This document shows, piece by piece, positions 1 to 36,277 of a DNA stretch of 36,277 bases. Each line of letters begins with the position of its first letter. Within the stretch, counting starts at the first letter, position 1. The position numbers were made by a program, and so were the translations under genes. The notes under the pieces were generated by a model. The model saw only the letters and a program-made list of their open reading frames with translations, ran no database searches and was not told the DNA's origin. The stretch is from a virus: positions 1 to 36,277 of IMG/VR virus record IMGVR_UViG_3300047471_000418. One strand, 5' to 3'.

Positions 1-58
1 CCCATTCGCGCTTTTTTTACTTTCCGTCCAAGGCCTTAGAACCCCACATCGGTCCATC

Positions 59-442
59 ATGCCGCAACCGCCGTTCAAAGTGACACGTCGCATGCGCAAG
101 CGTGTTTCCCTGCTGGTGGCGACCGGCATGGGCGAGCGCGGCATTGCGCTGGCGTTGAAATGCGACCGCAAGACCCTGTGCAAGTATTTCGAGGATGAAC
201 TACGGGACGGTCGGGACTTATACCGGGCTGAGCTGCTGGATATGCTGCAGACGGCGGCGAGTGCCGGCAACGTGTCTGCCATGAAGCATTTGGACAAACG
301 CACCTCGGGTGAGACGGCCAATCCGGGCGGCTTTGCCGGCGGCAAGAAGGCCGAGCAGATGCGCGCCGCGGATGCCGCTATTACTTCGTCGGAATGGGGC
401 GATGATCTGGCGCCGATCGCGGTGCCGGTGCGGACCAATTAA
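59..442 (+). CDS. terS: Terminase small subunit (putative)
   Basis: A 127-residue basic protein placed directly upstream of the large terminase, as expected for the subunit that recognises phage DNA and starts packaging. Residues about 24-47 (ERGIALALKCDRKTLCKYF) read as a helix-turn-helix typical of small terminases, followed by a helical stretch (LLDMLQTAASAGNVSAMKHL) that fits an oligomerisation domain. The ATG at 59 has no clear Shine-Dalgarno sequence, and the 58 bases upstream hold only a T-run and no visible gene. Its stop is 3 bases before the TTG of the large subunit, so the two are probably translationally coupled. Identification rests on the HTH and the position. Confidence 0.8.
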   Translation: MPQPPFKVTRRMRKRVSLLVATGMGERGIALALKCDRKTLCKYFEDELRDGRDLYRAELLDMLQTAASAGNVSAMKHLDKRTSGETANPGGFAGGKKAEQMRAADAAITSSEWGDDLAPIAVPVRTN

Positions 443-445
443 CGC

Positions 446-2137
446 TTGCATCTCGTCGTCAATAACGAACCTTGGGATACATCTTGCCCAGAATGGCCGA
501 AGCGGATCATGGCCGGCCAGTCGCTGGTCCCCGACTTGCCATTGTTTCCCAATGAAGTGAAGCATGGACTGAGCGCGTTTAAGCGGTTGCGTCTGCCCGA
601 TGTGATTGGTCAGCCGACATTTGGCGAAGCCATGGGCGATTGGGTGTTCGAGATCGCTGCGGCGCTATTCGGCTCTTACGATGTTGAAAAGCACACGCGG
701 GCCATCCAGGAATATTTTCTTTTAGTTCCGAAGAAAAATGGCAAGTCGACGCTGGCCGCTGGTTTGATGGTGGCGGCGGTTTGCAGAAACAGACGGCCGG
801 ATGCGGAATTCACCTTCCTGGCGCCGACCATCGAGGTGGCCGGGATTGCCTTCCGGCAAGCGCGGGCCATGGTCAAGCTGGATCCAACTCTGAGCACCGT
901 GTTCCATATCCAGGACAACATCCGGCGGATCACCCATCGCAAGCACGGCTCGTTCCTGCAGATCAAGGCGGCCGATGTGGACGTTATTACCGGCGGCAAG
1001 CCGCTGGGGTGCCTGGTGGATGAGACGCATGTGTTCGCCACCAAGTCGCACGCCGCGGATATCTTTCTCGAAATTAGGGGAGCCCTGGCGAGTAGGCCGG
1101 ATGGATTCTTGATCCAGATCACGACGCAGTCAAAAGCGCCGCCCGCCGGGGTGTTCAAGTCTGAATTGGCGCGGGCCAGAGACGTGCGTGACGGCAAGCT
1201 GACATTGCCTAAGCCGTTGTTGCCCGTCCTATACGAACTACCGCACAAGATCGCGGCTGACAGCGGATGGGAAAACGAACAAACGTGGTCCCTGGTCAAC
1301 CCCAATCTCGGTCGCAGCGTCGATGCGGAATTCCTCCGCTCGCAGCTGATCGACGCCAAGCGCAAGGGGCAGGGCGATCTCGCCTTGTATGCATCGCAAC
1401 ATTTTAATGTCGAGATAGGCCTGTCGCTCAGAGGCGACCGGTGGCCCGGATCGGAATTCTGGGAAAAGCAGACGGACGAGACTTTGACGTTGGAGCGATT
1501 GCTCGAGCGTTCGGAAATCGTGGTGGTCGGGTTGGACGGGGGCGGTTTAGACGATCTATTCGCAGTCTGTACCCTCGGACGTTGCCGCGAGACCAAACAT
1601 TGGCTGGCTTGGTCGCATGCTTGGTGTCACGAGGGCGTCCTGCAGCGAAGGCAAACCATCGCGGCAACGCTGCAGGATTTCCAGAATAATGGGGAACTCA
1701 CCATTGTCAAAGACGAACTGGATGACATCACCGCCATCATTGAGATTATTTCCGACATCAAGCGAAGAAATCTTCTGGCGGCTGTCGCTGTTGACCCTGC
1801 TGGCCTCGGTGAAGTCGTGGACGCCCTCGGAAAAATCGGAGTCTCCGTCGCCGACAAAAACCTGATCGGCGCGCCGCAAGGCTACCGCATGATGAACGCC
1901 ATCAAGGGCACCGAGCGCAAGCTGGCCAACGGCACGCTGTGGCATAGCGGCTCGGGTTTGATGGATTGGTGTGTCGGCAATGTCAAAATCGAACCGACGG
2001 CTACCGCCATCAGGGCCACCAAACAAAATGCCGGCGATGCCAAGATTGACGGCGCCATGGCGCTTTTCGATGCGGCCATGGTCATGAGCGACAGGCCAAC
2101 CGAGGCGCCGGCCTTCCAGATGTTCTTTGTCGGCTGA
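446..2137 (+). CDS. terL: Terminase large subunit (Terminase_1 family)
   Basis: The 563-residue DNA-packaging motor, which pumps and cuts phage DNA at the portal. An N-terminal ATPase shows a Walker A-like loop at residues 94-102 (VPKKNGKST) and Walker B at 188-193 (GCLVDE). The C-terminal nuclease has spaced acidic residues: D364 in VGLDGGGLDD, D450 in VAVDPAG and D535 in KIDGAMALFDA. This matches the HK97-type large terminase (PF03354/COG4626) in length and motif order. The TTG start is chosen because the segment WDTSCPEWPKRIMAG just after it is characteristic of these terminases and would be lost from the next ATG at 509. The gene follows terS by 3 bases and precedes the capsid gene. Confidence 0.95.
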   Translation: MHLVVNNEPWDTSCPEWPKRIMAGQSLVPDLPLFPNEVKHGLSAFKRLRLPDVIGQPTFGEAMGDWVFEIAAALFGSYDVEKHTRAIQEYFLLVPKKNGKSTLAAGLMVAAVCRNRRPDAEFTFLAPTIEVAGIAFRQARAMVKLDPTLSTVFHIQDNIRRITHRKHGSFLQIKAADVDVITGGKPLGCLVDETHVFATKSHAADIFLEIRGALASRPDGFLIQITTQSKAPPAGVFKSELARARDVRDGKLTLPKPLLPVLYELPHKIAADSGWENEQTWSLVNPNLGRSVDAEFLRSQLIDAKRKGQGDLALYASQHFNVEIGLSLRGDRWPGSEFWEKQTDETLTLERLLERSEIVVVGLDGGGLDDLFAVCTLGRCRETKHWLAWSHAWCHEGVLQRRQTIAATLQDFQNNGELTIVKDELDDITAIIEIISDIKRRNLLAAVAVDPAGLGEVVDALGKIGVSVADKNLIGAPQGYRMMNAIKGTERKLANGTLWHSGSGLMDWCVGNVKIEPTATAIRATKQNAGDAKIDGAMALFDAAMVMSDRPTEAPAFQMFFVG

Positions 2138-2155
2138 ATTCCCAAAGGTGAGATC

Positions 2156-4090
2156 ATGAAACTCAATCGCGCCTATGCGGTGCTCGATATCAAATCGTTT
2201 GACGATGACCAGCGCATCATCGAAGGCGTTGCCTCGACGCCCACTGTCGATCGCGTCGGAGATGTCGTTAAATCACGCGGCGCTAAATTCAGTCTGCCGA
2301 TGCCTCTGTTGTGGCAGCATCGATCTGGAGAGCCGATTGGACACGTGGTCTGGGCCGAGGCACGTGATGACGGCATTCCATTCCGCGCGAAGATTGCCAA
2401 ATCGGTTGAGCCGGGAAAATTAAAAGACCGGCTCGACGAGGCCTGGCAATCAATCAAATTGGGATTGGTGCGCGCGGTTTCGATTGGATTCAATGCAGCC
2501 GCTGAAAAAGTTACAATGCTCAAGAACGGCGGCATTCAATATGATGAATGGGAATGGCTCGAGCTGTCTGCCGTCACGATTCCCGCCAATGTTGATGCTT
2601 CCATCCATACCATTCGCGCTATTTATCATAACTTGCGCGCCGCGTCCGGCGATACGCAAGAAGTGACCCCGGCCTCGTCAGGCCATTCCAGCAAATCCGT
2701 CGCCGTCGCGGCATCCCGTTCCATCAAATTGGAGGCCACGACCATGGCCACGAAAACCAATGCCGAGAGGATGAAAGACCTCGAGGCAAAACGCGCCGCC
2801 GAAGTGTCCGCGCGTGATGCAATTCAAAGCAAGATTGTTGAAGAAGACCGCACCAAGGACGAAGCCGAACAAAATGCGTTCGATGAGCATTCGGCAACCA
2901 TCAAGTCGGTTGATCGGGAACTCACTGATTGCCGTCTGATCGAAAAGGAATTGATCAGCACAGCCAAACCAGTATCGAACGGCGACGGCATCGAGATGCA
3001 TTCACAGTCGATCCAGGTGAAGGCACCAACGCTGCCGCCAGGTCTCGGCCTGATCAAGCGGCTGGCCTGTCAACTGCATGCCGACGTTTATCATCGCGAC
3101 GTGATCGCTGTGGCACGGCAATATTGTGGGCAATGGCCGCAGATCGAAATGGATATCAAGGCGGCGGTTGCCACCGGTACGGTTACCTCGGCGACATGGG
3201 CCGGCAATTTGGTGTACGCGCAGAACCTCGCCAGTGAATTCCTTGAATTCCTGGTGCCGCAGACCTATCTCGGCCGCATTCCAGGGCTGACGCGGGTCCC
3301 ATTTAACTCGCGCATCCCGCGTGAAAATAGCGTCATCACGGCACAGTGGGTCGGGGAAGGCGCATCCAAGCCGGTGGCCGCCGGGACGTTCGATACCGTG
3401 ACGCTGACCTTTGCCAAGACGGCCTGTATCATGGGCGTCACCGACGAGTTGGCAAGGTTCTCGAGTCCATCGGTTGAAATGCTGGTGCGTGACAATCTCG
3501 CCAAGGGCATTGCTAAGTTCCTCGACGAGCAGTTTATCAAACCGACGGTGACCGCAGTAACCAACGTGTCGCCGGCATCAATCACCAATGGTGCCGACAC
3601 CGACAGCGCAAGTGGCACCGACATCACCGCGGTGATCCATGATATCCGGCAGATCCTGTTCCACTTCCAGGAGTATAATATCCCGACCGACAATCTGACG
3701 CTGATCATGCAGCCGGTGCTGGCCACTTCGATTGGCACCATGCTGACAACTTTGGGCGTGGTGGCGTTCCCGAATGTCAATGGCAACGGCGGCAATATCC
3801 TCGGCATCACGGTGTTGACGTCGAACAATTCACCGGCCGGGCAAGTCACCGCAATTCATCCACCGTCGGTGTTTGTGGCGGACGAGGGCGGATTGCAAAT
3901 CGACGTGTCGCGCGAGGCATCGGTCGAACTGGATTCCGCACCCGCGGCCGGCAACTACCACCTGGTCTCGGCATTCCAGAACAACTTGGTGTTCGTGCGT
4001 GCCGAGCGTTACATCACGTGGATGCGCGGTCGGGATAAAGGCGTGTTTTATCTCACCAGTGCTGCCTACGGTGGGGCGGTGACAGGATGA
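2156..4090 (+). CDS. HK97-type prohead protease fused to major capsid protein
   Basis: One 644-residue reading frame holds two head genes. Residues 1-155 are a prohead protease (PF04586/S78-like): H55 in LLWQHRSGEPIG, S109 in VRAVSIGF and the ELSAVTIPAN block at 137-145 match the catalytic region. Residues about 197-275 are charged and helical (AERMKDLEAKRAAEVSARD...), like the delta/scaffold domain of HK97. Residues about 280-640 are an HK97-fold capsid protein (PF05065-like). The ATG at 2156 follows a GGTGAG-like site. An in-frame ATG at 2744 (M197) with GGAGG upstream could make capsid protein alone. Most phages encode the two as separate genes. The stop overlaps the next gene (ATGA). Confidence 0.93.
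   Translation: MKLNRAYAVLDIKSFDDDQRIIEGVASTPTVDRVGDVVKSRGAKFSLPMPLLWQHRSGEPIGHVVWAEARDDGIPFRAKIAKSVEPGKLKDRLDEAWQSIKLGLVRAVSIGFNAAAEKVTMLKNGGIQYDEWEWLELSAVTIPANVDASIHTIRAIYHNLRAASGDTQEVTPASSGHSSKSVAVAASRSIKLEATTMATKTNAERMKDLEAKRAAEVSARDAIQSKIVEEDRTKDEAEQNAFDEHSATIKSVDRELTDCRLIEKELISTAKPVSNGDGIEMHSQSIQVKAPTLPPGLGLIKRLACQLHADVYHRDVIAVARQYCGQWPQIEMDIKAAVATGTVTSATWAGNLVYAQNLASEFLEFLVPQTYLGRIPGLTRVPFNSRIPRENSVITAQWVGEGASKPVAAGTFDTVTLTFAKTACIMGVTDELARFSSPSVEMLVRDNLAKGIAKFLDEQFIKPTVTAVTNVSPASITNGADTDSASGTDITAVIHDIRQILFHFQEYNIPTDNLTLIMQPVLATSIGTMLTTLGVVAFPNVNGNGGNILGITVLTSNNSPAGQVTAIHPPSVFVADEGGLQIDVSREASVELDSAPAAGNYHLVSAFQNNLVFVRAERYITWMRGRDKGVFYLTSAAYGGAVTG
2731..2746 (+). promoter_or_regulatory. 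Internal ribosome binding site and start for free capsid protein
   Basis: GGAGG at 2731-2735 lies 8 bases before an ATG at 2744 that is in frame with the protease-capsid fusion (codon 197). It falls exactly where the protease domain ends and the helical delta domain begins. The site is stronger than that of the full-length gene. Translation here would give a 448-residue capsid precursor, which would let the phage make many more capsid subunits than proteases. The sequence is seen; its use is inferred. Confidence 0.7.
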
Positions 4091-4281
4091 TGATGCGCGC
4101 GTTGAAGTCGTTCGAATACAACTCCCGCAAGCTTGCGGCAGGTGAAATATTCGAGCCGCTTTCAGACGCGCATCGCATGGTATTGTCCGCGGCCAAGCTG
4201 GCTGCGGAGAGTGATGATGCGGTGCCGGTGCGCAAAAAACAGCGTTATCGGCACCGCAAACTAGAGGCCGAGGAAGGATGA
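4087..4281 (+). CDS. Small conserved phage protein between capsid and portal
   Basis: A 64-residue protein (MMMRALKSFEYNSRKLAAGE...) with a basic tail (RKKQRYRHRKLEAEEG). It overlaps the capsid stop by ATGA and the portal start by ATGA, so all three are coupled. The pattern 'x-F-x-Y-x-x-R-x-L-x-A-G-x-x-F-E' near the start is one I associate with short phage head-region proteins of unknown role. It has no signal peptide or membrane segment. A minor head or completion function is a guess from position only. Confidence 0.7.
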   Translation: MMMRALKSFEYNSRKLAAGEIFEPLSDAHRMVLSAAKLAAESDDAVPVRKKQRYRHRKLEAEEG

Positions 4282-5633
4282 AGATCCTCGGCTTCGAGGT
4301 TTCCGTGCGCAAGCAGTCGCCGATGCTGCCAACCGCAATCTATGACCGTGGCTGGTGGCCAATCGTGCGCGAGCCATTTGCCGGGGCATGGCAGCGCAAT
4401 CAACCGCTGAGCATGGAGAATCCGCTGCAGAACGCGACGTTGTATCGTTGCGTGGCCATGATTTCAGCCGACATCGCCAAAATGCGGCTCAAGCTGATGC
4501 AGCCGGTCGATCAGGTATGGCAGGAGACAACGGCAAGCGCTTTCTCGACCGTCCTCAATAAGCCAAATCGCTATCAGACCCGCATCCAATTCTTTGAAAG
4601 CTGGATGATTTCCAAACTGCGTGCCGGAAACGCTTACGTTCTCAAGGAACGCGATAATCGCAATGTCGTCAGCGCGTTGCACGTGCTCGATCCCAATCGC
4701 GTCAAGCCTATGGAGGCGTTGGACGGATCGTTATTCTACGATCTCAATACCGATCACCTGGCTGGCATTACCGAAGAACATGTCGTGATTCCGGCCAGTG
4801 AGATCATGCACGACCGCATCAATTGCCTGTTTCACAAGATGGTCGGCATGTCGCCGCTTTATTCTACGGCCGCGCCTGCTGCACGCGGGCTGTCGATTGA
4901 ACAGTTTTCGGCAATGTTTTTCGGCAATGCGGCGCGACCTTCCGGCATCCTGACGGCACCCGGTAACATCGACGAGGCCACTGCAGCGCGGTTGGAGAAC
5001 AACTGGCACAGCAATTATACCGGAATTAATCAGGGCAAGGTGGCGATTCTTGGTAGCGGGCTGACATGGAATCCACTGCAACAGAATGCCGTCGATAGCC
5101 AATTGATCGAGCAGCTCAAGCACAACAACGAAACGATCTGCACGGCATTCGGCATCCCGGCATTCATGGTCGGGGCGAAAGATCCGCCCAATTATCAAAA
5201 CGCTGAACTGCTCGACCTGCAATATTACAAGCAATGCCTGCAGTCTTTGATCGAGCATATCGAATTGATCTTGTCGGAAGGCCTCGGCCTAGTCGGTGCC
5301 GGTTATCGCGCCGAATTCGATCTTACCGGCCTATTCCGCATGGATTCGCAGACGCAGATCACGGTGCTGGCGGAGGCTGTAAGCAAGGGCATTCTATCGC
5401 CGAATGAAGCGCGCAGGGTGCTCGGCTATATCGATGTAACCGGCGGCGAATCGCCAATGGCGCAACAGCAGATGTTTACCTTGCAGGCACTCGCCAACCG
5501 CGCTAATGCGCCGGCCTTGCCAGCCGCTCCGGCGCCAATGCCGAATCCGACAACGCCAGCACCGACACCAATCAATCAGCGCGCCTTGCTCGACGCGATC
5601 CGCAGGAGCCTAGGCCATGCAACTGCCGCTTGA
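4278..5633 (+). CDS. Portal protein (HK97 family)
   Basis: A 451-residue protein that fits the dodecameric portal at the head vertex (PF04860). Typical features are LYRCVAMISADIAKM near residues 53-68, the MVGMSPLYSTAAPAARGLS region, and a conserved stretch PPNYQNAELLDLQYYKQCL in the wing/stem. The C-terminus is an alanine-proline-rich linker (NAPALPAAPAPMPNPTTPAP), probably disordered. The ATG overlaps the upstream gene (ATGA) and the end overlaps the collagen-like gene by 17 bases. Unusually, it lies downstream of the protease-capsid gene. In HK97-like phages the usual order is terminase, portal, protease, capsid. Confidence 0.93.
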   Translation: MKILGFEVSVRKQSPMLPTAIYDRGWWPIVREPFAGAWQRNQPLSMENPLQNATLYRCVAMISADIAKMRLKLMQPVDQVWQETTASAFSTVLNKPNRYQTRIQFFESWMISKLRAGNAYVLKERDNRNVVSALHVLDPNRVKPMEALDGSLFYDLNTDHLAGITEEHVVIPASEIMHDRINCLFHKMVGMSPLYSTAAPAARGLSIEQFSAMFFGNAARPSGILTAPGNIDEATAARLENNWHSNYTGINQGKVAILGSGLTWNPLQQNAVDSQLIEQLKHNNETICTAFGIPAFMVGAKDPPNYQNAELLDLQYYKQCLQSLIEHIELILSEGLGLVGAGYRAEFDLTGLFRMDSQTQITVLAEAVSKGILSPNEARRVLGYIDVTGGESPMAQQQMFTLQALANRANAPALPAAPAPMPNPTTPAPTPINQRALLDAIRRSLGHATAA

Positions 5634-6165
5634 GGATATTCTTGGGCGTGAGATCGCCGAAATTATCAAGGAACACACTGCATCAATTAAAATGCAATTC
5701 GATCAGCGCATCGCCGCGCTCGAGGCGCGCATGCCGGAAAAAGGCGAACGCGGCGAAATTGGACTGCAAGGACCGCGCGGAGAAAAAGGCGACCGCGGCG
5801 ACATTGGGCTGCGCGGTGAAGTTGGCATCCCCGGCAAGGACGGCAAAGACGGCAGGGATGGCATATCCATTCACGGCGAAAAGGGTGAGCCCGGACCGCC
5901 AGGTCCACCGGGTCAAAACGGTAAGGATGGTGCAGGACCATCGCGTGGGCGCCATCGCGGACCATGGAAGCATGATGATGATTTTCATCTCGACGACACG
6001 GTTTCCTGCGGCGGCAATGGCTGGGTCTGCATGATCGAGGGTGCAAAAGACAAGCCGGGCGACTCGAAGCAATGGCAATTGTTCGTCAGGAAGGGCAGCA
6101 ACGGCAAGGATGGCGAACGAGGGCCGCCAGGTCCACAGGGGCCGACGGGCAAATATGAGCCATGA
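5617..6165 (+). CDS. Collagen-like virion protein with a CBM5/12-like insert
   Basis: A 182-residue protein. Residues 10-38 look like an amphipathic helix that could start a trimer. Gly-X-Y triplets run from G43 to G82, pause at ISIHG, and continue from G87 to G105 (including GEPGPPGPPG). Residues about 115-160 form a small domain with two cysteines and tryptophans (DDTVSCGGNGWVCMIEG...KQWQLFVRKG) that resembles the chitin-binding CBM5/12-like domain of phage fibres. A second triplet run spans G160-G178. Phage collagen-like segments are known to form trimeric fibres. Its place between portal and adaptor, overlapping both neighbours, suggests a head- or neck-associated whisker or fibre (inferred). 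Confidence 0.85.
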   Translation: MQLPLEDILGREIAEIIKEHTASIKMQFDQRIAALEARMPEKGERGEIGLQGPRGEKGDRGDIGLRGEVGIPGKDGKDGRDGISIHGEKGEPGPPGPPGQNGKDGAGPSRGRHRGPWKHDDDFHLDDTVSCGGNGWVCMIEGAKDKPGDSKQWQLFVRKGSNGKDGERGPPGPQGPTGKYEP

Positions 6166-6842
6166 GGAAATCACTTTTCACCATCCTGGAGCCGACCGCG
6201 CCGGTCTATGACCTGACCACGGTGGATGCAGTGAATATAGCGCTCGGCATTCCCGGCAATACTGCCGACGATGCGATCATGGCGGAGAAGATCACGGCAA
6301 TTTCCAAAATGATCGGCGAATTGTGCGATCGTTATTTCGCCATGCTGACAGTTTCGGAAAGCTTTCGTCTGTCGTTTTATGACCCGACGCGCGGGATCAA
6401 TCTGCGACAGTTTCCGGTCAACCAGCTTAGCTCGATCACGGTCGGTGGCAGCATAGCCGATCCTGCTGGCTATGAACTCGACAAGGAGGCCGGTCTGCTT
6501 TGGCTGGTGCCCGGCATGTGGTCGTGGGCCTATTCGCCGGTCAACAGCCATTGGTTCGGGGAAGTGGTCGCGCAATATAGCGGCGGCTATGACTTGCCCG
6601 ATGACGCGCCGGTCTTGCTGGCGCAGGCGTGCATCGAGACCTTGCGCTGGCAGCATTTCAGCGGCAACCGCGATCCGTCCATCCGCTCGACGACGCATGG
6701 CGATACAACCGTGACGTACGGGGATTATTATAATCGCTTCCGCTATGCGTCCGCCGGCAAAGGCGCCGCCGCTCCAGTAAGTTCAATCCTGCCGCCGAAC
6801 GTCACCGAAATGATCCAGAACTATGCGAGGCTCAACGTTTGA
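6162..6842 (+). CDS. Head-tail adaptor (gp6-like connector)
   Basis: A 226-residue protein matching the phage gp6-like head-tail connector family (PF05135). It has an N-terminal helical part (DDAIMAEKITAISKMIGELCDRYF) that packs under the portal. A beta-rich middle follows (FRLSFYDPTRGINLRQFPVNQLSSITV), then a helical C-terminal part (PDDAPVLLAQACIETLRWQHF). The NLRQFPVNQLSSI segment is a family hallmark. ATGA overlap with the collagen-like gene and TTGA overlap with the next gene show tight coupling. Normally the head-closure protein would follow; here it comes only after a 9.4 kb insertion. Confidence 0.85.
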   Translation: MRKSLFTILEPTAPVYDLTTVDAVNIALGIPGNTADDAIMAEKITAISKMIGELCDRYFAMLTVSESFRLSFYDPTRGINLRQFPVNQLSSITVGGSIADPAGYELDKEAGLLWLVPGMWSWAYSPVNSHWFGEVVAQYSGGYDLPDDAPVLLAQACIETLRWQHFSGNRDPSIRSTTHGDTTVTYGDYYNRFRYASAGKGAAAPVSSILPPNVTEMIQNYARLNV

Positions 6843-7468
6843 GTTGGCGCGTTGAGCCGTTATGGAAAGGGGATATTGCCTATATCGTTGGCGGCGGCAC
6901 GTCGTTGCTTGAGCAGAACCTTGAGCTGATCAGGGACAGGAACGTCATCGCCATCAATAGCAGCTATCTTGCGGTGCCATGGGCGCAATATGTTGTATTT
7001 GCCGACATGCGCTGGTTCCTGCACCACCGCAAGGCGCTGATGAATTTTGGCGGCAAGATCGTCAGCTGTTCAACCGCGGCAACTGGCCCACCGCCGATCC
7101 TGACAATGATCCGCAAGACCACGCCGGGCCTGGCCACCGATACGCACACGCTGATGGTGAAGAATACCACGCTCACCGCGGCTCTTAATCTGGCGGTGCA
7201 CCTCGGTGTCACCAAGATCGTATTGCTAGGCATCGATCAGAAGGCCGGGTCAGACGGAAAGATTCATCACCACCCGCCACACCCATGGAAACCAACCGCC
7301 GATTGCTGGCGGCGGCAACAGACAGATCTGCCGAAGGCTGCCGAGGATCTAACGGCGCTTAATATCGAATGCGTCAACGCCTCGCCGGGCAGTGCATTGA
7401 CGACCTGGCCCATAGTGCGATTGGAAGACCATGTTGCTGCCGCCGATCCAGTCGCGCGCGTCGCCTGA
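6839..7468 (+). CDS. DUF115/MptE-like Rossmann protein A
   Basis: A 209-residue protein with an N-terminal glycine loop (AYIVGGGTSL, residues about 14-23) followed by NVIAINSSYLAVPWAQYVVFADMRW. Further on is LNLAVHLGVTKIVLLGIDQ. This arrangement is typical of phage proteins related to DUF115/6-hydroxymethylpterin pyrophosphokinase MptE. DUF115 also occurs in flagellin-glycosylating Maf proteins, so a nucleotide-sugar or pyrophosphate transfer role is possible but unproven. A histidine-rich stretch (KIHHHPPHPW) follows the core. The start is TTG overlapping the adaptor stop (TTGA). The next gene overlaps its end by 38 bases. It probably works with the transferase genes that follow. Confidence 0.7.
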   Translation: MSWRVEPLWKGDIAYIVGGGTSLLEQNLELIRDRNVIAINSSYLAVPWAQYVVFADMRWFLHHRKALMNFGGKIVSCSTAATGPPPILTMIRKTTPGLATDTHTLMVKNTTLTAALNLAVHLGVTKIVLLGIDQKAGSDGKIHHHPPHPWKPTADCWRRQQTDLPKAAEDLTALNIECVNASPGSALTTWPIVRLEDHVAAADPVARVA

Positions 7469-8405
7469 CAAGCGGCTGCATATTCAAGGTATGCAGGGAC
7501 TTGGAGACAATATCTATCAGCTGGCGTTTGTGCGTACGCTGGCTCGTACCCGAGACATAACACTCGAAACATCATGGCCGGAATTCTATGCGGGGCTGCC
7601 GGTTCGCTTTGTCAGGCCGCAAGGATCGTATTCGCGGTTACGCACGCAGAACAAAAACGTGGCGCGCAGTCGTGTGGCTTGGGTGCCGCGACCGCCACGG
7701 GTGCAGAGTATCCGCAATACCTACCAGCGCGCGTTTCTGGCTGGGCGTTCGATCATCAATGGCATGGAGGAGTCATTCGGTATCCCTTTCGTGCCACCCC
7801 TCGAGCTGCCACCATTGCCGTCACCGCGGGCGATACAAACAGACAAGCCGCTCGCCTTTGTGAGACCGCTCACCGTCAGGAGTGAGTGGTTTAATTCGGC
7901 GCGCAATCCCGAGCCGCAATACATTGCCGATATCGTCGAAGCATTACGGCCGACGCATCACATCGTTTGCGTGGCCGACGTTGCCCATGCCGCCGAATGG
8001 TTCGTTGGAGTACCGCCTAAAGGTGACAGCGAGTTCATTCACGGCGAATTGCCGGTGATGGATATGCTGGCGCTAATGGCGGCGTCCGACATCATTATCG
8101 GCGGCATGGGTTTTATCATCCCGGCGGCACTCGCCCTCAACAAGCATTGCTTCGTCGTGCTTGGCGGCCAGGGTGGGCACAATGCACCGAGCCGGGTGCT
8201 CGATCCGCGGCTCGACTGCTCGCGCATCGGCTTCGCGACTCCGAAGGATTTCTGCCAATGCACGAACATGCGGCACAATTGCAACAAGACAATCCCCGAT
8301 CTGATGCAACAATTCTGCCGTTTCCTCGACCGACGCTGCACGAGCATATCGCTGAACGTCGCCTGCAATGGTTCCCCGAGCTTGGCATCGGCTATTTCCC
8401 TGTGA
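7431..8405 (+). CDS. GT9/heptosyltransferase-like glycosyltransferase
   Basis: A 324-residue protein with a GT-B look. The N-terminal motif GMQGLGDNIYQLAFVRTLA (residues 20-38), followed by ITLETSWPEFYAGL, resembles the first Rossmann domain of family 9 (ADP-heptose LPS heptosyltransferase-like) proteins. The C-terminal half has ASDIIIGGMGFIIPAALAL and VVLGGQGGHNAP, fitting a donor-binding site. A cysteine cluster (FCQCTNMRHNCNK) lies near the end. The ATG at 7431 overlaps the upstream gene by 38 bases; an alternative ATG at 7491 would cut into the conserved motif. The 3' end overlaps the next gene by about 148 bases. Acceptor and sugar cannot be read from sequence. Confidence 0.7.
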   Translation: MLLPPIQSRASPDKRLHIQGMQGLGDNIYQLAFVRTLARTRDITLETSWPEFYAGLPVRFVRPQGSYSRLRTQNKNVARSRVAWVPRPPRVQSIRNTYQRAFLAGRSIINGMEESFGIPFVPPLELPPLPSPRAIQTDKPLAFVRPLTVRSEWFNSARNPEPQYIADIVEALRPTHHIVCVADVAHAAEWFVGVPPKGDSEFIHGELPVMDMLALMAASDIIIGGMGFIIPAALALNKHCFVVLGGQGGHNAPSRVLDPRLDCSRIGFATPKDFCQCTNMRHNCNKTIPDLMQQFCRFLDRRCTSISLNVACNGSPSLASAISL

Positions 8406-8953
8406 CGGAATCGCCTTATGACCAGGCGTATTTCGACAGGTTTTGCAGGCAGGCGGATAGCCCGATTGGCCGCAGCCTGATGGCGGGCAGGGTAAGATTC
8501 GTGGCGCAATATCATCGTGGCGGGTTGGTTGATGTCGGTATCGGTTCCGGCGCATTCGTTGAAAGACGAAACGCAATCTATCATCGCTCGACGCTCGGCT
8601 TCGATATCAACCCGGCGGGCATTGCATGGCTGAAAGAACGTAAGCTGTGGTGCGATCTCGAGACGACGGTCCCGGCCATATCGATGTGGGATGTGGTCGA
8701 GCATATCCATGACTTCCGGCCGTTATTGTTCCGAGCGTCACGATGGTTGTTTCTGTCAGTGCCGATATTCCGCGACGCCGAGCATATTCTGCGCTCCAAA
8801 CATTATCGCAAGGACGAGCACTGCTGGTATTTCACGCGGCGCGGTCTGATCACGGTCATGCGCGGGATGGGTTTCGTTCTGGCCGGCAGCAGCAACATGG
8901 AAACAAGCGCCGGGCGCGAGGATATCGGCGCCTTTGCTTTCAGGAGAAGTTAA
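8258..8953 (+). CDS. SAM-dependent methyltransferase 1
   Basis: A 231-residue class I methyltransferase-like protein. Motif I is VDVGIGSGAF, the acidic ribose-binding strand is STLGFDIN, and ISMWDVVEHIHD matches motif IV of Methyltransf_23-type enzymes. A conserved lead-in, GYFPVTESPYDQAYFDRF, precedes the core. I chose the ATG at 8258, preceded by GAAGGA about 10 bases upstream. The longer frame from 8147 would run through codons that look like a shadow of the glycosyltransferase. Even so the overlap is about 148 bases. The substrate is unknown; neighbours suggest a sugar or glycoconjugate. Confidence 0.75.
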   Translation: MHEHAAQLQQDNPRSDATILPFPRPTLHEHIAERRLQWFPELGIGYFPVTESPYDQAYFDRFCRQADSPIGRSLMAGRVRFVAQYHRGGLVDVGIGSGAFVERRNAIYHRSTLGFDINPAGIAWLKERKLWCDLETTVPAISMWDVVEHIHDFRPLLFRASRWLFLSVPIFRDAEHILRSKHYRKDEHCWYFTRRGLITVMRGMGFVLAGSSNMETSAGREDIGAFAFRRS

Positions 8954-8956
8954 GGA

Positions 8957-9535
8957 ATGTTGCACATTGTTGATAGCACGGCACCTGAGCGAACCAAGTA
9001 CGAGGAAATATGGAGCTACCCGGAATATAAAGTCTTTTCGCCGGGCTTGGAAAATGTCGAACGCTTCATCGAGGTACTCGAGCCGATTGCCATGGCGAGC
9101 CTCATCGACATCGGCTGCGGTTCCGGTTGTGCCGGCATGAAATTCGCCAATCTCGGCTTCCGTGTGACTTGGTTGGACCTGACCGACGCTGCGCTCGATG
9201 AGCAGATTGATCGCACGCGCTTCATCCAAGCGGCGCTATGGGATAATTGGGGCATCAATAATAAGCGCGGATGGGATTACGGCTTTTGCTGCGATGTGAT
9301 GGAGCACTTGCCGCCTGAATACACCATGCTGGCACTCGATCGCATATTCAAGGCATGCGGCACTACATGGCTGCAGATTGCATTACATGATGACGGCTTC
9401 GGCAAATTCATCGGCAAGCCACTGCATCTAACGGTGCAGAATTTCGCATGGTGGCGCGACCGCATCGCTACATTGGGCACATTGACCGAGGCACGCGATT
9501 TGTGTGGAACAGGTCTTTACGTGGTGCAGCGATGA
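8957..9535 (+). CDS. SAM-dependent methyltransferase 2
   Basis: A 192-residue methyltransferase. Motif I is LIDIGCGSGCAGMKFANLGF, followed by VTWLDLTDAAL (acidic end of strand 2) and GFCCDVMEHLPPEYTMLAL (motif IV/post-IV). It starts with an ATG 3 bases after the previous stop, with AGGAG at 8942-8946. It overlaps the next gene by ATGA. It is distinct from the methyltransferase just upstream and is not an obvious tandem duplicate. No DNA-methyltransferase NPPY/DPPY catalytic motif is visible, which argues against a DNA-modifying role. A small-molecule or sugar substrate is more likely (inferred). Confidence 0.8.
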   Translation: MLHIVDSTAPERTKYEEIWSYPEYKVFSPGLENVERFIEVLEPIAMASLIDIGCGSGCAGMKFANLGFRVTWLDLTDAALDEQIDRTRFIQAALWDNWGINNKRGWDYGFCCDVMEHLPPEYTMLALDRIFKACGTTWLQIALHDDGFGKFIGKPLHLTVQNFAWWRDRIATLGTLTEARDLCGTGLYVVQR

Positions 9536-10458
9536 GTAGCCGTGGCAGGCACGACGCGGCGCAGACGCACGTCATTCCATTTGATCCGAAGCGAGTCATG
9601 GAAATTGCGTTTTCACCGGACTGCCGGGTCAACGTCACCGATGAACAATTGCTTGAACAGGTTCGCGAGAACATCAAACGCGGCTTGCCGCAGGCCATGC
9701 CATACGATCCGAATCCCGACGTGGCCATTTTGGTGGCGGGCGGGCCATCACTCAAGACGACCGAGAAGGAATTGGTCGAAACGATCTGGCGCACCGGCGG
9801 CAAGGTGTTCACAGTCAATGGCGCCTATCAATGGTGCATCGACCATAATATCCGGGTACATGCCGCGGTGGTGATGGATGCGCGCGAATTCAACGCGCGG
9901 TTTGTCGAAACGCCGGTGCATGACTGCCATTATCTTCTGGCCTCGCAGTGCCATCCAAAGACATTCGAGATGTGCCGCGATCGCATTGTCACGATATGGC
10001 ACGCGCTGAGTGCCGGCGACGACGAGATCACGCTGCTGGATAAATATTATTTCAAGCGGCATAACCCGGTGACCATCGGCGTTACCGTTTCGATGCGCGC
10101 TATTTCGCTGATGCGGATGCTCGGATTTCAGCGGCTGGAAATATTCGGTTTGGATTCATGCTGGCTCGACGGCGACCACCACGCCTACGAGCAGGCGGAA
10201 AACAACAACGAAAAAACCATGAGCGTCTGGTGCCGCCCCAAGGGACGCGATGATCTGGCGCAACGGTTTGTCTGTTCCGTCTGGCAGGCCAAACAGGCCG
10301 AGGACTTCTTGCAGCTCGTGAAGGAACGTGGCGAGTTGTTTCAGTTAAACGTGCACGGACCAGGACTTATCGCAACAATGATCCGCACTGGTGCGGAATT
10401 AGAAATAGAGGAGAAGCAAGATGGCAGTCGGGGCCTGGACTTTTTACAATCGTTTTAA
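9532..10458 (+). CDS. DUF115/MptE-like protein B
   Basis: A 308-residue protein with a glycine loop VAILVAGGPSLKTTEKEL, then KVFTVNGAYQWCIDHNIRVHAAVVMDAREF. Further on are NPVTIGVTVSMRAISLM and LEIFGLDSCWLDGDHHAY. This order matches the DUF115/MptE-like family more fully than protein A, and the two are distant paralogues in one operon. In the family DUF115 is linked to pterin pyrophosphate transfer and, in Maf proteins, to nonulosonic-acid glycosylation of flagellin. The ATG at 9532 overlaps the previous stop (ATGA) and is preferred over an upstream GTG. The end overlaps the next gene by 38 bases. Confidence 0.75.
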   Translation: MSSRGRHDAAQTHVIPFDPKRVMEIAFSPDCRVNVTDEQLLEQVRENIKRGLPQAMPYDPNPDVAILVAGGPSLKTTEKELVETIWRTGGKVFTVNGAYQWCIDHNIRVHAAVVMDAREFNARFVETPVHDCHYLLASQCHPKTFEMCRDRIVTIWHALSAGDDEITLLDKYYFKRHNPVTIGVTVSMRAISLMRMLGFQRLEIFGLDSCWLDGDHHAYEQAENNNEKTMSVWCRPKGRDDLAQRFVCSVWQAKQAEDFLQLVKERGELFQLNVHGPGLIATMIRTGAELEIEEKQDGSRGLDFLQSF

Positions 10459-10876
10459 AAGAAACTTAGGGCAGGCATTCCCGATAAATCTCGGGAGCGG
10501 CAACTTTCGCATTGCCCTCTATACGTCGGCATCGAATGCCGCGACGGCGACGCTGTCGATCATATCGAGTGTGACCAACGAGGTGACGGAGGCAAACGGC
10601 TATTCGTCATCCGGCAAGGCGCTGGCGTCGAAGACGTGGACCGCGGGCGCATCGGGTGGGCAGATGCGGTTCAACGCTGCGGCAACGGTGTGGACCGGGA
10701 CCGGCGGCACCATCAGCAACATCAAGTTTGCGGTGATCTGGGCATCGGGTGCTTCGGCGATCGCCCGCAAACTGGTTTGCTATAGCCAACTGTCAACGGC
10801 GCAGTTCAACCTGACGATCAACAACACGTTGACCATAACTCCTTCTGCCACGGGTATTTTCAATCTCGCGGGCTAA
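10421..10876 (+). CDS. Conserved phage structural-type protein
   Basis: A 151-residue beta-rich protein (MAVGAWTFYNRFKRNLGQAF...FRIALYTSASNAATAT...) of a type common in phage structural regions and usually annotated hypothetical. The start has the strong site AGGAG at 10409-10413, 7 bases before ATG, so it is probably made in quantity. This suggests a decoration or fibre component. It overlaps the end of DUF115 protein B by 38 bases and opens the surface-protein half of the accessory block. No catalytic motif is seen. Confidence 0.75.
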   Translation: MAVGAWTFYNRFKRNLGQAFPINLGSGNFRIALYTSASNAATATLSIISSVTNEVTEANGYSSSGKALASKTWTAGASGGQMRFNAAATVWTGTGGTISNIKFAVIWASGASAIARKLVCYSQLSTAQFNLTINNTLTITPSATGIFNLAG

Positions 10877-10880
10877 AGCC

Positions 10881-11033
10881 ATGCAAGAAAAACAGTCGGC
10901 ACAGGGCCGCGAGGTCGTGCATGATGAGGCACAGCTTTGCATTAAGACCGAGCCGCCGAAAGTGCGCGTCAAGCCGAAACCGGATGCGCCGATGGTCATC
11001 GTGCCGCCGACGGCTACATTTGGAGTTGGGTGA
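10881..11033 (+). CDS. Small charged proline-rich protein
   Basis: A 50-residue frame from ATG 10881 to TGA 11033, filling the gap between two virion-type genes (4 bases after the first, directly abutting the second). It begins MQEKQSAQGREVVHDEAQLC and continues with alternating lysine, proline and valine (PPKVRVKPKPDAPMVIVPP). I do not recognise it. Tight packing and co-orientation favour a real gene; the low-complexity composition fits a linker-like or disordered virion peptide. Confidence 0.6.
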   Translation: MQEKQSAQGREVVHDEAQLCIKTEPPKVRVKPKPDAPMVIVPPTATFGVG

Positions 11034-11504
11034 ATGGCTTATTATGACACGCTCATAGCGGCATGGAATAACCCGACGCAGCCGCCACCGGGCGTGGTCG
11101 GCACTGGACTGAATCCTGCATGGAGCACGCAACAAAAAGTCACAACCATCAACGGATGGAAAGTCGCGCCCGCTGCGCAACCGATGCTCATCCCAACGTA
11201 CAAGCTTTACAATTGTCTGGTGGCAGCAGAATGGGCGGCACTAACCGATGTGCAACGGCAGAACGTGCGCGACATCTTCATGCTTGGCACGACTGATGGG
11301 TCAGTCGGCACAGCGACACGCACGACGTTGCTGGCAATATTTGCCGCGGGATCGCAGACGCGGAATAACCTGATCGCGCTGACGATGCAATTCGATACGC
11401 CCAGCAATGTCGATTGGTGCTTCACTTACAGTTATCCGACTTATGGGCAGACCGGTCCTGGAAATCTCTCACCCTCGGATGCGGCAAACGCGGGGCTAGT
11501 CTAA
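11034..11504 (+). CDS. Phage protein of unknown function
   Basis: A 156-residue protein (MAYYDTLIAAWNNPTQPPPG...). The first third carries a short helix and a proline-rich turn; the middle (AAEWAALTDVQRQNVRDIFMLGTTDGSVG) is helical; the end (FDTPSNVDWCFTYSYPTYGQ) is aromatic-rich. I know it only as a recurrent hypothetical protein of phage structural modules. The start directly abuts the upstream stop and its own stop overlaps the next start (TAATG), so it belongs to the same translation-coupled string. Confidence 0.7.
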   Translation: MAYYDTLIAAWNNPTQPPPGVVGTGLNPAWSTQQKVTTINGWKVAPAAQPMLIPTYKLYNCLVAAEWAALTDVQRQNVRDIFMLGTTDGSVGTATRTTLLAIFAAGSQTRNNLIALTMQFDTPSNVDWCFTYSYPTYGQTGPGNLSPSDAANAGLV

Positions 11505-11968
11505 TGGCTGTAGAAAAATGGATTGCTGGTTCCGGCGTTGGCTTTACCTGGACCTCGCTGATGACCACGGAATTAAATTCCATTGCCTCGGGTAATGCCA
11601 TCTTGGGCGGCACGGCGGTGACCAATCAGACCGCGCTGGATATCTTCTGTGATTTCTCGCTGGTGCTTGCCAGTGCCGTTTTTGTCGCCCCGAATTTTGC
11701 GGGACTATATTTGTACGGCCTTAACGATGATAATTCGAGTTATGGAGACGGGCGCTTTACAAGTTCCGCTGCGGGTCCACCACCATCGAATTATTCTATC
11801 GGCAGCATAGGTATCGTCGTTGGAACGCAGGCGCAGACCGGCACGTTGCTGCGCGTCATCATGCCGCCCGGCACCTGGAAGCCGGTATTTTATAATCAAT
11901 GTGGAGTGGCGCTAAATTCGGCTAACAACACGTTAAAATACCGCACGTACAATCGCAGCGTTGCCTAA
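11504..11968 (+). CDS. Conserved phage surface-type protein
   Basis: A 154-residue protein: MAVEKWIAGSGVGFTWTSL, then LNSIASGNAILGGTAVTNQ, LDIFCDFSLVLASAVFVAPN and GLYLYGLNDDNSSYGDGRF. This pattern recurs in phages as a beta-sandwich-like hypothetical protein and fits a receptor- or capsid-binding module. The ATG at 11504 overlaps the previous stop (TAATG), so the longer in-frame frame from 11414 is not used. No enzyme motifs are seen. The next gene begins one base after its stop. Confidence 0.75.
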   Translation: MAVEKWIAGSGVGFTWTSLMTTELNSIASGNAILGGTAVTNQTALDIFCDFSLVLASAVFVAPNFAGLYLYGLNDDNSSYGDGRFTSSAAGPPPSNYSIGSIGIVVGTQAQTGTLLRVIMPPGTWKPVFYNQCGVALNSANNTLKYRTYNRSVA

Positions 11969-11969
11969 C

Positions 11970-12860
11970 ATGGCGGCGATCCTTAAGCCGTTTCAGAATT
12001 TATTAAGTCCAGGGTCGCTTCAGGTTCCAACTGGTATACTTTCTGTTGATTGGTCGCATCCGTTGGCGAGTGGCCTCATAGGGTGCTGGGTGCCTGGCGT
12101 CACCAACACCATAAATCTGGGATCAGAAAAAAGTCAGCCATTGGCCGGCCTCAGTGCCACCAATTTTTCCGCTATGACGGCGGCTGGTCCAGGAACTCTC
12201 ACGAATGCGGCAAACACAACATTAGTGGGGTTGGCGAATTCCGCCTTCAAGGACTGGCAAATAGGCTTCTCGATATTCTGGCATGGATACACCATAGGCC
12301 AAGGAACATTTGCCGACACTTGCCTGGCGGGGATTTCGACGACTGACGGCGCTAACAATTTCGTTGCCGCCATAACCCCTATTAGAAATGGCAGTACCTT
12401 TCAATTTCTTTATACGGCTAACGGTGCCTTACAATTCGCAACCGCTACGCCGCAAAATTCCATGAATACATGTGGCGGAACCTGGACAGTCGGCACATCC
12501 GCTCCGGTAGTCGCCTATTTGAATGGTGTTGTTGCTAACTCTGGCCCCTTTGGCAACAGCAGCAATACCGCGGGTGTTGCAACGTCAAAGGTGGTGATTT
12601 CCGGTATCTCTGGGTTTCCAACTCACTATGGCAATGTCATTACCAATGCGGTCTATTTCTGGAGGGATCGTATTTTAACTGCCGAGGAAATGAGATTTCT
12701 GGATCGAAGCCCTTATGATTTTCTGATACCAGCAGAAGGCGAGGCGCCGATGATGCTAGTGGTTCTTCCAACATTGCGCCAAAAACATTTCCGCTTCCGC
12801 ACCGATGCGGGCGCGGCCGATGCAACGCCGACATGGGGAGCACTAGAGGATACCAATTAG
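11970..12860 (+). CDS. LamG/concanavalin A-like lectin protein
   Basis: A 296-residue protein. After a short leader, VDWSHPLASGLIGCWVPG and the glycine/serine/asparagine-rich beta strands that follow fit a laminin-G/ConA-like sandwich. Near the end, YFWRDRILTAEEMRFLDRSPYDFL matches the closing motif of phage LamG-like proteins (R-x-L-T-x-x-E-I-x-x-L-x-x-x-P-x-x-F). Such proteins often bind sugars and decorate capsids or fibres. The ATG at 11970 is preferred over the TTG at 11961. It may bind the glycan made by the transferases upstream, or a host surface sugar; both are inference. Confidence 0.8.
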   Translation: MAAILKPFQNLLSPGSLQVPTGILSVDWSHPLASGLIGCWVPGVTNTINLGSEKSQPLAGLSATNFSAMTAAGPGTLTNAANTTLVGLANSAFKDWQIGFSIFWHGYTIGQGTFADTCLAGISTTDGANNFVAAITPIRNGSTFQFLYTANGALQFATATPQNSMNTCGGTWTVGTSAPVVAYLNGVVANSGPFGNSSNTAGVATSKVVISGISGFPTHYGNVITNAVYFWRDRILTAEEMRFLDRSPYDFLIPAEGEAPMMLVVLPTLRQKHFRFRTDAGAADATPTWGALEDTN

Positions 12861-13085
12861 ATGGCATTCAATCCTGGCACATCGACTTTCCGCATCCGCT
12901 TCAGCATTGCCAATACCGCTGCCGCCGCGAGTGGTGCCACATTGTTCGAGCTGTATATGTCGAAAAATGGCGGTGCCTACGCGCCGGTCACCACGACATC
13001 GACCAACGGCGTGAAATCCACTGACGCCGGATCGGATGTCGATAATACGATCATTACCATTCCACGCCTGACCGCCGGCGCCTGA
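12861..13085 (+). CDS. Fibre-domain protein, probably a truncated or split N-terminal half
   Basis: A 74-residue protein: FRIRFSIANTAAAASG, LFELYMSKNGGAYAPVTTTS, then TIITIPRLTAGA. I know this segment from phage proteins where it is followed by a beta-domain containing a QYDETGET-like motif. Here the gene stops at PRLTAGA. That continuation appears instead, twice, inside the 752-residue repeat protein downstream (residues about 51-117 and 245-311). So this looks like one half of a domain pair separated by rearrangement, or a deliberately short subunit. The ATG follows the upstream stop directly. Confidence 0.7.
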   Translation: MAFNPGTSTFRIRFSIANTAAAASGATLFELYMSKNGGAYAPVTTTSTNGVKSTDAGSDVDNTIITIPRLTAGA

Positions 13086-13103
13086 ACTCGGAGGGATACC
13101 CTG

Positions 13104-13640
13104 ATGTCACGGCAATATTTCGACGATACCCTTACCGAGCCGATCAACGCGGATTTCGCCACAATCACTGCCATCACCGAGACGGTTCTTATTCCGACAG
13201 TGTACACGCCAATCAATGCCATGGAGCCAAGGGCTGGAAAAGTTTATGAGCTTATCGTTGCCGGTACATGCACGACTGGTACGGCAGGAACGCTGATTAT
13301 TACTCCACGCTATGGGACGGTGATAGGCGGCGTGAGCATTGGCGTTTCGCCAACACAGAACTACGTCCCATCGGTCACAACCGCTCCATTCTTCTTCCGC
13401 TATCTTCTCACCATCCGTTCACTCGGCCTCGCCGGGGCGAACTCAGTGGTTTATGGCTGCGGGCAATGGGTGTCCGGCGGAGCGGTTGCTACGGCGGCGA
13501 GCCAGACGACAGTTAACTGTGCCGGGACCGCAACGGCTTCCGTGGATACGACAGTCGCATCGGCGCTATGGATTGGGATCACCTTCTCCGTTGCGCCAAG
13601 CGTCATCCCAAAATTTCACATGTGGCGATCGCTGAACTAG
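13104..13640 (+). CDS. Virion-associated beta-rich protein of unknown function
   Basis: A 178-residue protein (MSRQYFDDTLTEPINADF...). It has alternating hydrophobic strands and small residues (GKVYELIVAGTCTTGTAG, ANSVVYGCGQWVSGG) and a C-terminal GITFSVAPSVIPKFHMW. A good site, GGAGGG at 13090-13095, lies 8 bases before ATG. The protein has the look of a jelly-roll or head-decoration subunit, which I recognise only as a recurrent phage hypothetical. It sits between the truncated fibre-domain gene and the long repeat protein and probably contributes to the same surface structure. Confidence 0.7.
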   Translation: MSRQYFDDTLTEPINADFATITAITETVLIPTVYTPINAMEPRAGKVYELIVAGTCTTGTAGTLIITPRYGTVIGGVSIGVSPTQNYVPSVTTAPFFFRYLLTIRSLGLAGANSVVYGCGQWVSGGAVATAASQTTVNCAGTATASVDTTVASALWIGITFSVAPSVIPKFHMWRSLN

Positions 13641-13646
13641 CATGAC

Positions 13647-15905
13647 ATGCCAAAGACTCTTGGCCCGCATGCGGGAGGACCTGGCAGAGGCATAGGGTTC
13701 TGGGCACAACAGCCCCAGTTAATCCCGATCGATATTCCGGCAAGTCCAGCGAGCGCTGCTCTCGCATTATCCAACGATGCGGCCGCGAAAGCCACGTTTG
13801 TCGCCGGCCAGTACGATGAGACCGGCGAGACTGCCAGCATCACCCTGGCGCCGGCGCCGTCCTATACCGAGATCGAATTCGGTGTTGTTCTCGATTACGC
13901 AAATCTGGCCCTTGGAGACCGGCTGGATTTCCAGGTTTATGCCAACGGCGTTGCGATATCCTATGACGTAACGCCTGAACTAATTGCCGCAGCACTCCCA
14001 GCTGTCGCCAGCCTTGCGCTTTCGTCGGCCGCTCCTGCGTTGCTGCAGGGTGCAATCAAGTCACCGGCCGTTGCCGCGCTCGCACTGTCCGGCAATGCAC
14101 CGAGCATAAGCCTGGCGTTCTCGATTGTTCCAACCGTTGCAGCGCTTGCCCTGACGACGGCCGCGCCGAGCAGAGTTCAGGACAGCGCAAGAATACCGAG
14201 TGTTGGATCGCTGACGCTCAGTGGCACGACACCGACGCTGAAGCAGAGCATTTCGCTAACACCGTCCGCCGCCAGCCTGAATCTATCCGGCACGGTTTCG
14301 ACGGTAACAGCTGGCGTAAGTTTCTCCCCGGCCGCCGGCGCGCTTGCTTTTGCTTCGGCCGCGCCGTCATTCAAGTTCTTCATCGGCCAGTACGATGAGA
14401 CCGGCGAAACCGGCGCGATCAATATACCGGGCCTGTCGTACACCGAGGTGGAATTCGGTGTCGTTCTCGACAATGCCAATCTGGCCAATGGCGATACTCT
14501 CGATTTCCGCGTCTATATTAACGGCGTTCCACTCGCCGGTTATGATGTAACCCCGCGAATTACTGCGGCCATCGCCGGCGTTACCTTTGTTCCTGCCGCC
14601 GGAAGTCTGACATTAAGCGGCCAAACGCCGAGCGTTTCGGCTGGCATCAACATCAATGTAACGCCCGCGGTCGGTTCGCTACTGTTGAGCGGACAAACGC
14701 CGGTTGCGGCGGTCAATAACAACAAGATCCCTGCGGTTGGTTCGCTTACTTTAACCGGGCAGACACCGACCAGCGTAACGAATACTGCCAAGGTTCCGAC
14801 CGTTGCGTCATTGACGCTGAGCGGCACGGTTTCGACGCTCGTTCAGAATACCATTGCAACGCCTGCCGCTGGGTCACTAACACTAACCGGCGTTGCGCCG
14901 AGTCTAAGTCAAAGCCTTTTCAAGACGCCGGCAGTGGGAGCGCTGGCGCTATCCGGCAATACGCCTGTTCTGACGTTCAGCTATATCTTTATTCCGGCAG
15001 CGGGGTCGCTGACGCTGACCCGCGAAATGCCGAACGTGCTGTTGAGCGGCGCGCTTTATCCGAACACCGCAAGCCTCACATTATCGGCACTCGCGCCTTC
15101 ACTAAAGACGACATTCCAGGTTGCACCTGCCGCTGGTGCTTTGGCGCTGACCGGCGTTGTTCCGTCGGTCGCGCAGAACAATGTACTGATCCCGGCTGTC
15201 GGCTCGCTGACGCTGAGCGGAACAGTATCCACCATCACGGGTGGTTTTTATCTAGTCCCATCAGCTGCCAGTCTGACACTATCGGCAGCCGCTCCGAGTG
15301 TCGGCGGCGTTGTAACAAAACAACCGACTGCCGGCGCATTAACATTTACCGGCAATGCGCCGATTGCAAAAACCGACATACGGCTATCGCCCGCCGTCGC
15401 TTCGCTACAACTGTCCGGGCAGGTACCCAGCAAGGATGTCGGCGCCGCATACATGCCGGCAAGCGCGGCGCTGGCGCTATCCGGTGGCACGCCGATCCTG
15501 CTGCGCAATTACCGCGATATTCCAGCAGCGGGAACGCTGGCGCTATCGGGGCAAATACCGAATGTCCAGCTCGGCGGACAATTGCGGCCGGCGACGGCAT
15601 TGTTGTCGCTTACCGGCAATGTGCCGCGACGCAGTATCGGCACCACGCTCACGGTCCCGGCCGGGTCGCTTGCTCTCAGCGCAGTCGCCCCGCTTGTCGT
15701 CAAAACGACCGACGGCTATGTGCTGCCGATTACGATCTGCCATCTGAATGCAGAAATGACGGAAGGCGGATTGAATACGGTTCTGGCAACCAACGAACTT
15801 AATACGCTGATGAGCGCGGGTGAACTGAATACGATCCTTGCTGCCGATGCCCTCAACGTCGAGATCGATAGCGCCATGCTGGATGCTGAAATGGGGTGCC
15901 ACTGA
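13647..15905 (+). CDS. Giant 22-residue-repeat virion protein
   Basis: A 752-residue protein of unusual design. It contains 24 copies of a repeat of the form P-A-(A/V)-(G/A)-S-L-x-L-(S/T)-G-x-x-P-x plus about 8 variable residues. From P340 to P648 the period is exactly 22 residues in 14 consecutive steps. Two related modules interrupt it (residues about 51-117 and 245-311), each with GQYDETGET, TE(I/V)EFGVVLD and LDF-VY-NGV. The C-terminus has six Leu-Asn/Asp units spaced exactly 9 residues apart (L700 to L745). It has no signal peptide or catalytic motif. The regular P-SLTLSG pattern suggests a beta-solenoid or stacked beta-hairpin rod, with a helical end. A long surface fibre is the best guess. 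Confidence 0.8.
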   Translation: MPKTLGPHAGGPGRGIGFWAQQPQLIPIDIPASPASAALALSNDAAAKATFVAGQYDETGETASITLAPAPSYTEIEFGVVLDYANLALGDRLDFQVYANGVAISYDVTPELIAAALPAVASLALSSAAPALLQGAIKSPAVAALALSGNAPSISLAFSIVPTVAALALTTAAPSRVQDSARIPSVGSLTLSGTTPTLKQSISLTPSAASLNLSGTVSTVTAGVSFSPAAGALAFASAAPSFKFFIGQYDETGETGAINIPGLSYTEVEFGVVLDNANLANGDTLDFRVYINGVPLAGYDVTPRITAAIAGVTFVPAAGSLTLSGQTPSVSAGININVTPAVGSLLLSGQTPVAAVNNNKIPAVGSLTLTGQTPTSVTNTAKVPTVASLTLSGTVSTLVQNTIATPAAGSLTLTGVAPSLSQSLFKTPAVGALALSGNTPVLTFSYIFIPAAGSLTLTREMPNVLLSGALYPNTASLTLSALAPSLKTTFQVAPAAGALALTGVVPSVAQNNVLIPAVGSLTLSGTVSTITGGFYLVPSAASLTLSAAAPSVGGVVTKQPTAGALTFTGNAPIAKTDIRLSPAVASLQLSGQVPSKDVGAAYMPASAALALSGGTPILLRNYRDIPAAGTLALSGQIPNVQLGGQLRPATALLSLTGNVPRRSIGTTLTVPAGSLALSAVAPLVVKTTDGYVLPITICHLNAEMTEGGLNTVLATNELNTLMSAGELNTILAADALNVEIDSAMLDAEMGCH
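13797..13997 (+). repeat. QYDETGET module, copy 1
   Basis: First copy of an about 65-residue module within the repeat protein (residues about 51-117). It shares a 23-base identical run with copy 2 (13806-13828 versus 14385-14407) and the protein landmarks QYDETGET, EFGVVLD and DVTP. Near-identity at DNA level suggests fairly recent duplication or recombination. Confidence 0.8.
14379..14579 (+). repeat. QYDETGET module, copy 2
   Basis: Second copy of the module (residues about 245-311) lying between repeat units 7 and 8 of the 22-residue array. Landmarks are IGQYDETGET, YTEVEFGVVLDNANL, DFRVYINGVPL and YDVTPRI. It is 579 bases downstream of copy 1. Confidence 0.8.
14664..15653 (+). repeat. 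66-bp periodic coding repeat tract
   Basis: The main uninterrupted run of 22-residue (66-base) units: prolines at residues 340, 362, 384, 406, 428, 450, 472, 494, 516, 538, 560, 582, 604, 626 and 648 of the long repeat protein. The DNA is degenerate, but phrases such as TCGCTGACGCTGAGCGG recur. Such a tract can expand or contract by recombination without shifting the frame. Confidence 0.85.
15744..15896 (+). repeat. 27-bp/9-residue Leu-Asn repeats
   Basis: Six units spaced exactly 9 residues: LNAEMTEGG, LNTVLATNE, LNTLMSAGE, LNTILAADA, LNVEIDSAM, LDAEMGCH. They have acidic and helical character and lie at the extreme C-terminus of the repeat protein, so they may form a docking or trimerisation tip. 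Confidence 0.75.
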
Positions 15906-16207
15906 TGACGACCAAAGTCTTTCGCGGGCAGCTCCTGGTGTTCACGGCAACACCGAAGGATGACAATGGCAATCCGGTCACGCCGTCGTCGGTCAAGCTA
16001 TATCTGAACTATCCGCATTTGAACGGCGTGACCTCCACCGACGAACCTATCAACATGCTGATGCAGACCGGTGGGACATGGAAAGCTGACTTTGATACGG
16101 CCGACACCAAGCCAGGCGCCGCCTTCGCATCATTGCGGGCCACCAATCCGCCCGGCGCCGAGGACATCAAGTTCACCATCGTCGCCAATCCAGCCAACCC
16201 GCCATGA
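15905..16207 (+). CDS. Small Ig-like/beta-sandwich virion protein
   Basis: A 100-residue protein: VFRGQLLVFTATPKDDNGNPV, VKLYLNYP, then GTWKADFDTADTKPGAAFASLRA. The strand pattern and the phrase GTWKADFDTAD resemble a small immunoglobulin-like or bacteriophage accessory beta-domain. The ATG at 15905 overlaps the stop of the repeat protein (TGATG). The end overlaps the head-closure gene by ATGA, so it links the surface block to the neck genes. It is probably a minor decoration protein; the family is not certain. Confidence 0.7.
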   Translation: MTTKVFRGQLLVFTATPKDDNGNPVTPSSVKLYLNYPHLNGVTSTDEPINMLMQTGGTWKADFDTADTKPGAAFASLRATNPPGAEDIKFTIVANPANPP

Positions 16208-16542
16208 TCGATTGGCAGACGCATTATGATCCGATCTATAATACCCTCGGGGTACCGGCCACCCTCGCATCCGCCGGTGGACAGTCCGCAACCGTCACCG
16301 CTGTTGACAGAACCAGCGGCGTCAGTATCCCCGATCCTCGAACGCAGATCGAAACCGTCCGACCGGTGGCGCGGGTCCGGGCGCGGGAACTCGAGCAAGT
16401 CGGCATCCTGGTGTCGGATCTGCCGGAAGGTAACATCACTTTTAACGGGCAGGCGTGGCGGATAAAAACCTATCAGCCGATGCCGTCACCGGCCGGCGAA
16501 GCCGACGGCGAAATCATGCTGATCCTGCTGTTTGAATCATGA
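16204..16542 (+). CDS. Head-closure / head-tail joining protein (putative)
   Basis: A 112-residue protein (MIDWQTHYDPIYNTLGVPATL...). The pattern RVRARELEQVGILVSDLPEGNITFNGQAWRI fits small beta-barrel stoppers that sit between the adaptor and the tail tube. Position supports this: it is directly before the tail terminator and major tail protein, with ATGA overlaps on both sides. It lies 9.4 kb downstream of the adaptor with which it should interact. Assigned by size, composition and synteny rather than by a strong motif. Confidence 0.65.
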   Translation: MIDWQTHYDPIYNTLGVPATLASAGGQSATVTAVDRTSGVSIPDPRTQIETVRPVARVRARELEQVGILVSDLPEGNITFNGQAWRIKTYQPMPSPAGEADGEIMLILLFES

Positions 16543-17003
16543 GCTTCCTGCGGCGCGAATTGATCCTGGCCCGCCTGGCCGTCGTGGTAGGTGGCATTTC
16601 CGGCATCGAGACGTCGGGGCGCAACCTGGATCGCGTGGCCGACACCAAATTACCGGCGGCAATCGTGTTCGATGGCGACGAGGATACCGCCGACAATCCA
16701 AACGCGACAGGCAGCGCGCCCAATGTTGCGGTCATGACGCCGGTTGTTGTGGTGTCGTTGGGCGACGTGCCGGAAAACATCGGCACTGTAACCAATCAAT
16801 GGCTGGCCAAGGTGCAGAAAGCCGTTCTGTTCGACAGTGAAATCGAACTGCTGTGTTCCGGTACGGCTTCGGGCAGGCGGCGTGATCGGCGCGGTGCGCG
16901 TTATCTCAATTCCACTAATTCTCTGCACGAAGGCCGCTCATCACAACTCGATCTGAATGTGTTTTTTACTGTTGCCTATCCGTTCATCCCTAGCGAGCTC
17001 TAA
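16539..17003 (+). CDS. Tail terminator / minor tail protein U-like (putative)
   Basis: A 154-residue protein starting MSFLRRELILARLAVVV. It has PAAIVFDGDEDTAD, then NVAVMTPVVVVSLGDVPENIG and a final SQLDLNVFFTVAYPF strand. Size, alpha/beta pattern and location immediately before the major tail protein fit the tail terminator that caps the tube (lambda gpU/HK97 gp10-like). The start overlaps the head-closure gene (ATGA). A basic patch (SGRRRDRRGARY) is in the middle. The next gene starts 15 bases on with its own strong ribosome site. Confidence 0.65.
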   Translation: MSFLRRELILARLAVVVGGISGIETSGRNLDRVADTKLPAAIVFDGDEDTADNPNATGSAPNVAVMTPVVVVSLGDVPENIGTVTNQWLAKVQKAVLFDSEIELLCSGTASGRRRDRRGARYLNSTNSLHEGRSSQLDLNVFFTVAYPFIPSEL

Positions 17004-17018
17004 CAAGGAGAAACATCA

Positions 17019-17573
17019 ATGCCCGTAAGCCCTGGCACTATACCCTCAATCACGAATTACCAAATACCCACTGGCGTCGTATGGTGGACGGACGACCATG
17101 CCCTAACGGCGGGGCGGATAAAGCTCGGCAACTGCGTCGAGTTCTCGATCACTCCCAGCATCACGACCAAGGACCACACCCGGACCTATGGCGGTAGTAG
17201 GTTGATCGATAAGACCATCGTCACGCTGGCATCCGGTACGGTGAATTTTGTCTTGGATGAAATCACCCAGATCGCCCTCGGCATGTTTTCCCTTGGCAAT
17301 GTCACCGATAATACCGGTGGCGCCGGTTGGGATATCATGGCCTTGACGAAACTGAACTTCAACGGCGTGTTGGAAATCGATGGTGACAACGTCGAAGGTC
17401 CGCAGGTCGATTGGATCGGCTATGTCAACCTGTCGCCTACTTCGGCACTTTTCCTCATCCGCAACAACGATGACTGGAACACCGTCCCGCTACAGGGAAA
17501 GATCCAGGCGCATCCAGTGCATGGCTTGGGGCACTTCACCGCGAGGGCACTGCATGAAGGTCTGACGGCATGA
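17019..17573 (+). CDS. Major tail protein (tail tube)
   Basis: A 184-residue protein predicted to form the tail tube rings. AGGAG at 17006-17010 lies 8 bases before ATG, one of the best ribosome sites in the late operon, as expected for the most abundant tail protein. A phage tail-tube pattern is seen in AGRIKLGNCVEFSITPSITTKDHTRTY and in VDWIGYVNLSPTSALFLI. Position between terminator and tail-assembly chaperone is canonical. The end overlaps the chaperone gene by ATGA. Confidence 0.8.
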   Translation: MPVSPGTIPSITNYQIPTGVVWWTDDHALTAGRIKLGNCVEFSITPSITTKDHTRTYGGSRLIDKTIVTLASGTVNFVLDEITQIALGMFSLGNVTDNTGGAGWDIMALTKLNFNGVLEIDGDNVEGPQVDWIGYVNLSPTSALFLIRNNDDWNTVPLQGKIQAHPVHGLGHFTARALHEGLTA

Positions 17574-18049
17574 GCGATTTTCTCTCGATCAATCCGGTGC
17601 CGGATACGGTGATGATTGGCGACAAGAAAGTCGACGTGTATGGGATTTCCATGGAGGGATTAGGACACCTTTTGCCGCGCTTTCCCGATCTGATTCAAAG
17701 GATGGAGGAACGCCGACAAAAAGACGGCGGCCTTTCGTTGCCGGCCATTATTGAGGTATGCGGCTCGGCAATAGGGCCGGTGCTCGCAGCAGGTTTCGGA
17801 TTGCCGGGCAACGAAGAAGCCGAGCGAAAGGCGACGCTTCTATCGGCAGCAGAACAGTTGAATGCCCTTACCAAGATCGTTGATAAAACCATGCCGGATG
17901 GTCCCGTCCCTTTCGTCGAACAGTGGGCGACACTGATGCAAAAGTTCGCCACGCCAGAACCGCGCAAAATGCGCTTCAAGATATTGCAGACGGAATCGAA
18001 TTCCTCGCCGGAGAATGTGGGCATTCCCTTGAAGCAATCTGGCGCATGA
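17570..18049 (+). CDS. Tail assembly chaperone (gpG-like, pre-tape-measure protein)
   Basis: A 159-residue acidic to neutral protein between the major tail protein and the tape measure, the place of lambda gpG. Features include KKVDVYGISMEGLGHLLPRFP, a helical centre (PAIIEVCGSAIGPVLAAGFG), and TLLSAAEQLNALTKIVDKTMPDGPVPFVEQW. The last about 28 residues (MRFKILQTESNSSPENVGIP...) look unnatural. In the same DNA the -1 frame encodes a more protein-like sequence, which raises the possibility of programmed frameshifting. It would coat the tape measure during tail assembly and be absent from the virion. Confidence 0.75.
   Translation: MSDFLSINPVPDTVMIGDKKVDVYGISMEGLGHLLPRFPDLIQRMEERRQKDGGLSLPAIIEVCGSAIGPVLAAGFGLPGNEEAERKATLLSAAEQLNALTKIVDKTMPDGPVPFVEQWATLMQKFATPEPRKMRFKILQTESNSSPENVGIPLKQSGA
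17908..17914 (+). other. Candidate -1 frameshift heptamer CCCTTTC
   Basis: In the frame of the tail chaperone this reads C-CCT-TTC, which fits the X-XXY-YYZ slippery pattern (shifting to CCC-TTT). The -1 frame is open from 17887 to 18117. A weaker alternative is G-CAA-AAG near 17937-17943. No clear pseudoknot was identified by eye. Confidence 0.3.
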
Positions 18050-18117
18050 CGCCGCGACAGATTGACGGCTATATACGGCTGGCCAATAAGCGGGTTGAGC
18101 GGGCGGCGAAGTCGTGA
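17923..18117 (+). CDS. Second tail-chaperone frame (gpT-like; frameshift product or short gene)
   Basis: A reading frame that is -1 relative to the tail chaperone and overlaps its last 127 bases. The convincing part is QDIADGIEFLAGECGHSLEAIWRMTPRQIDGYIRLANKRVERAA. It has the look of the small protein found just before the tape measure in many alphaproteobacterial phages (x-I-W-R-M-T-P-R-Q-x-x-x-Y). The only in-frame start here is GTG at 17923, with no visible ribosome site, so it may be made by -1 frameshifting from the chaperone, as in lambda G-GT. Its stop overlaps the next start (GTGA). Confidence 0.55.
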   Translation: MGDTDAKVRHARTAQNALQDIADGIEFLAGECGHSLEAIWRMTPRQIDGYIRLANKRVERAAKS

Positions 18118-18767
18118 GGATCGTCACCAAGGCCGATGCCGGACAATGGCTGAAGGCGACCAACGAATATGAGCGCATCATCGCCAAGGCGGCAACGCAG
18201 GCCATGCGCGATGTTGGCAAGCTGGCGGTCAAGAATGGCCGTGCCGTCATGGCCGAAGCGGGATTTAGCGGCAAATTTCAAAGGACGTTGCGCGCTATAA
18301 ACAGACCAGCGTCTGGGTACGTGCTCAATCCATCGGAGTATGTGCATAGTACTATCAACTATTCCGATATCTTTGAGACCGGCAAAACCATTACCGGATC
18401 ACCGTTTCTCTGGCTGCCGTTGCCGAATGTGCCGCGTTCTGCGGAGCGGGCGCATATGACACCGTCGCAATTTGTGCGCTTTGTAGGGCCGCTAGTCACC
18501 ATGCGACGGCCAGGCAGATTGCCCATGCTGGGCGCGCGAGTGGAAACCGGTGGGCGGCCAACACTCAAGCGATTGCGGCGCACGCAGACGCATCGCGTCA
18601 ACCTTGGCGAGCGGGCGCCTGCCTCGGTTGTTATTCCCATGTTTGTCGGTGTGCCGTCGGTGACTATCCCGCCGAAATTCGATCTTAAGAAAGCGTGGCA
18701 GGAGGCTTTCGACCACCTGGATGAATTCTATGCAGCGCGTCTTGAACCGTATGAGGGACGCAAGTAA
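18114..18767 (+). CDS. DUF6441-like tail-region protein
   Basis: A 217-residue basic protein: AATQAMRDVGKLAVKNGRAVM, FSGKFQRTLRAINRPASGY, then SDIFETGKTITGSPFLWLPLPNVP. The LWLPL-N-P motif after an F-E-x-G-x-x-I-x-G-x-P segment is what I associate with DUF6441, found before the tape measure in alphaproteobacterial phages. The C-terminus is helical and charged (DLKKAWQEAFDHLDEFYAARLEP). The start is GTG overlapping the upstream stop (GTGA). The end overlaps the tape-measure ATG (TAATG). The molecular role is unknown; a minor tail or tail-completion role fits the position. Confidence 0.65.
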   Translation: MRIVTKADAGQWLKATNEYERIIAKAATQAMRDVGKLAVKNGRAVMAEAGFSGKFQRTLRAINRPASGYVLNPSEYVHSTINYSDIFETGKTITGSPFLWLPLPNVPRSAERAHMTPSQFVRFVGPLVTMRRPGRLPMLGARVETGGRPTLKRLRRTQTHRVNLGERAPASVVIPMFVGVPSVTIPPKFDLKKAWQEAFDHLDEFYAARLEPYEGRK

Positions 18768-20680
18768 TGGCAATTAAAGAAGTCATTACATTGGAAGGCG
18801 CTGAAGAGGTTAAGTCTCAACTGGCCAGCATCAACAAGGCCGGTGAGGATAGCCTAAAGCAGTTTCGTGACCTCGGAAGTGCCAGCGGAGCCGCGGCTGA
18901 TCCATTCGGCAAGCTGGTTGACAGTGCAAAGAACGCTGGCCTCGAATTCCAGAATACTGGACGCCACACCAATACACTGCGCGAAGCACTGCATGCCCTG
19001 CATCCGATCCTGCAGGTTGCCGGCGTGCGTATGGGCGAGCTGGGAAGCTTTGCCCGTTTGGCCGGCGCTAGTCTGCCGGCCCTTGCTGCGGCGGCCGGTG
19101 GTGCCATCGTTATTGCCCTGGCAACGCTGGAAGAAACCGCCAAAAGAACGCAGGGACGGTTGCAGGATCTGTTCGGCGGCAGCACGACCGCAGGCGCGCA
19201 GGCATTCAAGGCCTTGGAAACATCGGCCAAAGGCCTTGGCACCACGGTAGAAACTTTAGCGCCGGGATTCGAAGCACTGAAGACGGCGGTCGATCGATTC
19301 GCCCAGTCGACGCAGGGCTTCAAATTCGTCGCGCTTCGACCCGAGGATCTACCCACCGGCTCGGCGCAGAATATCAAGACGCTTACAGATGCCTATGAGA
19401 ATTTCATTAAAGTCCTGCGCGCCGGCAGGTTGGATCAGGAGAACGCCGGCAAGGCGGCAAAGGTGTTCTTTGATGCATTAAAGGAAGGCGGCAAGCTTAC
19501 TGGCGACATCCTCAAGCAATTGCCAGTCGGCACAATAGGGTTATTGGCCGATGCACTCGGCAAAGGAAGAATCAGCGCTGAGGCGTTTATTGCCGAAGCG
19601 AACCTGGCGCCAATTCCCATCAACAAGCTGGTCGAGGCACTAGCCCGCTTCGGGCCACAGGCGCAAACGGCATTTGATACAAGCGCGATAAAGACCTTTG
19701 GCGACTCGTTCGGAAAACTCGTCAATTCACTGCAGGAAGGTTTCAAGACAATTTCCGGTACGACATTCAGCGATGCCGCCGTTGGTTTTCTCGACAAGGT
19801 AACTCAGTCGATAAAGGCCACCAAGGACGAGATACAGTTATTTATCGATACCTGGCAGGCATTCAAGAATCTGTTTCCCGACTTGCCGAAAATTATAGGA
19901 ACAACAGAAACCGTTCCACTGCCGCAGCCGCGGCCAATACAGGCACCGCCCAAAGGCTTCATAGTCCCGCCGCCCGATACGAAACAGATATCGGAGGCAA
20001 TCGATCAGATCGATCAGGAGGTGACGCCGAAAGTAGATGAGCTTGGACAGAGGTGGGGCGAGGCATTATTCGGCAAGGGATTACACGACAAGCTTCTCGA
20101 AGTTGATGCTGCAGTCGCAGGTGCTTTCGCAGACACGCCCATCGATATGACTACTCCCGAGCAAAGTTTTCAGGAGGGGATGAATCAAATTGTAGCTTCC
20201 GCTCAGGCGGCGTTTGATAAGATTCTGGCGATATTCGCGCAGCCAATTAAGGTCAACTTTGATACCAGCGGTGCCAGCGGCTTCACCGCGCCAGGCGGCG
20301 CTCCATTTGCCGGCGGCGGCCAAGTGCGCGGGCCGGGTTCATCGACATCAGATTCGATCATGGCATGGCTGTCGGACTTCGAGTATGTCATCAACGCGCG
20401 CGCCGTGCGCCATTACGGTGCCGATCTATTCGGCGCGCTCAATGCCATGGCCTTGCCCAAGGACTTCATGAATCGGTTTGCCATGGGCGGGCTAGCGCGT
20501 TCCGCCGGCAATCGGCTGGCATCAGGTGGACAGGTGAGTTCCGGAAATTCTGTAACACTCAAGATCGATCGGCACACCTTCAACATGACGGCCGGTGACG
20601 ATACAGTCGCGGCCATCAAGCGGTTCGCGGTCGCCGCGCAGATATCATCGACCGGGCGCAAGCCGCGGTTTGTCAGGTAA
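18767..20680 (+). CDS. Tape measure protein
   Basis: A 637-residue protein that sets tail length. The N-terminal part is helical (VKSQLASINKAGEDSLKQFRDLG), followed by a hydrophobic alanine-rich stretch at about residues 95-125 (LAGASLPALAAAAGGAIVIA). A proline-rich linker (TVPLPQPRPIQAPPKGFIVPPP) lies near 385-405. The C-terminus has AGGGQVRGPGSSTSDSIMAW, LSDFEYVINARAVRHYGADL and a second GGQVSSGNSV, typical of tape-measure C-termini. It is at the short end for siphoviruses, so a tail of roughly 100 nm or less is expected (inferred). It starts by TAATG overlap and ends the same way. Confidence 0.9.
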   Translation: MAIKEVITLEGAEEVKSQLASINKAGEDSLKQFRDLGSASGAAADPFGKLVDSAKNAGLEFQNTGRHTNTLREALHALHPILQVAGVRMGELGSFARLAGASLPALAAAAGGAIVIALATLEETAKRTQGRLQDLFGGSTTAGAQAFKALETSAKGLGTTVETLAPGFEALKTAVDRFAQSTQGFKFVALRPEDLPTGSAQNIKTLTDAYENFIKVLRAGRLDQENAGKAAKVFFDALKEGGKLTGDILKQLPVGTIGLLADALGKGRISAEAFIAEANLAPIPINKLVEALARFGPQAQTAFDTSAIKTFGDSFGKLVNSLQEGFKTISGTTFSDAAVGFLDKVTQSIKATKDEIQLFIDTWQAFKNLFPDLPKIIGTTETVPLPQPRPIQAPPKGFIVPPPDTKQISEAIDQIDQEVTPKVDELGQRWGEALFGKGLHDKLLEVDAAVAGAFADTPIDMTTPEQSFQEGMNQIVASAQAAFDKILAIFAQPIKVNFDTSGASGFTAPGGAPFAGGGQVRGPGSSTSDSIMAWLSDFEYVINARAVRHYGADLFGALNAMALPKDFMNRFAMGGLARSAGNRLASGGQVSSGNSVTLKIDRHTFNMTAGDDTVAAIKRFAVAAQISSTGRKPRFVR

Positions 20681-21060
20681 TGTCCTTATCCGACAGTACA
20701 TTGCTCACCATCACCGGCATCGCCATCCCGGATTATGCCATCCGCGGGCTAACGCTCAATCTTCAGCTCATCAATGCCAGCGATGGTCTGCAGCGTTCGA
20801 TCAACGGCGCATTGCTCGATCTGACGGCGCCGCAATTCCGCAAATACAAGGCGACGCTCACATGTGAGGATCAGGATGTGCCGACGCTGACCGATATCTG
20901 GCAGGGACAAATTGTGACAATCACTTGTATTCCCGGCATCGGCCCAGCCAACAATACCGACGGCACATTAACAATGAGCATGATGGTTGACGCATGGACA
21001 ACAAGCCGGGCGGAATGGGATGCGCTGACGAGCTGGTCGATAGACTTCCTGGAAATCTGA
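20680..21060 (+). CDS. Tail-tip protein following the tape measure
   Basis: A 126-residue beta-rich protein (LTITGIAIPDYAIRGLTLNL, APQFRKYKATLTCEDQDVPTL, DIWQGQIVTITCIPGIG). The position between tape measure and hub is that of a distal tail protein, but the protein is much shorter than the usual Dit. Sequence alone gives no family. The start overlaps the tape-measure stop (TAATG) and the next gene follows after 1 base. It probably forms or adapts the tail-tip ring. Confidence 0.65.
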   Translation: MSLSDSTLLTITGIAIPDYAIRGLTLNLQLINASDGLQRSINGALLDLTAPQFRKYKATLTCEDQDVPTLTDIWQGQIVTITCIPGIGPANNTDGTLTMSMMVDAWTTSRAEWDALTSWSIDFLEI

Positions 21061-21061
21061 A

Positions 21062-23017
21062 ATGACTGCGGCGGCTGGCCCCTACTTTTTCAGTTGGGTA
21101 GCCGAAACCGAAACGACGTTTGGGCCAGAACACCACGTCGAGGACGAGGAAATCGTCCGCTTTCGTATTGCGCAGGTTGAAGGCGACTTCGCAACTATGT
21201 CGCTCGATGTGCGCAACCCTAGAATTGGATTGCTTAACGTTGGACGAAAAGTGTGGGCGTGGTTCTCTTGGGATAGCGGCGGGACCGGTGGCGTGGTTCC
21301 ATTGTTCTTCGGCCGGCTTGTTGGTTCCCCGTCGAACATGTTTCAGGAAGTGGTGACGCTGGAATTCGTCGCCAAGCCGCTGGACTTCAACGCGCAGAAA
21401 GCGGCATTGGCGGAAAGTCTCAAAGTTCGACCTTACTACGATCCAATCTTCATCGACGAGCAGAAGCGCTCAGATCCCGATACGGTGCTCGAGGGTTATA
21501 GTGCGCTATGGCACATCGGCCGCACGGATTTGGTCGTTAGCATTAGCGACGTGTTGCAAGGGGAAGATGGTGTGCTCGTATTCACTTCCGATGAAGTGCC
21601 TTACGCCAGCGTTCAGCAATCATTCGGCAAGCCGCCGCTGACATCGGTGCAGGTTACCGGCGATGTCAATTGGGCGCAGGCGGCAACCGGGACGATAGAT
21701 TTCGGCACACGGTCATTCGACACATGGACCGGCGGATCCATCGTTTCCTCGTGGCCAAAGACCGGCGCGCAATTATCGGGCGGATGGAGTGTGCGCCAGG
21801 GCTTTGCCATCGACGTGCTCAATGTCGGCGGGCAATCCGCGACCAGCCATAATTTGAGCTGGGAAAACCGCGCCAAGGAGCACGCGGTGGGCGATTCCAT
21901 GTCCATGCATCAGAGTTGGACGACCTTCCCTGTCGGAGGGCAGGTGTTCACTTCCGGTCTGCAGCGGCAGGCGGGCGTCGTTCCGGCGCAGCAGGTTATT
22001 TCCTACGATAGCGCTGGGCAGTCGTTCAATCCCTACGCCGCTATTGATAACCCGGATGGCAGTGAAAAGGCGGCCATTCCGCTGCATGTCGAATATCACC
22101 AGACGCTGGTAGCCGGTTGGCTGGTCAATACTGCACTGGTGCTCGACTACAATGCCAACAACAAGCGCGAGGAAACCGTCCTGTTCACCATTGCTGCCGA
22201 TCTGCAGCCGATCGTAACGCTGCCTGATCCGGCCGATGTGGTGGAGCAGATCCCGTTGAATGGTGCAGACGTTGGTATTCCGATCGACGGCGTGGCACCG
22301 CAAACGGACACGAGTCGCTACGTCTATTTCGAGACCGATCGCGGACGCTGGTCGCTGGAATACATGATCTCGGTGGCCTGCGCGCATATCCGCTATCGCG
22401 CGCGTGCGGTGAATTTGTCCTGGGCCATTCCATTCGATCGTGCCGTTGATCTATCCTGCCGCAAGAATGCAACGCTATTCGATGATCGCATCGGCGGCGG
22501 AATGGCAACCGGCAAAATCATTGCCTATGAACTGACTGGCGACGGATCCGCAGGCCTGCAGATCGGCAATGTCACCATCGGCTGCGCTATCGGCCGCGAC
22601 GGCACCGTGGCAGCGGTAGCCGGAACGCCGACATGGGTCCAAACCGGATGGGTCAATGATGGCTGGCAGGTCATGGATGGAGCCACCACCACACTAGGCG
22701 GAGGCAGCGTGGCCTATGAATTGCCAGCGGTGACTCCGACTGGCCTGATCTATCCATTGACCAAGGATCAGGTGGTCGTACATGAGCGGATCGACACCAC
22801 ACTAACCGAGCCGGTGCAGGTGGGCGAAGATCCACCCGGAAGACGCGAGCCGTTCATCTATACCGACGTGACGAAATACTTCCAGCAATTCGAAAGCCAG
22901 GCGTATTACCTGGAGCTGCTGCCGACCACGGATAACGTATTCAACACACCCTACACGGCGAACGTCAGCCTGTTAAAGATTCCCAAGCAGATCGATCTCG
23001 AGGCAGCGCCGATATGA
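21062..23017 (+). CDS. Tail-tip hub / baseplate-like protein
   Basis: A 651-residue protein. Its N-terminal region (EDEEIVRFRIAQVEGDFATM, LDVRNPRIGLLNVGRKVWAW, PLFFGRLVGSPS, VTLEFVAKPLDFNAQKAALA) is like the first domains of phage hub proteins (gp27/gpJ-type), where an OB or tail-tube-like fold carries D-V-R-N-P-R. It continues with ALWHIGRTDLVVSISDVLQGEDG, a segment I recognise from alphaproteobacterial phage tail tips. Later parts are beta-rich with no visible peptidase motif. It probably plugs the tail tube and holds the fibres. ATGA overlap with the next gene. Confidence 0.75.
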   Translation: MTAAAGPYFFSWVAETETTFGPEHHVEDEEIVRFRIAQVEGDFATMSLDVRNPRIGLLNVGRKVWAWFSWDSGGTGGVVPLFFGRLVGSPSNMFQEVVTLEFVAKPLDFNAQKAALAESLKVRPYYDPIFIDEQKRSDPDTVLEGYSALWHIGRTDLVVSISDVLQGEDGVLVFTSDEVPYASVQQSFGKPPLTSVQVTGDVNWAQAATGTIDFGTRSFDTWTGGSIVSSWPKTGAQLSGGWSVRQGFAIDVLNVGGQSATSHNLSWENRAKEHAVGDSMSMHQSWTTFPVGGQVFTSGLQRQAGVVPAQQVISYDSAGQSFNPYAAIDNPDGSEKAAIPLHVEYHQTLVAGWLVNTALVLDYNANNKREETVLFTIAADLQPIVTLPDPADVVEQIPLNGADVGIPIDGVAPQTDTSRYVYFETDRGRWSLEYMISVACAHIRYRARAVNLSWAIPFDRAVDLSCRKNATLFDDRIGGGMATGKIIAYELTGDGSAGLQIGNVTIGCAIGRDGTVAAVAGTPTWVQTGWVNDGWQVMDGATTTLGGGSVAYELPAVTPTGLIYPLTKDQVVVHERIDTTLTEPVQVGEDPPGRREPFIYTDVTKYFQQFESQAYYLELLPTTDNVFNTPYTANVSLLKIPKQIDLEAAPI

Positions 23018-23322
23018 GCGGTCTCGAGGGTATCGTCAGACCGTTCCAGACCAGCGATATAGGGCCGCCGCGATCGCCATTGCTCGGCAGTCTGGGCACA
23101 TCGACGGCGACGTCAACCACCGCCGATGCAGCAAAAAACACAATTATAAATCCTGGCAAGGATGGCCAGGTGAAAACGTTTTCCGGCAGTTTTTCGTTAA
23201 CCATTACTTTTTATTACATCAAGAAGCCGAAAGAGAAGAAGGCAGCTGGTTCCGCTTCCTCCGATCCCGGGAACATCCTCGGCGGCAACCCAAATCCACA
23301 ACAGGGCAATCCAGGGATATAG
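23014..23322 (+). CDS. Small tail-region protein, low complexity
   Basis: A 102-residue protein with a Ser/Thr/Gly-rich first half (GSLGTSTATSTTADAAKN), one strand pair (VKTFSGSFSLTITFYYIKKP) and a Gly/Asn/Pro-rich tail (GNILGGNPNPQQGNPGI). I do not recognise it. It overlaps the hub gene (ATGA) and lies 2 bases before the next gene, so it is part of the tail-fibre set and may be a linker or fibre adaptor. Confidence 0.65.
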   Translation: MSGLEGIVRPFQTSDIGPPRSPLLGSLGTSTATSTTADAAKNTIINPGKDGQVKTFSGSFSLTITFYYIKKPKEKKAAGSASSDPGNILGGNPNPQQGNPGI

Positions 23323-23324
23323 CA

Positions 23325-24056
23325 ATGCCTCTCATCCTGCGCTCAGTCAAAGGGTCGAACCTGACGCCGAACGAGGCGGATGGAAATTTTACTTATCTGA
23401 ACAATCTCATTGCCTCGGTCGAGGACAACATTACCGCCGGGCGCGGCATCGTCGATATCACCATCAGCGGCAATATTATCACCTTCCACATGAGCGACTC
23501 GACGCTGGAAACGGTGACGATACCAAGCGGTACATTCACATGGATCCCGAAAGGTGAATGGCAACCGAGCACGCTCTATGCCGTCAACGATGTGGTTTCC
23601 TATTTCGGCTCGTTGTATCTGGTTATCTTCGCACACACGTCGCATGTGTCATTCGATGCCGCCGCCAATGACGGCTTCGGGCATTACTTCTATTCGCTGA
23701 TCCTGCCGAAGGAGCCGGTATGGGGGCAGACCATCAGCGCCTCCATCCATACTACGGTGCTCACAGACGCCAACACCTACATGCGCTTCACCAGTGCGAG
23801 CGGCTGCATCGTCACCATCGATCCCGCGGTCGATTATCCGGCCTGGACGGAAATGCATTTCCGTGACGAATGCCCTGCGGTTACCGGTGGCGGCGGCAGC
23901 CTGATTATAGAAGCGGCGACGCCTGGCGCCATCAATCCGGTTCTCGGCTATCAGAATATGACGGCGGCGAAGGGTGGCACAATCACCGTCAAACAAGTAG
24001 CCGATAGCAAGGTCTGGGATATTTTTGGATTATTGGCGGTTGAGGGCACTGCTTAA
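23325..24056 (+). CDS. Tail fibre protein with CBM5/12-like domain
   Basis: A 243-residue protein. The N-terminus (LRSVKGSNLTPNEADGNFTYL) is a common leader of phage fibre proteins (K-G-x-x-L-T-x-x-E-x-D-x-N-F). Residues about 75-105 (KGEWQPSTLYAVNDVVSYFG, SLYLVIFAHTS) match the carbohydrate-binding CBM5/12-like pattern W-x-x-x-x-x-Y-x-x-x-D-V-V. The C-terminal part (TEMHFRDECPAVTGGGGSLI) resembles a receptor-binding tip seen in several phages. It is likely to contact host surface sugars. TAATG overlap with the next gene. Confidence 0.8.
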   Translation: MPLILRSVKGSNLTPNEADGNFTYLNNLIASVEDNITAGRGIVDITISGNIITFHMSDSTLETVTIPSGTFTWIPKGEWQPSTLYAVNDVVSYFGSLYLVIFAHTSHVSFDAAANDGFGHYFYSLILPKEPVWGQTISASIHTTVLTDANTYMRFTSASGCIVTIDPAVDYPAWTEMHFRDECPAVTGGGGSLIIEAATPGAINPVLGYQNMTAAKGGTITVKQVADSKVWDIFGLLAVEGTA

Positions 24057-25663
24057 TGCCGGTTGAAGGCGGCCGCACCACCAAACGCAAAAAAGTATTG
24101 TTACCCAGTGGCGAGGAAATCTACATCCCCGTCATTACCGGAATATCATTTACCGATGCGCAGGATCGCGGGCAGGAAACGCAACACACGATCGACAACA
24201 GCCTTGAGAGCAATCGCATCGTTCACGTCGATCAGGTCTTTGCCACCACGGTCGACGAAGAGGGCAATGCGACCGACGATCCGCCAGAACAGGACACCAG
24301 CAATCCGCTTTATGTCGAGCGTATCGACGTATGGAAAAGCCTGGATGTAGTCGACCGCGGGCAGGAAACTGAATTCAGCATTGACAACAGGACCGGCAAC
24401 GATACTGCGCCGCCCAGATTCACCAACCATCTGAAGACGCACATCTACCGCTATTTCCAGGACCCGGAAAATCCAGACGACAACGGGACATGGATCGACG
24501 CTGAATTGATCGATCAGATTTCCGTTCTTGATCCGGCTGACCGCGGGCAGGAAACAATCTACGCGCTGGAAAATCCTACCAATGCAGAGTTCCAGAGCGG
24601 AGATTTATCGGGACAGGCCAGCCCTAACGACCCCGACATCAGCAACGGCGATGGGTCTGAGGGCACGATTGACAATCCGGTCCGTACCGATCCATTTCAG
24701 AACATCGTCAATTTCAGTTCGGGCCATTATCTGCTGGTCATGCAATGGGAATGGTATGACTGGTATCTGATCCCGATTCCGTCTCAATCAATCGAATTGC
24801 CCTATACTGTGCCGACCGATCTGTCGGTGAGCTTGGATGCGGCAACCGGGGACGGGATTGAATTGCTGTTCAGCGAGCTGGTCACTCAGCCAAATTCGGT
24901 TGCGACCGGCGTCAATAAATACATCCTTATAAAAATATGGGATATGCCGAGCCCGCCGGGGAATTTTACCACCGATCCGTCAAAATGTTTCACATTGCAC
25001 GGTGCTATTTCCGATACGACGGGCGGCGGTGGCAGTGCGGATCGCGACCAGCGCTATACCAAGCAAACCAATCCGCATCCGCCCACCGCTATTGTCACGG
25101 CAATCTATGAAGACCTTTCGGTCGGACCCTATCCGACCATGATCTTCCAGCTTTTCTCGAGCAACGATTACGAATATGACGCCGGTCTGTGGAACCCGCT
25201 TACACCACAACCGCCTATCCGTTTCACCGGTCCCACTTCAGAGCCTGAGCCAGGTCCGGTTTTCGGTGGTACGCAAGGCGTGGCATCGATCCGCAATACA
25301 CCGGCCACAGACCATTTTTATAATGCACCGAATACGCCACCGTTCACGACTGTTGCCGGTGGTGATAACACTTACATCACGACGGGAATTTATAAATCCG
25401 GGCTATTTGAATTGAAGATCGCTAGTCTCGGACAACAGCAGACCGGACCCAATACCAGCGTAAACAAGATTGCTGCCTGGCCGTCATTGCCGGTGATGCG
25501 GACGATCGTCGATGGATCGCCTACCAGTCTGATCTACCCGCCCAATCCTGCCTATAGTCTCGGCTTATATAATGCGCAGGGTACCGACTGGCTGACTGCG
25601 GCGATCTATAAATTCGGTGGGCCGCCGATCCTGTCGAACAAATATACGAGCAGCAATCCATGA
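24056..25663 (+). CDS. DRGQET-repeat tail protein
   Basis: A 535-residue protein I cannot assign to a family. Its most striking feature is the hexapeptide DRGQET at residues 37-42, 100-105 and 162-167, each followed by a segment of the type x-x-x-S/T-I/L-D/E-N, so there are three tandem units of about 62 residues. The remaining two thirds are proline- and glycine-rich beta sequence (ILIKIWDMPSPPGNF, TPATDHFYNAPNTPPFTTVA). The absence of a signal peptide and the position among fibre genes suggest a tail fibre or fibre-linked structural protein. It overlaps both neighbours (TAATG and ATGA). Confidence 0.7.
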   Translation: MPVEGGRTTKRKKVLLPSGEEIYIPVITGISFTDAQDRGQETQHTIDNSLESNRIVHVDQVFATTVDEEGNATDDPPEQDTSNPLYVERIDVWKSLDVVDRGQETEFSIDNRTGNDTAPPRFTNHLKTHIYRYFQDPENPDDNGTWIDAELIDQISVLDPADRGQETIYALENPTNAEFQSGDLSGQASPNDPDISNGDGSEGTIDNPVRTDPFQNIVNFSSGHYLLVMQWEWYDWYLIPIPSQSIELPYTVPTDLSVSLDAATGDGIELLFSELVTQPNSVATGVNKYILIKIWDMPSPPGNFTTDPSKCFTLHGAISDTTGGGGSADRDQRYTKQTNPHPPTAIVTAIYEDLSVGPYPTMIFQLFSSNDYEYDAGLWNPLTPQPPIRFTGPTSEPEPGPVFGGTQGVASIRNTPATDHFYNAPNTPPFTTVAGGDNTYITTGIYKSGLFELKIASLGQQQTGPNTSVNKIAAWPSLPVMRTIVDGSPTSLIYPPNPAYSLGLYNAQGTDWLTAAIYKFGGPPILSNKYTSSNP

Positions 25664-27279
25664 TCTACGGGGTCGTCGCGCAGGTTCCATTCACCGCCCC
25701 GCCGCCGATAATCCCACTGTCTCGGCTGCCAGCCGCAGCCTCGCTGAATTTAACTACGGCGGCACCAACTCGCATCGTTTTTAATCCTTCGCCCAATATT
25801 GTTCCTGCCGCCGGCTTTGTTCTGCTGGTTGGGCAAACGGCATCGCTATTTGATGCAGCGACGACGGCGTGGATCAATGCAGTCGTGGCAGGTGGCGGCA
25901 CGGTCAGTACGGCGCGGAAAGTAGTTGTTAACTCCCTCATCACCGGACTAAAAACAGATGGTCTGTGGACCAAGCTTGACCGGCTCTGGGTATTGGCTGC
26001 GGAAAATTCACAAAGCGCTCTGATCGACCTCAAGGCGACGGCGACGGCTACTCTCGGCTCTCCCAACCCGACCTTTGCGGTTGATCGCGGGTTTACCGGT
26101 ACCGGATCGAGCAGCAGCGTCATTGATACAGGTTTCAACGGGGCGAGCGGGACACCCTTACTAAGTCTAAACGATACACATTTTTCGTTATGGAATCTGA
26201 CCAACCCGTTGCCGACCAGTGCGACCGTAGGATATTGCGGGGCCGATCCTGGTCTCGGTGGCGGCGGGGCTTATTGGATTTATTTTACCGGCGACAGCAG
26301 TTTCTATTTCCGAACCAACGATAACGGCGCAGCAACGGCACTGGCTTCGGCGTTTACTACTCACGCCGGGCATTTCATTTCATCCCGCGTGAATTCGACG
26401 CAGCGCAAGCTTTACCAGAATGGCACATTGAAATTTACTACTACCGCCACGTCAAATGCGCTGCCGAACATAACTCACAAAATAATATCTTCCGGCCTCG
26501 TCCATCAAGCGGCTGCCTATAGCGTCGGCACCAATCTTGACGGTGGATCGGATGCGGTCAATTTTTACACTCGTTTACAAACATATATGCTCGCAATAGG
26601 AGCACCGATAAATAGCTTTAGCCCGAGCCCAGCTGCCAAAGCGCTCAACTTAAGCGGCGTTGCACCGCTATTGAATCCTACGCCGTCGCTGGCCACTATC
26701 GGCACATTGACCGGCAACGCTTCGGCAACGACGGCAACCCTAACGATGCCGGCCTCGCTTGTGAATGGGAATATTCTTGTCGGATTTATTCAATTGCCTG
26801 CTGCAGGCGGCAAGACATTCTCGGTTGGCGGCGGCTGGACTATTGGTGATACAGACGCGGCGGGTAATTCGGCGTGGGCCTGGCGCTATGTGGACGGTTC
26901 ACAAGCGGCGCCGGTCTTCTCATGGGGCGGTGCCAGTGTTGCGTGGCATGGTCAGGTAGCGCAGATACAGACTGTCAAGGTAACCGGCGCTATTGGAGCA
27001 TCCACGAAAGCCAATGGAACGGTTAGTCCGATTGCCGTCGGTGCTGTAACAACGACCGCTGCAAGAAGCTTGATCTTGGCAATTCTACTGAAGGCGGGTA
27101 GCGAAGTAATTACGGTTCCCACCGGTTTCACCAGTATTGCGCAGTTTAATGATTCCACCGCATCGGATCGCCTGGCCGTTGAAACAGTTGTTGCATCGGG
27201 CGCGGCAAGCGATGCGGTATCCGTTGCTATTACCAACGCGGTTTGGCAAGGATTCCTCATTGAAATTAAATCACTGTGA
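25660..27279 (+). CDS. ConA-like tail fibre protein carrying the 22-residue repeat
   Basis: A 539-residue protein. The N-terminus has two units of the same repeat as the giant repeat protein (LPAAASLNLTTAAPT at 23-37 and VPAAGFVLLVGQTASLF at 48-64), and a third at 323-336 (SPAAKALNLSGVAP). Between them, residues about 65-315 look like a lectin/LamG-type domain (FSLWNLTNPLPTSATVGYCG, HFISSRVNSTQRKLYQNGTL). After the third unit comes a beta-domain seen in many phage fibres (VNGNILVGFIQLPAAGGKTF...FLIEIKSL). The repeat seems to act as a spacer or docking element. The start overlaps the upstream stop (ATGA). Confidence 0.75.
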   Translation: MIYGVVAQVPFTAPPPIIPLSRLPAAASLNLTTAAPTRIVFNPSPNIVPAAGFVLLVGQTASLFDAATTAWINAVVAGGGTVSTARKVVVNSLITGLKTDGLWTKLDRLWVLAAENSQSALIDLKATATATLGSPNPTFAVDRGFTGTGSSSSVIDTGFNGASGTPLLSLNDTHFSLWNLTNPLPTSATVGYCGADPGLGGGGAYWIYFTGDSSFYFRTNDNGAATALASAFTTHAGHFISSRVNSTQRKLYQNGTLKFTTTATSNALPNITHKIISSGLVHQAAAYSVGTNLDGGSDAVNFYTRLQTYMLAIGAPINSFSPSPAAKALNLSGVAPLLNPTPSLATIGTLTGNASATTATLTMPASLVNGNILVGFIQLPAAGGKTFSVGGGWTIGDTDAAGNSAWAWRYVDGSQAAPVFSWGGASVAWHGQVAQIQTVKVTGAIGASTKANGTVSPIAVGAVTTTAARSLILAILLKAGSEVITVPTGFTSIAQFNDSTASDRLAVETVVASGAASDAVSVAITNAVWQGFLIEIKSL

Positions 27280-27315
27280 ACCAGCGTGAAGTCACGCATA
27301 ACAGGAGAACGAAAA

Positions 27316-27645
27316 ATGTCAGTCGTACCAGTTACCATCAATGGAATTGCGTATCCGAAGAACAAGAAAGATCCACCGTTCCCCGTAACCATTGTCGGGC
27401 AAGCATGGATCAGCGGGCTAAAGCCCGGCGGTGGTCCGTCGCCAGGTGGTCCGCCTCTTGAGATCTGGGGCGACATCGGCGACTACATCGATGCTGGCTT
27501 GCCGCTGCCACAGCCGCCACCGTCAGTCCCGACGACACCGACTGAGCCAAAGCCTCCTCCGTCGGGTGGTGGATGGGGGTGGTCCCCGGATTATGGATGG
27601 GGATATTTCCCACCGCCGGGAAGTGCAACTCCAAAGCGCCCATAG
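27316..27645 (+). CDS. Proline/glycine-rich small protein
   Basis: A 109-residue protein with an ordered start (MSVVPVTINGIAYPKNKKDP) and a low-complexity Pro/Gly/Trp-rich end (PLPQPPPSVPTTPTEPKPPP, GGGWGWSPDYGWGYFPPPG). AGGAG near 27303-27307 precedes ATG 27316, so this start is preferred over the longer GTG form from 27286. No family recognised. It could be a virion or fibre accessory, as it ends the structural block before the lysis genes. Confidence 0.65.
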   Translation: MSVVPVTINGIAYPKNKKDPPFPVTIVGQAWISGLKPGGGPSPGGPPLEIWGDIGDYIDAGLPLPQPPPSVPTTPTEPKPPPSGGGWGWSPDYGWGYFPPPGSATPKRP

Positions 27646-27671
27646 CTTATATGGATAGGGAGGGGCTTCTG

Positions 27672-27899
27672 ATGCATGCTGCCTCTCCCGCTTTTCTTGC
27701 TCTTGCCCTCATCCTGCTCACGTCGCTGGATGGAAAACCTATCTGGGTGGAGTCGAGCGCGGTGGTTATCATTCGCACGCAGTCGCACGAATGCCAGGAC
27801 GGGCACGGCTCGGTAATCCGTGTCGGCAGTAATGCTTTGTGTGTAAGGGAAAAGCCCGATCAGATCAGGGAGCTGATTTACAATGCGGATCGTCATTAG
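27672..27899 (+). CDS. Small signal-anchor protein before the endolysin (lysis-associated candidate)
   Basis: A 75-residue protein with a hydrophobic stretch at residues 6-18 (PAFLALALILLTS), then DGKPIWVESSAVVIIRTQSH, with a Cys at about 33 and another at about 53. The C-terminal half resembles the short FlbD-like fold seen in small alphaproteobacterial proteins. GGAGGGG-like purines at 27656-27664 precede ATG 27672, which is preferred over 27651. It overlaps the endolysin start by 17 bases. A secreted or membrane-anchored product next to the amidase could serve as a holin-like factor or periplasmic helper, but one segment is not enough to call a holin. Confidence 0.6.
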   Translation: MHAASPAFLALALILLTSLDGKPIWVESSAVVIIRTQSHECQDGHGSVIRVGSNALCVREKPDQIRELIYNADRH

Positions 27900-28818
27900 T
27901 AGTGGCCACGGACTAAAGGTGCGTGGTGCCTCTGGAATTCTCGACGAGGTCGACGAGGCACGCAAGGTGGTCCCGGCGGTTGCTCAGGATCTGCGCGCGT
28001 TAGGCCATGAGGTGACGGAATACAATGACGATGTTTCCACTTCGCAGAATGAAAACCTGCATCGCATTGTGGACTTTCATAATGCTCAATCGCGAGACAT
28101 CGACGTTAGTGTTCATTTTAACGCCTACATGCCGACTGATGCTGGCATGGGGACGGAGGTGCTTTATCTCACGCAGGAAGACCTAGCGCGGCGCGTGGTC
28201 GATGCGATCAGCAATTCCTGTGGCTTGATCAATCGCGGGCCGAAGAAGCGCACCGATCTATACTTTCTGAACAATACCAACGAGCCGGCGATCCTGATCG
28301 AGACATGCTTCGTTGACAGCAAATGTGATGCGGATCTGTACCGGAAAAACTTCACGGCCATCTGCCGGTCGATCGCCATGGTGGGCAACAAGGGGCGGCC
28401 ACAGTTATATGAATGGAACGGCTTGGTCAGTTGGTTTGGTGGGCCAGAGGATAGCGGGGTCAGTGCCGACGAAGGTCTGGCGTTCATCTATGAGGTAGAC
28501 GATGCGCCGCATCTTTTCCTCGAGGAACAACCGAGCGGGACGACCGGATTAGCGCGGCGCCTCGATCCTGATGGCGACTACATCGCAATGCGCTGGGACT
28601 ATGAGCAGACGCCACGCGAGACGCTGCTGACCAATCTGGCGTTAGTGCATGCGCCGGCGACCGGGAAAAAATATTATGCCTATCCGGCCGATTGGGGTCC
28701 ACACGTCGACACCGGTCGCATCGCTGACATTAGTCCAGGTCTTATGGAAAAGCTCGGCATCAAGACCGACGATGCGGTCGATGTCAGTTTCCCGCATACC
28801 GAGAAAAAGCGATCATAA
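27883..28818 (+). CDS. N-acetylmuramoyl-L-alanine amidase (endolysin)
   Basis: A 311-residue Amidase_3 (PF01520)-type enzyme that cuts the amide bond between muramic acid and the stem peptide. Zinc-binding and catalytic residues are visible: H9 in SSGHG, E22 (or E25) in ILDEVDEAR, H78 in VSVHFNA and E140 in ILIETCFVDS. A second domain (residues about 180-305: WNGLVSWFGGPEDSGVSADE, HAPATGKKYYAYPADWGPH, TGRIADISPGLMEKLGIKTD) resembles a double-psi-barrel/RlpA-like or wall-binding domain seen fused to rhizobial phage amidases. No signal peptide, so export needs a holin. The late operon ends here, 17 bases from the converging gene. Confidence 0.9.
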   Translation: MRIVISSGHGLKVRGASGILDEVDEARKVVPAVAQDLRALGHEVTEYNDDVSTSQNENLHRIVDFHNAQSRDIDVSVHFNAYMPTDAGMGTEVLYLTQEDLARRVVDAISNSCGLINRGPKKRTDLYFLNNTNEPAILIETCFVDSKCDADLYRKNFTAICRSIAMVGNKGRPQLYEWNGLVSWFGGPEDSGVSADEGLAFIYEVDDAPHLFLEEQPSGTTGLARRLDPDGDYIAMRWDYEQTPRETLLTNLALVHAPATGKKYYAYPADWGPHVDTGRIADISPGLMEKLGIKTDDAVDVSFPHTEKKRS

Positions 28819-28835
28819 TTGAAACGGCGGGAGTC

Positions 28836-29267
28836 TCATGGCTCATCCTTCAATGCGCGGATGGCAGCGGCTAATGTTTTTGGGCATGGCGCCGATACAT
28901 AGCCGATATAGCTCTCCGCCACCTGTGCGCAGCGTTCGATGGTGGCCTTGACCTGTATTTGATTAACGGTCTGATCTGCCCTCGCACAAATGGCTTTGGC
29001 TTCTTCAATATCCTCTTGGGTAAATGATGGTTTCACCCCCGCAGCGGCTGCGAGGGCGGCGGCAATGGCGTCGTCTGGAATGGTACCATATAGCTTATGC
29101 CAATCGCTTAAACGATTTCGCGCCGCCTCTATCTGTGCTTGCGTTGGTGAATTTGTGGGGGCCACGCCTCCCTGCGTCGGCAGTTCATTGACGTGGCCCG
29201 CCTTGCTGCCATCCGTGACGACCGGATTCTTACCCGGAGGCGGCTGCAAACTATTTTCTTTTCCCAC
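28836..29267 (-). CDS. Hypothetical alanine-rich helical protein
   Basis: A 143-residue protein if it starts at GTG 29267 (AGGAG 12 bases upstream). A longer frame reaches GTG 29360 but runs through the direct repeats and reads less like protein. The N-terminal part is disordered (NSLQPPPGKNPVVTDG, NELPTQGGVAPTNSPTQAQ). The rest is helical (IEAARNRLSDWHKLYGTIPD, DAIAAALAAAAGVKPSFTQE, ATIERCAQVAESYIGYVSAP). The ending CAQVAESY...LAAAIRALKDE is common in small phage proteins of unknown role. It is the last gene of the leftward operon, converging with the endolysin. Confidence 0.55.
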   Translation of the reverse strand: MGKENSLQPPPGKNPVVTDGSKAGHVNELPTQGGVAPTNSPTQAQIEAARNRLSDWHKLYGTIPDDAIAAALAAAAGVKPSFTQEDIEEAKAICARADQTVNQIQVKATIERCAQVAESYIGYVSAPCPKTLAAAIRALKDEP

Positions 29268-29290
29268 GACTTGGACGAGCTCCTGTTGGA

Positions 29291-29300
29291 AGTGTCTAAC
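29291..29300 (+). repeat. Direct repeat AGTGTCTAAC, copy 1
   Basis: Exact 10-mer. Related copies at 29325-29334 (AGTGTCTACC), 29403-29412 (exact) and 29455-29464 (AGCGTCTAAC), all on the same strand; start-to-start spacings are 34, 78 and 52 bases. Candidate integrase arm sites. Confidence 0.6.
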
Positions 29301-29324
29301 CCTGAGAACAATTGAGCAATTCTG

Positions 29325-29334
29325 AGTGTCTACC
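29325..29334 (+). repeat. Direct repeat, copy 2
   Basis: AGTGTCTACC, one mismatch from copy 1. Preceded by CTGAG overlapping the repeat; copy 1 is followed by CTGAG, which makes a compact symmetrical unit with the inverted repeat between them. Confidence 0.6.
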
Positions 29335-29402
29335 CCTTTGATAATTCGACTAATCCGCACAACGGGGGTTTATGGGAATATTAAAACAAATCAAATGCAT
29401 GC

Positions 29403-29412
29403 AGTGTCTAAC
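29403..29412 (+). repeat. Direct repeat, copy 3
   Basis: AGTGTCTAAC, identical to copy 1, just after ATGCATGC. Confidence 0.6.
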
Positions 29413-29437
29413 CATTCCGAACCTGTCCATGGAAATA

Positions 29438-29632
29438 CTAGGGAATTTTAGCATAGCGTCTAACCTTCTTTAACTCTCTTTCCATTTTGATGCTCCATTC
29501 TTTAAGGCAAGTAAAAGTGCAAAATTGAGCAGAATGCAATTCGCCGGTGTCCCAATCTGGATATTTTAGAAAGTATGGACCTGGAAGGCCGATCTCACTC
29601 TTGCAACAATCGCATTTATAAATTTTGTTCAT
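29438..29632 (-). CDS. Small zinc-ribbon protein
   Basis: A 64-residue protein with a Cys-rich start (YKCDCCKSEIGLPGPYFLKY) and a second Cys pair (FCTFTCLKEW), spaced like a treble-clef or zinc-ribbon finger with four metal ligands, then a basic helical end (KMERELKKVRRYAK). AGGAG stands just before the ATG. Such small fingers are common in phage early or recombination regions. DNA or protein binding is likely, and the target is unknown. It is downstream of the integrase in the same operon and flanks the candidate attP, so a role near integration is conceivable but only inferred. Confidence 0.75.
   Translation of the reverse strand: MNKIYKCDCCKSEIGLPGPYFLKYPDWDTGELHSAQFCTFTCLKEWSIKMERELKKVRRYAKIP
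29455..29464 (+). repeat. Direct repeat, copy 4
   Basis: AGCGTCTAAC, one mismatch from copy 1. Lies inside the 3' end of the zinc-ribbon gene, where it encodes part of KKVRRYAK. Confidence 0.5.
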
Positions 29633-29649
29633 CCTGCTCTCCTTACGCT

Positions 29650-29877
29650 CTATCTTTTTAACGCCTCGTCGATCGTCCTATAAAAAACGTCGACTAAAAG
29701 TTTAAGTCTCTTTTGCTGGACCTTATGAATTGTCATGTTGCTTTTCCAAGCGGCTATCAATGGGCCTTCTTTTCCGTGCTTTTGACGCCCCTTTAGAGAG
29801 GACTGCAATTCGCGCTGAATTTTATCTGTCAATTGTTCAAATTGTTTCTTAAGTCGTAATGCTTCTTTTCGTGTCAT
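29650..29877 (-). CDS. Small basic helical protein after the integrase
   Basis: A 75-residue lysine-rich protein (MTRKEALRLKKQFEQLTDKI, QRELQSSLKGRQKHGKEGPL, KVQQKRLKLLVDVFYRTIDE). Predicted mostly helix, possibly a coiled coil. Its ATG overlaps the integrase stop (ATGA), so it is coupled to integrase synthesis. The longer frame from 29910 is a read-through of the integrase C-terminus. I recognise no family. A DNA-binding accessory is possible from charge alone. Confidence 0.65.
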   Translation of the reverse strand: MTRKEALRLKKQFEQLTDKIQRELQSSLKGRQKHGKEGPLIAAWKSNMTIHKVQQKRLKLLVDVFYRTIDEALKR

Positions 29878-30920
29878 TTGGCCTTCCTCGCGGCATCCGC
29901 CGCTTCCCATCGCAGCATCGCATTCTTCGCCAACTGCTTCCTTGCCGCGCGCTTGGTGTAATGCAGCGCCATCTTCGCCGAGCGGTGGCCGGTGACGGCC
30001 ATGATCTCGTCAATCGAGCATCCGGCCTCGGCCAGTGCCTGCGCGGCATTCTTGCGCAAGCCGTGGAATGAATAGCCCTTGATGCCGAGCCGCTGCAGCT
30101 GTTGTCGCACTAGGCGCGACAGGCTGGCCGGATCATAAGGATTGCCGCGCTCACCGAGCAGGATGAATTTACCCTTGCGCGGTATGGACTGTAGCACAGC
30201 CCTGAGTGCTATATGGCAGGGTATCACCACGAACTCGCCAGTTTTTTGCTGCACCACCTCGATGGTTTCGCCGTCGAATTGCGACCATTTCATCTTGACC
30301 ACATCGGAGCGGCGTTGCCCGGTATAGCGGCCGAGCATGACAGCCAGGCGCAAGTGAGCCGGGGCCGCGGCGTCGAAAGCAGCGAACAGTTCCTCACTCC
30401 ACGGCTGCCGTTCATTTTCCTCCCTGTGGCCATGCAGCCTGCTCACTCCAACGGTCGGATTTGCCTCGAGCTCAAGATCAAGGTGCTGATCGGCAAACTG
30501 CCACAGCACTGACAGGCGGCCGAGCGCGCTGTCCGCCACCGAGGCCGAAAAGCGGCGGTGAAAGTGATCGCGCATCGCCTTCACATGCCGTGGCCGCAGA
30601 TCGCGCAGCATGCCGCCGCCGAATGTTCGCTTGAGTTCGTCAAATATTCTGCGGTCTGATCGCCAAGTATTGGGCGCGCGCGCATTGAATGCCTTGGTGG
30701 CGACGAATTGATCGATACCCCAGCCCAGCGTGCCGCGGAGGAATCCGATCTTGCTGGCATCGATCTTGAATTTCTGTGCGGAGTTTGCCGCTTCATAGGC
30801 CGCCATAAAGCCGGGCGCATGCGGTGCCGGTAATTGGACGGCCGAGTATCCCTTGCGGCGAAAATAATAGCGCGCCCTGCCGTGGCGATCTTTGTATGCC
30901 TTGATGAAAGGCAGCTTCAT
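29874..30920 (-). CDS. int: Tyrosine-type integrase
   Basis: A 348-residue site-specific recombinase that would insert and excise phage DNA at attP/attB. Catalytic residues of the family are all visible: R203 in YTGQRRSDVVKMKW, K226 in QQKTGE, H286 and R289 in SFHGLRKNAA, H312 in TGHRSAKMAL and the nucleophile Y321 in HYTKRA. The N-terminal part has an arm-binding-like strand set (YKDRHGRARYYFRRKG) and a helical core-binding domain (WRSDRRIFDELKRTFGGGML). The ATG overlaps the excisionase stop (ATGA). Candidate arm sites lie downstream at 29291-29464. Confidence 0.95.
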   Translation of the reverse strand: MKLPFIKAYKDRHGRARYYFRRKGYSAVQLPAPHAPGFMAAYEAANSAQKFKIDASKIGFLRGTLGWGIDQFVATKAFNARAPNTWRSDRRIFDELKRTFGGGMLRDLRPRHVKAMRDHFHRRFSASVADSALGRLSVLWQFADQHLDLELEANPTVGVSRLHGHREENERQPWSEELFAAFDAAAPAHLRLAVMLGRYTGQRRSDVVKMKWSQFDGETIEVVQQKTGEFVVIPCHIALRAVLQSIPRKGKFILLGERGNPYDPASLSRLVRQQLQRLGIKGYSFHGLRKNAAQALAEAGCSIDEIMAVTGHRSAKMALHYTKRAARKQLAKNAMLRWEAADAARKAK

Positions 30921-31171
30921 TTTCTCACGCTGGAAATTATCACATCGAAACTGTTCGGTCGGTCATTGTCGCTGGTCATTTGCTCAAAGGCTAGCTCCAG
31001 CGCCAGCCGGTCCCAAAGCGCCAAACTATCGATATGAACTGGTTTCGGCAGCTTGCCTTGCTCGACCAGTTCGAGGAATTTGCTGCGCGATATGGATAAA
31101 TAGGCCGCAGCCCGCTCGGCCTTCATGGCGCGCGGTGGATAGGCCAGATGATCGTGCAGTTTACTTTCCAT
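30917..31171 (-). CDS. AlpA/Xis-like excisionase (putative)
   Basis: An 84-residue protein with a MerR/AlpA-type winged helix: MKAERAAAYLSISRSKFLEL, then VEQGKLPKPVHIDSLALWDR. This is the pattern of phage excisionases and recombination-directionality factors that bind DNA near attP. The gene is directly upstream of the integrase in the operon and overlaps it by ATGA, which supports the assignment. The end (NSFDVIISSVRK) is not part of the fold. A transcription regulator of the AlpA type is the alternative. Confidence 0.75.
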   Translation of the reverse strand: MESKLHDHLAYPPRAMKAERAAAYLSISRSKFLELVEQGKLPKPVHIDSLALWDRLALELAFEQMTSDNDRPNSFDVIISSVRK

Positions 31172-31622
31172 TCATTCTCTCAGCTAGCATTCGCAGGCCA
31201 TATTCACGCAATGCTTCGTGCGGCAAATCTTCCAGGGGCGGCCAGCAGCAGCCATCCTCGGTGACCTTCAATGGCTCGTCGGTTCGCAATGGTGCTTGTA
31301 ATTTAGGTGCGGGTAAAACTTTATCTTCTGCATGATGAGAAAATACCGGATCAAATTTTAGATTGCGCGGCGGACCTCGGCGGTTCGACCAGCAGTGGTC
31401 ACGGCTGTACCAAAACAGATGGACTCGTGGCCATAGCTTGCGGGCTTCGTGTTTGCTGAGGCAGACCGTGCTGGGCGCTGCCGCTGCCGACTGCGTCATT
31501 ACAATAATCATGAGGGACAGCGTAAGGATGATCAGGCCGAGCGCAATGATCAGCAGATAGAGTTGGCGGATGAGGTGATCACGCCGCATGATTTTTTCCG
31601 CCTGGCGGTCAATTGACAGCAT
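31161..31622 (-). CDS. Membrane-anchored conserved rhizobial phage protein
   Basis: A 153-residue protein with an N-terminal membrane segment (residues about 19-41: LYLLIIALGLIILTLSLMII). A Cys/Trp-rich region follows: VCLSKHEARKLWPRVHLFWY, SRDHCWSNRRGPPRNLKFDP. The second part is one I associate with proteins of Bradyrhizobium phages and prophages; function unknown. The predicted topology puts the Cys-rich part in the periplasm. Start: GTG 31625 or ATG 31622; a later ATG at 31589 with AGGCGG upstream is also possible. It overlaps the downstream excisionase by 11 bases. Confidence 0.65.
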   Translation of the reverse strand: MLSIDRQAEKIMRRDHLIRQLYLLIIALGLIILTLSLMIIVMTQSAAAAPSTVCLSKHEARKLWPRVHLFWYSRDHCWSNRRGPPRNLKFDPVFSHHAEDKVLPAPKLQAPLRTDEPLKVTEDGCCWPPLEDLPHEALREYGLRMLAERMNGK

Positions 31623-32059
31623 CACACTGCCGGCGATTTGTTTTGGTTGCCGATCAACGCGCTCATTTGCTTGTGCGTCGGCGGCGGCTGCAATTTTGGC
31701 GCTTCAGCATCTTCGGCCACCGTCTGACGAATGACCGGCACCGACGGAATTTCAAAGGCGCGCAATTGGGCCAGCACCGAAGCGAACAGGCCCTGCAGTT
31801 TGCCGTGGCGCACCACTGCCTCATCGCGTTCCAACTGGTAGCCCGTGCAGCGGCTCTTGAGATCGCCGATCTCGTTTTGCAGGCCGATAATCGTGTGCTT
31901 GGCCTGCGTGCAAAGCTCCATGGCGCGGTCATAGTCGGCCCGGACATTGTCACGATCTTCCTTGACGGCGGCAAACTCGGCAATGCCGGCCTCGATGGCG
32001 GCTTGTGCCTGTGACGAGCGCGGTCGGCTCACCGTTGCGATCTTGGGAATGTCGGGCAT
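31622..32059 (-). CDS. Coiled-coil phage protein
   Basis: A 145-residue protein. Residues about 15-90 read as a long helix or coiled coil (AIEAGIAEFAAVKEDRDNVR, ADYDRAMELCTQAKHTIIGL, QNEIGDLKSR, YQLERDEAVVRHGKLQGLFA). A proline-rich tail follows (EIPSVPVIRQTVAEDAEAPK). GGAGG precedes ATG 32059, so the longer frame from 32143 is rejected. No family is recognised. It overlaps the downstream gene (TGATG). Confidence 0.65.
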   Translation of the reverse strand: MPDIPKIATVSRPRSSQAQAAIEAGIAEFAAVKEDRDNVRADYDRAMELCTQAKHTIIGLQNEIGDLKSRCTGYQLERDEAVVRHGKLQGLFASVLAQLRAFEIPSVPVIRQTVAEDAEAPKLQPPPTHKQMSALIGNQNKSPAV

Positions 32060-32060
32060 A

Positions 32061-32321
32061 TCATCCCTCCGTATTGCGTTTTTCAGAGATTGCATTCGGC
32101 TGGTGACTGACATTGGCGGCATCATGTTTTGAAGGAATTGCATGGCGTTGCCTCTCCTGCGCTATAAATTCTTCGTAATCGAAAGACCATTGCAGGCGTC
32201 TGCGGATTTCCGCGTTCGTGGAAGTGTCGCGCTGCCGTGCTTCTTTTTTCAATTGCTTAACCATTAGTAAATCAAGCCTAAATTTGATTCCTATCGGTTT
32301 ATGTTTTTTATATCTGTTCAT
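32061..32321 (-). CDS. Arc-like ribbon-helix-helix DNA-binding protein
   Basis: An 86-residue protein with the Arc fold at residues about 8-48: HKPIGIKFRLDLLMVKQLKK (beta strand and first helix) and EARQRDTSTNAEIRRRLQWS (second helix with the N-A-E-I-R-R-R-L signature). These proteins dimerise and bind operator DNA with the strand, and in phages control antirepressor or early genes. The tail (HDAANVSHQPNAISEKRNTE) is unstructured. It is a second candidate regulator besides the XRE repressor. Confidence 0.8.
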   Translation of the reverse strand: MNRYKKHKPIGIKFRLDLLMVKQLKKEARQRDTSTNAEIRRRLQWSFDYEEFIAQERQRHAIPSKHDAANVSHQPNAISEKRNTEG

Positions 32322-32333
32322 GGCTTGGCGAAC

Positions 32334-32507
32334 TCAATGTTCGTAACCGCCAGGGCCGGTGCGCACCATCATGCCAGTCGCTTTGATACGTCCGCTTTTT
32401 AGTGCTTTCAATAAATCACGCTTTGCCTGTCGTCGTGTCATGCCAGTGCGTTTCATAATTAGTTCAACGGCCTCATTGAGACTTATCCAATCATGTTGCT
32501 TTTTCAT
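32334..32507 (-). CDS. Small helical DNA-binding-like protein
   Basis: A 57-residue protein: MKKQHDWISLNEAVELIMKR, TGMTRRQAKRDLLKALKSGR, IKATGMMVR. The pattern is like a compact helix-turn-helix found in rhizobial phages and plasmids (x-A-V-E-L-I-M-x-R-x-x-M-T-R-R-Q-A-K-R-D-L). The start at 32507 overlaps the end of RecT by 17 bases; the longer frame upstream is a shadow. Function unknown, probably a DNA-binding or transcription accessory. Confidence 0.65.
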   Translation of the reverse strand: MKKQHDWISLNEAVELIMKRTGMTRRQAKRDLLKALKSGRIKATGMMVRTGPGGYEH

Positions 32508-33303
32508 TTTCCAGTTCGTCACTGATCTCGGTGCCCGGCTGTGCTTCTTTTTTCTCGTCACCCCCGAAGGCATCGAGCGCGTCGACCATATTGGTGATCG
32601 GCTTGACGTCGGCGGATGGATTATTCGGCTTGTTGAATTCATAGAGATCGTCGTCGGCCCGGATCAGATCATCGAGATCGGATGACATCGGCAGGCGCTT
32701 GGCTAAATTTCTCAGGACGGTTTTTTGCCAAGCCTCCTCGGTCCATTCGGTCCATAGCGGCGAATTTTTTGCGCGTGAGACATTGCGGCGTTTATTGATT
32801 TCGCTCTCCGACATGACTTCAACCATGATGCCGCCGTCTTTGGTGTTGGCAATCGCATAAGCCCGTACTGGTTTGCCGGTGCCATCGCCGGGCACATGAT
32901 TGAGATGCGGTCCATGCTCGTCTTTGTAATAATGGAACACGTCATTATCTCGCACGATATCGACATCGATCGATTTGAATTGTCCGCTATTTCTAAATCT
33001 TTTTAACAGCCCGCCGACCATCGGCAGCCACTGCGCCTTGTCCTTGAATGGGACGATGGCACCGTCACGGCCGTCCGGTAGCAACCCATCGGATGCTGCC
33101 CTCAGACAGGCGTTCCATAGCGATTGCCGGTCACAGGCGAGCAGATCGGGATTGAGCTGCACGGCCGTCATCACCACGCGGATGAAGCGCTCGGGCGGAA
33201 TGTGGGCCGGCAGGGCATTTTTTAACTCGCCTTGTCGCGCATCAAAATGCTCACGCAAGGTGATGAGCGGGTGCTTTTGTTTCTCGGCTTTGGCGGTGGT
33301 CAT
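32491..33303 (-). CDS. recT: RecT-family single-strand annealing protein
   Basis: A 270-residue RecT (PF03837) protein that anneals single-stranded DNA during phage recombination. Family landmarks: VVMTAVQLNPDLLACDRQSL, LRAASDGLLPDGRDGAIVPF, QWLPMVGGLLKRFRNSG. The C-terminus is acidic (DALDAFGGDEKKEAQPGTEI), as common in annealases. The ATG at 33303 has GGAGG 4-5 bases upstream, so an extra 18-residue extension to 33357 is rejected. It acts with the YqaJ-type exonuclease encoded upstream in the same operon. Confidence 0.92.
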   Translation of the reverse strand: MTTAKAEKQKHPLITLREHFDARQGELKNALPAHIPPERFIRVVMTAVQLNPDLLACDRQSLWNACLRAASDGLLPDGRDGAIVPFKDKAQWLPMVGGLLKRFRNSGQFKSIDVDIVRDNDVFHYYKDEHGPHLNHVPGDGTGKPVRAYAIANTKDGGIMVEVMSESEINKRRNVSRAKNSPLWTEWTEEAWQKTVLRNLAKRLPMSSDLDDLIRADDDLYEFNKPNNPSADVKPITNMVDALDAFGGDEKKEAQPGTEISDELENEKAT

Positions 33304-33348
33304 GTTTCCTCCAGAAAGATTTGCGCCATAAATCGTTCCTAAAAGTAG

Positions 33349-33368
33349 CCGGGGCATTTGCGCCCCGG
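33349..33368 (-). terminator. GC-rich hairpin upstream of recT
   Basis: CCGGGGC and GCCCCGG form a perfect 7-bp stem around a 6-base loop, followed on the minus strand by CTACTTTTAGG. The T-run is weak. It sits in the 75-base gap between the gene at 33379-33627 and the recT ribosome site, so it may be a leaky terminator, an attenuator, or an mRNA processing or stability element that adjusts RecT level. Confidence 0.4.
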
Positions 33369-33378
33369 ATCAAGACGT

Positions 33379-33627
33379 TTAAGATGCTGGCGCATCAGCA
33401 GATGCAGATGCAGATGCAGGAGCAACCACAACCGTATCCTCTCCAATTGCATCAGCAGTAACCTCATCAGTGATGCGTTTTACACCATCAAAATATTGCG
33501 CTTCTGCACGCTTCAGGGCGGCAAAGTATTGATCCTGAATGCGCTGCATGGCTCCAGCATGGTTGCGTACCTGTTGGGTATAGGTGCGCAACACGCTGGC
33601 AGGCTTTTTAGAAAGTGCTGTATTCAT
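33379..33627 (-). CDS. Small helical protein with Ala-Ser-Asp repeats
   Basis: An 82-residue protein. The middle is helical (VRNHAGAMQRIQDQYFAALK, RAEAQYFDGVKRITDEV) with an aromatic-rich heptad-like pattern. The C-terminus is a short low-complexity tail (ASASASADAPAS) encoded by a hexanucleotide microsatellite. AGGAGG precedes the ATG. Its start overlaps the upstream stop (ATGA). No family recognised; it is the last gene before the recT leader hairpin. Confidence 0.65.
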   Translation of the reverse strand: MNTALSKKPASVLRTYTQQVRNHAGAMQRIQDQYFAALKRAEAQYFDGVKRITDEVTADAIGEDTVVVAPASASASADAPAS

Positions 33628-34208
33628 ACAAACCTCCTTGTTGCAGCTGTAGCTTTGAGTTCATCGCGGACACGGTTAAGCCGTGCCATTGCGTCTTTTG
33701 ACCCGCCGCGATCCGGGTGAAGACGTGTTGCCAGGGCACGGTATCCAATATCGATCAGTTCCTCGGCCAGATCGCGATGCAGCTTGACTTCATCATCACG
33801 GGACTGACGCTCCTGTACGAACGTGTCGCGCGCCACGTCTCGCAACACACGGCGGAAGTCTGTCTGCTGCTTGGATTGACGGTCCTCACGCCTGCGATCT
33901 GTGTCACCAACCATCTGTCGTAGGCTGCTAGGCATATCGGTCGCCCCGCGATCATTATGATGACGAGCTAACCGCATGTAGCGAGAGGCTGTGACTTGGC
34001 TTAGTTCAAAGTTCTTTGTAAGCCACCGGCTCCATGCGCCGTGAGCTAACTGATCCTTGGCCTCGATCAGCATGTCGCCGGCCTTAACGTAATGCTCAAT
34101 GCCAGCCTCATTCCCCATCTGAAGCTCACTTTGGATCATGGGTATGAGTGTCTTCAAAGGTCTAGCTATATTGCGTCCGTGAGTTTGCGCGATTGCGACG
34201 TGTTTCAT
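33624..34208 (-). CDS. DUF3102-like protein with C-terminal J-domain motif
   Basis: A 194-residue protein. Residues about 30-82 (HYVKAGDMLIEAKDQLAHGA, WSRWLTKNFELSQVTASRYM) fit a DUF3102-like helical domain, as in plasmid and phage DNA-binding proteins. A charged linker follows. Residues about 147-185 (AEELIDIGYRALATRLHPDR, GGSKDAMARLNRVRDELK) carry the HPD tripeptide (164-166) with helix II and III of a DnaJ domain; helix I is short or absent. J-domains recruit DnaK; phages use this in replication or assembly. AGGAG precedes ATG at 34208. Fusion of a DNA-binding-like and a J-like part suggests a replication/initiation or chaperone-recruiting role (inferred). Confidence 0.75.
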   Translation of the reverse strand: MKHVAIAQTHGRNIARPLKTLIPMIQSELQMGNEAGIEHYVKAGDMLIEAKDQLAHGAWSRWLTKNFELSQVTASRYMRLARHHNDRGATDMPSSLRQMVGDTDRRREDRQSKQQTDFRRVLRDVARDTFVQERQSRDDEVKLHRDLAEELIDIGYRALATRLHPDRGGSKDAMARLNRVRDELKATAATRRFV

Positions 34209-34254
34209 GTTTTCATCTCCTTGATGCGCAGCATGCGCGGTTCACTTTGTTTCC

Positions 34255-34476
34255 TCATTTGCACGTCGTCGTCACATAAGACCCATCATGCTTGTACGGG
34301 CCCTGGTAGTAATTGGTCCTGCAAGTTGTCGGCGGTGTCGGGTAAGTTTCCGTCGCGCGGTAGGTTTCCTTTGGCGTGGTGTAGTCGCCTACTGCCCTGA
34401 CCGGTTGCGAGTCCGATATCTTGATCAAGAAAAAGATCGCCGCTATCAGAAGAAGAAGTTTGCCGAGTTTGCTCAT
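34255..34476 (-). CDS. Small exported or membrane-anchored protein
   Basis: A 73-residue protein with an N-terminal hydrophobic segment (residues 4-19: LGKLLLLIAAIFFLIK), then a Thr/Tyr/Pro-rich tail (DYTTPKETYRATETYPTPPT) with two Cys (TTCRTNYYQGP and the last TTTCK) that could form a disulfide in the periplasm. It starts by ATGA overlap with the exonuclease. Function unknown; superinfection exclusion or an envelope effect is possible for such lysogeny-operon proteins, but nothing in the sequence proves it. Confidence 0.65.
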   Translation of the reverse strand: MSKLGKLLLLIAAIFFLIKISDSQPVRAVGDYTTPKETYRATETYPTPPTTCRTNYYQGPYKHDGSYVTTTCK

Positions 34477-35402
34477 GACTTGAGTTCCTTGATGCGCAAT
34501 ACGCGCGGTTCGCTAGGTTGAACGGTGTAGCCTTTGCGTTGCTCTGATTTCCAAGTCACGCGAAACTCCGGCACCGTCGCCACGGCGGCATCGCGCATGC
34601 GATCCATCACGAGTGCTTCCACTTCGGTGCAACGCTCGGTCGCCATCTTGATGCTGCGCTTGAGATCGGCGCGTTCGGCTAGACCTGAAATCACCTCGTT
34701 GTCGGTGGAAAGATCGACGGTCTTTGCGCCCGATTCGCGCGGTGCCAGGGCAGCGATTAAATCCTTGTCCTTGCCATAGTCCGCGTCCGGTTCCTTGCCG
34801 TCGCGGATGTCGTTCCAAAACTGCACCACCGCCTGCCTGATGCGTTTCTCGGCGGCTTCGTGGCGCGGCACCTCGAAGATGTGGCAAGGCAGTTCATGCG
34901 GATCGACGACCAGGACGGCGATGGCGCCGAAACTCGCATTGGTCAGCATCATCTCGGTGGTGATCTGCAGCGTGACCCACATGGGCGGCCCGGCCAGTTC
35001 AGTCTTGCCGTTCCATTCATTCAAGAAAACGGAGGGTGCGGCGGTCTTGCATTGGAGAATTCCCCGACGCTTTTGCGCATCCTGGATGTAGAAATCAGGC
35101 GTGCAGCCGAGGCGCAGATCAGGGTCGCGCCAGTACTCATTGGCTTTGGTCAGTTTCCAGTCGGGTTTCTGCTCGGCCACGGCAGCGGCGACGGCGCTTT
35201 CGAGGATACGGCCACGACGGAGCGGTCCGCTGTCCGGTTGTTGCGGCAGCTCGACCAGGCCTTGCTTCTCGATATAGAGCCGTAAGGCCGATGTATAGGG
35301 ATGCAGGCCATGCAGCGCCGGCTCCACCGATGCAGTCACGTCTTTCTTGCGCAGCGATAGCCATTGCTCGCGGCTGACGATGGCGATGCTTTCGATGGTC
35401 AT
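34473..35402 (-). CDS. YqaJ-type phage exonuclease
   Basis: A 309-residue protein of the YqaJ/lambda-exonuclease family that makes single-stranded ends for RecT. Seen: RRGRILESAV with E68, a TPDF motif with D103, GILQCKTAAP at 114-123, and Q146 in LQITTEMM. In most members the catalytic triad is D...E-x-K; here the E of the E-x-K is Q117 (Q-C-K119). I have seen the QCK form in related phages, so it may be a subfamily trait rather than an inactive enzyme. The C-terminus is helical (SIKMATERCTEVEALVMDRM). It overlaps neighbours by ATGA on both sides. Confidence 0.85.
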   Translation of the reverse strand: MTIESIAIVSREQWLSLRKKDVTASVEPALHGLHPYTSALRLYIEKQGLVELPQQPDSGPLRRGRILESAVAAAVAEQKPDWKLTKANEYWRDPDLRLGCTPDFYIQDAQKRRGILQCKTAAPSVFLNEWNGKTELAGPPMWVTLQITTEMMLTNASFGAIAVLVVDPHELPCHIFEVPRHEAAEKRIRQAVVQFWNDIRDGKEPDADYGKDKDLIAALAPRESGAKTVDLSTDNEVISGLAERADLKRSIKMATERCTEVEALVMDRMRDAAVATVPEFRVTWKSEQRKGYTVQPSEPRVLRIKELKS

Positions 35403-35725
35403 GATGCGCCACCCGTTGCTTTGGCGATGGCGGCGCGGGCGGCATCAACAGCCTCCACATACTTCCCGGCCTTACGGACGGCGGCAACACTCGCCTCGCC
35501 CCCGAATGGTGACAGATGGCCGCCACGATCAAGAATGTTTTGCAGCGCCGCCAGCAAATCAGGCGCGGCGGAGACTAGGCGGGCGTCGGCTTCGTTGTCG
35601 CCCTGATAGATTTCTTCTTCCCGGTTCGCTCCCGACGTTACGACATACCATGTCAATTTGGTTTTTCCGTCCAACGCCAAGTCTTCACAGCGACCAGCGA
35701 TCCACGGTTCCGGTGTGTGTGTCAT
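35399..35725 (-). CDS. Conserved small phage protein (ADARLVSAAPDLL family)
   Basis: A 108-residue protein starting MTHTPEPWIAGRCEDLALDG. The signature DNEADARLVSAAPDLLAALQ recurs in many temperate phages of proteobacteria, as an unassigned early protein. A start at 35725 (ATGA overlap with the membrane peptide) is preferred to the longer frame. The C-terminus (AGKYVEAVDAARAAIAKATG) is helical. No catalytic residues are obvious. Confidence 0.75.
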   Translation of the reverse strand: MTHTPEPWIAGRCEDLALDGKTKLTWYVVTSGANREEEIYQGDNEADARLVSAAPDLLAALQNILDRGGHLSPFGGEASVAAVRKAGKYVEAVDAARAAIAKATGGAS

Positions 35726-35835
35726 GATGCCACCGCGAGCAGGAACCACACGATGGCCGTGGCACTCACCACGATACCGGTGAACAGGAAGGCGGCGGCG
35801 ATCTGGGCGGCGAATTCAAGGGTTTGTTTGATCAT
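35722..35835 (-). CDS. 37-residue membrane peptide, first gene of the early operon
   Basis: ATG at 35835 to TGA at 35722; translated it begins MIKQTLEFAAQIAAAFLFTG and ends AIVWFLLAVAS. One long hydrophobic segment covers nearly all of it. It overlaps the next gene by ATGA, which supports reality. A purine-rich AAAGGCGG is just upstream, but the predicted promoter (TTGACA at 35866-35871, TACAAA-like -10 at 35842-35847) would place the RNA start near the ATG, so the message may be leaderless. Small single-pass phage peptides of this type can be holin-like, toxic or regulatory; none is proven here. Confidence 0.6.
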   Translation of the reverse strand: MIKQTLEFAAQIAAAFLFTGIVVSATAIVWFLLAVAS

Positions 35836-35841
35836 GCCGCC

Positions 35842-35871
35842 TTTGTACATCAGGCGTACACTAGCTGTCAA
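35842..35871 (-). promoter_or_regulatory. Predicted sigma70-type early promoter
   Basis: On the minus strand: perfect TTGACA (35871-35866) and TACAAA (35847-35842) separated by 18 bases. The -10 matches consensus at 4 of 6 positions. It would drive the leftward operon beginning at 35835. Operator 1 overlaps the spacer and -10; operator 2 lies 7 bases upstream of the -35. Confidence 0.6.
35844..35860. promoter_or_regulatory. Operator 1 (17-bp inverted repeat)
   Basis: TGTACATCAGGCGTACA: half-sites TGTAC and GTACA are exact inverted repeats around a 7-base core. It overlaps the -10 and spacer of the early promoter, so binding would block transcription. The XRE repressor gene is next to it, making that protein the likely ligand. 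Confidence 0.65.
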
Positions 35872-35878
35872 CGCCAAA

Positions 35879-35895
35879 TGTGCGTCAGGCGTACA
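35879..35895. promoter_or_regulatory. Operator 2 (17-bp inverted repeat)
   Basis: TGTGCGTCAGGCGTACA: the same architecture and core as operator 1 with 2 changes, centre to centre 35 bases away. It lies upstream of the -35, between the repressor stop and the promoter. Two like sites suggest cooperative or graded repression. Confidence 0.6.
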
Positions 35896-35901
35896 AATAA
35901 A

Positions 35902-36258
35902 TCAGGCGCTGCGTTTGATGATGGTTTTGGCCAGATCGACGATCAGCTTGCGCTCGCCGGGCCTAGCTTGGTCCCATAAGGTCCAAAGGCCCTCGGCTTC
36001 ATTGGGGTCGCGCATGAGCAGGGAGGCTGCGTCGGTCCCCAAGGCATCGGCCAGAGCCTCTAGGATGGGTTGTGAGTAGGGTTGCAGCCCTCTTTCGATG
36101 CGGGAGAGGCTGGCGTGGGTAAAACCGCCCACGGACGTTCCTACGCGGTCTGCAGTCTGTTCCAGGGTCAGTCCACGGTATTGCCGCCAGGCCCGGATAT
36201 AGGTCGGGCGAGCGGGCCGACGGAACCGCGAATTGACGCGTTGTTTGCCCATGTACAT
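35902..36258 (-). CDS. XRE-family (HTH_3) phage repressor
   Basis: A 118-residue protein. Residues about 18-80 form a helix-turn-helix of the Cro/CI type: TYIRAWRQYRGLTLEQTADR, VGTSVGGFTHASLSRIERGL, PYSQPILEALADALGTDAAS. A short C-terminal part (LWTLWDQARPGERKLIVDLA) probably dimerises; there is no RecA-cleavable peptidase domain, so induction would differ from lambda CI. The gene is transcribed in the same direction as the operon it precedes and is followed by the two operators. An incomplete operator-like half-site lies over its own start codon at 36252-36258, which could allow autoregulation. No ribosome site is evident. Confidence 0.8.
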   Translation of the reverse strand: MYMGKQRVNSRFRRPARPTYIRAWRQYRGLTLEQTADRVGTSVGGFTHASLSRIERGLQPYSQPILEALADALGTDAASLLMRDPNEAEGLWTLWDQARPGERKLIVDLAKTIIKRSA

Positions 36259-36268
36259 AGGATGAACG
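36252..36268. promoter_or_regulatory. Possible third operator half-site at the repressor start
   Basis: TGTACAT at 36252-36258 equals the left 7 bases of operator 1 and covers the repressor start codon; the other half (to 36268) matches poorly. Weak evidence, relevant only if the repressor autoregulates. Confidence 0.25.
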
Positions 36269-36277
36269 CAATACTGG

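Follow-up and report, generated by a model that had tools for sequence, protein, structure and literature searches.

An even-length repeat array linked to phrog_644 as the candidate shaft of a phage surface appendage

What could a phage gain from a long protein made largely of one short repeat and encoded beside glycan-modifying and lectin-like genes? This question is raised by the window, an IMG/VR virus record of 36,277 bases. Its genes include a terminase, a protease-capsid fusion, a portal, a collagen-like protein, a glycan-type cassette and a stalk block, as well as a head-tail attachment protein, a tape measure, tail genes and an amidase. The stalk gene is positioned between the head and tail modules. 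The fusion is a 644-aa ORF (2156-4090) that joins a prohead protease (PF04586) to the major capsid protein (PF05065), and the collagen-like protein (5617-6165; PF01391), located between the portal and connector genes, is a second candidate fibre gene. A tail-region protein (23325-24056) carries a CBM_5_12 carbohydrate-binding module (PF02839). An integrase-like gene recognized by eye (29874-30920, - strand) adjoins a small excisionase-like gene, so the phage is probably temperate.

The stalk protein, here called P0001 (752 aa; 13647-15905; orthologues in L004-L009 and L012), had initially been described as 24 units with an exact 22-residue period. The count of 24 holds, while the exactness does not. 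Units start at residues 34, 118, 140, 162, 184, 206, 228, 316 and 340, after which a new unit begins every 22 residues up to 670, the sole exception within the runs being the 24-residue unit from 316 to 340. The prolines from 340 to 648 do follow each other in 14 steps of 22, as annotated. The array comprises a truncated first unit (residues 34-47; 13746-13787), units 2-7 (residues 118-243; 13998-14375) and units 8-24 (residues 316-691; 14592-15719), the last of which opens with V instead of P. Two other features proposed in the initial annotation are real and are kept in the orthologues: the two related modules that interrupt the array (residues 48-112 and 244-306) and a distinct C-terminal Leu-Asn array with a 9-residue period and six copies (residues 700-752; 15744-15902). 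All these features lie on the + strand. Helices are predicted for the Leu-Asn tail in a low-confidence full-length AlphaFold2 model, and relatives of P0001 carry other short arrays in its place. Many array proteins end in a comparable second short-period array, of about 9-18 residues and unrelated sequence (L021, L030, L035, L042, L172, L186, L222, L226 and L228).

The periodicity is strong, with 182 identities at lag 22 against a maximum of 102 among 1000 shuffles. The units share a mean identity of 37% (54% over residues 1-13 and 13% over residues 14-22), and Tandem Repeats Finder detected no DNA-level repeat at the array. The divergence of the units, together with the lack of a DNA repeat, suggests that the array is old and not a recent product of slippage. 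Moreover, dN/dS for the whole protein is 0.15-0.17 against the orthologues in L004 and L007; this purifying selection indicates a functional gene. P0001 matched no family in Pfam, PHROG or NCBIfam and no sequence in the PDB, and no relative was found in a scan of genome contigs.

The repeat itself is widespread. A consensus query returned 34 IMG/VR loci, whose arrays range from 4 to about 33 units and mostly stand behind varied N-terminal domains, and all sets together contain 82 non-redundant closed array proteins, one or two of which are marginal (e.g. L017, with a different repeat). Using tblastn, we also found the P0001 repeat in mycobacteriophage minor tail proteins, e.g. Yoshi gp26 and prophiGD17-2 gp100. 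The proposal that the rod has an adjustable length is supported by the variation in unit number among related phages. P0001 orthologues have 24 or 22 units, and there are 19 in cassettes whose phrog_644 protein is 95% identical to that of the window. Likewise, Mycobacterium abscessus prophages carry 12 (465 aa), 9 (406 aa) or 6 units at one minor tail position; the 12- and 9-unit arrays have the unit-length string 24-21-22-24-22-20-20-20 in common and a nearly identical C-terminal domain, and the 6-unit arrays have two different C-terminal domains. Copies of the unit also occur elsewhere. A 539-aa protein of the tail-fibre region of the window (25660-27279) has about three copies of the P0001-type unit, which flank a domain matching phrog_18498/26223/17104; another domain comes next. 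In a podovirus from Manatee Spring (L061:5147-5737), a divergent version made of 22-residue AGAYxLTGTAA units is encoded close to head genes, and a few kb away lies a gene with the annotation general glycosylation pathway protein.

Comparison of these arrays revealed that the rule governing unit length is evenness, not 22. In 27 non-redundant arrays, unit spacings were mainly 20 (75), 22 (173) and 24 (75), with 329 even and 23 odd values. The same was observed in 63 arrays found via phrog_644 and not via the repeat, a set that overlaps the first in a few loci (497 even, 22 odd). Pooled, the two sets give 826 even and 45 odd spacings, with unit length quantised to 20, 22 or 24. Spacing counts inside one array are not independent, but a change from one unit to the next comes nearer to a single event: adjacent units differed by 2 in 97 cases and by 1 in 9 in the first set, and by 2 in 127 and by 1 in 9 in the second. 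The 24-residue unit of P0001 is itself 22 residues long in the orthologues of L006 and L012. Each unit consists of a constant 13-residue core, P-x-x-G-x-L-x-L-x-G-x-x-P, plus 7, 9 or 11 residues. Hydrophobic residues at position 15 and at the last-but-one position persist across unit lengths, with 0, 2 or 4 residues between them, and the residues inserted in the 24-residue class are turn-like (T-x-N-x). Even unit length is compatible with paired beta strands. In our reading, added residues would lengthen the paired strands, and consequently parity has to hold. The even-length rule is a sharp constraint for which any structure of the repeat has to account.

Which fold could obey this rule? For a six-unit segment with 74 homologous rows, AlphaFold2 placed strands at residues 3-9 and 14-19 of each unit and gave, with moderate confidence, a right-handed solenoid. 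The best model reached a pLDDT of 75.6 and a pTM of 0.66, the four others had pLDDT values of 53-69, and the five models disagree. Foldseek found no significant match of the six-unit model in the PDB; VIA-align superposed it on right-handed beta-helices (pectate lyase and HpmA) with an rmsd of 2.7 over 119-124 residues and a middling Z of 9-10. The full-length model (8 rows) was poor, with a pLDDT of 42.8, and still had strands in the array. For repeats, chiefly near-perfect ones, AlphaFold2 has a known tendency to predict too many solenoids (PMC11795689). Two strands per unit are likely on these models, and the stacked right-handed solenoid is unproven. Thus, of the solenoid or hairpin rod initially proposed, the regular beta repeat is upheld, and the predictions lean towards the solenoid.

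Low and discordant model scores would also be expected if the array were a flexible low-complexity linker with no fixed fold. We consider this very improbable, because the even-length quantisation, the constant 13-residue core and the alternating hydrophobics are all present in both sets of arrays. A less remote alternative, albeit an unlikely one, is that folding of the repeat requires an intertwined trimer, the monomeric solenoid being an artefact of AlphaFold2. Trimers are common among phage fibres, the models of the segment differ from one another, and alternating hydrophobics with Pro/Gly turns recall the triple beta-spirals of adenovirus fibre and reovirus sigma1. However, the P0001 repeat fails the 15-residue register of that fold. 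The published triple beta-spiral consensus has 15 residues, with hydrophobics at c, e, g, k and m and Pro/Gly at j (PMC3150272), whereas the shortest common unit here is 20; from g to k there are 4 residues, against 7 from Leu8 to the hydrophobic at 15. In addition, the RcGTA head fibres have one subunit per spike (PMC7296036).

If P0001 is a shaft, one would look for its partners. One is a 151-aa protein (10421-10876, + strand) identified by a PHROG match as phrog_644, a near-obligate companion of the array. It occurs in 28 of the 31 contigs selected for an array, the three without it being fragments of 6-19 kb, and in only 1 of 26 controls (Fisher p 8e-12). The controls were contigs of 21-65 kb picked for a window-like terminase, and none of the 26 has a convincing array. 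The association also holds from the phrog_644 side: an array occurs at 82 of 104 phrog_644 loci, and at 41 of the 44 non-redundant loci that have at least 4 kb downstream, in 38 cases downstream and at a median distance of about 1 kb. By this reciprocal linkage, the pair behaves as a mobile cassette. In some phages, portal and head genes are among the near neighbours of the array or phrog_644. Sequence comparison of phrog_644 with solved chains in the PDB gave no detectable match. We also considered the gene of about 100 aa located downstream of the stalk gene (15896-16207) as a third conserved partner, and ruled it out since the downstream genes differ between phages. Across dozens of phage contigs, the repeat family and phrog_644, neither of which carries a functional annotation, are thus linked to each other, and this link offers a way into part of the phage dark matter.

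The initial annotation had also pointed to a glycan cassette and lectin-like neighbours, and both are indeed present. Adjoining phrog_644 is a putative glycosyltransferase gene (9448-10458, + strand) whose product belongs to PF01973 (MptE-like/Maf-like; E 2.9e-15, 56.9 bits against a cut-off of 34.6), a family that we take to cover the Maf proteins, and weakly resembles FlagModPseD, a flagellin-modifying PseD. Two ORFs of the cassette (7431-8405 and 8147-8953) share about 260 bases, read in different frames, and the start assigned to the second may be wrong. It was further proposed that the evenly spaced Ser/Thr rows make the stalk a good O-glycosylation acceptor. In the form considered here, the Maf-like enzyme of the neighbouring gene would attach O-glycans at positions 5, 7 and 9, and these would mask the virion or tune adsorption. 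Maf enzymes add O-glycans to flagellin at Ser/Thr (PMC11339370). PF01973 scores above the cut-off in 12 of the 31 array contigs and in 0 of 26 controls, and in several lineages the gene lies at most 300 bp from phrog_644. In contrast, it is absent from 19 of the 31 array contigs and from all 28 phrog_644 contigs retrieved with the distant L036 query, and it is closer to phrog_644 than to the array. In addition, the Ser+Thr content of P0001 (20%) is ordinary for the window genome. The enrichment gives the idea some backing in part of the array contigs, and the distribution and composition speak against it. As an account of the array in general, it seems to us quite improbable. Glycosylation of the stalk is possible, not general, and the phrog_644 product could equally be the acceptor.

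How would lectin-like proteins be attached to the rod? A domain of about 175 residues offers a possible answer. Array proteins of L017, L019 and L039 carry it intact at their N terminus, and from the intact copies in L017-L020 and L039 we built a profile, which the window matches in complementary pieces, all on the + strand. The first part (profile 3-29; 12774-12857; i-E 3.8e-5) is the C-terminal tail of a 299-aa protein (11961-12860) that appears LamG-like by eye and matches nothing in Pfam, PHROG or NCBIfam. The middle part (profile 38-103; i-E 7.8e-14) is a separate 74-aa peptide, the plug (12861-13085). The C-terminal part occurs twice in P0001, as the two interrupting modules, which we call socket 1 (residues 48-112; profile 105-171; 13788-13982; i-E 7.6e-14) and socket 2 (residues 244-306; profile 108-172; 14376-14564; i-E 1.2e-17). 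Between the plug and stalk genes lies a gene for a 178-aa protein (13104-13640, + strand) that is conserved in the orthologues. The layout of the split domain is preserved in the orthologues examined. ORFs 11961-12860 and 12861-13085 are in frame in the window; stop-codon read-through joining them was considered and is less likely than coupled separate translation, given the stop/start overlap (TGATG) in L012. The intact domain has no PHROG match, and its similarity to the capsid cement protein Bbp16 (20.8 bits, below the Pfam cut-off of 27.1) is a lead only. It also precedes quite different arrays in L017 (5677-8580, and 8592 onward) and L019 (5515-9399), namely SPVLGTPTL-type arrays of about 22-23 residues and alanine-rich ones, on contigs without phrog_644.

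Fragments of this kind can result from gene rearrangement, and it is conceivable, if somewhat doubtful, that the pieces were left behind when a gene broke up or now serve separate new roles, with no reassembly. P0001 has two C-terminal parts for one visible set of N-terminal parts, and socket 1 has Q in place of the arginine of the LDFR motif. Against this, the pieces are under selection: the plug has a dN of about 0.02, a dS of 0.57-0.85 and a dN/dS of about 0.03, and the sockets have dN/dS values of 0.07-0.19 (0.07-0.08 for socket 1). Most invariant residues of the domain are retained across the pieces. Moreover, the distant lineage L169/L258 has the same break, with the N-terminal part (4-105) in a 534-aa protein and the C-terminal part (107-162) in an array protein encoded about 3 kb downstream on the same contig. 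In L167, the N-terminal part heads a 522-aa protein, residues 183-378 of which score 128 bits against NF048003, the GTA head-spike-fibre domain, and the contig ends before any array becomes visible. The shared break, the complementarity, the retained invariant residues and the selection, seen in two or three lineages, suggest reassembly in trans. From these sequence patterns, we tentatively propose that lectin-like heads carrying the N-terminal part, which would belong to a beta-type domain, may clip onto the sockets of an adjustable stalk after separate translation. If so, heads and stalk length could be exchanged independently between phages, which would explain how receptor-binding heads are swapped without remaking the shaft, and the docking would be a natural counterpart of engineered protein clips.

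Taken together, we think it somewhat probable that P0001 forms the shaft of an appendage on the virion surface that also contains phrog_644 and docked lectin-like heads. In our model, each unit would form two short beta strands linked by its PxxG and GxxP turns, and the units would stack into a rod, the number of units setting its length. The rod and phrog_644, which we take to be its base or a close partner, would travel as a mobile cassette. Lectin-like proteins would ride on the rod, being fused to it in some phages. In the lineage of the window, the heads would probably dock by domain complementation, with the N-terminal parts (the 11961-12860 protein and the 74-aa peptide at 12861-13085) completing the two C-terminal sockets of the array. 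The likely task would be auxiliary, multivalent attachment to surface glycans. The repeat, its even lengths, the link to phrog_644, the natural spread of unit numbers and the split domain with the selection on its pieces are observed directly; the rod fold, the virion location, the docking and the glycan binding are what we infer from these data. In annotated mycobacteriophages, the array genes are found among minor tail genes, and elsewhere some are near portal or head genes.

Several known systems resemble this proposed appendage. The mycobacteriophage minor tail proteins (Yoshi gp26, ThetaBob gp22, prophiGD17-2 gp100) have the same repeat core, units mostly of 20-24 residues and a varying number of units, but differ in having 5-12 units, a C-terminal beta-type domain and a tail-gene position. 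The RcGTA head spike consists of a capsid-bound jellyroll base pentamer, Rcc01079, and a single head fibre, Rcc01080, and binds capsular polysaccharide (PMC7296036, PMC10218006). Like the pair that we propose here, it joins a fibre to a small base partner, on an alphaproteobacterial particle, and in the relative L167 the N-terminal part of the split domain is fused to a GTA_spike_fiber domain; however, descriptions of the RcGTA fibre do not mention a repeat array. NF048003 has no match in the window and is above the cut-off in 1 of 42 array or phrog_644 contigs, that of L167, which rules it out as a general feature of the cassette. The fibres of the lactococcal neck passage structure (NPS) are accessory, bind carbohydrates at their ends and are co-expressed with the capsid (PMC6669499), and the proposed P0001 appendage is likened to them as such a fibre. 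In contrast, an alpha-helical coiled coil forms the NPS shaft and its base is BppU-like, whereas the P0001 models are beta in the array (with low confidence at full length) and have no coiled-coil shaft, and the best BppU-like_C match has an E of 0.53. With no NF048003 match in the window and no coiled-coil shaft in the models, we assign the P0001 system to neither group. By analogy, the appendage would most likely work like the RcGTA head spikes or the lactococcal neck fibres, while being built from a previously undescribed repeat.
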